A stretch of DNA of 64,000 bases from Ulva prolifera (lineage: Eukaryota > Chlorophyta > Ulvophyceae > Ulvales > Ulvaceae), in contig CM041201.1 of NCBI GenBank assembly GCA_023078555.1, positions 1,619,713-1,683,712 of the forward strand, given 5' to 3'. Shown in pieces: positions 1-64,000 of the stretch. The notes beneath the pieces were generated by a model that searched no databases, was not told the DNA's origin, and was given only the letters and a program-made list of their open reading frames with translations. Within the stretch, counting starts at the first letter, position 1. Every line of letters begins with the position of its first letter. The position numbers and the translations under genes were made by a program.

Positions 1-457
1 GGCTCTTTCCATCAGACAGCTCGTACAGCTTGACTTCAGGAAAGTTGACAGATTTGCGCACGCACTCTCTGAGCTTTTCGTACATTGAAACATCGGTTGT
101 GAGCTCTTGCAGGATCGTTGCGGACATGTTCAGGACCTCGACGTAATCTTCCGTGAATCGAAGCCTGTCCCCACCGTCGTCGTACCCTTCGTTTCGAGTG
201 CAGACCCACTCGAACTCGAAGCTGTCACAGCCACCAGCCGGCGCAGTGCAAGTCCAGCCACACTCATCAAAAGCCAAAGTGCTGCCGTAGTAGGTGATGG
301 GGATCTGGACGGCTGCCGCAGCGGCTGCCTCAGCTTGTGCAAGGCGCAGCTCGGTGGCCGACCAGAGCAGCCGAAGCAGGTGCGCCAGCCCCGTGCATGC
401 TCTCAACCAGGCGGACCCCGGTGCGGACCCTGCTGACACCCGACTCCGAACAACCAT
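1..457 (-). CDS. Partial minus-strand exon(s) of an unidentified gene running off the left edge
   Basis: Reading the minus strand, one frame is open from about 526 to the window edge, with an ATG at 457-455 and no stop before base 1. The part below about 310 looks truly coding: acidic, Cys- and Trp-containing, with pieces such as FDECGWTCTAPAGGCDSFEF, WVCTRNEGYDD and ILQELTTDVSMYEKLRECV, and balanced codon use. A 3' splice site (CCGTCCAG) just upstream of the IPITYYG segment could be the true exon start, in which case the Ala-rich stretch above it is intron. I do not recognise the family. The spaced cysteines and aromatic residues suggest a folded extracellular or metal-binding domain, but that is inference. 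The gene continues left of the window. Confidence 0.5.
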   Translation of the reverse strand, partial: MVVRSRVSAGSAPGSAWLRACTGLAHLLRLLWSATELRLAQAEAAAAAAVQIPITYYGSTLAFDECGWTCTAPAGGCDSFEFEWVCTRNEGYDDGGDRLRFTEDYVEVLNMSATILQELTTDVSMYEKLRECVRKSVNFPEVKLYELSDGKS

Positions 458-1918
458 CACAACGAGGTGCTGTGGTATTTGTCGTGTCCCGTTCAATCTT
501 CTGTAACATGAACAATTGTGGAGTCGCTAGTAGCTACGGCGCGCTGCTGACCCCAACTGCTAGCTCGAACACGTGCATGCGCGCCCTCGAGCGCCCAGAC
601 GCAGAGTCCAAAGAGGATGCTGATTCCCGTTCACTCTTCTGTGAAAGAAGACGATGCTCGGCTTCACACAATCGATCAAGGTGTAGAACTCACATTGAAA
701 GGTGCAGGCTTGAGGCATGTACATGTCACACCGCACAGCCGCTACGGCACAAAGGCCCGCCCACCTGCAGCATGGCCTTTCCCGATATATCAAGAGTTTT
801 CGATATTGCTGCTGCGCATGTAGCTCGCGATCGGAGGTACCGAAGTCGACCGCATGCATCCGTGTACGCCCTCAGAAGAGCGGCGGCCGCGTCGTAAGCG
901 CACGTTTGCACACACATGTGCACACCGTGTCACACAACTGCCTTTCGCTCTGTACAGTCACACGGTGACGATTCGGGTGCTAACGCAACTCCGGATCACA
1001 GCACAAGTGCTAGTGGTACGTACAGCTGTAATCTCTTCGAAGATGTATAGATGTGTGAACCTGCACCCACTTCTGTCGGCCACTTTCTTTTGTTTTGCGG
1101 GGCGGGCCGCAGGTGCGACCAACGTGGGACCGTCGTGACCGCGTGAGCGTGCGGACTCACTGCGCGGCTGCGGAGTGTGCAACTTTAACGAACGTTGCCA
1201 GTGAATGCCGTGAATGCCTCCGGAACTGACGAACACTTCCTTCATTATCAACGCTGGCGCGCCATGGCGGTGGGCGCGCCGGCTGCAGAGAGCTTTAGGC
1301 GCCCAATTGGGCCCGGGCCACCCCACACAAGCTGCCTCTTGCGTGCGCATGACGTCAAGATATGTCAATGGAGTCGTCGCCTTGGCGCCGTTAATCGTGT
1401 CGGTGCCAATCTGCACTGCCAGGCCATCGCCACTTGCAACGTTGCCGTGGCATCCGAGTCGACACCGCATTTGCGGCTCCAGCTGGGTGTGTTCGTCTTG
1501 TGCCTCGCGCAAAACGTACGTCGTCAGAACGACAGCTTGTGTTGCCGTCCGCTACTGCTCTTCTGTGAGCAAGTAACATAGCCTTCGCCGCGCTGCCAGT
1601 GTGCATGATCTCGCGGCTTTGTGGGTGTGGGTGCGCATGCCTGCTGCAGCTGGAGACGTTATAATTAGGTGTGATTGTGTGTACGTTGCTGTTGCTACGG
1701 ATGAGATTCTTTCGTGGTGGTTGCCTTCTCCCGTTCACACTTTTGTATAGCTGCTGCCGGCGAAGCTGGCTCGGAAGAGGTTCTTGTTCATCTACGCTCA
1801 TTTACGTACCCTGCCAGTTTTGAGGTGCATCTCGAGACAGGTGCCGCATCTGCGTCGACGTCTTCGCCATCGGTCGCGGACAACACGCATTAATATTGCA
1901 ACGGCGCTGTACATATGC
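458..1918. other. Stretch without an assignable gene, except the possible exon at 1365-1485
   Basis: Only short overlapping frames are seen. The stretch carries three copies of a short motif resembling cccgttcactcttttgtaa (at about 488, 627 and 1731) that recurs at about 9814 and 23935. It also has a second short segment near 1770 similar to 9715. These look like debris of an old repeat family. Confidence 0.4.
1365..1485 (-). other. Possible upstream exon of the left-edge gene
   Basis: A minus-strand frame here reads LGCHGNVASGDGLAV, QIGTDTINGAKATT and PLTYLD, followed by a GT (ACATATCTTGAC then GTCATG). Its composition looks more like protein than its surroundings. It could be an exon of the gene that runs off the left edge. 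No family match was recognised and the 3' splice site is not obvious. Confidence 0.25.
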
Positions 1919-2285
1919 TGTAAAGACTGTTAGTCAAGAGACATGGAATGTGAGATCTGTCGAATACCCTTTAAGGTCCAGCTGCTTATATACTGTAAGC
2001 TAGCCTGTGTACGACACCTGCCACAGTGCGCTGTGCTCAGCACACTGACCCCGTACACACCAGAGGCTCCCATCGTGTCCGCCTATACGCCGGACATTTG
2101 CAATGCTTCTGGAGAATTCCAGAGCAGTGCCTCGATGGCTCGCCTGCGTCAGCAGGACGAGTCTGGCGACCACTGTTAACAGAGTCCCATACTGCCAGCC
2201 ACGGTCACGTGGACTGACGGGACATTCCGGAGGCTTCCAGAATACTCTAAGCCATGCATCTCCATGCGTGTGACGTATCGTCACA
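1919..2285 (-). repeat. 3' LTR of the Ty3/gypsy element
   Basis: 367 bp, TG...CA termini, identical to 4608-4974. In element orientation it follows the polypurine tract at about 2286-2300, so it is the 3' LTR. Confidence 0.93.
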
Positions 2286-2296
2286 GTACTCCCCCG

Positions 2297-4606
2297 CTAA
2301 GCTTGCTTGCCCTCAAGCAACTTGGACAGCTCGTCCACACTCAACGGAAAAGCGTCATCAGGCGGAGGCTCAGCGCGGCTACGCCAGAACTCCCGAATGT
2401 GTGCGTCGCAATCGTGCATCAGCATGGCATCATGCCAGCCGTATCCACCTCCGACCCAGTGCACTTTGTACTGTCGCCTTGGAGTATCCCTGCTCTCAGA
2501 GATGTAGTCCACTGTCCACTGCAGGTCATCGTCCGCGACTTCGGGCATGACCGGTGGCTGATAAGATCCATCGCTGTGGAATCTCTTCAGAGACGACACA
2601 TGGAACACATTGTGCTTCCGATGCAAGGGCGCAGGCAAATGCAATCGATAGCTCAGCCTATGCGTGCCAATGACCTCCGTGATACGAAACGGTCCCAGCC
2701 ATCGCGGTGCGAGCTTAAGCTTAAGCCCCTTTTCTATGCGAAAGTGCTTAATGCTGATCAGTACTTGATCACCCACCTCAAGCGGCTCTGCTGGCCTCCT
2801 GCGGCGATCAGCCGCGGCTTTCTGCCTCGACTGTGCTGCTGCTATGCAAGTCTTTGCCAGCTGCAGCTGTTCCGACCATTTACCCACAAACTGATTTACT
2901 GCTGGATTCGCTTTTCGCAAGTATAGAGCGATTGGCGTGTCCGGATTCTGTCCGTAGTTCAGCATAAACGGTGTGTTGTCGATCGTACTGTTGAACGCAT
3001 TGTTCATCGCAAACTCGGCGACTGGCAATAGTGCGTCCCAGTTCGTCTGTGTGCCATTGACAAAGTGCCGCAAGGTATCTTCTAAGATGCCATTAGCGTT
3101 CTCTGTCTGGCCATCCGACTGCGGATGATGACTGGATGTTTTATTGTGCTCGATGCCGAAATGTTCACACATCAGCTGCCAGAACTCACTCTGGACTCGC
3201 ACATCGCGATCAGATACAATGTCGCTTGGTATGCCATGCAGCTTCCAGACGTGTTCCTCGAACAGCTGGACAAGCCCACTAGACGTGACTGTCTTTGTGG
3301 ATGGCGCCAGGTGTACCATCTTGGATAGACGGTCGACAAAGACAACAATCGTGTCGTGACCTTTCTGCGTGCGAGGCAGATCGGTGATCAGGTCCATAGA
3401 CACAGATTCCCATCTGCGACTCGGAACAGGCAAGGGACTTAGCAAGCCTTGCGGCTTCTGAGTCGATGCTTTCACGCGCTGGCAAGAATCACAATTCTTA
3501 ATGAATGCAGCAACGTCTTTGCTGATGCATTCCCAGTGAAACACCTCTCTGACCTTGCGTGTCGTGCGTGCAATGCCATAGTGGCCACAGTGCGGTGGCG
3601 AATGCAATGCGTCTACACACTCACTCCGCAGTGTATCAACACTCGGAATGTACAACTGGCCTTTCTTAGTCCAGTATAGCCCATCATCTTTCCGCACAAG
3701 GTCCAGCTTATCAAAGCGACGCTTGTTGTCACGCTGCATAGCCTCGTAGCCCTGCTGGCAGCGAGCGAACAGATCTTTGACTAAATAGCCTTTGATCGAC
3801 TGCGCTACGCCATGACCCATATCTGTTACTGCATTCATCTGCACACGACGGCCGTTGCCCCCCCTCTGCGAAGTGCGCGCCTCGCGTACAACACCAGCAA
3901 AGTAAAGGCACGTGGCGCCCCGCGCATTGAAAGTCGCAGTGGGATCCAATCTTCGGACATAGTGACCACCGACTTGCAGCAGAGCAAAATGAGCAGGTGA
4001 TCGCGACAGCGGGTCCGCGACGTTCGTAGCACCAGGTCTGTACTTCCATACATAATTGTATGCAGAAGACTCATACAGCCAGCGTGCACGACGTTCAAGA
4101 GTATGCGGATTCGTCGACGTGTCTACGTACGTGTTGGGCTGGTGATCGGTCTCGATCGTAAAAGGCTCTGAAGTGCCCTCCAGATAACACCGCCACTCGC
4201 GCAAAGCATATACCACCGCCAGCAATTCAATGTCTGACGTGTTGTAACCCGCTTCGGCACCACTAAGCTTCTTTGAATAGAACGCGATGGGGTGACGCTC
4301 CTGGAGCAGTGCACCGCCTACTGCCGGTGCAGCCGAACATGCATCGACCACGACTGTGAAAGGCTTAGAGAAGTCAGGCAATGCTAGGACAGGCGCTGTT
4401 ACCAGTGCAGTTTTCAGTGCATTGAAGGCGTCCGCGCACTGCTGTGTCCATTTGCCCTTGAACGACTCCTCGACTTTGCGTGCCTCCTCTGCCGAGAGCT
4501 TGCCCCATTGTAGAAGGCGTCCCTTCCGATCGCTGGCATCTATCCCCTACAGCAGGTCAGTCAGTGGGCACGCCATGCGTGCGTATCCGCGGATATACCG
4601 ATACCA
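2297..4606 (-). pseudogene. Truncated pol of a Ty3/gypsy chromovirus: RT end, RNase H, integrase, chromodomain
   Basis: The frame starts at the LTR junction with the RT connection segment (WYRYIRGYARMACPLTDLL), meets a TAG at 4547-4549, and is then open to 2297 (about 700 residues). RNase H follows, with acidic residues in VVDACSAA, SDIELLAVV and ETDHQPNTY and the final Asp in NVADPLSR. The integrase HHCC zinc motif spans HCGHYG to CDSCQ. The catalytic core shows the three acidic residues in SMDLITDLP, VSDRDVRVQSEFW and QTENANG. A chromodomain-like segment (QYKVHWVGGGYGWHDAML) lies near the C-terminus, the hallmark of chromoviruses, which target chromatin marks. Without Gag, protease and the RT palm, and with the in-frame stop, it cannot move on its own. 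Copies supplied in trans could still act on its LTRs. Confidence 0.92.
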
Positions 4607-4607
4607 C

Positions 4608-4974
4608 TGTAAAGACTGTTAGTCAAGAGACATGGAATGTGAGATCTGTCGAATACCCTTTAAGGTCCAGCTGCTTATATACTGTAAGCTAGCCTGTGTA
4701 CGACACCTGCCACAGTGCGCTGTGCTCAGCACACTGACCCCGTACACACCAGAGGCTCCCATCGTGTCCGCCTATACGCCGGACATTTGCAATGCTTCTG
4801 GAGAATTCCAGAGCAGTGCCTCGATGGCTCGCCTGCGTCAGCAGGACGAGTCTGGCGACCACTGTTAACAGAGTCCCATACTGCCAGCCACGGTCACGTG
4901 GACTGACGGGACATTCCGGAGGCTTCCAGAATACTCTAAGCCATGCATCTCCATGCGTGTGACGTATCGTCACA
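4608..4974 (-). repeat. 5' LTR of the Ty3/gypsy element
   Basis: 367 bp, identical to 1919-2285. In element orientation it is followed after one base by TGGTATC. Those seven bases match the start of the common initiator-tRNA primer-binding site and are at the same time the Trp-Tyr codons of the truncated reverse transcriptase. Confidence 0.93.
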
Positions 4975-4992
4975 TATATGTATGTATGTATG

Positions 4993-7900
4993 TAGTTACA
5001 AAGGACAGAGGCCGGGCAGCGAGCCGTTGCCAGGAATACACACGCAAATCCACTCACGCAGTCATGGCACTAGGCCGGGCACGAGCACGTACCACAGCTC
5101 GGCCGGTGATGCCAGCCAAAGATTGAAGCCCCGCACGGAGCACAAGAGCATTCCCCTTGCACAACGCCACACTCAACCGGCGCAGAGCATTCGTCACAAA
5201 CAAAGCACGGTTCACCTTACCACACCGAGACGCAACCTCCGCCAGCCGATTCAAGTGATTCATGGCAGGCCGCCCCAAGCGACCATGCGTCTCATGCGAC
5301 AACGGCACGAAACTATACGCATCAGGGTCGTACAAACGATAAGCAGTGCGTTTCTGCACGTCCCGCGTCTCCGCAGCACCCCCGTCCTCGCGGGCCGCAC
5401 GGCCGCAATAGGAACCAGCACAGGGGTTCACAACCGACACATCTCCTATGCACAAAGGGTCGCCCGGCGGCATAAACATGATGTCCCCCAGTTTCTCCTG
5501 GGCCACTGCCCTGAACACCTCATCCAGCGCCGTTGCCTGCGCGGCAGCGGCCTGCTCCCCAGGCCCCGCCGGATCCTGACCACCCGGCGCCGCCGCCGCC
5601 GCCAGGGCCGCAGCCTGCGCTGCGTCTGGCGCGTGGCGCCCCATGTGGGCGCTGTGTCCAGCATCGGCGTCGGCGGCCGGAGCAGGCGTAGGTGCCGGCG
5701 CCTCGTCCGCGCGCGCGGTCGGCGGCGGCGGCGGGGCTGCAGGCATCGGCGCCGCGGGCAAGGCTGCCCCACGCGAAGGGCCCGCGACCTGGGAGGCGGG
5801 CTGGGGCGGAGCAGGGGGGGGCGGGCCCAACGGGCCAGCATGGATCTGCCTCGATGCGGCCGCGAGCTGCGCGCGGACGAACGGCGCTGTGCGCGGGATG
5901 CGCGTGGATGCCACACACGCGTGGGACCCGATCTCGCGCCATTGTTTTTCAACGATATTGTGGCGCGAAGTCCAGGTCCCCGCATTGTGTGTGCAATTCA
6001 TCGCGTGATCGAGATCATGCGGCTGTATGAGAGTGCCACATTCGCAGCGCGAGCCGACCGCATTGGGAGGGGCTGGGGACATGCCCAGGAGATACCTGAT
6101 GCACAGCATGAACTCAATGTCAGTCATGCGCAGCGCCTGGGAGAGCGGCAGGGTGCTCAACCAAAGGGTGGCTGCACGGCAAGCACAGCTGCGAAGCCGT
6201 GCCAAGTTGCATGCACCCTCGAGCGTGGCGACGTCATGGCTGGCAAGCAGAGCTGCCCGGCGGCGCAGGGCAACCAACTTTGTGATACGCTGCTGCATAC
6301 CAGGTAACACCTTGGCGATGGTGTCGCCGCTCGCCGGCCCGGGCAGCTCCGGATGGAGCTGCTGAGCGACGTTGAGGGCCTGCCAGGTTTCCTGCAATTG
6401 TTGCCCGTGCGGCCCCCGGTACGGCTGCATGCACTCGGGGCCTCCTGCGAACGCCTTTTGGCTCACCGCCGCTGCAGCGAGGTACGCTCCGTCCGCGACC
6501 TCCTGCGGCGTGGACGTGACGCCCAGGCCTCCGAGGCGCGCTGGAAGGACGGCTTGTGCGGCCGCACGAGTGTCGTCCCGCGGGACGCGCATGATTTCAT
6601 TCACCGCAGCCAGGACGGACGCCTCCGTCCGGCGCATGTGATCGGAAATGTGCGCCCACGGCACCGCCCTGGCGTAGTGCAGCATACGGCGTTGGCAGGA
6701 CATCGTGAGCAGCAAGAACTGGTCTTGCGCTTTCAGGGGCAAGCGCATCATCTTTTCGATGGTGGCGCACACCTTGTCGGCCGTCGCTTCCGCGTGCGCC
6801 GACTCGAACGCCGGGGTGCCGATGGGCGTGCCGGTGATGACGGTGCCCTCCGTGGCATGCGTTATGCCGAGCGCGGCCGCGACGGATCCCGCATGCTGGG
6901 GGTCGCGCGAGTAGGCCGTGCACTTGTGCAGCTGGGGCTCCAGCCCGAGGGGCTCTGCTGCCGAGACCAGCGCACGGAATGCGGCGGCGGCGTCCACGCG
7001 CTGCCCGGCGATGGTGCAGTCGTCATGATACGCCATGAGGGCGGCCGTGACCTCCCTCCCGGGCGGCTGGTGCTGGGCCTGCACTGCCTGGAGGGGGCCC
7101 TGGAGGGCCAGGGCGAAGAGCAGCGGGCTGATGGGGTCGCCTTGACGCACGCCGCGCTGCGACGTGATTGCAGCGGTGCCGGGCGGTGCGCCTTCGATGT
7201 AGAGATTTGCGGGGAACCTGTAAAGCATGGTGGCGAAGGGCAGCAGCGCAGGCTTGTGAGACGCAACGGCCTCCAAGATGGCTGCACGGGACATCATGTT
7301 GAATGCATTCTTCCAGTCCAGCTGCACAAGCACGACATCGTCCCACGCTTGCAGCACGGCGCGCGCAGCATGGCCCAGGTTCTGCGCGCCCCCTGGCACC
7401 CCGACCCCCACCTGCAGCGGCGCGAGGGAGGCACCCAGGCCACTGCACAGGGTCATGGCGCACAGGCTTACCAGGCGCTGCCACGTCTCTGCAATGGCGA
7501 TAGGGCGGACGCCTCCCTGTGGCTTCTCCTGCGGGAGGAGGCGGCAGTCCAGCAAGCGCGGGAGGTGTGGCAGCCGGCCGGCGAGGGCCGCGTTCACGAA
7601 GCGGTGAATCTCCGTGAATGCGGCCGTGGAGGCCGTGCCAGCAGCCCGGATGTGCTCATACGTCCACCCCGACAGGCCTGGGCCGCTGCCCTTCGGCAGC
7701 TTGTCGAGCAGTGCGCGGAGCGTCGCCTCGTCGATTTGCAGCGGGGGCGCGGGCTCGGCGGGCTGGGTGTCGGGGGGGAGCGCTTCTGCGGGATGCAGGT
7801 GCCGCAGCGTCTCATGCACTTCCGGGGTGTACCTGGCGATGGGCGGCGCCTCCACTTTCTCCGCGCCTTTGCGGACATTACCGTCGCTCAGTGACCTGTG

Positions 7901-8491
7901 GACGGAGCCCGCCAGGCGGCGATCCTGGTTCTGATTCATTCTGCGCTTCTGGCTCGGAGTGGGCTCCGCCAGCCTGGGCTCCTCGCCGTCCATGAACAGC
8001 GTGATGCATGTACGAGCGCGGCGCGCCGTGCCGTCCCCTCCCTTCAGCGACAGAACCTTACCAGGGAAGTCGAGGACGCGGCCCAGGGCCAGTCGTGCTC
8101 CGTCGATGTTTGACGCGTCGCTGGCATCGTTGAAATCTCTGAGGAGCTCGGCCGTTGCGTCGCCGAACTCCGGATGGACGGTGTCCGGGACCTTCGGGGA
8201 GGGCCTGGGCTGGGCGGTGTTGTGGGCGGCGGCGGGGGCTTCGGTGAAGTGACGGGGTGGCTGATGGGGGTGCGGCTGGGCAGGCTGGGCAGGCTGCGGC
8301 TGGGCGGGCTGCGGCTGGGCGGGCTGGGCTGGGGCGGGTTGGGCTGGGGCGGGCTGTCGGGCCGGATGTGTGGCGGGCAGCACGCAGTGACCTGACCTCA
8401 AGCTCCTGTTCTGACCTCCCACACATTTATGCGCCTTAGGGGTCTTGGTGGAGCCGAATATGCCACAGTGAGAGCAGTACGCGGCATTGAG
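4993..8491 (-). mobile_element. Non-LTR retrotransposon with C-terminal restriction-like endonuclease
   Basis: About 3.5 kb on the minus strand, flanked by the 14-bp direct repeat tgtatgtatgtatg at 4979-4992 and 8492-8505, a plausible target-site duplication in a TATG microsatellite. Its 3' end (minus strand ...CCTTTGTAAC) recurs at several sites in the window as 5'-truncated copies. It is probably 5'-truncated itself, because the ORF is open across the 5' junction without its own start. Confidence 0.85.
5054..8491 (-). CDS. Non-LTR retrotransposon ORF: zinc finger, reverse transcriptase, CCHC, restriction-like endonuclease
   Basis: The uninterrupted frame runs to a stop at 5054. It is open upstream to 8713, but residues before the 8492-8505 repeat belong to flanking DNA. 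In order it shows: a Cys/His cluster (YCSHCGIFG...KAHKC); a Pro/Ala/Gln linker; a reverse transcriptase with LDWKNAFNMMSR, QRGVRQGDPISPLLFALAL and the active-site box AYHDDC; a C-x-C...H...C knuckle (CECGTLIQ, DHAMNC); an Ala/Pro-rich spacer; and an endonuclease-like end with IGDVSVVNP and FVPLSHETHGR, as in the PD-(D/E)XK enzymes of R2-like elements. No apurinic endonuclease domain is seen. Such proteins nick the target and prime reverse transcription on it. The frame has no stop, so the copy may be recent. YHDD instead of the common F/YADD is notable. Confidence 0.85.
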   Translation of the reverse strand, partial: LNAAYCSHCGIFGSTKTPKAHKCVGGQNRSLRSGHCVLPATHPARQPAPAQPAPAQPAQPQPAQPQPAQPAQPHPHQPPRHFTEAPAAAHNTAQPRPSPKVPDTVHPEFGDATAELLRDFNDASDASNIDGARLALGRVLDFPGKVLSLKGGDGTARRARTCITLFMDGEEPRLAEPTPSQKRRMNQNQDRRLAGSVHRSLSDGNVRKGAEKVEAPPIARYTPEVHETLRHLHPAEALPPDTQPAEPAPPLQIDEATLRALLDKLPKGSGPGLSGWTYEHIRAAGTASTAAFTEIHRFVNAALAGRLPHLPRLLDCRLLPQEKPQGGVRPIAIAETWQRLVSLCAMTLCSGLGASLAPLQVGVGVPGGAQNLGHAARAVLQAWDDVVLVQLDWKNAFNMMSRAAILEAVASHKPALLPFATMLYRFPANLYIEGAPPGTAAITSQRGVRQGDPISPLLFALALQGPLQAVQAQHQPPGREVTAALMAYHDDCTIAGQRVDAAAAFRALVSAAEPLGLEPQLHKCTAYSRDPQHAGSVAAALGITHATEGTVITGTPIGTPAFESAHAEATADKVCATIEKMMRLPLKAQDQFLLLTMSCQRRMLHYARAVPWAHISDHMRRTEASVLAAVNEIMRVPRDDTRAAAQAVLPARLGGLGVTSTPQEVADGAYLAAAAVSQKAFAGGPECMQPYRGPHGQQLQETWQALNVAQQLHPELPGPASGDTIAKVLPGMQQRITKLVALRRRAALLASHDVATLEGACNLARLRSCACRAATLWLSTLPLSQALRMTDIEFMLCIRYLLGMSPAPPNAVGSRCECGTLIQPHDLDHAMNCTHNAGTWTSRHNIVEKQWREIGSHACVASTRIPRTAPFVRAQLAAASRQIHAGPLGPPPPAPPQPASQVAGPSRGAALPAAPMPAAPPPPPTARADEAPAPTPAPAADADAGHSAHMGRHAPDAAQAAALAAAAAPGGQDPAGPGEQAAAAQATALDEVFRAVAQEKLGDIMFMPPGDPLCIGDVSVVNPCAGSYCGRAAREDGGAAETRDVQKRTAYRLYDPDAYSFVPLSHETHGRLGRPAMNHLNRLAEVASRCGKVNRALFVTNALRRLSVALCKGNALVLRAGLQSLAGITGRAVVRARARPSAMTA

Positions 8492-8510
8492 TGTATGTAT
8501 GTATGCATGA

Positions 8511-9542
8511 TTACATAGCCGTATCCATTTGGACATTGACAACTCCGAAATCCGGGACCGAAAGAGGCATCCAAGCAACATGCTGCCGCAAACTCTGACT
8601 TGCGCCACAGAATGCAACAACACGAGCCAATTCACCGAGAGGGGACGGGCGATTTGCAACACCCGACACCCCAGCATCACCACCAACACCATCAACACCG
8701 ACAATAAGCACAACCGCTACATCAGACCACGAAACACCAGAGGCACTGTCATAAGGACCTGGCCGTGCGAGCAACTGCCGCACCAAAACCGCAACGGCGG
8801 AGACATGCCGATCACGATGTGCCACTGGGACAGGTGGCAGAACTGCCCCGATGGGTGCACGTGCGATGTAGGATGTGAAGACATCAGCAGCACGTGAATA
8901 TTCCAAATGCTTTTCACTACGGTGCCTACACAAGAAAGGAGACAGACCCGAACGAGCAGACATTAGCACACGCACAAGACCGGGCTCAACGGAGTCCATA
9001 AACGGGGCTAGTGACCCTAGTTCGTGTGTTATCACACCACGCAACCACTCTCCAGTGACCTTATTGTCGCGACCACGCTTCTCAAATCGTTGTTCAAGGT
9101 ATGCCAACCACATGACAGCCACGACCTTCTCACGGGTAAGATTTGAGTACGTGATTGTGAGAGGGCTTTGTTTGGACGGCTGATCATGCATGCCGAGACG
9201 TTTGGACACCCTGGGTGGCCCACGTCGGCGGCGATGCTCAGGCTCGGGTGGAGCCTGTAAGGCAAGTCTGATGTGTGCATATCGTTTCAGTTCTGCCGCA
9301 ATGGCCGTGATGCGGGAGTGAAAGTCCCCGCCCACCCCCGGCCCCCGTTGAGAGTGACCCCGAATCGCGGTGGATTCCACCGCAACCGGGAATCGCTCCG
9401 CCCCCATGTGTGTCAGCTTTGCGTACCAGCAAAGTTTAGCTGCCTTGATCATTGAGCTCACAGGCAGGAGGCCCGTGTCGGGCCTCCTGCCTGTGAGCTG
9501 AGCTGACATATGCTGCGGCATAGTTGCGGCATGCGGCAACAC
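8511..9542 (-). CDS. Uncharacterised 343-aa ORF, probably transposon-borne
   Basis: A single open frame. The middle third looks truly coding (REKVVAVMWLA, YLEQRFEKRGRDNKV, TGEWLRGVITHELGSLAP). I do not recognise a family. Its last codons overlap about 50 bp (8511-8562) that match the conserved core of a repeat found at four other places here (gccgtatcc...ggacattgacaactccg). That suggests it is an internal gene of the mobile element whose short derivatives are those repeats. A perfect 21-bp hairpin (9455-9499) lies inside the 5' part of the frame. The true start may be downstream of it. Function is unknown. Confidence 0.45.
   Translation of the reverse strand: MLPHAATMPQHMSAQLTGRRPDTGLLPVSSMIKAAKLCWYAKLTHMGAERFPVAVESTAIRGHSQRGPGVGGDFHSRITAIAAELKRYAHIRLALQAPPEPEHRRRRGPPRVSKRLGMHDQPSKQSPLTITYSNLTREKVVAVMWLAYLEQRFEKRGRDNKVTGEWLRGVITHELGSLAPFMDSVEPGLVRVLMSARSGLSPFLCRHRSEKHLEYSRAADVFTSYIARAPIGAVLPPVPVAHRDRHVSAVAVLVRQLLARPGPYDSASGVSWSDVAVVLIVGVDGVGGDAGVSGVANRPSPLGELARVVAFCGASQSLRQHVAWMPLSVPDFGVVNVQMDTAM
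9455..9499. repeat. Perfect inverted repeat, 21-bp arms, 3-nt loop
   Basis: Arms 9455-9475 and 9479-9499 are exact reverse complements (core caggcaggaggcccg) separated by TGT. This is unusually long and perfect for this window. It could be a transposon terminus, a snapback duplication or a strong RNA hairpin. Confidence 0.9.
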
Positions 9543-10069
9543 TATCTCGAGCTCTCGAGATGGTGCAGTCTCGCCGCTGCGATAGTCTCTTCATCGATAT
9601 CCTTCCACCTCGGTGCATGACGTCGACGTATCTGTATGGGATATCAGCAGCAATCGCTTCACGGAATAGGTCATGGCGAGTGTGCACGTCACGCGTAGGC
9701 TCGTGTCAGGCGGCTCAGAAGAGGTTCCTGTGCTATGTACGAAAACAGCTGACGTATGTGTGTGTGTTTGTTGCTGTTGATTCGGATGAGATTCGGTTTC
9801 CCTGTTTTCCCTCCCGTTCACTCTTTTGTAAAAGCTGACGTTGATCTGACCCCGTAGCCTCTTCTGTCACCAGTGGTGGACATACAGCAGACATTGATCA
9901 GGCACTGAACAGTGGCTCGGTGACACGATGCCTGGAATGCAGAGAGAAGGGGCTCCTGACTATGCAACTGCATCTCGTGTTGTTCACTGGCAGTCAACAT
10001 CGATAGTTAACGTTCATCCGAGCCCACTGGCAACAGCAACAAGACTCCGGAGCTTGCACCGCGACAGAC
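9543..10069. other. Intergenic stretch, no gene seen
   Basis: It contains one copy of the cccgttcactcttttgtaa motif (about 9814) and a segment near 9715 similar to 1770. No coding exon is supported. Confidence 0.4.
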
Positions 10070-12992
10070 ATGCAACTGCAGCAACGCATAACCTCATTCC
10101 TCTTACTGGCTCTCGCCTGTGGCCACGGGATTGCCCCTTTCACGATCATTCCAGCAGTAGACGCACAGGCACCTGCGCAGTCCCCAGCGAGATGTGCCGC
10201 CCTTCCGCGTGTGTGGCCCGGGCCCGACTGCGCAGCAACAATCGACCGTGGCGGAGCTGTGCGCCTCGATCTACTGTCGCATATGAATATTCAATGAGCT
10301 CTAATTGCAAATTTCATTAATAGCATGCATGCGTGTGTACAGATGCGCGGCATGGTACTGGTGGCTGTGGACCACCACGAGCCCCGACAGCAATGCAACG
10401 TTCACATCATCATGATCATCATGATGGTGTGCACAGTGTTTGGCGAGGCCGAAACATGTTATGCCGGTCCGTGATGTTCATGTAATACAGCATCAACCAG
10501 TGAACTTTCTACCTCAGTACACAGTGTTTGCACACACTGGAATGTTCCTGTGCGAGTGCTTAAGAGTAGAGGCCCGTCCACGCTTCTGTGTTCTGGTGTT
10601 TTTCTTGAGCTCTGTCTCTCATGATCAGAGAAGAAATGCGTCCGCGGCAACCCGCAGAGAGGTTTGGCCTCCTGTAGCCACGCAAGCAGGTTGTCAACCG
10701 CGTCCGCTGTCGTTTCCGGCGCTCCATTTGACATACCCTTGAGGGCGATAACACGCTGGGTACCGGTAGGTGTGCGAGTGGACGGGCGACTGCGGCGCGA
10801 TCGACGGCGCCGACTGCTCCAACAAGTGCATCGCTGGCCTCGCACCCCTGAGCCACATTGCCGACGTCCGCACCGGCGCCCTCCAGACCCCGGGCCTCAC
10901 CCACTGCCACCTTCTCGCCTCCTACCTCTGGCGGGCGTACGCTGCGGGTGCCCGGACGGGCGCCGCCGCAGCAGCGCGGGGCCTGCGCGGCGCCGATGTG
11001 GCTGATGGATGCCCAAGTGATGAGGTGGTCGATGAGATCGTGGCGAGTGCCGCGTGGCCGTCGATCATGCAGGCGCCGCGTGACGTGCGCATGGGCCACG
11101 GCGACGGTGAAAACCCGCCGACCCTCCTTGGGCCGCTCCGTGCGCACACCCTCTAGACGCAGCTGCTGACGCAGCTGCTGCTGACGTATATGCATGCAGG
11201 GAATATGCGGGCTTGGTCGTTTCTGGCCGAATCATCTCGAGCGCGCCCTGCGCATCGCCGCGTTGTGGTCGCTTCATGACTTGAGCGCATGCGGGACTTG
11301 GCGCATGTCAGTAATGCATACATGCATCTGACCTTCACTTGCACTGAGGTGATGCACCCCATTGAGTTCCTTCATCGGTCGAGCCGGGAGCTCAGTGCAT
11401 TCGTGTCCCAACCCAAAAGCTGATGATTTTGCAACACCCGTCCGCGATCAGGTACACCGTTCATACCATTGTTTGTGTTAATCAATTGCACTGGCGTCGG
11501 TTTCACCTCCAAGACGTCCACTGCCGCCACAGAATCCGCGGACGCGCTCAAGGTGTTCTTCAACACCGCGTGCAAGACCGAGGCCGTGCAGCCGCCGCTG
11601 TCCGCGCTCTTCCCGGCCGCGGTGCCCGCCGCCCCCGGCACCTGCCCCGCCGACGCCCCCCTGCAGCCCCGCACCGTCTGCCGCGACTCCCTCGGCCTCC
11701 TCGAGGCAGCCTACGGCGACTACGCCACCGCCACCACCCTAACCGGGTGCGCGCCGCGCGCTGCGGGCTGTGAATGCTGTTGCCAGGCGGATGTCTGCGG
11801 CTGCGTACGCGGCACCATAGGCTGCCGCGTCATGCATTATGTGCCTCTGTGCCATGCCTTGCGTGCCAACGGCAAGACGAGGGAACGCGCTACAGCCTGG
11901 CTGCTGAGGCGTGGCTGGTGAGCCCATCTGTCGCCGGGACGTTTCATTCTGCTGGTGTTCTCGTACGACCACGCCACGTCCGCGGACGTGCTGGTGCGTG
12001 CTCACCCGTAACACCCTGAAGCTGGTCCGTGGGCGCCGCTCCCGTACACGGATACTGGCAGAATGGACACGTACAGGCGGCAGCGCCGCAATCGCCTTTG
12101 TGCTACACTGACGTGCAAACATGCAGATGCCTGCTGCCTCTCACCCGGCAGCTACCTCCGTGCAGGCTTCTGCGGGCTGCGTCGGAGGAGGCGCAGGCGG
12201 CATGCGCGGCCGCACGCGCGGCCACGCCCAACGCCGCATGCACACCATCCGCGTGGATGATGGACGCCGCATGCATGCGGCACATGCTCGCCGTGCGCGG
12301 CGTGCCACTGCCGGAGGCCCTTGTGGACACTGGCGCGCTTCGCAGCGTCTCTGCAGCATACCTCGAGCTGCACGAGGCCTGCCGCGCCCTCACCACCAAG
12401 GTGCTGCCCCATGACAGCGATTCGTCGGGTGTGCGCATACGGAGCCCGCCAAATTTGCATGCATCTTCCCCGTGCGCAAGGTGCATCTTCCTCGTGCCGT
12501 AGCAGCATGGGACCCATCCGGCGCCTTGCATGTCTCCACTCGCAACCTTGTTCGATGCTTGTGAGACGCGACGACGACTCGCATGACATGGTCATGCGCA
12601 TTTCCACACGGTCCCGTGTGTCTGTGCACCTGTTCGTGTCTTTCACCCGTCCAGCAACTGCGTTATGATGCGCGTAGCATCTCACTAGCAGTCCATGCTC
12701 AGTGTGTGCTACGCAAACAAAGGTGTGGGGCGCGCGGCCGCATGCCCCCGCCCCTATGACTATGACACCCCCGCCATTGTATGCTACAGCGATGCCGTCA
12801 AGGCAAGAAAACAACGTCCTCCTCGCCGTGCAGGAGGAGTGCCTTGGCTCGTCGCTCCCGGATGCGCTCAGCGCCGCCACCGCCGCAGCGTCGGCAGTGC
12901 TCCCAGACCTCCGGGCAGTCATCCACCCCGGCCCGGGCAAGGCGAGCACGGCCGCAGCCGGCTCGGCCCACATGCACAGCAACACCGCCTGA
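10070..12992 (+). CDS. Secreted cysteine-rich protein, five exons, family unknown
   Basis: Proposed exons: 10070-10258, 10770-10947 (or on to 11106), 11533-11746, 12166-12428 and 12790-12992. All join in frame, giving about 348 residues. The start shows a clear signal peptide (MQLQQRITSFLLLALACGHG). The mature part has spaced cysteines in RCAALPRVWPGPDC, CEWTGDCGAIDGADCSNKC, KVFFNTACK, CPADAP, TVCRDS, AQAACAAAR and VQEECLGSS. The first, third and possibly the fourth intron begin with GTGCGC or a close variant, like other genes here. The longer second exon would add PSDEVVDEIVASAAW, which also looks coding. No transmembrane segment was seen, so a cell-wall or secreted location is inferred. A 30-nt G run follows about 80 bp after the stop. 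I cannot assign a function. Confidence 0.6.
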
Positions 12993-13068
12993 CCGCCGGC
13001 TGCCGCTCCGGTCAAGCGAAAGATACAATATATCTTATATTATATGGGGCGCAATGGGGCAAGCGGGG

Positions 13069-13070
<2 letters not shown>

Positions 13071-13100
<30 letters not shown>
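13071..13100 (+). repeat. Poly-G tract, 30 nt
   Basis: Thirty uninterrupted G residues. Two similar tracts (19501-19526 and 28654-28672) lie just inside introns of minus-strand genes. No intron has been assigned here. Confidence 0.95.
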
Positions 13101-13102
<2 letters not shown>

Positions 13103-15225
13103 GTGCCACCTGCCACGTAGTGGCTGGGGGTATAGTCGCATGGGTGGCTACCAGGATCACGGCTATGGGATTTGTGTGTGCGCATGCCTGGTTGTGATGT
13201 CTCGGTGACGAGTTGATTTGCGCGTCGGGGCGCGGATCGAGTGGGCTGTGGTCTCTGCGGTGGGGGGCGTCGGGCAGGCGGAGGACGGACGCTGTGGCTC
13301 CGGCCCGGTAGCCAACAGCCAGGCCTGCAGGACAGTCAAGATGGGAATGCACCCGCGATGCCGACACTCCATCTTATGTGTATGCATGAGCACATCGCGA
13401 GACTCAAGTCACTGGGGCATGGGCAATTCGGATCTTTTATGGCCTCCACTGCAGCTGGCTGTGGCTGCGATTCACCAACAGAGCCAATGAGCCTTGCCAA
13501 AGAGTCTTGGCGAGGACGTGGCTGCAGGGCCTTTGGTGTACATGCTAGAGACTCGCTGCTGCTGAGAAAACTACTCAAAAGCCAGCCACACAGTGTGCCC
13601 ATGCATGAGAGGCACGCCCTGCTGGGGGGACCGCCTGCCAACCAACAAGGTCGACAGAAGATGATGGTTATGTGATGAGCACACTGCACAGCACGACGTC
13701 CGTCAATGCATCCACTTGTAACGTTCTTGTGCACCCGCGATCCGATGCTGCTGTCTGTCTTATCCCATAGTATCAGTTGACGGTGGCGTACGTGCCTTTG
13801 TTTACAGTACAGGAGGTGTGGTGTTTTTTGCGTTCGCAGCTTACTGATCTATGGCGGCAGTTTTGTACAGAGCTACCCGTGAAAGCCAACAGCGGGGGTG
13901 CCTCTGCCAAGCATCCCAGCATGGACGCCGGGGATCCACTGGGAACGTGTGCGTGCTGATGGAGCCAGGTGGGAGTGCCGGCCAGTATCTGTGGTAGTCT
14001 GGGCGTTGGGGAACAGTGAAGAGCTGTCGCATTCATGCAGAACACAATCACAGGTCCACTGCACAGCCCCAAACAGCCGCCGCTGAAATGGAAAGCTGGC
14101 TGTGTTGAATTGATCAGTGAAGTGACCGCATTATGGTCTAGCGGTGCAGCATACCGGCCACTGAATTGACACACTTTGCCAGGTGAGGTCAGTGACGTGA
14201 CCTGGGACTCTGTTGACGTTGCACAGAGAAACACTTGACAATTGCCATTGCATCTGAGGCAGCTCTCTGAGAAATGGAGTGCTACTGCTGTCATAGGTGT
14301 GGCACTGACTTCATAGCGTCTGGCCAGTTTTCACAGCTGTGCACACAGGTGGTGCCCCTCCCCACTGCGTGCCCCCATTCCGTGGAGTGCCACATCTTAG
14401 TCCCAAGATTGACGTCACACACATGTTGACGCGGGGAGAGCCTGACTTGCCACAGCGTCGCCTAGCTCGTGGCTGTCGCAGCTCGTTTGCAACGGGCGGT
14501 GAGATGAGATGTGTGCCTGGTTGCGCCTTCGTTAACACTCAAGCCGTGCAGCAGCAAGGTAAATCACTGTTTACGTGCTACACTGCAGAGCTCGCAGCAT
14601 ATACATAGCGCACGCACAGAAGGAATGCAGCGTTTCGACAGGCATGCCGCATCTGATGGATGCAGTCAGACAATTCACAGTCAGACCTCCTGCAGCACTT
14701 TCATTCGAAATCCTGCCGCGCCGATGTGGCCTTACGATCAGTCACAGGCAGCACGCAAGCTCCAGCGCAACCTAGGAAATCGCACAGTGGCTACGGTGGA
14801 TCGATGTTCAGAGCACGGAATGATGCAGCGCGCTGATCGGGGGTTGCCGGACACTGACCCCGACAGTGATCCATTCCGTTGTTTGTATCGAGGTGTTCTC
14901 TTTGGATTGTGGACTGCATTTGTACCGGGGCCGGTCCGGACGATCATTTGTGGGATGTTCGCACTGCCGATATGATCTCATGAACGCCCCGCTTTGGACG
15001 TTACCGCACTCGCCAACACATATGACCTCTAGATATTGAATCTCATCTTTGCGCAAGTTGATCGCTTGCTGAGCTCGCTTTGTCCTGGCGTGTCACACAG
15101 GCAGCTCACGGCTTGTTGCGGGTCCTGCGCAGAGGCGAAGAATGGCAGCAGCCGCTCTGTAAGCTGTCCTTTGATATCGCTGGCGTGTGGCTGAAGATCG
15201 TCACGGCACACCGACTCTAGTTGCC
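13101..15225. other. Long intergenic region, no gene assigned
   Basis: Several frames reach 100-170 codons, such as the minus frame at 13773-14294, but their composition looks like chance translation. No splice-linked exon set or recognisable domain was found. Confidence 0.45.
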
Positions 15226-16647
15226 ATGAGAGTGCTGCCGACATGGCTGTCTCTAGTCCGAACTGCTGCGAGCCTCGCCACACTCTTGCTGTTGACCACC
15301 ACGGCTGTCACTGCTGTCAAGCTCAAGATAGAGAAGGTAGAATGTGTTTCACAGACGATTGCGAAACCGGGATCCCTCGTGACAGTAGCAGTTGTCTCCT
15401 CGGAGTTTCGGGGTGCAGCATCCTTCTTCGACCTACAGGTGAGGTCCATGCCACCTCGCTGTGCATGCCTTTCGCCAAGTCATGCTGCGCTGTTTCCTGC
15501 GACAGGTAGGTGTCGCTTAATGTGCTCGCAACGGATAGGTTCAGCTATTAAGCCAGGCACAATCTGGGTCATGGCTAAACCTGTGCCAAAATGTCACAGA
15601 CGTGTCATATTTTTTCACATGTGGGTCTGTGCTTCATAGGTTTTGGATCCGAGTGGAGACCAAGTATATTACAAGGAAGAGATTGAAACATCAGAGATCT
15701 CCTTCACAAACCGCCTCTCGGGCGCCCACAGGTTCTGCTTCACTGTCTCCAAGAAGAACAGTTCCTTGGGCTCGGGAATAGGGTCACCGAGGGTCGGAAA
15801 GAAGCTGCGTGAAGTGTCATTCGACATCATGGTCGGGGAGACCTGGTCTGATGACCGGGTCAAGACAGAGCACCTGGATGAGTTGATGTCGGACATCTCT
15901 GCCCTAAAGACCCGCATTCAGAAGCTCAAGAGGTGAGAGGCTCATGTTTCACAGCTCGTCCTCGCCACCCAGCATGCCAGGGGAACTGGGGCTGGTACCT
16001 CTGATGCTGAGGAACCTCAACGTCAGGCTGCTGTCGGCTGACATATACCTGTCCATTGGCATACGCCTGCCACAGCAGGCGTTGACACATGCACACACTT
16101 GGCCATGCCTTGCACAGAGTCGTCCGTTGCGGACAGCATTACATGAACTCTGATCCACGGCCATCGTGTTCTTTCGGATGCCTCACAGTCTCGCTCTCGT
16201 TGGCTGCGCCGCCGCCGCCGCCCCAAATCGAAAGCACCCCGCTGCTCGTGCCCTTCCATATCACACATGAGATCAGTCCGTCAAGCCAGACCGTTTGACG
16301 CGTTCGCAGTGCTGTACATCTGAAACGCCCATGCCGTGTCCCGGCTCGGGGGGGTGGTCGCCCGTGCACGGCATGGGTGACCCTGCACAGCAAGTGGACG
16401 AAGTCCTCGACGGACAACAGCACATAGTCCAGATACAACCACAGTGCACGATTGTGACAGAGGGCTGCTGCTGTGCAGTGAGGTGAGGTATCTCAAGTTC
16501 CGGGAGATCAGACACCGCAAAACGGTGAAGAGCACGGCGCGCCGCGTGCTGCGGTACTCGCTCGGCAAGATGATCGTCATCATCGTCATTGCCATTGCAC
16601 AGCCCGCCATCATCGCCATCTTCTTCCAGCGCCGCTTCAAGTACTAG
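15226..16647 (+). CDS. p24/EMP24 family cargo receptor (GOLD domain)
   Basis: Exons 15226-15438, 15640-15932 and 16479-16647 join in frame to 224 residues, the usual size for p24 proteins. These type I membrane proteins cycle between ER and Golgi in COPII and COPI vesicles. Visible parts in order: a signal peptide (residues 1 to about 30, with LATLLLLTTTAVTA); a GOLD domain with its paired cysteines (C40 in KVECVSQ, C104 in HRFCFTV); a coiled-coil region (DELMSDISALKTRIQKLK, then EVRYLKFREIRH); one membrane span (MIVIIVIAIAQPAIIAIF); and a short cytosolic tail FFQRRFKY with aromatic and basic sorting signals. The ATG at 15226 is chosen because it precedes the signal peptide directly; a GTG-initiated extension is not needed. 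The last codons and stop are tandemly triplicated downstream. Confidence 0.92.
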
Positions 16648-16702
16648 CACTTCCAGCGCCGCTTCAAGTACTAGCACTTCCAGCGCCGCTTCAAGTACTA
16701 GT
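16623..16702 (+). repeat. 27-bp tandem triplication spanning the stop codon of the p24 gene
   Basis: The unit cttccagcgccgcttcaagt plus actagca occurs three times in a row. The first copy is the authentic end of the coding sequence (FQRRFKY stop). The next two are silent copies in the 3' UTR, each with its own in-frame-looking stop. Confidence 0.9.
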
Positions 16703-18812
16703 ACCCACACAGCACGTGCCGCTTCACGCATCTGCTTGCGGTGGCAAGGAACGTCGCTCTGTCTAAGACGTGGAGTTGGTGGGAGATGAGCTGCGTCGGG
16801 CTGTCTCCACAGCATGGAGGGGGATATCACGGCCTCTTCCAGTGGGTCGAGGGCAACGCCGGATCCGTGTGTGGCGCCGCGCTCCCATGGCCTCAGGCAG
16901 TACGGCCGTCCTCGTGCAGCCGCACAGACCACCGCGCGCACAGCGTGTGCCGAAGCAGCAGCACAGCAGCAGACTGCAAACGGCCGCTGTGCCCCCGCCC
17001 CCGCGCATCGAGCGTGATGCGACAGCGGCGGCCCTCATAGACGCCCTCTCACCTCCGCCAGCGCCCCTCGCACGCACCTCCTCTCCCGGCTTGCACGCGC
17101 ATGCATCTGCGCGAGCGGCGAGAGCCCCCGCTGCGGGCCGTTGACCACAGGAAGCCACGTGACACCGTCGGTGGCACTGGTGGACACTGCATGGATATAG
17201 GGTGCAGGTTGACCCGTGTCCCCCTGCCCAGACAACCGCAACGGTGTCTCCTGAGGCTGTTGCATCACACGTGATGGTCACGACCGCATATGCCGCGCCC
17301 GCCCCCCTTAGGACTCTGGCGCACCCTGCAGCTCCGTGCGCTGCGCAGCGCACGACGCATAGAAGTCCTGGGCACAGCAAATGCTCACCCACAAGGTGCC
17401 GTGATGAGTTGCGGGCTGTTTGTGGCGTGGGGGGCCGGCTGGTGGTGCGGCCGGGCGTCGCGGCTGCGTTGGGCCGGCTTTCGTGGTTGCTGCGTTGCGG
17501 ATCAAGCGAGTGTGGTGCTGAGCGTGTGTTTCTTATGGGCCATGTGCGCGAGTGTGGGGAGGACTGGGCGTTGTTTCTGGTCCCACATGAGGCGCATGGG
17601 GCCCACGCAAGTTTGAACCGCGTGTGTGAAGTCTAGGGGGGATAATTCAAGTCATGGCTTTCTGCGTGGTGTAGTGGTGACGGCAGTGAGCGAAAGATGT
17701 GACAGCCGACCCAGTGTCCGGAACTGCCAACGCACCATCACACGTGGGCATGTAATCGTGCATGCACACACATACTCACAGATCGTACCCGGCCTAGTGC
17801 CACGTCTGCGTGAGTGGATTTGCGTGTGAATTCCTAGCAACAGCTCGCTGCCCGGCCTCTGTCCTTTGTAACTACATACTCACAGCCCGTACATGATGCC
17901 TGAGACAGGTACAGAGCCAGTCAGAACGAGACTGCGTACTCCTATCTCACCACTACTGAGCGCACAGCATACCCAGACTGCAGTGCAGACCATGCATGCG
18001 TCGTGTAACACCATCCATATGCAGGACTGCAGATGCGGCGGGCAGAAATACACACTGTATGTTGAACACCAAACCATGTGTGCTCGTCTGCTCTGCAAAT
18101 CGCAGCGGCTGCAACTTGCACCTGATCGTAATACGGTTCATGAGCATGATCAGCATTGTGGCGGTAGGCTCCCAGGCGCCGTGCTTACTGTACTGCAGTC
18201 GTGAAGTCTGACAGCAACACCCTCGGCCACCCTAGACCCGCGCTGCCACATCCATAGGTGGGGCATGTACACACCATAGTACGAAAACGCCTCGCACGTG
18301 ACCAGCGCCTCGCGCCTGAGCCGTTGAGCACCACCGCACAGCCTCACACAACGGCCGTGCACGATACAGAAAGAATTGCAATGGAAACCCCGGCCGCCGT
18401 CGGCTCGCTGATCACTGCAGCGGCGGCATCGCTCACACAAGCAGCGGCCCCCGCGTGCCTGCACCACACTTGCGGCGATACATCCCTCAGCCAGACTCCC
18501 TTTCACCAAGGTCCGGCGGCGCCCCCCGCGCCGCGGTGCAGCAGGGAGCGCCGAGTCGCAGCCGGCAGGCCCGGTGAGGTCACCGCCGCCGCTGCACATG
18601 CCTGCGCGCGTGGCGGACGGGCGCTCGTTCACTGAGGTACAGGCTAAGGTCTTATTGGCAGGGCTGCGGAGTTCATCGGTGCGGGTGGCCCGCAGAGGCC
18701 TTTGCAGGGTCCGGCATGCCCGCAGCGTGCGGCCGTTGGGTGGTGGCAGGGTTCCGGAAGCTTCTACAGCAGCCGGCGAGGGGATCGGTAGGGTTAGGCA
18801 GGCTGTGGCGGG
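16703..18812. other. Intergenic region with ambiguous open frames and one non-LTR fragment
   Basis: GC-rich frames overlap on both strands. For example, a plus frame ends near 17144 (PPPPRIERDATAAALIDAL), and another spans about 18380-18635. None shows a family signature or linked splice sites, so no gene is claimed. The only clear feature is the non-LTR fragment at 17782-17873. Confidence 0.4.
17782..17873 (+). mobile_element. 5'-truncated copy of the non-LTR element's 3' end
   Basis: About 92 bp match the 3' end of the element at 4993-8491 and end CCTTTGTAACT. The copy is flanked by the 12-bp direct repeat acatactcacag (17770-17781 and 17874-17885), a target-site duplication typical of target-primed reverse transcription. 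Confidence 0.85.
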
Positions 18813-21800
18813 TCACTCACTGAAGTAGCGGTTGCCGAATTCGCCGATGCCGGGGACGACGACGTGGAGCTCGTTGAGGCCCCAGTCGATCTCGGACACG
18901 ACGACGCGGATGCCCGGGAAGCGCCGGCACACGGCGTGGAGGCCCTGCGGCGCCGCGATGAGGCACAGCAGGTAGATCTTCTCCTCCGCGCACCCCTTCT
19001 CCTGCATGCCAGTGTTGGGGCGTCGGGCCCATTCACCCCGCGAAGTCGTGAGAATGTCTGGAGGAGACAGGGCCACAACGATGATTCGAGGAGGCGCGCC
19101 AACTCAGCGGCTCGTCAGTGCACACGACTCAGGTGCACGGGGAGGCAGATGTGCGTCAGGAGTCAGCGTGTTGCCCTGCTGCCTCTGATTGTGCGGTCTC
19201 AGAAGGGGACAGTGTGGACTGACATGCACAAGTCGTTTCAGGTTTTCAGCACCTTCCTTGTCACGGCAGACTGGAACACGCATCACCCTCGAATCACCCC
19301 AGCTAATACTGTCCCGTCTAGCGTTGAGATTACAGACACAACTGAATATCGTCTGGCTGCAGGATTGCGAGCGCATTGAGAGTGCACTCACTGGAGTTTG
19401 CGAACGAGCCGAATCGCGGATCGCGCAGCACAGGTGCCAACAGTTGCTGCTGCGCGATGCCGATCGGCACAGCGGCGCTTGGAGTAGCGGCCAGTGGAGA
19501 GGGGGGGGGGGGGGGGGGGGGGGGGGCGCACGAGGAGCATCTCGATGGCGCGCACGACCGTGTAGCCACTCGAGAGGATGGAGTCCATCAGGAGGCAGTG
19601 CCGGTTGGCGACGTCGCTGGGCAGCTTGCAGTAGAGCAGCGGCTGCCGGTTCGCCTGCAGCGTCGTGTTCTGGATGTTTGCCTCTGCGTCGTCCACCGGC
19701 TGCGGCTGCACAGCACCCCAGCCACCTCAAAAAACATACCAGGGTTTATCAAGAAGACGGCCGCAGACGCACGGCTGCTGACGGCGGCGGCCATGCCTGA
19801 GTGGCTGCCCGCAATGTGCATGGCGCTCCGGCGCTCGCGCATTGGGCATGTCAAGCCGGGCAGCACCCCATTATGCGGCGGCTGCTTTGTGGCTACAGGG
19901 GCCCGCACCAGCGCCGACACCTGCGCCGCGAGGGAGCTCTCCGGCGACGACAGCCCCGGCAGGTCCGCGCTGCTCGCCCCCAGCAGCTCCGGCTCCCGGT
20001 ACACGAGGATCTTCCCGATCTTGATGCCCTGGCAGCACTCCCGCAGCGCCCCCTCCATCGCCTCGCCCCCCCGGATGATGCTCACGCCGCACAGGCTCCG
20101 CGCAAAGTCGACCCCGACGTACTGGTACCCCTCCGGCGTCGTCACGCACTTCTCGCCGAACGGCAGGAAGCCGAGGCCGGCCTCGACGACGAGGCGGATG
20201 AGGCGGTCGGCGTAGAAGACAAAGTCGGCGCGGGAGGTGGCGGTGGAGCGGACGACGGTGTGCATGTGGCGCAGGATCGGCGTGGACTCCATGCAGTGGA
20301 GGTTAGGGTACTGCCGCACGAGGGGGTGCTGCTTGAGGGACTCCTTGAGGTGCTCGGTCACGAGCTCCACGGCCATGCGATTGTCACGGCTGCAGCGGCA
20401 CGACTCGGTTGGCCAACGGGGTGGGGAGGTGTGTTGGCGCTGGGATGTACATCCGCAGAACGGTCGCACTGTAGGAGAAGGCAAGGCAGCGCTGCAGCGG
20501 ATGCACAGGAGGGGGCATTGGAAAGGGCAACGGGACGCAGCCAATGTGGCCGCAATGCATGTGCAGGTGGGCTGCCGGCAACAGGCAGGCTGATGCCATG
20601 GCATCGCCAGTGTGCGTGCTCAGGCGTCGTGCGGTATGGCGTGATAGCTCAGTACAGCAGGGCGGCCACGTGTGATATGTCATTCGCAATCTGTGAGGGG
20701 GCTGTGCTGGCGGTGGGGCTGCAGGTCGGCTGCGGGACACGTGTTGCATTGCTGCGGTGCTGCATTTGCTGCAGGAGCAGCAGCGCTGTGCATGCAGGCT
20801 GCTCCAGTTGACCATACAGCAACAGCTTGAAAGCTTCGCCTAGCAACAGGTCACGACGGCTGCAAGCTGAGGAGGCGTGCAAGGAAGCACACTCGTGCCA
20901 GGGGATGATGACGTCCGCTATCCGCCTCGATGGAGTCACGAAGCGATCCTGAGCTGGCTTCACAAAGCGAGTGTACTGTGCTATGACCCCCTGCAGGTCC
21001 CTGCCGCGAGCCTCGATATCCCTGAGTATTCGCCTTGATAATCGCAGGTCGTCATCTGTGTCCACGTATATCTGCAGGGCATGCAGGGGCTTGGCACTGA
21101 GGGGGCAGCAGCTGCTGAGCTATTTCACAGGCGGACACGCGCTCCTGGGCAGCTGGTGCGTCCACACACCTTCATGTTGAGTCTTTCGACGATGGCAGGG
21201 ACATGGAGGACGAGGATGCCCTCGAAGAGGATGACCTCGCCGGGCTTGACTGTCTGCACCTCGCTTGCTCGGCTGTGAGTGGTGAAGTCGTATACCGGGA
21301 TCGTCGTCACCTGGCCTCGCTTCAAGCTATCAAGACATCGAGTGACCTCAGCAACATCAAAGGCGTCTGGGTGATCAAAATTAAAGTCTGCATGCAGGAG
21401 CACAGTGGTGGAGCAAGTTCTGGGGCGCGCTATCCTTCCAGGTGCAGCTCAAGCTGCACGAGACACACCATCCACCGACTCGCGCTCTTCTGCAGTCAGA
21501 GGTCGGTAAAAGTTGTCCATCGAGATTATCACGACCCGGTCGTCTGCCATTGTCTCGGCGATCTTGTGGCACACTGTCGTTTTCCCGGAAGCGGTGCCTC
21601 CCGCAACTCCGATAACCTAAAGACGACATTTAAGATTTACGGCAAGAATCCAGTCTCTGCAGTAGTATGAATTCATGTTTTTTGACTTTCGCATCCTATT
21701 CGCCAAGGGGTGTCTCACCAAAGGTGGAGCGCGCATAGACTTGGGGCACGCGCGATCCAGCGCCACTGCATTGATGGCTTCGAAATCATCTTGACGAAAA

Positions 21801-22032
21801 CTAAAAACGTGTTGCATTGTTCGAGTCTGCCCTTCACTGGAAGCTCCCATGTCTAGATCTCTTACAATTTCCTCCAGGCGAACCATCTCTAACCATTGCA
21901 CCAACCTTCGCACCGGCTTACAGAGATGAAACGCACTACCTTGATTTGGGATTCATCGACAAGTGAGGATGTTCGTCGCACAGCGCGCAGCGGACGCCTC
22001 TTGCTGTCGACGGTGTACAACTTCAGATGCAT
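18813..22032 (-). CDS. Bifunctional uridine kinase / uracil phosphoribosyltransferase-like protein
   Basis: Seven minus-strand exons (21940-22032, 21469-21616, 21170-21387, 20893-21071, 19909-20389, 19532-19705, 18813-19001) join in frame to 493 residues, the size of plant UKL proteins. The N-terminal half is a uridine kinase: P-loop [12 protein letters not shown] near residues 35-45, then [30 protein letters not shown] and [13 protein letters not shown]. The C-terminal half is UPRT-like: [39 protein letters not shown], the PRPP loop [10 protein letters not shown], and the end [12 protein letters not shown]. The kinase phosphorylates uridine or cytidine to UMP or CMP. In plant homologues the UPRT half is reported inactive, and here the usual Asp near the end is Asn (FGNRYF). 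The start is ATG at 22032. The intron after exon 6 opens with GTGCG followed by 26 or more C. Confidence 0.92.
19501..19526 (-). repeat. Poly-C tract (sense strand) immediately inside intron 6 of the UK/UPRT gene
   Basis: On the coding strand the intron reads GTGCG and then at least 26 C. The tract lies within 6 nt of the 5' splice site at 19531. Confidence 0.9.
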
Positions 22033-22767
22033 GCCCGCTGCTGAGGTCTCGTGAAGTGCAACATCGGTGCATCCGCACGAGAGCCCGCAACTACGGCGCG
22101 CTGCAGGCTGTAGTGTAGCTGTTTTGAGTCTTCAGTGAACCTGCATGCGCATCGGCACACGTCGCTGTACGTGGGCCGTTGCGCTGTGAACATGCACGCA
22201 TCTGTTGAGCACGTCACGCAGCCCTGCCTTTTCCCGCCTCATTTACGAACACCTTCCAGCAGCCTTCCAACAGATGTCAAATGTGTATGGGGCTGGGCCA
22301 CGCCGTGAGGTTGAAGCGGGCTGGACAATGATGGCTTGAACATTACAAATGACACTGATACACAATTCAAGCTGCAATCAGCGGTTAAGACGAAGGCACA
22401 TTGCCAGGGGCCCGTGGGGAGCGTCTGCAGCCCGCAGTGGGAGGGGATATCAGGGCGTTGGGGGTGGCGGGGGGCGTTGTAGTGCCCAAGCACTGGCCCT
22501 TCAGTGGCGCTACAGCTACATTGCTGCATGTGTATACGTAGAATTGGTGGCGCAACGGCCAATGGTGGCCAGGCCGGTGTGCGCCTGGCCTTGCCACGAG
22601 CAGGTTGTTTCAAGCATGTTTCCCCGATGTTTCAAGCATGTTTCCCCGATCTGCATCATTTGCAAATCATGAGCCTATAAGTATAGCATATACTGACGTA
22701 TGTAAAAGCCAAACAGCCAAGCAGTGGTTGTGGTGTGAGGGTGAGAGAGGTGCGAGCTGTGAAGGTG
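22033..22767. other. Upstream region of the UK/UPRT gene, no gene seen
   Basis: It presumably holds the UK/UPRT promoter. A 22-bp direct duplication (gtttcaagcatgtttccccg plus at) sits at about 22616-22660. No other feature is supported. Confidence 0.4.
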
Positions 22768-23406
22768 TCACAAGGACAAAGACAGCAAGTCGGGCAGCAC
22801 CGCGAAAGGAGCAAGCAGACGAAGCAAACACCAAGACACCCACGAACATCTCACCTAGCACCGGCGCAGCAAGCGACACAGATCCGCAGACCGCCAAGCA
22901 CACACCCACACACCAGCACACACACGCACAGACCCACACACCCACAAACCCAGACCCACACACGCGCACGCACAAACCCCACGGCCGACACACAACATCA
23001 CAACCACCAGCACCACAACGCCCGCCGCCGGACGACAGGGCCAAACCCAACACACTGCTGCCTGAGGCCGCCCATCATGGCCGCCCGATTGCCGGGGGCC
23101 GCCCCGGCCCCAAGACCCACCCCCACCCCACCAAGCCACAGCATACCACGCCAGCCCGGCACACCGCCGCGCAGCCCCGCCGGCCCACGCCGCACCGCAC
23201 CCAGGACAACGCAGCGCCCAAGCCATTCCGCAGTCCCCGCACATGCCAACGAAGGCATCCCGCACACCCATCGGACCCGGCCCAGCCGGAGTCAGAGGCC
23301 ACAGGCCGGTGGCGTCAAGCGGATGGGGCCCAAGGGGCACCCCACCGCTCAGGCCGGATGGCCTGTAAGCGGCGAGAGGTCATCGGACGGGACCGTGAGT
23401 CCCGCC
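22768..23406 (-). mobile_element. 639-bp retroposed insertion with 15-bp target duplication
   Basis: The exact 15-bp repeat cgagctgtgaaggtg flanks it (22753-22767 and 23407-23421). Read on the minus strand, the 3' end is TTTGTCCTTGTGA, close to but distinct from the CCTTTGTAAC end of the other non-LTR family. The interior is a CA/GT-rich block and encodes nothing recognisable. A related copy lies at about 55076-55322. Confidence 0.75.
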
Positions 23407-23438
23407 CGAGCTGTGAAGGTGCAGGGGCTGCTTGTGTG

Positions 23439-23568
23439 CAGCTACAAAGGACAGAGGCCGGGCATGGAGCCGGATATATATCTGAGATATCTCAAAACCC
23501 GCTCGCAAATCCACTCACTCATTCATGGCACTAGGCCGGGCACGCGCGCGTACCGCAGCCCTGCCTGT
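23439..23568 (-). mobile_element. Diverged 3'-end fragment of the non-LTR element
   Basis: It contains ctacaaaggacagaggccgg, then cgcaaatccactcac and catggcactaggccgggcac, in the same order as 4995-5090, with an AT-rich insertion in between. It is older than the copy at 25330. Confidence 0.8.
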
Positions 23569-24960
23569 ATTTATGCATGTGAACTGTAAGTGTTGCTGGT
23601 AAAAGCTTGCTTGTAAATCATCGAGTTCTCATATGTTTTGCTCTTGTGTCGATGTTGGGACTGCCAATGTGTTGTAGTTTGTGCTGGTGCTCTGGCGCCA
23701 TGCAATGGCCAGAGCTTTTGTGATTTGTGTCTTTCAGGTCTTAAGCTGTTCGAGCGCAGGTCCGGTCATGATCTGATAGCACCTATGATAGATATAATAT
23801 TAACCGCACACAATGTAGGCACTGTCGCTGAGCACCGCATGCGCAGTAGACCAGGTGCCGGCCTTCCTCCATGAAAAGGCGGTGAGCATTTGCACATTTG
23901 TTACAACATGATTCTCTTGCTGTATTTGTCTGCACCCGTTTACTCTTCCGTAACGCAGCAACGTGCAACGGTGCCCAGAGCAGGACATGGTGTCCACCAG
24001 GGGGACTACTGCGGGGCATGCATGCGGTATGATGCCGACTCAATGCATGTGCATGGCTGCTCCGATACAATGCATGATGACGTGGCGTCCCGGACTGCGC
24101 GCTGCGGTCCTGATGCTCGTGCTTGGCGTTTTATCGAGACGGCGTGCCAGCGAGGGTGGCGTGGTGTACAACCGTCAGGGAAAATAACATGGGGGGCGGT
24201 GAGGACCTAGCTCTGGCCACCAAGTTGTGCAACAGGAAATTCGGGTGGCGTACGCTACAGCGCAGTGAAAAACTGCGCATCTAGGTCGTGAACAGCGCCA
24301 GCAGCTCAGGCACGTGGCATAGTAAGCTTATACTTCAGCTAGAATTCCACGCCACGCATGCACGAGCGCAGACACATGTACATCAATCGCAATGCCGCTG
24401 ATCACGAGCTGCATATCCCGAGAACTCGCGACTGAGGCAGCCGAGGCATATGCATCAATGCATTGATGGCGTGATCATGCATCGTGAATACGGGAGACAG
24501 ATGCAAATACACTGCCATATGCATGCTCAAGGCGTGCGGCAGTGTTGTATACCCCGTAGCAGAGCTTGCATGTCATGTTACGTGAAGACTTTGTTCAAGT
24601 GTCGGCATCATCTCCCCTTGCGCTCCTATTTCGTAATCAACAACGCACTCGCTGCTTTCCAAGATCTCCTAGTTGAAGCACTTGCAACTGGGCGAGCTGC
24701 TCCGCATGCACCGGCGCAGCATGCGCCGGTGCATCGCACGTACCTCGAGATAGAGAAGCAGAGGATGCATAGGCTCCACCGCGTCATGCATGTTCAGAGA
24801 CGTGCATGCTCAGCGTGCAGCTTTCACTGCAGGAAAACTCCGCAAAGTCGGCAGTATGACGCGTGGGGCATGTGCATCGAACAACTTGGCTGTAACAAAC
24901 CCGCCACCGAGCTGAACCCCTTCGCGCTGCCTTTGCGAACACCTGCACAGGCAGGGTGAG
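23569..24960. other. Intergenic region, no gene assigned
   Basis: One long frame (about 24450-24959) has no domain or codon signal that I trust. A perfect hairpin with 12-bp arms lies at 24706-24734 (atgcaccggcgc / gcgccggtgcat). A copy of the cccgttcactcttttgtaa-like motif is at about 23935. Confidence 0.4.
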
Positions 24961-24966
24961 AAAGTG

Positions 24967-24974
24967 TATATAAG
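24967..24974 (+). promoter_or_regulatory. TATA box of the Arg/His-rich protein gene
   Basis: TATATAAG lies upstream of a pyrimidine/CA-rich leader and a 5'-UTR exon that ends in a good 5' splice site (GTGAGC at 25124). It is the clearest core promoter in the window. Transcription would start near 25000. Confidence 0.65.
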
Positions 24975-25329
24975 CACCGCGCACCACCGATCATCACCAC
25001 ATCGCCTCGGCACTTCACCACCTCCACACTCTTGCTACAGCAGCTCTAGTGCTCACTCGTAGCTCACTCCGCAGCTCCGCCCGGAGATACAATCGCAGCT
25101 GAACCTGAGAACCGTCGAAGAAGGTGAGCATTACCATTACCTAAGTCGACTCAACGCTGTACTATTGTGATGCCACTGCGTAAGCATAACTGCCAGAACC
25201 CAGTACACAAGCCATATGCTATGATATAGCTTCAGTTTGTTGTCTTGTTCAGCCCATGGTTGCTCACAATTTGCCAACACAAGATCAAGTGATTGTGCAA
25301 TATCTGTGCAAACTCAGCGTCTGCATGTA

Positions 25330-25386
25330 GTTACAAAGGACAGAGGCCGGGCAGCGAGCCGTTGCCAGGAATACACACGCAAATCC
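25330..25386 (-). mobile_element. Very short 5'-truncated non-LTR copy inside a 5'-UTR intron
   Basis: About 57 bp identical to the 3' end of the full element, flanked by the exact 18-bp repeat actcagcgtctgcatgta (25312-25329 and 25387-25404). The first few bases of that repeat also match the element, so the duplication is at least 14 bp. It lies in the intron between 25124 and 25629. Confidence 0.88.
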
Positions 25387-25641
25387 ACTCAGCGTCTGCA
25401 TGTACATGTGTCCACACAGTGATATTCGTGCACGTGCCCGATGCCGTCATATCATCACAAGTTTACCAAGTGACATCACTTGATGACTCACTCGTGCATG
25501 CACGCCCGACGGACAAGCGCCACATATGCCAGCCACCACACATCCATCGTCGGTTGTTGCCTGCGGTATTACCTGCCTTGCTTGATTTGTCCCTGCAGCT
25601 AGCTGTAACACATCCACTGTCGCGTGCAGGCGAAAGGCGCC

Positions 25642-26913
25642 ATGTTGACCGTTACAGCAGCGATCCTCTCCATGCATGCGCTCTGCGCTGCACTGCAGGG
25701 CGACCCCGCCGCCGCCAGAGTCCTCCGTGGCGTCAGGAGAGGCAACATGCTTGCATCGCTGGAAGGCCCAGCCGTACCTAACCCCCCCATTCATGAGGCC
25801 CCCGGCCCCTGCGGCGGCCTCCAGCAGTTGCCCTGTGACACCGGCTGTGCCTCAGAATTCATTCTGGGCGTCAACGGCCTGTGTGTCTTTGAGATGCCAG
25901 CTGTCGCGGGCCGCGGCGACAAGGTGAAGGAGGGGGATGGCCACACTCGCGATGAGGCTGCAGGCGACAGCTGGGGCAGGGCGTTGCTGCGCGTGCTGCG
26001 CAAGAAGCCTACACCCCCAACGCCCAGCGCCGACCGGCGAGTCCGTGACGACTCTAGGGGGACAAGGGCTCAGAAGCGTACCCGCCCTTCCGACCCCGTC
26101 CGCACCCGCAACGGCAAACGCGCCCCCCGCCGGGCCCGCCCTTCCGACCCCGTCCGCACCCGCAACGGCAAACGCGCCCCCCGCCGGGCCCGCCCTTCCG
26201 ACCCCGTCCGCACCCGCAACGGCAAACGCGCCCCCCGCCGGGCCCGCCCTTCCGACCCCGTCCGCACCCGCAACGGCAAACGCGCCCCCCGCCGGGCCCG
26301 CCCTTCCGACCCCGTCCGCACCCGCAACGGCAAACGCGCCCCCCGCCGCGCCCGGCCCTCCGACCTGAAGCGCACCCGCACCGGCAAGCACACTCCCCGC
26401 CGTGCCCGCTCCTCTGCCACCCGCCGCCGCACCCACACCGGCAAGCCCGCTCCCCGCCACGGCCGCAATGCCAAGCGCTCCTCCCCGCCACCCCGCCGCT
26501 CCTCCCCACCACGGGCCCACAACCGCAACCAGCACTCCCCCCGCCCCTCCGGCCGAGGGCGCCGCCACAGCCACGTCCACCACCACCACCACCACCACAG
26601 CAAGCACAGCGGCGAGGGTGCACTCTCATTCGAGGGTCACCAGGAGGGCCACGAGGGCGAGGGGGACAGCTCGACGGTGTACGTGAAGGGTGACGTCGGC
26701 ACAGTGTTCGTCACCTCCTCCGGCTCCGGGTTCATCTCCGCCACCCCTTCCCTCGGCAGCTATGGTGGACACCACGGCGCCCCGCCCCTCGGCAGCTATG
26801 GAGGCCACCACCACGGCGCACCGAACACTGTAGACCACACACCGCCGCCAGTGATTGTTGTCGCCCAGCCCCACCCACCGCCCGTCCACCACTACCAGGT
26901 GCTTCAGATGTAA
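25642..26913 (+). CDS. Secreted polycationic repeat protein (Arg/Lys-rich 18-aa repeats, His-rich tail)
   Basis: A single coding exon of 423 residues. A 5'-UTR exon (about 25000-25123) and an intron ending GTGCAG at 25629 precede it. The protein starts with a signal peptide (MLTVTAAILSMHALCAALQG). Next comes a short domain with four cysteines (PCGGLQQLPCDTGCASEF, GLCVFEM). Five perfect 18-residue repeats follow, with core RPSDPVRTRNGKRAPRRA (26083-26352), then two diverged ones. A His run (HVHHHHHHHSKH) and a Gly/Tyr/His/Pro-rich end (LGSYGGHH twice) close it. The mature protein must be strongly basic. Possible roles, all inferred: a wall or mineral matrix protein, an antimicrobial polycation or a nucleic-acid/polyanion binder. 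A histone-like role is unlikely given the signal peptide. Confidence 0.85.
   Translation: MLTVTAAILSMHALCAALQGDPAAARVLRGVRRGNMLASLEGPAVPNPPIHEAPGPCGGLQQLPCDTGCASEFILGVNGLCVFEMPAVAGRGDKVKEGDGHTRDEAAGDSWGRALLRVLRKKPTPPTPSADRRVRDDSRGTRAQKRTRPSDPVRTRNGKRAPRRARPSDPVRTRNGKRAPRRARPSDPVRTRNGKRAPRRARPSDPVRTRNGKRAPRRARPSDPVRTRNGKRAPRRARPSDLKRTRTGKHTPRRARSSATRRRTHTGKPAPRHGRNAKRSSPPPRRSSPPRAHNRNQHSPRPSGRGRRHSHVHHHHHHHSKHSGEGALSFEGHQEGHEGEGDSSTVYVKGDVGTVFVTSSGSGFISATPSLGSYGGHHGAPPLGSYGGHHHGAPNTVDHTPPPVIVVAQPHPPPVHHYQVLQM
26083..26352 (+). repeat. 54-bp minisatellite encoding five identical 18-aa repeats
   Basis: Five in-register 54-bp units, identical or nearly so, followed by diverged units to about 26460. 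Near identity at DNA level points to recent expansion or gene conversion. Confidence 0.92.
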
Positions 26914-27901
26914 AGGCTGTAGCTCTGGATAGATAGCTCCGTTAGATGGTAGATATAGAAGGCCTCGTTGAGGCCGCATAGTAGAAAGAGTAGATTAGAA
27001 TTAGGGAAGATTACAAAGAAAATAAACATAGATTTGGTGAAGATACTGAGTGGTATCATCAGCGTGTAACAGCACCTAGACTCCGAGCCTTTCAACAATC
27101 ACTCCCACGAAACAACTGTACTGCACTGCGCGCCTGGGATGTGCCGACTCCAGGCCGATTGCCCATTTGATTGCACACGGAGGGTGGTGTCACCCTCCGT
27201 ACATATGTCCCTGATGCATCAATGCTTCTGGTTGCAGATGTTAGGTCACCATGGTGCACTTCATTGTTGGTGTATACCATAGCTCTTGTCAATTGTTCCG
27301 CACTGATGGCATGTGCACATGCAAGACCACGCAGCCGGCAAGCACACCTCAACTGGGTCAGGGAGCATCGGCAGCAAGAGCAAGTTGTGGGCGGGTCTCA
27401 ATGACAGACCTCACAGTGAGTAGCCAATTCCTGGAATTATCTGTCATGTGCATCACCCAATAATCGTGCACTGCACTTCTCATGCCTGAATAGGCATGCC
27501 GATCCAGGTGCCGAACAGCAAGGCAACAGCCAGAGGCCTGCTACCAACAGGCGATCATTGCTTCTGTCTCAGAAGACAGTCTGTGTACAGATCTGTGGCC
27601 ACACTGTGCCTGCGCAATCGCATGACCACCACACAGCATTGATTCGGCAATCATATTAAAAGTATGGCATTCAATTGCTTTTGAATTTGCTCACAGCTCC
27701 AGACTTGGGTCCAAGCAGCGCGGTCCAACACTGAGGCACATGGGCAGTGTCTGGGTCAACAGTGTAGACCCCCACGAGGTGGACACTATCTGCAACCAAC
27801 AAAATCGCAAACACAGCCATCATTTACGACCGCCGCTGGGCAGCCACCCAACAGGCCTCGCCATACACGCTAAAAAACACGCAACTATGACACCAAGCCG
27901 C
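26914..27901. other. Intergenic region between the repeat-protein gene and SOD1, no gene seen
   Basis: Both flanking genes end here (tail to tail). TGTAA occurs at the stop of the repeat protein and again at about 27065. A perfect 10-bp-arm hairpin (27177-27186 with 27191-27200, loop GTGT) may act in 3'-end formation. Confidence 0.4.
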
Positions 27902-30900
27902 CTAGCTGCAAGCTGCGGCGTAGCGCTCGGAGACCTTGTCCCAGTTGACCAGCTTCTCCATGAAGGTGTCCACGTACACGGGCCGCTGGTTCCGGTAGTC
28001 CACGTAGTACGCATGCTCCCCTACACACAGCAGTGCCGGCTTCTCGCCGCGCGCGTGGCTCTGTGTGTGCATTGCAAAGCCGGTCTCGTGGTGCCGGTAG
28101 CACCAGCACTTCCAGGGCACCACCCAGCACATCACAGGCACGCGATGCATGCAGCATCAGGAGAATGAGAGTGCATGCGCATCGCAGAAACGCACATGCC
28201 TTCACTGGTACAGTATGTCAAACACATGCAGAATAGAGCAACAGACGGGAGACATGCTGAGGTGCTGGAGGGACCGGCATCGGCCTTCGCAGCGATGCGG
28301 GGGCCCCCCAGCGCAACAGGATCTCAAGGTGCCGGGGTTGCCCCGTTTCTCCAATGCAGGCTAGATCGCGGCTCTCTGGGTGCTGACGATGGCAATGCGT
28401 GATAGAGTGACAAGGTCACAACGAAGAGACGGTAGCACGCTCAACAGACCTGAGCCTGCGTCACAGGGTCGCACGCGACACTGAGGGGTTCGTGTGTGTT
28501 CTCCCTCTCACACTCGGCGGGGGAGAGGACAGACTCATGCTGTTGGTCTTCACTCAGCACACAAGCAGGCAGAGTGATGTGTGGCTGTCCTACACACTGC
28601 AGGGGACTGCAGGAGGAGGCAGAGGAGGGAAGAGAGGGCAGGAGGGGGGCGGTGGGGGGGGGGGGGGGGGGGCGGGATTGGAGGGGCGCACAGACATCGC
28701 AGCAGAGCACCGGCACCTGCACACACACGGCACACACGTCAGCAGGGATGGTGATCGTGTTTCTGCGCTGCTTCCGTGTTTCGCGGTGCTGCCCACCTCG
28801 CCGCCTTCACCCTTGTGACACACACATGCATGATGCCATAGATGCCATAGACGGCCACATCCATTGGCTACATATGCAGTTCGGTGTCGTCTTTTGACGC
28901 ATGCATGCGCATGTGCGGTGCACACGGGAGCCCCTGGCTGCAAGGAGCATAGGCTTGGAGTGCGTACCCCGGAGCCCGAGGCGAGCGGAGTCTCGGCGTT
29001 CGGGGTCTTGGCGATGGAGAGGCCGCCGGCCGAGTCGGACACGAGCCAGGCCCAGCCGGAGCCGAACTGCGTGACTGCGGCCGTCTTGAAGAGCTTGGAG
29101 AACTCCTCAAACGAGCCAAAGGCGGAGTTGATTGCCTCGAGGAGTTTGCCGCAGGGCTCACCGCCGCCCTCGGGCTTCATGCTCTCCCAGAAGAAGGTGT
29201 GGTCTGCACGCATGCGGGCTGGTCTGGTCTGCACGCATGCGGGCTGGTGTGGCACAAAGTCGGCGAGGCAGCGCGCTGGGGTGTGTAACCTGAAATAAAT
29301 CTGCATTTACTGAGCCGTATCCTGAGAAGGAAAAACACATCTCTGAACTGACAGGACCACATATGGCGAAGGGGTGAACCACCTGGACACCCCCCTCAGA
29401 CGACCGTACCGGGTGTATGTATGCAATATTTCGGGTGTGGTCATTTCGGAGGGAGGCAGAGTGACGTTCGAACGAGGTGAGCAGTGCTCCACAGGGCCTT
29501 CCTCTCCCAGAGGGGTTCCCGCTGAGCTGATCAAGATTGAGTGGTGCAGCACCGCAGAGGGACAGGCGCCGTCGGGCTGCGGTCGCTGTTACTGGCTCTG
29601 CCAGCCCGTTTTCAGCCACGAACGCCGTCTGATTTTGTCCAATCCAGGCAGCATTCTAGGCGGTTCCAGCGGCATTCGAGAGACGTGCGTGTACACATGT
29701 GTGGGTACGTTGTTGTCGGGGCATGAGTTCCCAGTTTTGGCAGATTACTCTGTGATGGGAAGCGGGGACTTGCCTGTGCTGCTCTCGGATATGCTTGAGT
29801 CAGGACTAGTCACATGGAGAGCAGGCACGCAAGCATGTCAGAAAATGGGGCCTGCTGGGATGTTGCAGATGCGGCCACGCTGAGGGATGTTGGACAGCTG
29901 CAGTGATGTGCTTGACGCCAAGACCTGAGCCACCGGAGCGACAAAACACGCAACGTGCTGGCAGGCCATGATTGCAGTTCATTAGTGTGATGGCATCCGC
30001 ATTGCATGCTGGACAGTGATGGCTTATCAGATGTCAAGGCGGCTGTGTGGACTTCTGTGTATAGCTTTGGCACACGATCTCGCAACACGGGTACGTCGCA
30101 GTCGTTACGGATTCGTATGAGCACAGCTTCTGTGGGCTATGAGGCGTTGTGCAAGGGGAGATGGGACGCACTCCAGACCTGCGCAGCGTTGTTGAAAGAT
30201 GCGGTGGGTTGTCCATCGTTCCACGTGGCTTTGACAATTTCTTCAATCGCCATTTTGTCCATGTCGGAGCCCTCGATTGCCTTGTTCAAATTTGTGACGT
30301 ACCCGCCTGCACAGCCCCTGGCGTTAGGCAGGGTCGACGTGGACAGCACATGACCAGAGATGCAAGCATAGCGATTCAGTGCCTGGCGCTGGAGGCTCAG
30401 GCGACACCGCGGAAGGATGTGCACAGGCTGTGCCGTGGAACCCGTTGAGCCAACCGACTGAGCGCATGATGATGCTTTATGTGCAAGCGATGAGGTCAAC
30501 ACAGCCGGAATCGAGGGCAAGGGGAGAAACGAGAGTCGTACGATGATGCTTGCCCCAGTGGTACTCCATGCTCTCCTACATACGGACGTGCGCTGGTGGA
30601 TAAACCTCTTGGCAGCAGTGATCGCAATACGGCGAGGGCACGATCTCAGCCCATGAGTCACGCAGATAGCTCCCGAATAGCCTGACATAATTCATGGGGG
30701 AAGATCGGAGACTTATGGGTCATGGGCCCCAAAGGCAGAGATAGAAAAAGCCAGTCAACGCACCTTTGACATGTGAGGCTCCAGAGCATGCTGCACGCAC
30801 ACCGCAAGGTTAGTATGACAGCAGATTTCATTACAACGCACTGAACGACTCGACATATTAGCCAGTGACGATAGAACGCTGCAGTCCACAACCGCAAGCG

Positions 30901-30997
30901 GCCGGTCACGCTGACGCTATCTTCACTGACATGCAAGCAACTGCAGATGCCGAGCACGCACCAGCTCGAACGGTGGAGGAGGAAGCTCAACGGGCAT
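27902..30997 (-). CDS. Iron superoxide dismutase, form without a transit peptide
   Basis: Seven exons (30962-30997, 30764-30790, 30542-30575, 30172-30306, 28968-29203, 28692-28716, 27902-28020) join in frame to 203 residues. It converts superoxide to O2 and H2O2 at a mononuclear iron. The metal ligands are all present: H27 (MEYHWGKHH), H79 (AAQVWNHTFFW), D163 and H167 (CDVWEHAYY). The Gln before VWNH is the Fe-SOD type residue. Exon 6 is a 25-nt microexon, and the Trp codon of DVW is split across the last intron. The start [12 protein letters not shown] leaves no room for a plastid leader, so a cytosolic place is inferred. It is transcribed divergently from the plastid-type paralogue 415 bp away. 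Intron 4 carries a dispersed repeat, and intron 6 a poly-C tract near its 5' end. Confidence 0.93.
28654..28672 (-). repeat. Poly-C tract (sense strand) in the last intron of SOD1
   Basis: Nineteen C on the coding strand, starting about 20 nt after the 5' splice site (GTGCGCCCC) of exon 6. Confidence 0.92.
29292..29410 (+). repeat. Dispersed repeat (tttactgagccgtatcc family) in SOD1 intron 4
   Basis: It shares tttactgagccgtatcct, ggaccacatatg and cccccctcagacgaccgtac, in the same order as 40261-40495. Confidence 0.85.
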
Positions 30998-31412
30998 GTT
31001 GGTGGCTGGGACTAGGTCGTGAACGTAGGAGGAAGATAGCCAATAATTGCGGCACTAGAGTGTGTGATGTTGATTGGTCTCGCAAACAACCGATACGACT
31101 GTGGACTACGCCAGATTTTCAGAGCACTTGCCTTGGCCTACGCTGCAGTATGGTACGATAGAATTCCTCAAGGGGCCCTTGGCTACAACCGAAACGGCGG
31201 GAGAGCTCATGGCGCCAATGGACGGGCAAGGAACCTTCGGCATGCATCGCTGATACCAAGGACAGCCAGCCACACAAGTCAGAACGAGACTATGCCCAGA
31301 CGAGCGTTCCAGGGCGTGCAGAGTCATGTATAATCTGCTTGCGGTGTATCTTACCACTTCTGCCTGAACGGTGTACGACACTCTTTCCAGCTCAACCAAG
31401 CGCAATTACAAG
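30998..31412. promoter_or_regulatory. Shared divergent promoter region of the two Fe-SOD genes
   Basis: 415 bp between the start codons of two head-to-head SOD genes. It must hold both transcription starts. No TATA box is obvious. An ATTGG (inverted CCAAT) lies at about 31075. Co-regulation is inferred from position only. Confidence 0.55.
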
Positions 31413-33792
31413 ATGGCTCGCTGCTCCTTTGCTACCGGACAACGCCTGCAGATGCAGGCGCGCCGAACCACAGCGCCTCGTCAAGTACGTCTTTGAGTGT
31501 TTGCGTTTGGTGTAACCAGAGGCTTGACTGCTTGAGCATGTTGTTGGGTACATGCAGAGCGTCGTGACCAAGGCAGCCCTCGAGCTGAAGGCCCCCCCAT
31601 ACGAGCTGGACGCCCTTGAGCCTCACATGAGCAAGGTACGTCGCTTTGGATGCAGTCTGAATCAGCGCCAGCTGCCGGCGACTGCTGCCACGACTGTCGG
31701 AGGAACTGAACTGCCGAATGCTGATTCTGGGCGATGACGCGATCGCAGTGCCTGTATGTACAACAGCCGTCGTAGCTTGTTTAGAAAATTGTACTTACCG
31801 CATGAATTCGACATGCATCCGGTCGCGGGTGCACGCGCGAAGCGTTCTCCTCGCGTGTGCCTTTTTTGCGGTCAGCAGATGCTGTCATACCCTACGGCGT
31901 TTATTGGAGCCAGTGCCCAGAGAATGCACCAGAAACCTTTGCTTTAGACAGTAGCTCAAGCTACTGATTTGACACGGTACAGCGTGTGTGCTGCGTCACG
32001 CTGCGCCTGAAGATTTGACCTCCGATACCTCCATCTTTACCGCAGCACATCTGCCACAGTGTTCCGCGATGATTGATCAGCCCACTTTTGCAATCACTGC
32101 TGCAATCGAATCCCGTAATGGCATACATGATGCGTTGTTGGGGGAATTGATCCATATCTTGGTGTTACTTGGGCGAGGACCATGAACTGCAGTTGAGTCG
32201 AAAGTGTGAGCTCGCTGGGCCTGAAGTGTAAAGTCAACTTACATTTACTGAGCCGTATCCTGAAAGGACATTGACAACGCATGTTGTGCAGAACACTCTG
32301 GAGTTCCACTGGGGCAAGCACCACAGTGCGCTTCCTCCCTACCAGCATGTCATGATTCCGCATGTGCTCTGTTGTGGCGTTCTTGTACGAGATGATACTA
32401 TCAGGCACCGGCATCGGTTTTGTTCATCCTCAATGCACACTGCAGGGACATATGTGACCAACATGAACAAGCAGATTGAGGGCACAGACCTTGAGGACAA
32501 GCCACTTGAGGAGGTAAGATGGATTCGCAGCCCTCTTTTCTCTGTTGTTCGGACATTGCATCCAGTCCTGCATGGTGATGCTCAACTGATACCCAGTGTG
32601 GCGTGCTTCATCTAAGTGGCCACCACCCTTGTCCTGGCACGCCCCCAAAACTATGTCATCATGCAGTCGCGGACAGAGCTGGCGTGGGCATCATTCCAGA
32701 GTGCTGCGCACATAGGCACCCCATCTGTGCACTCTGACACAGGCTGGTGCCACGTCACACATCACTCACCCATGCTGTAGTTGTATCATGCCAATCAACA
32801 GCCAGCACGCCGCCTGACCGCTGCTGCAAATTTCACCCAAGTTAGGAAAACAGAGGCAGCCTGGCGTCTGCAGATCATCATGGCCTCCTGGAACGGCGGC
32901 GACCCGACCCCCGTCTTCAACAACGCCGCCCAGGTCTGGAACCACACCTTCTACTGGGAGGGCATGTCGCCCTCCGGCGGCGGCGCGCCCTCCGGCGCCC
33001 TCGCGGAGGCCATCGACAAGGCCTTCGGCTCGTTCGACGAGTTCAAGGCGCAGTTTGCGGCCGCCGGCGCGACGCAGTTCGGCTCCGGCTGGGCGTGGCT
33101 CACCGCCGCGAGCGACGGCACCGTCGCGATCGAGAAGACTCCGAACGCCGTCTGCCCGATGGTCGAGGGTGCGGGCCGCGCCTGTGCCTCGAGAACACTG
33201 CCTCTGACGTGGCGGTGTTGGTCGCAGAGAATCCAGTCTGGTGCATTGAGGCCGATGTGATGGCGTGTTTGCACGTCTGGGTTGGCTGTATTACAGCACT
33301 GAACCTTTTCCTGCTCGTACTTGCTGACTGGCCGCCTGCCATCGTCCATCTGTTTGTCGCCAGTTCTGGGTGAGGCTTGTCTGGTGCCTCTGTTATCATA
33401 TGCGCATGTGTTGCCACATGGGGAGTGCAAGTCCGCCCTCAGATTTCCTGCATGGTGGTATGGTATCACTGCTGCTGTGATTTGAAGAATTGACTTTGGC
33501 GCATTGTGCAGGAAAGACCGCGATTCTGACCATGGATGTCTGGGTACGCCCCCTACGCACCTGTCGGTGAAGATTTGTGTTTGGCTGGACAATCTGATTG
33601 TGGTTGCGAGCGTGTGAAGCTTTGTGTCACTGTGTATCCTTTGGCATGGCTGATGCGATTGTCGTTGGTGTGCAGGAGCATGCTTACTACCTGGACTACC
33701 AGAACGCCCGCCCAGCATACATCAGCACATACATGGACAAGCTCGTGAACTGGGAGGCTGTTGCCGCTCGCTATGCTGAGGCAACCGCATAG
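31413..33792 (+). CDS. Iron superoxide dismutase with plastid transit peptide
   Basis: Seven exons (31413-31484, 31558-31635, 32292-32325, 32446-32513, 32874-33168, 33512-33543, 33676-33792) join in frame to 231 residues. Exon 1 gives a leader rich in Arg, Ser, Thr and Gln with few acids (MARCSFATGQRLQMQARR), typical of a chloroplast transit peptide. An ATG in exon 2's acceptor could otherwise be taken as the start, but it lies in intron sequence if exon 1 is used. Mature part: [16 protein letters not shown], then ligands H56 (LEFHWGKHH), H108 (AAQVWNHTFYW), D191 and H195 (MDVWEHAYY). It removes superoxide in the chloroplast. Exon boundaries match those of SOD1, so the pair arose by duplication. 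TGTAA follows 44 nt after the stop. Confidence 0.93.
32226..32280 (+). repeat. Fragment of the tttactgagccgtatcc repeat in SOD2 intron 2
   Basis: It contains aagtcaacttacatttactg, then agccgtatcctgaaaggaca and ttgacaac. It ends about 11 nt before the 3' splice site of exon 3. Confidence 0.75.
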
Positions 33793-33835
33793 GTGGATAC
33801 GTTTTTCATGTGCCATGTTCAGATGTACGAGACGG

Positions 33836-33840
33836 TGTAA
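33836..33840 (+). terminator. Green-algal type poly(A) signal TGTAA
   Basis: TGTAA lies 44 nt after the SOD2 stop, the usual signal position in chlorophytes. Confidence 0.55.
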
Positions 33841-34323
33841 ACTACAGCACGATTGAATACCTGTTATGTGCTGTGGACTTACATACGTGGGCAATTTCTA
33901 ATGTGCTTCCAACCGTGGCCTGTCGATGTCACGCCCCCCAGATCCGACTCACACATCATGTCGCCATACATCCATTTAGCAGTGTCTAGTTGTTAGTCCT
34001 GAAGAACGCATGCTCCAGATGAGTTTTCGAGGAAGCCAACAAAATTCGATTCCGTTGACCCATTTCATTCAGATATTCATTTCTCACAGCAGGAACACCA
34101 TTGAGAGGAAAACGGCCATGTTGTACGCGAAATTGTTATGGTGCCGTTCGAAACAATGGGAACAAATGCATGATCGTGAAGGTTGGGCAGCGAGTGCGCT
34201 GTTCTGTACAGCACAGGACAGTACAGATACGGGTAGCTCATCCAGGCAATTGCTGATTAGGGCTCCGCTGAGGTTGATGTGCACTGGCTCTGTTCGCGTA
34301 GCATGTCCCGAGGTGCTCTCGAC
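33841..34323. other. Intergenic, no gene seen
   Basis: No coding exon or repeat recognised. It presumably holds the promoter of the WD-repeat gene. Confidence 0.4.
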
Positions 34324-37300
34324 ATGAAACGCACACAAACGACGTTAGCTTTCATACCGGTGCGTCGAAATAAAGAGAACATCAAACATACTGATGAAAA
34401 TATCCTTATTTCGGGCAAGAGAGGGTCAGCAGAGCAGCTACAAAGCGAAGCGAAGCGAGCAGCTCTACACCAAGTGGAGCCTGAGCTGGTGGAACATGCA
34501 GTCCCGGATGACAAAGAGATGCAAGCCGTTGAATGCGAAATGCAGAAGAGTGCTCAGCAGCATGAACTGCAGAACAGGCCGAACCGCGATCGTCGCAAGA
34601 TGATGAGATGGTGCGTTGTTACATGTACACCTGTTGTGCGGTGCCGTGTAGCGCGGCGAGATCTGCTACAAACCACGCATGCTGAACAGGACGTCTTCAT
34701 ATCCTTCGTGGCTTGCCGGACACGCAGAGCTCGCAAGGACCCGCGGACGGCTGTACGCAGCTGCACATTCTCAGCACTGCATGCAGCAGATCATGGTGGA
34801 GCCTCTGGTCGGAACTACCTCGCTCTGGGAAGTTGCGGTAAACACTATATCAGTCATTAGCGCCGCATCATTGGGGCAGCCAGCCTGCCCCAGGCTGCGA
34901 ACCAACGCTGATGGGACAGTGGCACTGCTGTGGTGCCCTGGTTACTCCACCATGATGACCTTGCCCCGCAAAGACATCTACAATAGGTGTGCATGGCTTG
35001 ACGATGGAGTGGCGAAAATTTGCACAATGTGTTGTTGGCTAGAATGTGCAGATTCCGTATTGCACTTGTCCTGCGGCGATTGCACAGCTGCTTCCAACTC
35101 CAGTGACCTGAGAAGTCTTTGTGAGCTCGCAGGGAACCCGGATGGCACTCGAAACTGCAGCAAATCCATTCCTCGCAGTCAGTTCAAGACATCAGCTGGT
35201 CCGCACGCTCCCCCGAGCGCTTTGCAACCTGCAGCAGCACAACCAACGATGTCCATGTGTGCAACGCTGTTTCAGGGCGTGCGGAAATGACACTCAAAAT
35301 CCATGACCCCGCGGGCAGATCTGCGGTGGGGCTGCTGGCTCTTCAGACCATGAAAGTGTGCCCCCCAGACCGTGCCCACCAGCCGTGCAGTGCCATGGGG
35401 AATTTGCCTGCGTGTTTTTCTCATGGCCTCCTCACAAAACAGAACTACATACTGGGAACGTGAACTGGTGAGACAACAATGGCGTGCAGACCTCCGCATG
35501 CGCCTCTGACACATCTGATGATGCACACATACACGTATACCAGTCATGCGGAATAACCTTCAGACTGGCCCGAAGCTGCAGACAGTCGGAGTGCATGTGG
35601 ACCTCATCACTTGTTCGCCGAGCGTCGCATAGCCACCTAGCTCACTTACGCCCGCATTCCCTAGAGCAGTCTACAACCCCACTCCACTCTAAAACGAAAC
35701 CGAAACATGTGCCTGATTCTCACAATGTGCGATGCCGCCACAGGCGTTGTGCGCCGCCGACGCGACCGCGCCAGCTGCGCCCCGTCAGAGCACCGCGAAC
35801 ATGTCCTTTTTTTTACCTAGCCACAGGGTGATGCGGCCTCAAAACATCCCTACGCACCAGTTCGTGTTGTAGCAGCCTGCATGCACTGCCCGCATGCAGG
35901 ACTCGCAGCACATGCTGGCCGCTGGTGGCCACGGCGCGGCGGTTCACCTCTGGGACGCCCGCGCCTCGGCGCGCGCCTCGATGGCCCTCCCGCTGCAGCG
36001 CCCTGCCATCATCACCAGCGTCCTCTGCTGCCCCGAGGCGCACACGGTCGCCGCCGGCTGCTCCCGCGGCACCCTCGACACATGGGACCTGCGCAAGGCC
36101 GGGCGCAGCTCCGCGCACGTGCTCTCCGGCCGCGGCCTCGCGCAGGCCTCCCCGGCCGCGAGCCTACACCTCTCTGCCGCGGCTGCCGACGCGCCGACGG
36201 CGCTGCCGTATGCCGCTCAGCTGCGCCTCGCCGTCGGTGCGGCCGGTGCCGCGGGCGGACTGCCCCCAGCGGAGGACACCGGTGTGGATGCGGGGGCCGC
36301 GGACGGCGAAGGGGGGCAGGGGGGGCGGATCGCACTGGCGCGGAGTGCGGCGCTTGCGGCGGCTGCGCGGCCGAGTGCGGTGGAGAGTCTGGTGCAGGAC
36401 CCTGGGGACATGCGGCGTATTGCGTACTCTCTGGCCTGCGGGAGCGCCGGTACGTGCCTGCCAATATTCGACCCCCTCCCCTCGCCTGCCCTTCTGTGTG
36501 TGATGTTCCTGCTTGTTCCATTCCATTTTGGAGGGCTGCTGCTGACCCAATGGATAGCAATCACCATGCACAGATACACAGGTGTCCGCGTTCCACTGCT
36601 TGATGTTGTCGGCAGATCGAAAGCTGCCCGGTGTTCAGCCATGCTGTGCTTACACCGATTTGCCCCATGGGCCCTGAAAGTGTCGACACAAGGCTGTCAG
36701 CACCGAGCTGCCTGTATGACTGTGCGGCTGCTGGGCAGGTGTGCTCCGGCTTGGGTCGGGCACAGCGACCGTGTCGCACGTGTTCAACCCGTTTACCTTC
36801 CAGCCACGCCTGCGCCCGCTCCAGCTGCCCAGGGCAGGCGCAGCCCCGCGTAACGTCGCGTGGAGCGGCGACGGCAACATGCTGTGGGCGCTCCTGCCGC
36901 TGCCGTGCGCTGACGTGGCGCCGGACGACGGTGCCGTTACGGCGGGTGGGGCGGGCTGCGGCTCAGGGGACAAGCTGGGGCCCGACCTCGGTGGCTGGGG
37001 CCACTTCAGTGGGGGTTCGGCGCCGGGGCAGCCGCGGAGGAGCGCGCTAGTAGCTCTTGACGTGACCGACAGGAGCGCATTGAGCTGTTCCAGGGCTCGG
37101 GACTGGGGACAGGAGGGGGATCCGGCGCCGTTCTGTATGGAGTGGAGGGGAGGGCGGGTAGGGGGGGGGCAAGATAGGGAGGAGGTGGGAGGGCCGGGCG
37201 GACTGTCTGCGCGGTTCGTCGAGCGGGTGTCGGTGCATGATTTCGGGGATGATGGTGGCGGTGCGGCGCGGGAGCGTGCCCGGAGGCTGGGGCTTGCGCG

Positions 37301-37439
37301 GTGGCCCGGGGGCTTGGCGAGTGGGGTGGCGCTGATGCGTGAGACTGTGGACCACGGGTGCTCGCTGATGCATGACAGGTTTGAGGACTCCGTGCTTGTG
37401 TGTGGCCGATCGGGACTGAAGCGAATCCTCACTGCGTGA
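34324..37439 (+). CDS. WD-repeat protein with N-terminal PIP-box-like motif
   Basis: Exons 34324-34610, 34738-34837, 34880-34986, 35133-35355, 35900-36449 and 36739-37439 join in frame to about 655 residues. The N-terminus MKRTQTTLAFIPVRRNK resembles the start of PCNA-interacting proteins (Q-x-x-L-x-x-F). A charged, likely helical segment follows (EQLQSEAKRAALHQVEPELV). WD-type beta-propeller blades come next: DGTVALLWCPGYS, QDISWSARSPERFATCSS, MLAAGGHGAAVHLWDARA, HTVAAGCSRGTLDTWDLRKA and the end NVAWSGDGNMLWALLPLP. Such proteins are scaffolds, often substrate receptors in ubiquitin ligases or in DNA repair. A nuclear, replication-linked role is inferred from the N-terminus alone. An extra exon between 35355 and 35900 cannot be excluded. 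I could not assign it to a named family. Confidence 0.72.
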
Positions 37440-37479
37440 CCAACGCTCAATTTTTACATTCTTCCGGGAAATTCTCCTG

Positions 37480-37484
37480 TGTAA
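37480..37484 (+). terminator. Poly(A) signal TGTAA of the WD-repeat gene
   Basis: TGTAA lies 41 nt after the stop at 37439. Confidence 0.5.
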
Positions 37485-37953
37485 CTGATTAGTCAGCTGT
37501 GTTTATGGATGCATCTGTGTGGCGGACGCTGATCTGGATATGGCCGCCACCACGAGTGCACACAGTGCGGGGCGACATCGTGTGTGATGTGGCTAAGGGG
37601 TGTTGTGTATGCTGTGCTCTTTCTCCTGTGCTACCTGCCTCTGCGGCCTCGTCCTTGTGAGACTATATGGTCGAGTGTGGCGAAAGCTTTTGCTGGGACT
37701 GATGGGGCCTGCGACGTCGTCTGTATGAGCCAAGCATCGCAATGCATGCTGTGGCAGGCATACTCGTGACGACCGCGTTGCTCCGGGAGACAATGCAACG
37801 CTGCTTCCAGCGGCGATCATCCATCAGCATGGCACAGAGTGAACATCACAACATAGTTTGTTGATGTGTTGATATAGCTTCGACATGCGACACATGGGCA
37901 GGAGGCTGCCGCTCCTGCAGTTGACGATACTGTAGCGAACTGTCTGGTAGATC
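37485..37953. other. Intergenic region upstream of the Dicer-like gene
   Basis: No exon recognised. If the proposed first ATG at 37954 is right, this holds the promoter. An upstream exon is possible, because the sequence just before GAACAG (ATCATGCAG) also looks like a 3' splice site. Confidence 0.4.
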
Positions 37954-40900
37954 ATGCAGGAACAGACGCAACGATTGCGCAGTCTGAACGGCGAGAGTCA
38001 TCTTGATGTGAGACAGTATCAGCAAGAGCTGCTCGAGGAAGCCCGGGCCGGCAACGTGCGCAGCTCCTCTGCTCAAGTGCGTGCGGATGCCTCCCAGAGC
38101 TTGACACCGTGCACACGACGCAAGTCCTGCCAGCATGCAGGTTGTCGCGTTCCTGGAAACTGGCTCTGGCAAAACTCTCATATCAGCGCTCCTTGCCAAA
38201 GAATTCCTGGCGACGCACAGTCACAAACGGATTGTGATGCTGGTGAGCATGCCACTCTTTCTAGCCATGCCTGATCTATCCACCATATCCCGAACATGAT
38301 CAAAGGACTGAGCTCACCGATGTATTTTCATTTAAGACGAACGGTGCAGTGGTAAGGTTCTCCCAAAGTTCTCCGAAAGTGATGTTGGTGTGAGTGAACT
38401 GCTGCAGGTACCCACCAAGCTCTTGGTTCCGCAGCAGGCTGGCCTCTTCCGCAGCTATGTCGCAGCGGAAATCGGTGAGTACACAGGTGACCGTGGTGTC
38501 GACGTATGGACGCCAGCCAAGTGGAGCGAAGAGATCAGGTGTGCCACGGCCGACAATCTGTGCTTCCCTTGGGAAGCTCCCTTCTTGTGTCGCACAACGC
38601 TGCCAGATCCCAACGAGGTGCAAATTGCGCCAGCTTATGATTTTCTGAAGCAACGTAGCGTCTGTTTGCAGTCTCTGCACTCCCATGAGGGCGCACAGTG
38701 AGCTTCCGAACGATGCACTGTTGTCATGGAGCTGTGCTTGTTATCTACCTGCCTCTCCGACACAGTCCCTGTGACACAGGAACCACAAGATCCTGATAAT
38801 GACACCCAAGATCCTGGACGACCTCCTGATGTGTGGCAACTTCCAATTCCGGGAGATCTCGCTGCTTATCTTTGACGAGGCTCACCACTGCTCGAAGGGC
38901 CATCCCTACGCCCAGATCATGCGGAAGTACGCAGAGGTGCCCTCCAGCGAGCGTCCCCACATCTTTGGCATGACCGCCTCCCCGGTCAACACCAACGTGA
39001 AGAGCCGGGAGAAGCTGCTGTCGAGCATCGCGGCTCTCGAGCAGCTCATGGACTGCACCCTCGTCACAATCCATGACGAGCAGCTCGAGAAGCTGCAGCA
39101 GGCAAGCCCCTGCCCCACCACCTCATCCTCAACATGTTTGAGTTTCTGTGTTTATGCACGCTCCCACATGCATGCCCATTGAGAAACTGACCAAACTCCG
39201 AAGCCTGGGACCGGATGGAGGAGCCAACCTGCAAGCTGCCTTGACTGCAGCACGAATCATCAGGAATGCATCATGACTTCAGCTGCCACCACGACTGCCA
39301 GTGTCTGTGAAGCACACGCCGCTGTGCAGCAGTGTTGTCGATCATGTGTATCAATCCCAAATATTCAGGCCTACTTTCTGGGTGGCAGCCCTGGACATGC
39401 TGCAAAGCGACCCAACACTGCTGTGCAGACCGTCCCGATGCCCGAGACGGACTCCTTCGAGTTCACCATCCCCACCTTCTCCGCCCACCACAACCGGATG
39501 GTCATCTTTGCAGTGCAGCAACTGCTGCGTGACCAGGTGCGGCCGACCCTCAGGCCACCCCCTCAGGCTGCATGCGCTCGGCTTGTGTGCTTTTGTTCGC
39601 GATGCTTTGTAGTCTGCTATGGGTGTCTGCCATACGATGGCCCGAGCCCATTGCAATATTTTTTACTTTACTGTAGTACAGTAACTGTACTGAACATTTG
39701 TCTCAAGCTCAGCAGTGCTCGCGTGGCGCCATGGCACACCCCGTGGGGGAACCGCGGATGAGGTGCATGTGGCGACCTCGTGCGGTTCTGCCACCTCCCC
39801 GATGTGCCGCCCGCGCGTGCAGAAGCTGCTGGAGATGACGCGGCAGCACGGGAACCTGCGGCGCAAGCTTGTGGCGTTCGGCGGCGCGAGCGGCCCCGTC
39901 GTGAGCCTCGACGACCGGGGGCCGCTCAACCGCGCCGAGGCCGTCGGGGACTGGCTCGTAAACAAGCTCTGCTTCGCGCTGCTCCACCAGGGGCCCTTCT
40001 GCGCGGCGCTCGTGCTCCAGGTCCGCCCGCTGCCCCTCTCCCCGGCCCGCTGCCGCCCCGCCACTCTGTACGCTGCACAGCAGTGTTGGGTCGCTTTGCA
40101 GCATTTCCATTTTTGCGGCATGAGGGCTGCCACCCAGAAATTAGACCTGAATATTTGGGATTGTTACATTTGATCGCGCCCGTCGGCCTAACACTGCTGC
40201 CACTCTGTACGCCGGCATCACGGCTGTTGTGACGTGGTGCCGCTTGGTGCTTGTTGTTTGTAAAGTAAAGTAAATCTGAATTTACTGAGCCGTATCCTAT
40301 TGGACATTCACAACTCCGAGTCAACGGGACCACATATGCCGAAGGGTCAAACCACCTGGAAACCCCCCTCAGACGACCGTACGTAACTCACAGGGCCTCC
40401 TCCTGTGCTAATCGAGGTGGTAACGTACGGCCGTTTCGATTCCCCAAAGCGCACGCAGAATCGAACCCAGGACCTCCTGAAACGGAGGGGGTAGCTTTTA
40501 TACGTTCCTCACCCCATTGGAAATTGTTGTTGCTTACTATTTTCCACATTGCTTGCCGCGCTGCTTGCTGCAGTGCAGCAGTGGCCCGGGAATGGTGCTT
40601 GTAGCGTGCATGTGTCCGGCTGGAGTCGCTTTGATTGAACAGATTGATTTGTGATTTCTTGCTCTGCCATGCAATGGCCCGAGCATATGCAATTTACCAC
40701 AGGACTTTCTTCCTATCACAGGACATTCTTCCTCAACTGCTGGTGTTCAAACATTCACACAGACATGCAGGACTACTGCCGCAACTGCTCCAGCGACGGC
40801 CGCCTCAGCACCCTCGGCAACGTCGGCGCCGAGACTCAGTTCTACGCGGCCGCGCGCGCCGCAATGACCGGCCGCAAGTCCCCCACCCCCAGCGGCACCC

Positions 40901-43900
40901 CTACCTCGACCCCCCCCTCCACGCCCCCACACCACGACGCGCCCCGTTCCTGCGACGCCATCGTCGCCGAGCTGCACGCTCTAAACCACCGCATCGTGGC
41001 CGAGATGCCGGAGCTCGCGGGCCGGAGGATGCCGTCGGCAGAGGAATGCTTGCGGAGCGCGCTGCTGCGTGCTGTGCTCCTCTGCGTGCGCATGCTCGTC
41101 AGCGACCCGGTGCGACGCTGCTGTGCGGGCATGGACCTGCATGGGGGCGGAGGCGTGGTCATGCATAGCTTCCGAAACATATTTTTTTGGTTTTTTTGAT
41201 TGAATTAATCCAGCATTCAAACACGCTTTTGTGTGTTCGGGCTGTGTCAAAAGTACAATGTCAGGTTTCACCGCAGAGTCCATGCACGACAACACCCATG
41301 CGCCTGTATGGAGGCGGGGCGTGACCATGCATGGCTGTACATGTCATGCATGGCTGTACATGCCATGCATGGCTGTATAGCCCACCGGGTGTCTCCCGGG
41401 TAGATTGCTCTGACGGTTCGTGCCAGGTATATCGCTCATGCTGCATGAACGGCATGCATGTGCAGGTGCTCGCCGACTGCCTCAGCGCGCAGGCGCGGCG
41501 CCTGCTGTTTGCCCGCGAGCCCGCCCCGGCCCCGGACCCCAGCACCGCCAAGTCCACCGAGCCCGCCGCGGCCGAGCCCGCCGCATTTGTCGACACCAAC
41601 ACGCATGCCATCGCCGCGGTGCTCGAGGCCGGGCTGCATGCGGTGCCCGCGGAGATCCTGCAGGAGTGCGTGCTTCTGGGGCCGGGGTCGCGGCGCGCGG
41701 CCGCCTGGAGCCGCCACATGCTGTGCGACCTCGTCACCGACAAGGTCAGCCGCGCTCTGGCGCACCTGTATGATGCGGGCCGGCAGGCACAGGAGAAGCA
41801 GCCGGTGCGGCGCTGCCTCGGCCAAGAGCCCCGCACGCTTCGTCCGATCACATCCGCGAGGTTGCGCCAGAAGGCCTTGCCGTGATCTGCTCGAGATCCT
41901 GTTTTTCTGATCATGCACTTGGGTTGTGCGCGTTTGGATGCACTCATTTATAATCTGTCATGCAATGGCCCGAATTCGTGTGTACTCATCATCGCGTTTC
42001 ACACCAACAACTCAATGAGGCCGGATGGATGCAGCGTCTCGAATGACTTTCACTGACGTATGTTTGGCATATGCGGTCCTGTTAACTCGGAGTTGTCAAA
42101 TTCCAATAGGATACGGCTCAGTAAATTCAGAGTTTACCTTACTTTGCTGATGTACATTTACGGCTCTAGCCTGAACTTGGGGTTACCGCTTGTTTGAGTA
42201 AGAACTGTTGACCCGAAGCATTCGCACAAGGTTCCTTGTTCGCAGTCTTCTGCCGCAATGTGCGCCCCGACGCCGACGCCGCAGGCCTGCAGGGGTCGAA
42301 GTGGGCGGCGCTGGTGTTCGCTGAGAGGCAAAGCTGCAGCCTGGCGATGGACCTGGTCGTGAGGCGCACACCCGCCCTCGCTGCCGTGCTGCGCACAGGT
42401 TCGCCCCAGCGTCCTCGTTTGCTCACCTCGCCTGCCTGCATGCACCCATGCCCCTATCACACGGAGGTCTGTGTAGAAATCATAAGCAGGCGTAGAGCTT
42501 GGCATGTCATTGTCTGCCTTGGTGCGCCCCGAGCCAGAACGGTGCCGCCTTCTGTGGTGTGGCGTGTTCGTGGCAGGTATGCTCACGCTGCACGGAAGAA
42601 CGTGAACGCTCACTGTCGCTGTCGCAAGAACCAAACGCATTGTTTATCTACTTTGTTGGTGCTCTGAGCCGACATGTGCATCCGCAAAATCCAGACAATT
42701 TCTACGCTGATGCACTGGACAGCCCCACTCCTCTCTCTCCCCAGGGTCCGGTCCAGCGCTGAAACGAACGCACAAAAGCATTACACATGAACTTGTTGAA
42801 AATTGAGTAAATTGAGCAGGCACGCTCCAGCCCGATGCCGTGCTGTGCGCTTTGCAGGCACTCTCAAGTCGCGCAACGCGCTGATGAGCACGACGCACCA
42901 GGGCGAGGTCATCTCGCGCTTCCGCCACGGCGCGCTCAACGCACTCTTCTGCACCTCCGTCGCCGAGGAGGGCCTCGACATCCAGCAGTGCTCCCTCGTC
43001 ATCTGCTACGACGTGCCGAAGCGGCCGCTGTCGATGGTGCAAACGGTCGGCCGCGCGCGCTCCCGCGGCTCCCGCGTGTTCTTCATGCGCGCGATGCAGG
43101 CTAGCGGCAAGAAGGCGCAGGTTCGTGCGCTGTGCTGTGGCTGCAGGGGGCATGCGCCACGCCATGCCGCTCCGTGCGTAGAGCGCATCCGGGAGCAGAC
43201 GGTGGTCCGTCTTGTTGGTCAAGCACCCCTGCCGCAGAACCACCTGTAGACACGGTGCATCAACGCGGTGTGGTGTGGATTGGATGTACCGCTGCAGGCC
43301 GAGCACTCCCCGCATGCATGGCTGCAGCTGTGCGGTGCAGCATGTGGGTGGCGACGCCCGGAGCCTCCCCTCCCGGTCTGTGATGCCTTGTGTTGGCTCT
43401 GGCGCGTCTTCCTCGCCGCAATCCCGCCCACTCCTTATTTATAAGATATGAGATACAGACCCCGCTGGTCCCACGCTGATGTGGCGTGCTGTGCAGGACA
43501 ACATGGACCAGATGGCACACTACACGCAGCAGATGCGGCGCGCCGTCGTGCTGCGCGAGACGATCCACGCGCTGCACACGCCGCAGCGCCCGCTGAACGA
43601 GCGGGCGGTGATGCTCGGAGACAAGTCTATCGATGGTGGCCGCGCCCGCTCCATGCTCTCCCAGTGCGACCCCTCCCCCACTCCATCAACACCCTCTCAC
43701 CTGCACCTCCACGCTCTCAGATTTCAATGTGCGCAAAAAGCAAATTAACTCGGAGATGGCTGCCGCATCGGGCGCCCTCCGCCGGACGCGTCCTGCGTGC
43801 GCGCGTTGCGCAGACTCACAGTTACTTTCTGCATCAACTGTACTGCAGCAACATGCAGCTTGGGCGCCCTCTGGAGCAGCCGGCGTTGCTGTGAGCTTCC

Positions 43901-46900
43901 AGGCAGTTCCCCGGTAGCCATCCACCAAATCACCTCTGCACATGCACTGAGACGGCTGCGCATCACAATCACAAGAGACGGTGCATTTCAGGGACGTTTG
44001 GATTCGAGTTCCTCGCCGGCCATCCCGACACCGTGTGGCGTGCCTGCATGTACACCCTCCTGTGCATGTGGACCATGCACGTCAACGTTTTCAATCGGCA
44101 AATCAATTATGATGAATACTGTAATCGCACAACGGAACTCATTCAAACTCAAATCAATCACAAATACCCAACTACCACTTGACCACCCCCTCCACAATTT
44201 CTGCTTCAGTACGAGTTTGAATTCAATTCAGCAGCTCGACGCCGTGTGGTGCGCCTGCCGCCGTGTGGTGCGCCTGACGCCGTGGCTGCAGGTACGTGCA
44301 GGCGCTCGCGCACTGGAAGGGCCGCTGGCACGACCTCCTCAGCGGCCACAAGTCCGCCGACCGCAAGTCGCGCGAGATCCGCGAGTGCGAGCCGCGCTAC
44401 AGCACGCACCGCTCCGCCGAGGGCGGCACGCCGCTGTTCCAGGTCACCCTGCATCTGCCGCCGTCGGCGCCGCTGCACCACGTCACCGGCGACCGCTGCC
44501 CGACGCGCGCCGCGGCGAAGGACAGCGCCGTGCTGCGGGGCATCTCCGCGCTGTGGGGGAAGGGTGTGTTTGGAGACAACTTGCGGCCGACGCCGCCGAA
44601 GGCCCTCCTGGTGTGCCCTGCCTCCGTCGTTGCACTGTCTCAGAGCGGCTCTTCTGCAGCTGTAGTTGTATCAAGCGTCGATCGCGGGTAGATGCTATGG
44701 CTGGGCATCGGGTTGTATCTGTTTGATGAAGAGTATCCAACTACTCGACGGCGTTTAGTAGTCATTGGTTGGGGCATGCGCCGCCGTAGCGAATTGACGA
44801 GTGCTCATCGCCGAGTGGTGACACCGAAGCGCCAGGCTGCTGCCAGGCGGCTCCAGATGAGATGCCTAGCAATTCCTGGGAATTCGTGATACACGCAATC
44901 TTGCGCATACGCCGAGGCGCTCTCGCCCCGCGGGTGCAAGTGCGCCGCTGCCACGCAGGACCTAGAGGAAGAGATGGAGGCCGACGACGAGAACCCTAAC
45001 GAGTGGCGCGCCCGGCAGACGCTGCGGCGGCCGCAGCAGTTCACCGTCACGCAGCAGCCGCCGCTCGCCCTCGACCTCCGCCACGCGCCCCTCGACGATG
45101 CCGCCGCCGTCGACTCCTGCTGCTTCGTCGCCACGCAGCTCCACCTCTACGCGTTTGACCTCACCCCGGAAAACAACGCCGAGAGCCCGGGAGGTGCGGG
45201 GGGTGACGCTGGCGGCGGCGGGTGGGGAGGGGAGGAGTTGGGGGAGGGGGGCTTCCCGCGCATGTGCCTCGGGCTGCTGCTGCTGCAGCGGCTGCCGGAG
45301 CTGCCGGCGTTCCCGGTGTACGAGGCTCCGCGGGCGGAGGGCGGGGAGATGGTGGTGTATCGTTGTCAGCTGCGGTACTGCCGCACGCTGGACTTGTCGA
45401 TGGGTGCGCACCTTTGCTGTTGCCGTCGGCTGCGCAGGGTCCGGCCGGCAACTGTGTGGGTCCATCACTGCACACGGCATGCGTGGCCGTCATATGCGTG
45501 CGATGATAGCTCTGGGTAAGCGACAATTCGAAGGGCTCAGCTGAAGGTGCATGCAGCGTGAATGGCGAGACGGAGGTGTCATGGGTAGGGGATCCAGGCG
45601 TACAACTGGAACATACGAGTTCTGCAGTTTCGGCCGTGCAATTCTGGGTGTTGTGGCTGAAATAATCAGGCCCGTGCTTGACAGTGGTCCGCGCCGTCAC
45701 ATCATACCACCCAATCATGGAACTCGTCGATACTGTTGCGCGCTCTGGGCTTGAATGCACTCCTTAGGACTTTGATTCATGTTGGTACCTTAGTGACAGG
45801 TCCCTTGAAGCTGTCAACAACTGCCTGGCTGCTGATGAGTAGCTGCCGTGGTGCAGAGCAGGTAGCAAAGGCTCAGCGCTTCCATTGCAAGATGGTGCAG
45901 ACCGCCCGCGGCAACAAGGGCCAGCCCCCACCCCTCAGCCCGCAAGGCGCGGTGCGCCCACCCCCCCCACTTGCCTACATGCAATGTGCCGTCCTGCTGC
46001 CTGGCACCCTGCGCTGTTGCCACCGCCAGGCCCTCAGACTACTTCGAACGAACCTGCTTCTGAGCTCTGCCTCCTTCCACTCACCAAGTGTTGCCGCTAG
46101 TACTAGGATGGGCCTCTGTCCGCCGTAGACTATACTTCCGCCGCCTGTTGCGGATCTACAGTAGTGTGATGTGACCGCACTGTGGACATCGGTGGCGCTG
46201 CCAATGCCATGTGCCTCACCCCACTGAATCGTGGCCTCTGGCATTGCGATTACTCATCTCTACGGATTGCTGTCGCGGTGTGGTCACTACTAGACACCAA
46301 TCAACTTCTGTCCCTTCCCACTGGTGTAGTTTTGCTGCAGCTATGTACTGCCACTGACCGTTCCTGTTCATATCCCCTACTTCCTGTGACCTTCCTCTGG
46401 CACAACTGGCTCATCGAGTCTGCTGCTGCTTCCACGTTGCCAGATGAGTGTTGAGATGCACACAGTGTTGGGGATGCTGCGCAGTCCATCTTCTTGTTGT
46501 GTGCCATAAAATGCCCGGAGCTCGTGTGGTTTGTATCGCTCCAGCCCCTTCCCTCTCATAACCCTCCCCTCCCATCGCCGACTGCCACTGCAACAAGAAA
46601 AAAACAATCCAATTGCTGCTGCAGGCGGAGGCGATCTCCAACGAGACGTGGGGGGAGTCCTCCGGGGGGGCCTTCTACATCATCGTGCCCGTCTGCGCCG
46701 CTGGCGGCGGCGCCGGCAAGGCCCACAAGCGCCGCCGCGACGCCGGCCCGAACGGCGCGGCTCCGTTCGACCTCGACGAGCGCTCCATTGACAGCGCGTT
46801 GCACCCCACGGCCCATGACGACCAGTCCGCTGAGGAGCTGCATGCCCACGTGCGCGTTTTCCCTGCAATGTCTGTGTTTTCGTTTCATATCGTATGAAGA

Positions 46901-49900
46901 CTCTGCATAATACCTTGTGATCGGGCGCCTTGTGGTATTGACACATGTGATGTTGTGTGTTGGGCGTGCTGTGCAGCAACGGCGAGCGAACTCAGCGTGA
47001 AGCTTGCCATTGACCTTTACATTAACGTACACAGTTGATATGTTTTCATGTTTTTGGTGGTTTTTTTTTGGTCTGCAATCCCATTTCCCTCATGCGTGCG
47101 TGCAAACTTCACGGTGAGCTGGCCATGGTGTGTACAATCCTGGAAACCCTGGCAGCACGACCACAGCGCCCCGATAACCTGGACTAAATGAGCGTGTGCC
47201 TTACGCTGTCGTCATGGAAACGCCACAGCGCGCTCATGCATGCAGCTGCAACAGCTGCGGGAGCGGCGGCTGGACCCCGAGGCGACCGAGGCCCAACGGG
47301 AGGAGGCGGGCGAGCGGATGCATGAGCTGCTCGCGGGCCGCGTGCTGACCACGCTGCACCGGCCGGCGATCGCGTACCGCTTCCGCGGCTTCTCCTCCTT
47401 CACCATCAGCGACCCCTTCCCCGACGGCAGGTGCCACCCCTCCCTCTGCCGCATGCACCTGCACGAGCTCTGGCGATTTGGTCGTTGCAGCATGCGTTGG
47501 CGACCCGCTATGCATGGGCACGAGCTCTGGCGATTTGGTCGTTGCAGCATGCGTTGGCGACCCGCTATGCGTTGGCACGAGCGCTGGCGATTTGGTCGTT
47601 GCAGCATGCGTTGGCGACCCGCTATGCGTTGGCACGAGCGCTGGCGATTTGGTCGTTGCAGCATGCGTTGGCGACCCGCTATGCATGGGCACGAGCTCTG
47701 GCGATTTGGTCGTTGCAGCATGCGTTGGCGACCCGCTATGCATGGGCACGAGCTCTGGCGATTTGGTCGTTGCAGCATGCGTTGGCGACCCGCTATGCAT
47801 GGGCACGAGCTCTGCGGCACAGCTGCGTCCCCCTCCCGTGACGTCCACATTGGCCAGCTGATGCGCAGAGTCACTGTAGGTGTGCTCGAGTCCCTGCGCC
47901 CTGTCCTGTTACCTCATGCATGTCTCCGACGAACATCGCCGCATACTCGGAGGTATATTTTCGTCCTCATCTGATCTGCGTGGTGTACCAGTATGACTTC
48001 AGGCCTGATGGCGACGATCAGACTCGACTGTGTGAACGCACCCGGCGACCCAAACACCGCGTGTTTGGCACGCGTGCAGGCAGGGCGAGTACAGATCCTT
48101 CCTGGAGTACTACACCAAGCGATACGGCTACGAGCCCTCCTCCTTCGACCCCCGGGCCCCGCTCCTCCTCGCCTCCACCGCCACCAGCGCCGTCAAAGAC
48201 ATCAACTGTCTCGCGCCGCCGCGGCCACAGACCCCCTTCGCTGCTGCATTACTCAGCGCCGCCGCGGACCACGCGGCGGGCGCAGACGCAGCCGCCGTCG
48301 ACCCTGAGGGGGTCCCCCTGAAGAATGAAGAATCCCCTGCAGCCGCCGGGGCAAACGCGCGCGTGGAGGCTGCGCGCGAGGGGCTCGAGCGCGCGGCGCT
48401 GCGTCAGGGTTCCGCCACAGCGCGCGGCGCCGACGAGGGCGTGATTGATCTGGTCAGCTCGGATGAGGGGAGTGAGGGGGCCGCGCCGGTGGAAGGGGGG
48501 GGTGTGGCGGAGGCAGCTGGGGCGGGGCCGGGCGGGGGGGCCGCAGCGGCGCCGGCGCCGCCGCGGCGGCAGCACGAGGTCCACCTACCGCTGGAGCTCT
48601 GCCGGGTCCACCGGCTGAAGGAGGAGCTGCTGCGTTCACTGCAATTCCTACCCGGCCTGCTCTACCGCGTCGAGGTACACCGGCTAGTCTGCTCCTGTGT
48701 TGATGCATGCATGTGTGCATGCATGTGATGGTACGTTGCACATACCGGCCGCGGAGATCTGCGGCGGTGCCGCCGTTACACCGTATTCCTGCATGTTGCA
48801 TGCAGCAGCCACTAGAAGCAGCTCGGGTGTCGATCCTGCGCACACACATAGAACATGTCCGCATTGTCAGTATGCATGCATGTGTGTGTAAACGTTATGA
48901 TAGTCCGTATACAAGAGTCGCCGTATTCGCAGATTGGTAGCAGAGCTGGCGTATAATCACTGTTCCACATTCGGCACCGCACGTTTGGAGCCATGGGTGT
49001 GGCCGGTGTTGATGTGGGTTTCGATCTTCTGAGGTGCTGCTTACGACGTGCCTGTGCAGGCTGCATCAGGCCACCTGGGCATTCGTCCCGGCCCAGTGAT
49101 GTATTGCTTGGAGCCAGTTTTCTTTGCGCTTTGCAACCTTGATATGGTGATGGTGCAAACTGTACATTTGGGGTGTTGTTGTTCGGACGGTTTCTGTCTG
49201 CATGCTCAGGCTGCGACCGTTCAGTCGCTTCTTCAAAAACGGCCAGACGAATCATCGATGTTCCACCAAGCAGCGCCCCTGCACCACACACTCTGCATTC
49301 AAAGCAGCATACGCACTCCACATAGATGCACGACACCCCCCCGCTGCCACGCTGCTGCCCACGGCCCCTGCTGTGCGCAGTACTGGATCGCCTGTCCCAA
49401 CTAAACAGAACAAATTATACGTTCTCAACATACAGTTCAGGACGCAAGTAATGTAATTATACCTGGAGAATGGATCCCGGCCTATTTCTGGATGGCGGCC
49501 CCAGCAATATTGCAACCCGACCCAACGATGCCGTGCCGCAGGGGCTCTTGGTGGCTCATGAGGTGTGGGTGCGGCTGTCGCCGCCGTGGATGCCGCGGCC
49601 GGTGCGGCAGCCGGCTTTCACCCTCAAGGTCCTCGAGGCGCTGACCCCGCAGGGCACGCGCGACGTCATCGACAGTGAGCGCTACGAGCTGCTGGGGGAC
49701 GGCGTGCTGAAGGGCATGGCCGCGCGGCACGTGTTTCAGGCGGGCCGGGGGGACGAGGGCCAGATGTCGCTCGCCCTCTGCCGCCTCGTGTCCAACGGCA
49801 CCCTCCACCGCGTCGCCGTTGTGCGCCTCTGCTGTCCGCTGTTGCTGTTGTGAGATGCGTGAGAGCTACGGCTGCTTCGCTGTCGGCTGGTATGCGCCTG

Positions 49901-52900
49901 CACGTGCATACGTATCGAATTGCATGGCGCACTGTGTTCAGGCTGTCGATTATCTCATGCGGCGGAGTGCCCAAATTGCACTGCACAGGGTGTGTCAGAA
50001 TTGCCTTAATCAAGCATGACTCATCTCAGAACCATATCAAGGTCCTTGCCGACCCAACTGCATCAGACATCCCCGCATCGTTCCCGACTTAGCCCTGCAC
50101 CGCAGCATCGTTTGACCAGCTGACGCCACAGCATAGCCAGGGCCCGGCACCGCCCCCCAGCGCTCGCTCCACACGCGTCCGGCACAGCCACGCTCGCGCC
50201 CGTGCACCCCAACGCCACAGCCGCCGTGCAGTGGACCAAGGACGTGCGCTCCAAGACCGCCCCCGCGTACACCGCGGCCAACCGGCACCAGCGCAGCATC
50301 ACCGAGTCGGTGCGCGCGTTCCCGTACGGCCGCGCGCTGTGGCGCCCACCGGGCTTTGAGCTCCATTTCAAGCCTGAGGAGGCTCTGCTGGCCGGCAAGA
50401 AGAGCGCGGACGCGCTGGAGGCCCTCATCGGGGTCGTGTTCGAGGCCGCCGGGGAGGACGCCACCGAGGCGTGGCTCGCCTGGCTCGGCGTCCTGCCCAA
50501 CCACAAGGGGGTGCGTGAGAATTCCCATGCATGGCTGGCATGCATTGTGTGCCGCAGCACGCGACCACGTGTGTGGCGTCGCAATCAGAGCGTCGAGGAA
50601 CTTCATGTAGAGATACGTGGGTATGATCTTCGCTGTCACTCGAACCGCACGCGTGACCCGCATGCATGATGGGCATGCAGGATCCGAAGCGCCTCCCGCA
50701 GGAGCCCGACCTGAAGTTCTTGACAGACGTGAAGGCGGCGGCAGTGGCGGCGGTCGCGGCGGCGCGGGCGGTGCCTCGTGCGCGCCTGACCGGCAGAACC
50801 GGCAAGGAGGCCACGCTCCCCGCGAAGGTGCAGCTTTGGCGCGGGGCCGGCCGGGAGGACCGGCCTCCGCGGCCGCCCCAGCAGGTGCGGCTGCCTCGAC
50901 CCGGTCATGCGGCGTCCGCGAGTATCATGGCGCTGTGCGCTGTGACACTGCGTATTAACTTGGCGGCCCCAGCACAAGTGTGCCATGTTGACATGGCCGG
51001 GCGGCCCCCATGATATGGTGTTCTGTTGCTTCGGAAGACTATACCTGCTGGCGGAATGCTTGTGCAATTCCGCGTGCATTTCATCGAGGCTGATGGCTGC
51101 TCCACCCACCCTGAGGCCTTGCAGCCATAGCCCCAATTTGAGGAGGCTACGGCATGCGGTACTGTCCGGAGATGACCACCGCCGCCCTGCGGCAGGCGCC
51201 GCAACTCGATCGAAACTTCCGGGAATCTTCAGTGCAATGATCCCGCGAGGATGGCCTTGGGCAGAGCCGCGCGGCCAGGGTTCCGACGGCGGTGGCAGCT
51301 GCGGTGGGGTTCAGATGGCTGCGCCATCCATGTGGGATGTGAATCAGACATGCGACAGCGCGTGTGCTTGCAGGCGACGGGTGGGGCCGCGGCGGCAGAG
51401 TCGGCGGAGGACATCGCGGCGGCTGCCGCCGCAGAGCAGCGCAACATGTCCCGGGCCCTCAGCCTGGAGGGGCAATTCGGGCCGGTGCAGAGGGTGAACG
51501 TCGCGCAGGAGAAGGCGCGCCCCTCCCCCCCGCCACGGCTCCTCCTGCGTTGCTGTGCTTCCTCGCGGCCTGAAGTAGGCGAAATCATCAATGATGTAGT
51601 GCTGCTATGGCTCCTGCTGAGGCATCACTCACTCCCTCCTGAGTCAACACTCCCCGGAAGTATGCGATATTGTCTGTGATGTCTTACTGCTGTGGCTTCT
51701 CCTGCGTTGTCCCCCTGTGAGCGGCCTTCAACACGCACGATAGCTGATGATGCAGTACCGCTGCGGCAGCTTCCGAGTCATTCATTCTTTGTCTTGGCTG
51801 TAAGGGGAGCCTCGCTCCGGATGTCAGCCTGCCTTGCATGCACCATGCGTGCGGCTAGAGCGCATACATAGAGCCCTGCCTCCTCCCGTTTCTGCATGGT
51901 GATGTTCTCTGACCAGAGTAGCTCTAATCGACATGACGGCTTGGCTTCAATGGGCCTGGTTGTGAACGATTTGTGCGTTGCGTAGGCCCAACTGCAGCCC
52001 GCCAGGTGTGACTCTGGCGCGAGCGTGTGAGCCTGTTCCCACCAACACTGCATGCTCTTTTGCATCTATACGCTGCCTCCGCATGTGGTAGTACCCAGTG
52101 ACGACAAATTAGGCGGCAGTCTTGCGCGCCACTGCAGCTACAGCATGTGAGAGTTGCAACAAAGTGGGGCGGGCTGTGCAGCAGTACAAGTGTTGGGCCG
52201 TCGGGCTGGACCGCATAGAACAATAGTCAGGTCTAAATTCTGGGTGGCAGTCCTGGAAATGCTGCCCAGCGACCCAACCCTGCTGTGCAGGTGCAAGAGA
52301 AGCTGCGGGCGATCATCGGCGAGCCCGAGATGCTGCTGCAGATGAACTCCGCGCTGCAGGCCGCCCCGGCCGCGCTGCCCGCGCCCGCCGCGGCGCCGCC
52401 CGACGTGGCGCGCGCGCTGCACGCACACCTGCAGGACGGCGGGTGGCGGCACATCGCGCAGCAGCGGCGCGCGGCGGAGCGGCTCGCCGCAAGCACGGCC
52501 GCGACGACAGCCAAGACATTCCGGCCGCGGGAGGTGCGGGAGCGGCCGGAGCTGACGCTCGAGGCGATCCTCGGCTACGAGTTCAAGAACAAGGCCCTCG
52601 CAGAGTCCTGCCTCGTGCACTCGTGCGCCCTCGGCCCTCGTCCCACTGCTCCGGCTGCAGCTACACCGCGCCAGTGCACTTGAGGGTGACAGCCGGCACG
52701 AGCTCGGTGCTCCTCCAAAGCATGGCGGAGCCCCGTCACCGACCACAGAGAGGCACAGACTGATGTGGGTGTACCTGCATAACTGTGTCAGTGTCTGTAT
52801 GGAGGTTTGGTGAGCAGCAATTGCTTTTGTTGATGGTGTGGGTAGATGCGTGTGTTCGCTGCGCTGCCTCGCGCCCCCTCTTGCACCGGAACACGCACAT

Positions 52901-54613
52901 GCCTTGGTCAAGCCTTGCGCTTCTGTGGACCATTCGATCTGTGTGATACCTGCACGTCTCGGCCAAGGGGACCCGACTGCAATAGAACGCCAAGGGGACC
53001 TGGTTGCATTAGAACGCCCACCAATTCATGCGCCAGCAGGCAAAAAGCCGCTCTCCAAGGCCTGTGGAGGCTGCAGCACAGGTGCCGCTGAAATAGACTT
53101 GATGGATCCCAACAAATGCACACAGCACATGCATGCCTCACAGGTGTGGGGTGCCTTGCTCGAGCATACTCACCTTCAAGGCAGTGATCGGTCGCCTTGC
53201 ATCATTTCCAGGGCGGCCACCAAGACATTGGACCTGAATATTCGGAATTGTTACATATGATCGCGCCCGACGACCCAACACAGCCTCACTGTTAAGGTGA
53301 GTTAACAGCATAGCATGACATACCAACAATGATGGGTGCAGGTCGTTTGTGCACGAGTCGGGGGAGCAGGACCGCCTCGAGTTCCTCGGCGACGCGATGC
53401 TCGGCACCTGTGTCACGGCCTTCCTCTTCTACTGCCTTGACGCGGGGCGCCGGCAGGACGTGCGGCCGGAGCAGCTGCACGGCCTGCGCGCGACGCTCGT
53501 TCAGAACGACACCCTCGCCTTCATGGCCGTCTTCTGGGGCCTCGAGCGCCACCTCCGCCACAGCTCGACGCACCTCGGCAACGCGATCAACGCCTTCAAA
53601 GCGGTGCGCTCGCAGCGTCTGCATGCATGCAAGTACATATGTGCATCAATCATGGACGGTTGCGGCTGCGTGTGCTGCTCTGTCTGGTGCCGCTTGACTG
53701 TGTTCTAGGTTCACCGTCGACAAATTGCATCATAGAATTCAGGCGATTTGTTGTAGCATGAAGCGCGGCCCTGGAGCGCGCTTCATGCTGCACCACCTGC
53801 GCTGATGCTCTCCAGCAACACCACCTGGCCGCCGCAAACGCGGTGTGGAGGCTGTGAGTGGTGGTGCGTGCGTGTGCACAGGTGGTTCAAGAAAAGCTTG
53901 AGGAGAAGGAGGCGCACGAGGAGGGCCGCCACATGGGCATCATGCAGTACCTGCTGACCGCCGGCGGCTGGGACATGCAGACGATGGACCACCCAAAGGC
54001 ACTCGGGGACATCCTCGAGGCTGCGCTCGGCGCTGTCACCCTCGACTGTGCCTTCGACATGCCGCAGATCCTGCAGGTGCCATCTCCCCCTCCGGCTGCT
54101 TGTGCGCTGCTCGTGCGCCCGCTTCGCACGTGCGAGGAGAATCATGCGAGCAAACAACAAAAGTCTGAAATTGTTGGAGGTGCAGTCTCGGGAGGAACTT
54201 GAGCTTGCGTCACGTGTATGCAGGCAGTGCTCAAGGTTCTGGACGGCCTGCGGGGCGTCTCCCCGGAGATCATGCCGCGGAACCCCGTCTCCGTGCTCCA
54301 CGAGGTCATCAGCAAGCTCCTCCCGACCCTCCACCCGCAGTTCGAGTACGTCGAGCAGACCCCGCCGGCGGAGGGGGCAAGTGGGCCCGGCCCGCAGGAC
54401 GGCGACCCCATTGACGTCACCACCGGTGACGAGAACGAGGAGGTGCGGGGCCGGGCCTACATCTGGCTGCCCGGGGCGGGCGAGGGTGCGGCGGCGGTCC
54501 GGCGGGACCTGTCGGACTGGTTCTGCGGCGCCTCGCGGCGCAAGGTCAAGGCGCTGTGCGCGGAGGACGCGCTGCGGCGGCTCTCAGACAGCCCCGGGCT
54601 GCTCGTGCCGTAG
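37954..54613 (+). CDS. DCL: Dicer-like ribonuclease III (helicase, dimerisation, PAZ, RNase IIIa and IIIb)
   Basis: About 25 exons, 2,015 residues, spread over 16.7 kb. Exons: 37954-38055, 38141-38242, 38408-38538, 38780-39101, 39429-39536, 39823-40020, 40771-41085, 41466-41804, 42293-42398, 42858-43120, 43497-43663, 43822-43890, 44292-44610, 44959-45403, 46625-46849, 47246-47430, 48080-48674, 49542-49820, 50232-50510, 50681-50884, 51374-51493, 52291-52622, 53342-53603, 53882-54076, 54224-54613. Helicase: ETGSGKT, FDEAHHCSKGHP, GMTASP and QTVGRARSRGS. The Dicer dimerisation fold follows (LFQVTLHLPPSAPLHHVTGD). PAZ end: FLEYYTKRYGYE and LPLELCRVHRLKE. RNase IIIa: SERYELLGDGVLK and KKSADALEALIGV. 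RNase IIIb: QDRLEFLGDAML and PKALGDILEAALG, all catalytic acids present. It cuts double-stranded RNA into small RNAs. All joins keep frame except exon 14 to 15, which is off by one base, so that boundary is uncertain. The 39102 intron uses a GC donor. Confidence 0.93.
39330..39420 (+). mobile_element. Short terminal-inverted-repeat element, copy A, at a DCL 3' splice site
   Basis: Ends CAGTGTTG...CAACACTG, with imperfect inversion continuing inward (GTCG / CGACC). It is flanked by the exact direct repeat ctgtgcag (39322-39329 and 39421-39428). The right copy of that repeat is the 3' splice site of the exon at 39429. Confidence 0.7.
40074..40199 (-). mobile_element. Short terminal-inverted-repeat element, copy B, inverted
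   Basis: It begins CAGCAGTGTTGGGTCGC and ends GTCGGCCTAACACTGCTG, with a core (cagaaattagacctgaatat) matching the reverse complement of copies A and C. It is flanked by the 13-bp direct repeat ccactctgtacgc (40061-40073 and 40200-40212). It sits about 50 nt after the 5' splice site at 40021. Confidence 0.75.
40261..40495 (+). repeat. Longest copy of the tttactgagccgtatcc repeat, in DCL intron 6
   Basis: About 235 bp. On the minus strand it contains GGGTTCGATTCTG, close to an RNA polymerase III B box, so a tRNA-derived SINE is possible. A matching A box was not convincing. An inner inverted repeat (ccgtacgt...aacgtacgg) lies at about 40377-40430. Confidence 0.7.
42069..42156 (-). repeat. Inverted copy of the tttactgagccgtatcc repeat in DCL intron 8
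   Basis: The reverse complement matches 40266-40340, with aggatacggctcagtaaatt and cggagttgtcaa. Confidence 0.85.
47461..47814 (+). repeat. 57-bp minisatellite, six copies, in a DCL intron
   Basis: Units spaced exactly 57 bp carry ggcgatttggtcgttgcagc and atgcgttggcgacccgctat. Because 57 is divisible by three, long frames stay open on both strands. These are not genes. The array starts about 30 nt after the 5' splice site at 47431. Confidence 0.95.
49455..49541 (+). mobile_element. Diverged copy D of the short element, abutting the DCL RNase IIIa exon
   Basis: It retains tttctggatggcggcc and cgacccaacgatgcc, in the order of copies A and C. It ends GTGCCGCAG, which is the 3' splice site of the exon at 49542. 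Confidence 0.5.
52182..52282 (+). mobile_element. Short terminal-inverted-repeat element, copy C, at a DCL 3' splice site
   Basis: It contains tcaggtctaaattctgggtg and cagcgacccaacc, like copy A. It is flanked by ctgtgcag at 52174-52181 and 52283-52290. The right repeat is the 3' splice site of the exon at 52291. Confidence 0.7.
53181..53292 (-). mobile_element. Diverged inverted copy E of the short element in the next DCL intron
   Basis: It shares attggacctgaatattcgga, attgttacatatgatcgcgc and cgacgacccaacac with copy B. Confidence 0.65.
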
Positions 54614-55075
54614 CGGGCCGCATGGTAGGCGATGCATTGGCGCGCAGGGCGATTAGTCAGTCTGCAGAGGTAGATCCGCTGCAGGTAGCATGTTATTGTG
54701 CAGTCATGGCCGCTATTCATTCGTTCGGTGAGGCATTGGATACTGTGGTGTGTTGAATAGTGTGAGATGTGGCGTGTAACGCATGCCTCAATGGCTGCGG
54801 AGGCTCCCGCTTGTGACGCGTAATGCAGAAGTCTGAGTGTCGTGCTTGCAGGATGCGTTGAACCATCGCACGACTCAGGTCAGTCAACATCACCTGCTGT
54901 GGTGTTAGTAGAACTTGTGTCTCCTGCACTTGATGACCACACAGGTACACGGCAGGTTTTACCAGTGAAAGAGCTCCAATTGATACTGCAATTGCAGCAA
55001 TCGCATGTGGTAACTAGACCGCTGCGTTCATGTACTGCACTCATGAAGCCTTGTGCCACAAGGACAGGTGTTACA

Positions 55076-55322
55076 AGGACAAAGCAAGCAAGGCAGGTAG
55101 CACCGCGAGCAGCGACCAGGGGAACCGCACACCACGCAACAAGCCACACGCAGCACACACCCACGCAACGTCAGCACCCGCGCCAGCCACAGCCACATGA
55201 CCACACCTACCCAGCAACACACACAAGCCTCGCACCCAACACCCACAAGCACACCCACACGCCCACCCCCACCCGCACCCGGCCCACCAGCCAGGCGCAA
55301 GAGCCCAGGAAGCACATGCGGT
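55076..55322 (-). mobile_element. Second copy of the 22768-23406 retroposed family
   Basis: It starts acaaggacaaagcaagcaag, followed by gcaggtagcaccgcgag and a CA-rich body, like 22768-22810. It is flanked by a diverged direct repeat (cttgtgccacaaggacag at about 55053 and cttgtgctacaagggcag at about 55323). Confidence 0.65.
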
Positions 55323-55612
55323 CTTGTGCTACAAGGGCAGAGGCGGAAGCACTGTAGACATCGTGCGCTAACACGTCGCAGTGTCCTGCGTTTGAGAGGT
55401 GGTGAAATGGGCCATGCACGCGCGTCGCAGCCCAGCTTATGCCTCAGAAGCGGGCACTGTGAATGGCGTCGTCCTTGGTGGCTGTGCGCAGCACCGAGCA
55501 GCTGTACCATGCACAGCTCACCTCTGCCTCGCTTTCGTGCCTGTGAGCGAGCAGAGCAGCAAGCATGGCGGCACGATCCTGCTTTCATCAGAGTCTGCAT
55601 GTACCGTACTCC

Positions 55613-55786
55613 ATTAAGTCCATCGACAAAATAGGCAGCGTGGCGTACAGGTCTACTAATACATGGCGTACAGGTCTACTAAATATATATTTGTCGGCCC
55701 AGTCACCCCGAACATTCCTGATTATATATACCTAGCTGGGTACCTAGAAAGCCCAGCGTTATGTCTTAAATGTCGATGGACTTAAT
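55613..55786. mobile_element. 174-bp MITE with 16-bp perfect terminal inverted repeats
   Basis: The ends are attaagtccatcgaca and tgtcgatggacttaat, exact reverse complements. If TTAA is read as the duplicated target, the insertion fits a piggyBac-type pattern. The inside is AT-rich, without coding potential, and has a short tandem repeat (tggcgtacaggtctactaa, twice). Confidence 0.85.
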
Positions 55787-56507
55787 TTAGCACGGACATG
55801 GCAATTGTGCCTGCCCTCCGACATGGCTTTTGGGCGATGGAAATATCGGGCTGACCTCCATGTTTTGTCATGCCTGCCATTCGCATGCACCAGGCAAACG
55901 CGCAGAACCACTTCCCAGACATGATTGCGCTGCAAACAATGCATTGATTTGATGATGCGCGACACCTCAGTTCAGGCTAGTGGCCATGTTGGTTGTAACG
56001 TTCCCTCGTGTACGGAAGGGCGCAAGATGGGAGTATCCGTCGATGTAAGCAGACGTGGCCTGTGGCCCGCTGTGCGGGTCCTTCAGCGTTGCGTCCATGT
56101 CCACGGCATAGCACGAGGGCCGTCTGCCTGGAGTCGTATTAGCCCATTTTTTATTGTCCCTCGGGAAGTTGCGCGTTGTTCGCTAGTCGTGCGGGAAATG
56201 CCATCTGCTGCGTTGTGTCTGCCCATGTAACGCACTTAGCACCGCCCCCAGCGACCAATCATGGTGAAGAAACGCCAGCCGCTGCACGCAGCAAGCCATA
56301 CAAATGATTTGGTGCGGACTGTGTATTGCCTGGCATGTCCGTGTACCTGCTCTGGTGGACGAATCCAGAGGCCACCGCAAGTCGCACTGCCACGGCACAG
56401 CCGGATGTGAGACGGCACGTGCACGACTGAGAATAGATTCAACGCCAAAAATGTCGTCTAGGCTGGGCTGAGATATCTCTGCTTACAGCCATTGCCTCAA
56501 GCTGCAG

Positions 56508-59500
56508 GCTAAGCTGGAGGAGCTTCTGAAGGCAGGTGCTAGCTGCAACAGTCGCGACGCAAATGACCGCACTCCTTTGCACACAGCTGCGATCCAGGGC
56601 CACGTTGAGGCTTGTAAGCTTCTCCTACGCTACGGAGCATCCGGCAGAGCTCGTGACAGAGCAGGGAGGTCGCCTGCACATTTGTGTGTGGAGCTCAGCT
56701 CCTCAGGCAGTCCCGCGAAACGCCCAAACTATCACCACATTCTACTAGAAATCTTAACTGGCAGCGATCAGCCCGAGCCGGACCAACAGGTAGGCGAAGC
56801 GTCTAGGTCGGACTGGCTGACATCACTGCTGCACTGCGCAGCAGAAGCAGGTGCAAGAGCAGCGGCAGCATTGCTCTTCGAGCATGGTGCTCATGACGGC
56901 ACCATACGCCACGAGAGCAGAACAGCATTGCACATAGCCTCTGCTGGTGGCGACACTGCGTTTGTCGATCTCCTCCTCGAAGCGAAGGACACACAGTGCA
57001 CCACACAGCAGGTGCCTCCCTGCTGCTCTCATCTCTGCAACCGACAGAACCCCGCAGCAACCACTCCTCTGTGTCTGACAAATCAATCGCAACTCAGCAG
57101 CAGTAGCTCATCGCACAAGCAGCTGCAAGCCACTCGGTGCTGTCTGCATCAGCCCCGACATGTCATGGGCGGGCGGTGGCAAGCACAGGTCTCCTGTGTT
57201 ACAGCAGTGGTCTCGCTGCAGTCTTTGTTTGGCGCAGTTTTGGGACCGCGACACATGCCCCGGAGCTGCTGAAGGCCCCATGGCAGCGTATGCACCCTGT
57301 GTAGCGCATGATGCACCCTATGCAGGATTCCCGCGGCAACACGCCGCTGCATCTGGCGGCGGAGGCGGGCCACGCCCCCACCGTCCGCGCCCTCCTCCCG
57401 CACTGCCCGACCCCCCGGCCGCACAACTCGCTTCTCCGCACGCCCCTCGCCCTCGCTCTCGCGCACGGCCACGCGCCAGTCATCGCCGTCTTCGTCGAGT
57501 TCCTCATGACCCCGCCGCTGCCACCGGCCGCCGACGTGGCAGCCGAGGCGGCGGCGGCGCCGCGGCCGCGCAGCCGGGCGGTCGGCGGGCGGTGGGCGCG
57601 GCACGCGATGCGGGACGACGTCGTCGAGGCGCAGATCAGCCAGATGGTGCAAGAGGTGGGTGTGTGCCGGGATTACTGCCCACGTTGCGATGGGGCGAGG
57701 GCTCCTGCCGGGCGCATTTCCTTGTGCTGCTGGCGAAACATCCCCCCACATGATGTTGCTCAGGGCCATCATGCTATGATGCCTGCCTTGGTGTTATGCC
57801 ATGCAGTACGGCTCCAGCTCATGTAGTGGATGACTAGCTTCATCCCAGGTCACTATGCATGACTCATGTACCAAGCATCGGCCGGTGCACTTCGTACCTC
57901 AGATACTACATGTGTTACACTGCACTACCGAGCTAAGTGATTCCAGATCTACTGTACTGTACATATAGGAACTGCATGCATGCAGGTCCTGAATGCCAAG
58001 GACAGCCTGGAGCAGGAGCTGTGCGCCGCGGCGGCCGCGGGGGACTACGTGCTGGTGCAGCTCCTCATCGACTGCGGCGCCAGCGTCGCCACCGCGCGCC
58101 TGCGCCGCCGCGGCGCCGTCCAAATTGCCATGCAGCGCATCATGGTAATCCTCCCCCCCCTTCCCAGGCTGTGCAGCATCTGCGTTGTATCTTTGCACAT
58201 TACGTTTGTCCTGCGCGCCTGTATGGTGGCCACGTGGTTTGTTTCTGTGGTTCGCTAACTGCATGTCGCGCTGCACTCCGCTTTGGCAGCCTGTGCACAC
58301 CTCGTGGCTTGATCGTGGTGCTCACTTACCAGCATGCAAGACACACATTTTGTATCTGCTCTGGTGTAGCAGCTAGGCCATGCAGAAGTAAAGCCTCCAT
58401 ATGCATGCAGGATAGCCCGGTGGGGTACCTGGATAGCATTGTCTGGTGGCCAGAGGTGCTGCGCCGCGCCTGGGCGGCAACTGGAGACAGCGGCAGCCAC
58501 CGACCAGCGCTCCGATGCGACAATCCAAGCTGCACAGAGCCTGGCCATGGACTGGTGGACGCAGGGGAGTGTGTGCCAGGGGGGCCCGCACCGGAGGACG
58601 TCGGCCGCAGCTGCGGCGACCGCACCTGCTGCCGCTGCCACGGCGAGTACAACATGCATGCGGCGATGCGGCGCTGGCTGCTGCGCGGCGTGCGCCGGTG
58701 GCGCTCCCCCGTGGACAGCGTGCTGAAAGCCGTGGAGGTGCGCCTCCTTGGGTCGACTGTCCACGGGTCAGAGAAGCGCGTGCGTGCGCTCGTCGTATCT
58801 GTGTGTGGCCGCGCGTGGCTGGCTGTGCGCCCCATGGTTGCGCCAGCACTTCGGCCAGTGTGCTGCACTCAGATGTACATGTATCAACTGCGATCCTGCT
58901 TGGCTGTGACCTGTGCTCATGTTCCAGCACAGTTGCTTCTGTGAGGTTGCACACATGCACATAAAGTTCTTCAATCTCCAGCAGTGCATCAGGAGACACC
59001 TCATCACTGACTCGCCAGCGCGTGCATGTTGGTGCATGTTGTTGTGCTGATGCCGGCATCGGAGGACTGCTGCACCCTAACATCAGAATCCAGCCGCGTG
59101 GGTGCAGGGGCCGCACCCTAACAACAGAATCCAGCCGCGTCGGTGCAGGGGCTGGAGCACATGCTCACTGACGACGAGGTGACGGTGCTGCTGCTGCTGG
59201 CGCACGGCGCCCCTGTGGCCGTGCGCGTCGGCAGCGGCGCCGACGGCGACCCGGCCGCCGCCGCCGCGGCTGCCGACACCGTGCTGGGCCTCGCGTGCTG
59301 CGGCAACAGCTGGCCGGCCGTCGCCGCGCTGTGCTGCGTGCTGCGGCCCGGCGACATCACGCGGGTGCGTAGCGCTGGCCCGTGGCGCCGCTGCAATGCA
59401 TGCACACAGCCTTGTGCACAACCCAAGAGCATGCGCCGTTGTATAGCAGAGCAAGCAGGCACCCTACACGGCACAGCATTGTAGCGCATCGATTCAAGAA

Positions 59501-62500
59501 TCTCCCCCTTGTCCCCCACATAGTCATACGTTTGACATAGTCACGCGTTCGACATACTCACACATTCAAGCTGTACACAACGTGTAGCTTAAGAACTTTA
59601 TCGGTTCATCCGGGTCTTTTACCTTTTTTAATTTCAGGAGCGAACTAAAAGATTATTGGCTTTATTAAGAACACGAATTCGGGGCAGAGCAGCATGCCCG
59701 CAGCATGCTAGCTCACGCTGGCCTGGCGCGTCGCCAGCATCTGTGTAGGTGTAGTGGCATGCATTCTGCGGCGTGCACCTCCGCCGAGGCACCGCATATC
59801 ATGCATCCTGCAGAGGTCAGCACTACCGACTCAGCAGGCGATGCATGTATCGGCTGTTGTCCAACACCTTCCTCCGGCCCAGGCCGCTGTGCCGCCCTTC
59901 GGACCCGTGGAAGATCCATGCATATGCACCATGCATTATATTCGTCATGGTCCATCCATGCAGGAACGCATGGCGGCATGCCTCCTGCACGCCACCGCGA
60001 TGCACATCTTCCCGGTTGTGGCCGCGCTCCTCAGCTTCCCGATGGCCCCGTTCTCATTCCCATGCATGCGCCACGCAGCAGAGACCGCCGCCGAGGCCGA
60101 CCCAGCCCGCCTCTTCAGCTGCTGCACCGAACCCCCGACTACGCACGCTCTCCCGTGCCGCGCATGCGGCACGCAGGCGCTGCTGGCGTACGCCCCGCCG
60201 CCGACCCGGAAATTGCGGCATTTTTGGGGGTTGCGGGGGCGGACGCTCTACCTCTCCGAAGCACACGACCGCGTCACCCTGAGCCGCCTGCTCTACACCG
60301 CCGTTTTTGGCCAAGACTTCCGTCATTCAGACACCAGACCCCTGCACGAGCAACTAGTGGCCGCTTCTGCGGCCTACAGCTCACGGGCCAGCCCCTCTGT
60401 GGCACCCGGCCGGGCGACTCAGCGCGGCGGCGGCTCTTGGCGCTCACGGGGCCAAGATGGCTGTGCAGACATCGCGGTGCACCGCAGCCACCCCGGTGGG
60501 CCGCCGCTGTGCCGCAGCGCGCGGCTCATGCGGCCAATGATGGAGGCGTTTGCGGAAACGGCCACTCATGAGTTGCATGATCGCTGGCGGCAGCTTGCCC
60601 CAGCCCTGCTGTGGCGCCCAAGTCTTGAGCAGCCCGCCCGGTGCACTACATTGCGATACCCTGAAGCAGATTCGCACGGGGGCCGCGCGGCAGATGCGGC
60701 AGCAGCAGTCCCTAGCGCCGGTGCGAGTGGAGGAGCAGTACCTGCCAGGCTGTGGGAGAGGGAAGAGGTGCCGAGCCGTCATGGTGCGTGGGGGAGGCGG
60801 GTCCCGGTGATCCTCCACATCATCGACGCCCTCCTGGAGGACGCCCCAGCAGAGCTGTTGTGGAGCCGGTTGCACAGCACGCACAGCACGCCCGCCGCCG
60901 CGCCCTCATGCGACGGTGGCGGGCCGCCGGCTGCTCCAACCTCTGTGCTGTCCCCCGGGCCAGCAACGGCGGCTAGCTCTGACGGAGTCAACGTCCGCGG
61001 GAGGTGTGCATGCGGCAGTTGCACCTTGACTGTCACCGTTGCGGATTGCACGGACAGGGTTCTGGATGGGGGGTTTCGCTGTGATGGCGATGCTGTGTTG
61101 GGCGGAGGCTCCACAGCGGGGGACACAGCGCGGGGGCCGCCAGACACGGCGGCCGGACAGGGGGCGGGCACGTACGTCTGGCGCAACAGCATTCCAGATC
61201 ATGAGGGGGGCGGGGCCGGCTCGGCCGTGTGTGGTGGGGGTCCGGCCGCCGCGGCAGCGGCCGAGGCGGCTGTGGCGGCAGCCGCCGGGGAGTACGAGTT
61301 CGGCGTTCCGAGGGTGATCCTGCGGCCTGTCCCGGTGGCGGGGGTGTACGCAGCCATGCAGGCCGCGGCGCCAGCCGCGGCGGCCCCACAGCTGGGCTGG
61401 GATGAACTTCTCCTTGAGTTTGCGGATCAACAGCCGCCACGGGAGATGCAGCCGGTGTTGCACCCTCACTGCCTCACGGCGCTTGCGCACGCCGACCCTC
61501 ATTGTCATGGACTAGTGTCCACATTGCTGGGGTGGTGTGATGTGGCAGGGGGGTGGGTGGGGGAGGTGCAGGGATCTGAATGATCCGGCCCATCCTTTCC
61601 TAGTGCGCCGCGATCTGTCCTTCTGGCTCATCTGATCAAGACAGTCAGGTAGCAATAACTAGACACTGGCTACGCAGCGTTGCTCTTCCTACCCGTCTGA
61701 ACGACGGACCGGCGCTCTTGTTGCGTGTACCATAGATTTTTCTGGCTGTAGACAGCGACCCACTCTAGCCACACCATGTCATCAGCACCGTGGCAAAACA
61801 AAGCACGAACATGGACCATGGTGTGATAGGGCACCAAGACACACCACACGGCATTGCATCAAGCAGCATCGGCCTGTAGCTGCAGTCATCTTGTTACGCC
61901 TCCCCACGCGCTCCGTGCATGCAGATAATCGACGCGCTGCTGTGCTGGCGCGCTGCGCACGCTTCCGGGACCCCGCTCGGCGAGCCGCCCAGCACGCGGT
62001 ACACAGCACAAGCCACGCAGCGCAAGGCCGCTCAGGCCGGGCGGACAGCTGGGCTGAGAGCTGGACGTGATCCCCCTGCAGCGGAAACCTTTTCTCTTGA
62101 GAACGTCGCAACTGGGACGCGAGCCCAGGCCACGCCGCATGCATGGCCTCCTGCTGCAGAGATCCCGTTTGCCGTGGCCGCCCAAGCAGTGGCCGACAGC
62201 GGGCTGGTGATGCTGAAGAGCCTGTTGTGGTGGCCCCTGCAAGCCACGTGCACCGGTGAATACTCCACAGGGCGCAGTTACTGCCGCTTGTCGAGATCAC
62301 CAGAAGGGACGCCGGTCATCCACTTCTGCACAGGTGCCGCCTCGGCCACATTTTTAAATGCCATCCTTTGCATGCGTTGCGGCCGTGCTCGAGATGCCGC
62401 AGCTCCTGGCTCGTCAACCTTGGCCATTCAACCTTGACCCCCTGAAGGCCGAAGGGTGCCTGTAGTAGGAGGTGAACATGACTGGAAATCATATGTATCT

Positions 62501-64000
62501 CAACATCTTCCGCTTGAAGCGGTGTGCTGTGACTGCGGCGAGCTGTATGCTCGTGCATCTTGCATGACCTGTGATCATCGTTTTACCATCTGTCTGCGGA
62601 TCGCAGCTGGTCGCCCAGATGCCACTGCACATATGATTGTCACTATGGGCAGCCCGGCCTCTGAACCTCGCAGCCGTCTCCCCGCCGTCTCGCCTCCGGG
62701 TCCGTGCCTGCAATGTTGCATTCATCTGCCAGATTAGACTTGATAAAGGCGTAAGTTGCATGTCATCAGATTAATGCGGTCAGCACGTGGAGGAAGCAGC
62801 CCCCCGCATGTATGCAACATCTCAATGTATGCATGTATTTACAAAAGACAGAGGCCGGGCATGCTGCCGGTACTCAGAATCCATTCGCAAACCTGTTCAC
62901 TCATTCATGGCACTAGCCCGGGCACGAGGGCTCGCACCACAGCCCTACCGGAATGTGCGCATGCTTACATAGCCAATATCTCATGTGTCCCAGCTTCCCG
63001 AGCTATTGCCGCACGCCTTGGTGTTCAGGTGTCGGGCACGATGTCACCCATGCACCGGAGCCACGCCGCCAATGCCACGTGCGTGTCAACCCAGCCACTC
63101 CAGCTGCTCGGTCTCTCAGAACTCGCGATTGAATCGACATGCAAGTCCTGTGTGAATGCAGCAGGTGCAAGCTTTAATCAGTCTCCATCGGTATGCCAAC
63201 GCACTGTACAGTGATGTGCAACTCTGTGCCCTGCAGGAGACAGCCTGCTGCACTCGGCGTGTGCTTGTGGAAACGAGCATGCCGCGCGGTTCCTACTACA
63301 CTGTGGCGTGGACCCGCTCGGCCGCAACGCCGCCGGAGAGACGCCGCTGCACCGGCTGCGCTTCCCGCCTCGGGCCAGCGCCGAGGTCTCCCGCTGGCTC
63401 GCGCAAGCCCCGCCAGCCGTCACGCCATCCAATGGCAACGCTGCGGTTGTGTTCCCGGCTTCCTCGGGGCCGCCCGGCACTGTGGAGCACCCGCACACGC
63501 CGCCAGGGGGGGGCGCTGGCACTGGCGATGCAGCCGGCGACGTTGCCGGGTCTCCCTCGCAGACCTTCCCCCCTTTAGGTTTGCTGCGCGCTGGGCTGCT
63601 GCTGGCGGACGGGGCTGGTGTTACGGCGATGGAGGTGCTGTGCAAGGGCTGCTACTCGCGGTTCCGCGCCGCTACGCAGTGTGGTCGCGGCCGACTGTGC
63701 AGCGAGGGGGCGCGTAGCAGAGCGCGTGATGGTGCAGCAGGGGCGCACGATGCTGCGGCGCCTGTGGAAGGGGGTAGCGCTGGGCGCTCGGTGGGTGAGC
63801 TCAGCGTAGCAAGTGTCGGTGTGACCCTCGGACAACCTGGGGACGTGGCGCAGTTTAGACATGCATGCGTGTGCCGCGGGGCGGTGTGGGAGGCCGCGGG
63901 GGAAGAGAGCGTGCCGATATGCATGCTACTGGTGCCGGACGGCCTGCGTGCGCCGAGCCAGGCCGGTGGCGTGCTGGGCACGCTGCGCTGCCGCGGCGCG
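56508..64000 (+). CDS. Large ankyrin-repeat protein, incomplete at both ends
   Basis: Exons that join in frame: 56508-57011 (possibly from 56489), 57326-57655, 57986-58144, 58411-58737, 59149-59364, 59964-61565, 61925-62333, and 63236 to beyond the right edge with no stop. Ankyrin repeats are clear in RDANDRTPLHTAAIQGHVEA, RTALHIASAGGDTAFVDLLL, RGNTPLHLAAEAGHAPTV and LLHSACACGNEHAARFLL. Between them lie long Ala/Gly/Pro-rich linkers and Cys pairs (DRTCCRCHGEYN, ALPCRACGTQALL). Ankyrin proteins bind other proteins; the partner is unknown. The 1.6-kb exon at 59964 is unusual for this intron-rich genome and may hide a further intron. The last intron holds an old non-LTR fragment. The first exon was not found. 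Confidence 0.75.
59072..59148 (+). repeat. Tandem duplication carrying two alternative 3' splice sites
   Basis: About 39 bp (caccctaaca, then cagaatccagccgcgt, then ggtgcagggg) is repeated twice, right up to the exon at 59149. Each copy ends in a usable GTGCAG acceptor. Confidence 0.85.
62838..62950 (-). mobile_element. Diverged 3'-end fragment of the non-LTR element in the last ankyrin-gene intron
   Basis: It contains tttacaaaagacagaggccg, attcatggcactagcccggg and accacagccctacc, in the same order as 4995-5105. Confidence 0.8.

Follow-up and report, generated by a model that had tools for sequence, protein, structure and literature searches.

The window, meaning the whole 64,000-nucleotide stretch of Ulva prolifera DNA that was analysed, contains a Dicer-like gene with matches to the DEAD helicase (E 1.6e-7), Helicase_C (E 2.9e-15) and Ribonuclease_3 (E 1.7e-12) domains. 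The introns of this gene harbor five copies of a short repeated element. A sequence-only reading had counted the same five, and whole-element alignment returns five matches at E<=1e-3, all within these introns (E 7e-20 to 4e-35 for four copies and 3e-5 for a decayed one); the next best matches in the window lie at 19010-19030 (E 0.005) and 28104-28127 (E 0.016). CAGTGTTG is weak evidence when taken alone, with 8 matches against a mean of 3.62 expected and 4 of 100 shuffles reaching 8, and it is the whole-element alignment that carries the observation. At the average density given by 755 first-look candidates, 64 kb would contain 0.54 copies; the window is richer than this (P of four or more, 0.002, for a window itself picked for these copies).

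Other features of the window include a stretch on the minus strand at 2297-8716, in which open frames contain reverse transcriptase, RNase H, integrase zinc-binding and Tf2-1-like SH3 domains; by these domains it is a Ty3-type retroelement. An exon of a uracil phosphoribosyltransferase-like gene (E 1.7e-26) lies at 19591-20619, also on the minus strand. A 54-bp tandem repeat at 26081-26458 (6.9 copies, 91% matches) is found within a long open frame, and a 57-bp tandem repeat at 47461-47814 (6.2 copies, 97% matches) occupies a Dicer intron and has an acceptor-like GTTGCAG in each unit. A second dispersed repeat of ~90 bp (GTAAAGTAAATCTGAATTTACTGAGCC...) is present at 40256-40350, 42063-42145, 29281-29373, 32228-32278 and 8511-8548, as well as in more than 10 fetched loci.

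Two of the five element copies abut predicted exons. The first (39330..39420, plus strand) is 91 bp long with a deletion near its left end, which was read directly, and aligns over 82 bases at 91.5% identity (E 4e-29). It stands between two copies of the 8-mer CTGTGCAG: the left one (39322..39329, plus strand) is the predicted old acceptor, now intronic, and the right one (39421..39428, plus strand) is the predicted 3′ splice site of intron 39102-39428, which has a GC donor and is followed by an exon from 39429. The fourth copy (52182..52282, plus strand; 101 bp, 78% identical, E 7e-20) is arranged in the same way, with CTGTGCAG at 52174..52181 and again at 52283..52290 on the plus strand, the latter being the predicted 3′ splice site of an exon from 52291. 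The donor for the intron ending at 52290 is less certain, placed at 51515 by the gene finder and at a GT at 51494 by eye. Both observations of the sequence-only reading on these copies, ctgtgcag on either side and a downstream 8-mer that is exactly the splice site, therefore hold, and the exon starts at 39429 and 52291 are unchanged when the acceptor model is cut to bare CAG.

The third copy, placed by that reading at about 49455 and said to end at an exon, is a genuine element match (49484..49526, plus strand; 79% identity over 43 aligned bases, E 3e-5). It is decayed, with no recognisable left duplication, and the predicted acceptor at 49541 lies 11 nt beyond the projected element end at 49530. 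The two inverted copies reported elsewhere in introns are also present. The second copy (40081..40196, minus strand; 116 bp, 81% identical, E 1e-29) lies away from splice sites and the fifth (53182..53281, minus strand; 90% identical, E 4e-35) lies ~58 nt upstream of a predicted acceptor; their flanks, CTGCACAG / CTGCCACT and CTTCAAGG / CCTCACTG respectively, agree poorly. Beyond the 8-mers, the outer flanks of the second copy (40060-40080 and 40197-40215) repeat ~12 bases by eye, ccactctgtacg.

The element belongs to a large dispersed family. Copies throughout the genome (89 Mb, 44 contigs searched) define a 102-bp non-coding repeat unit with ends CAGTGTTGGGTC and GACCCAACACTG, and the same letters (GACCCAACACTG) adjoin the duplication at both element ends. 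A 35-base core has 414 genome matches at <=3 mismatches and its reversed control none; the 50-base left half has 206 (control 0), and the 12-nt element end occurs exactly 881 times (control 11). A length of 102 bp, the absence of coding capacity, inverted ends and many dispersed copies, as counted by core matches and exact ends, are the features of a MITE, and no transposase is encoded within the unit. The best 96 of the 414 core matches, minus the window copy and one segmental duplicate, form a sample of 94 copies picked by the core alone and blind to their flanks. Their mean identity is 92.5%, compared with 78-91% in the Dicer copies; because the sample consists of the copies closest to the core pattern, its members are probably younger than the Dicer copies. 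One locus (L111, G000:C7:2095980-2096840) carries two element copies 109 bp apart with an identical flanking 8-mer, GTGCACAT.

In 57 of these 94 copies the flanking 8-mers agree at 7-8 positions, as against 1.3% in a mismatched-pair control; the remaining 37 lack a 7-of-8 duplication, some of them through decay. The 8-mer differs among copies and has the consensus [C/G]TGnnCA[G/C]. The sequence-only reading had allowed that ctgtgcag, being nearly its own reverse complement, might instead belong to the element terminus. In favor of this, the 8-mer borders two window copies on either side and is found joined to CCCAACACTG in 17 genome matches. Those 17 are set against 881 exact 12-nt ends, and the flanking 8 bp vary between copies while matching within each copy, so that ctgtgcag is target-site duplication and not element; a terminal origin is hardly credible.

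The hAT superfamily includes Ac/Ds, Hermes and hobo. Like its non-autonomous members, the element has short terminal inverted repeats beginning CAGTG and resides in a genome that contains hAT transposase genes. Among 60 duplications outside splice sites, T occupies position 2 in 69% and A position 7 in 72%, giving the nTnnnnAn pattern that is described for targets of the hAT element Hermes (PMC10368747, PMC2803484). The hAT dimerisation domain has 16 matches in the genome. One of the hATs, at G000:C4:10090233-10092829, is 2.6 kb long, has CAGTGTTGGC and GCCAACACTG as its ends, is flanked by the 8-bp duplication GCCTGCAC and encodes a protein containing DUF659 and Dimer_Tnp_hAT. Its terminal 9 bp, CAGTGTTGG, are identical to those of the 102-bp element, and the likeness stops there; unlike the element, this hAT is protein-coding. 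The ends of two further hATs (C2:2130530 and C10:632410) are different and are accompanied by 8-bp duplications; for the hAT at C4:6825936 no 8-bp duplication with ends was found. An exact autonomous partner, sought as a pair of CAGTGTTGGGTC-like ends at <=2 mismatches, was not found in 15 loci around hAT domains. Because of the 8-bp duplications, the nTnnnnAn-like targets and the 9 terminal bp held in common with a genomic hAT, the element is best classed, by its sequence, as a non-autonomous hAT-type MITE, and a hAT transposase presumably mobilises it. Its target is narrower than that of hAT elements at large and resembles the host splice acceptor.

This resemblance was quantified with predicted splice sites. 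The Dicer exons served to train a small gene finder, which was then self-trained on the fetched loci and yielded 123 predicted acceptors, mostly ending TGCAG|G; ~18% of its predicted donors are GC rather than GT, including the one at 39102 in the window, which may be an artefact of the finder or a real feature. The splice consensus and the chlorophyll a/b-binding genes of the genome (38 matches), among them one whose best matches are LHCI and Lhcb chains, suggest a green algal host. At their ends, the target motif and the host acceptor share the same letters. The target weight of CTGTGCAG is 210 times the mean, and with a motif learned without the acceptor copies, predicted acceptors still have 30 times the uniform probability. 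A predicted acceptor falls inside the duplication in 8 of the 94 copies, where 0.28 would be expected under uniform placement and 1.9 under motif-weighted placement in the same loci (simulated P 0.0005). With a bare-CAG acceptor model seven of the eight stay and L118 shifts to 21 nt. The left 8-mer, too, resembles an acceptor at most of these insertions, the exceptions being L108 and L118 with poorly matching left flanks; therefore, in most cases, the empty site already had an acceptor. These results bear out the suggestion that the element targets acceptor-like sequence and duplicates it.

Sixteen acceptor cases are available in all, comprising the eight flank-unselected copies, six picked by the CTGTGCAG pattern and the two window copies; two of the cases, L010 and L016, are alike on their downstream side and perhaps do not count as independent. 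Over 90 nt, the sequence leading up to the upstream 8-mer scores as non-coding in 16 of 16, and that following the downstream 8-mer scores as coding in 12 of 16. The four with a non-coding-like downstream side (L009, L010, L016 and L018) were all picked by the CTGTGCAG pattern. Homology crosses the junction in two flank-unselected genes. In L015 the junction ...STIE|AFIPQ aligns gap-free to prolyl-tRNA synthetases, and in L047 the junction ...AGHM|VPMDQ aligns to serine carboxypeptidase with no gap; if these proteins are made, the element and its upstream 8-mer must be intronic. Domains just downstream of the insertion are AAA_12 in L033 (E 6e-10) and, as a weak match that misses the curated cut-off (E 8e-4), JmjC in L075. 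Taken alone, the exons of L118, L031, L017 and L047 gave no Pfam match. The gene at L023 was considered as an Argonaute and rejected, as a structure-sequence search returned nothing at E 0.001 and its sub-threshold Pfam match is to another family. The 12 complete introns at acceptor insertions measure 200-1,020 nt, and their donors are at least 90 nt away from the element; in three further cases the locus is short or the donor end is missing. Together these junctions suggest that cells splice at the downstream copy of the 8-mer. A branch point supplied by the element end (CCAAC) was tried and set aside, as CTAAC, CTGAC, CTCAC, CCAAC and CTTAC are not clearly enriched in 168 predicted acceptors without a nearby element, and no pyrimidine tract stands out in the same 168.

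The target motif accounts for most of the acceptor bias. An extra preference for splice sites beyond the motif is possible, since the acceptor count is about fourfold above the motif-only expectation, and motif preference alone may be an incomplete explanation. Such homing, for example by way of chromatin, of RNA-linked opening or because insertions there survive better, can be entertained only tentatively. The excess persists when L108 (beside an RT-like frame) and L055 (with a ragged duplication) are dropped, at 6 against 1.9 expected (P 0.013), although the motif model treats its columns as independent and may understate acceptors, and purging of exonic insertions would also lift the acceptor share. 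No clear excess is seen when the comparison is confined to CTGTGCAG. Among 16 CTGTGCAG-flanked copies (from 17 pattern matches, one of them in another sequence), 8, of which 4 are weakly coding, lie at predicted acceptors; for CTGTGCAG sites that are not beside an element the figure is 13 of 49 (P 0.08); counting only the 4 of 16 that are better supported, P is 0.66. As for the bias to intron ends or in orientation by which the sequence-only reading would have its proposal judged, a splice-site bias was found, mostly explained by the motif, and an orientation bias was not, either in the 16 acceptor cases (6 sense, 10 antisense; P 0.45) or in the 10 better-supported ones (6 sense; P 0.75).

It is very unlikely that the element behaves as an introner, entering exons and creating whole introns while carrying or recruiting both splice sites. 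The sequence-only reading had proposed that it carries an acceptor and can make or extend introns. Extension stands, in that the element lengthens the intron it enters; making is not supported, as the acceptor is target DNA, the donors lie away from the element (90 nt or more in the 12 complete introns) and both orientations occur. In addition, an insertion adds 110 bp, which is not a multiple of three. Predicted exon lies on both sides of 1 of 94 copies, a count made by a finder told to read elements as non-coding and hence blind to unspliced exonic copies. About 14% of motif-weighted positions are exonic, and the scarcity of exonic copies only hints at purging of such insertions. The exonic copy, L004 (seen again as L038), has a local duplicate, L003; an intron of 113 nt is called by the finder at L003/L004. 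A paralogous stretch, L136, whose peptide we take to resemble part of FGAM synthase, reads through the frame of L003/L004 without the element and with both flanks adjoining. This empty stretch supports a probable insertion with duplication at L003/L004 and is one of the points in favor of intron creation. Because both copies look decayed, with a called GAG acceptor unlike the host TGCAG, the 113-nt intron is a candidate only. Targets also resemble donors: a predicted donor lies in the duplication in 4 of 94 copies (L038, L044, L089 and L098) against 0.33 expected uniformly and 1.0 from the motif (P 0.015), of which L044 is doubtful and L038 is the exonic case. In L089 and L098 the duplication sits on the predicted donor (GTGTGC.. 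and GTACGC..), which mirrors the arrangement at acceptors. No copy was shown to have created an intron with a splice site at each of its own borders, and on present evidence the process is acceptor duplication within existing introns rather than introner-style intron creation.

We consider it very probable that the element is a hAT-type MITE with a splice-acceptor-like target, which lands on existing acceptors and duplicates them. The element would most likely be mobilised in trans by a hAT transposase, through cut-and-paste transposition into 8-bp sites that fit [C/G]TGnnCA[G/C]. As host 3′ splice sites end in TGCAG, acceptors such as CTGTGCAG would be near-ideal targets. An exact landing would duplicate the acceptor; the downstream 8-mer would stay beside the exon and serve as the acceptor, while the element and the old acceptor would become the last ~110 nt of the intron. 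Either orientation would present the same context before the acceptor, since GACCCAACACTG lies at both ends, and the gene would probably be left unbroken. In this way a transposon may insert into conserved genes precisely at a splice signal, which the target-site duplication preserves. Such insertions would form a simple halfway stage from ordinary transposition to introners that create introns, and would give rise to duplicated acceptors. They also call for caution, as repeats that abut splice sites can arise largely from a target motif, without a carried acceptor.

Introners have reportedly been described in Micromonas and Aureococcus by Huff et al. in 2016. Introners as treated by Gozashti et al. 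(2022, PMC9860276) are non-autonomous DNA elements, some families of which take splice sites from their duplication, and the element resembles them in being non-autonomous, having duplications and inverted repeats, and occurring in an alga. The difference is that those introners give rise to an entire intron whose two borders lie at the element, whereas here existing introns are entered and the acceptor is duplicated. By its own account, the pipeline of that study leaves out most secondary insertions into existing introns (PMC9860276). The introner elements of Amoebophrya (PMC7789003) are likewise repeated intronic elements with inverted and direct repeats; as presented there, they differ in having 3-5 nt direct repeats at exon/intron boundaries, non-canonical splice sites and, mostly, no assigned MITE family. 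In a limited open-access literature search on introners, hAT MITEs and splice-site transposons, none of the titles among the top listings pointed to a transposon with a target motif like the splice acceptor, although one may still be published.

A splice-site-homing transposon, with a target specificity settled on host splice signals and a duplication that regenerates the signal landed on, is a doubtful prospect. If homing were true, intron ends and perhaps also donors would offer a nearly harmless niche, and introns would be lengthened from their borders, one step short of an introner. Tandem acceptors ~100 nt apart would also be left behind and could be spliced alternatively. At the first Dicer copy, the element and its duplication (39330-39428) make up 99 nt with no stop in the reading frame of the exon that follows (open frame 39183-39761); splicing at the old acceptor could for this reason add 33 codons, making the stretch a candidate alternative exon. 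The corresponding stretch from 52182 is 109 nt long and contains, by eye, an in-frame stop.
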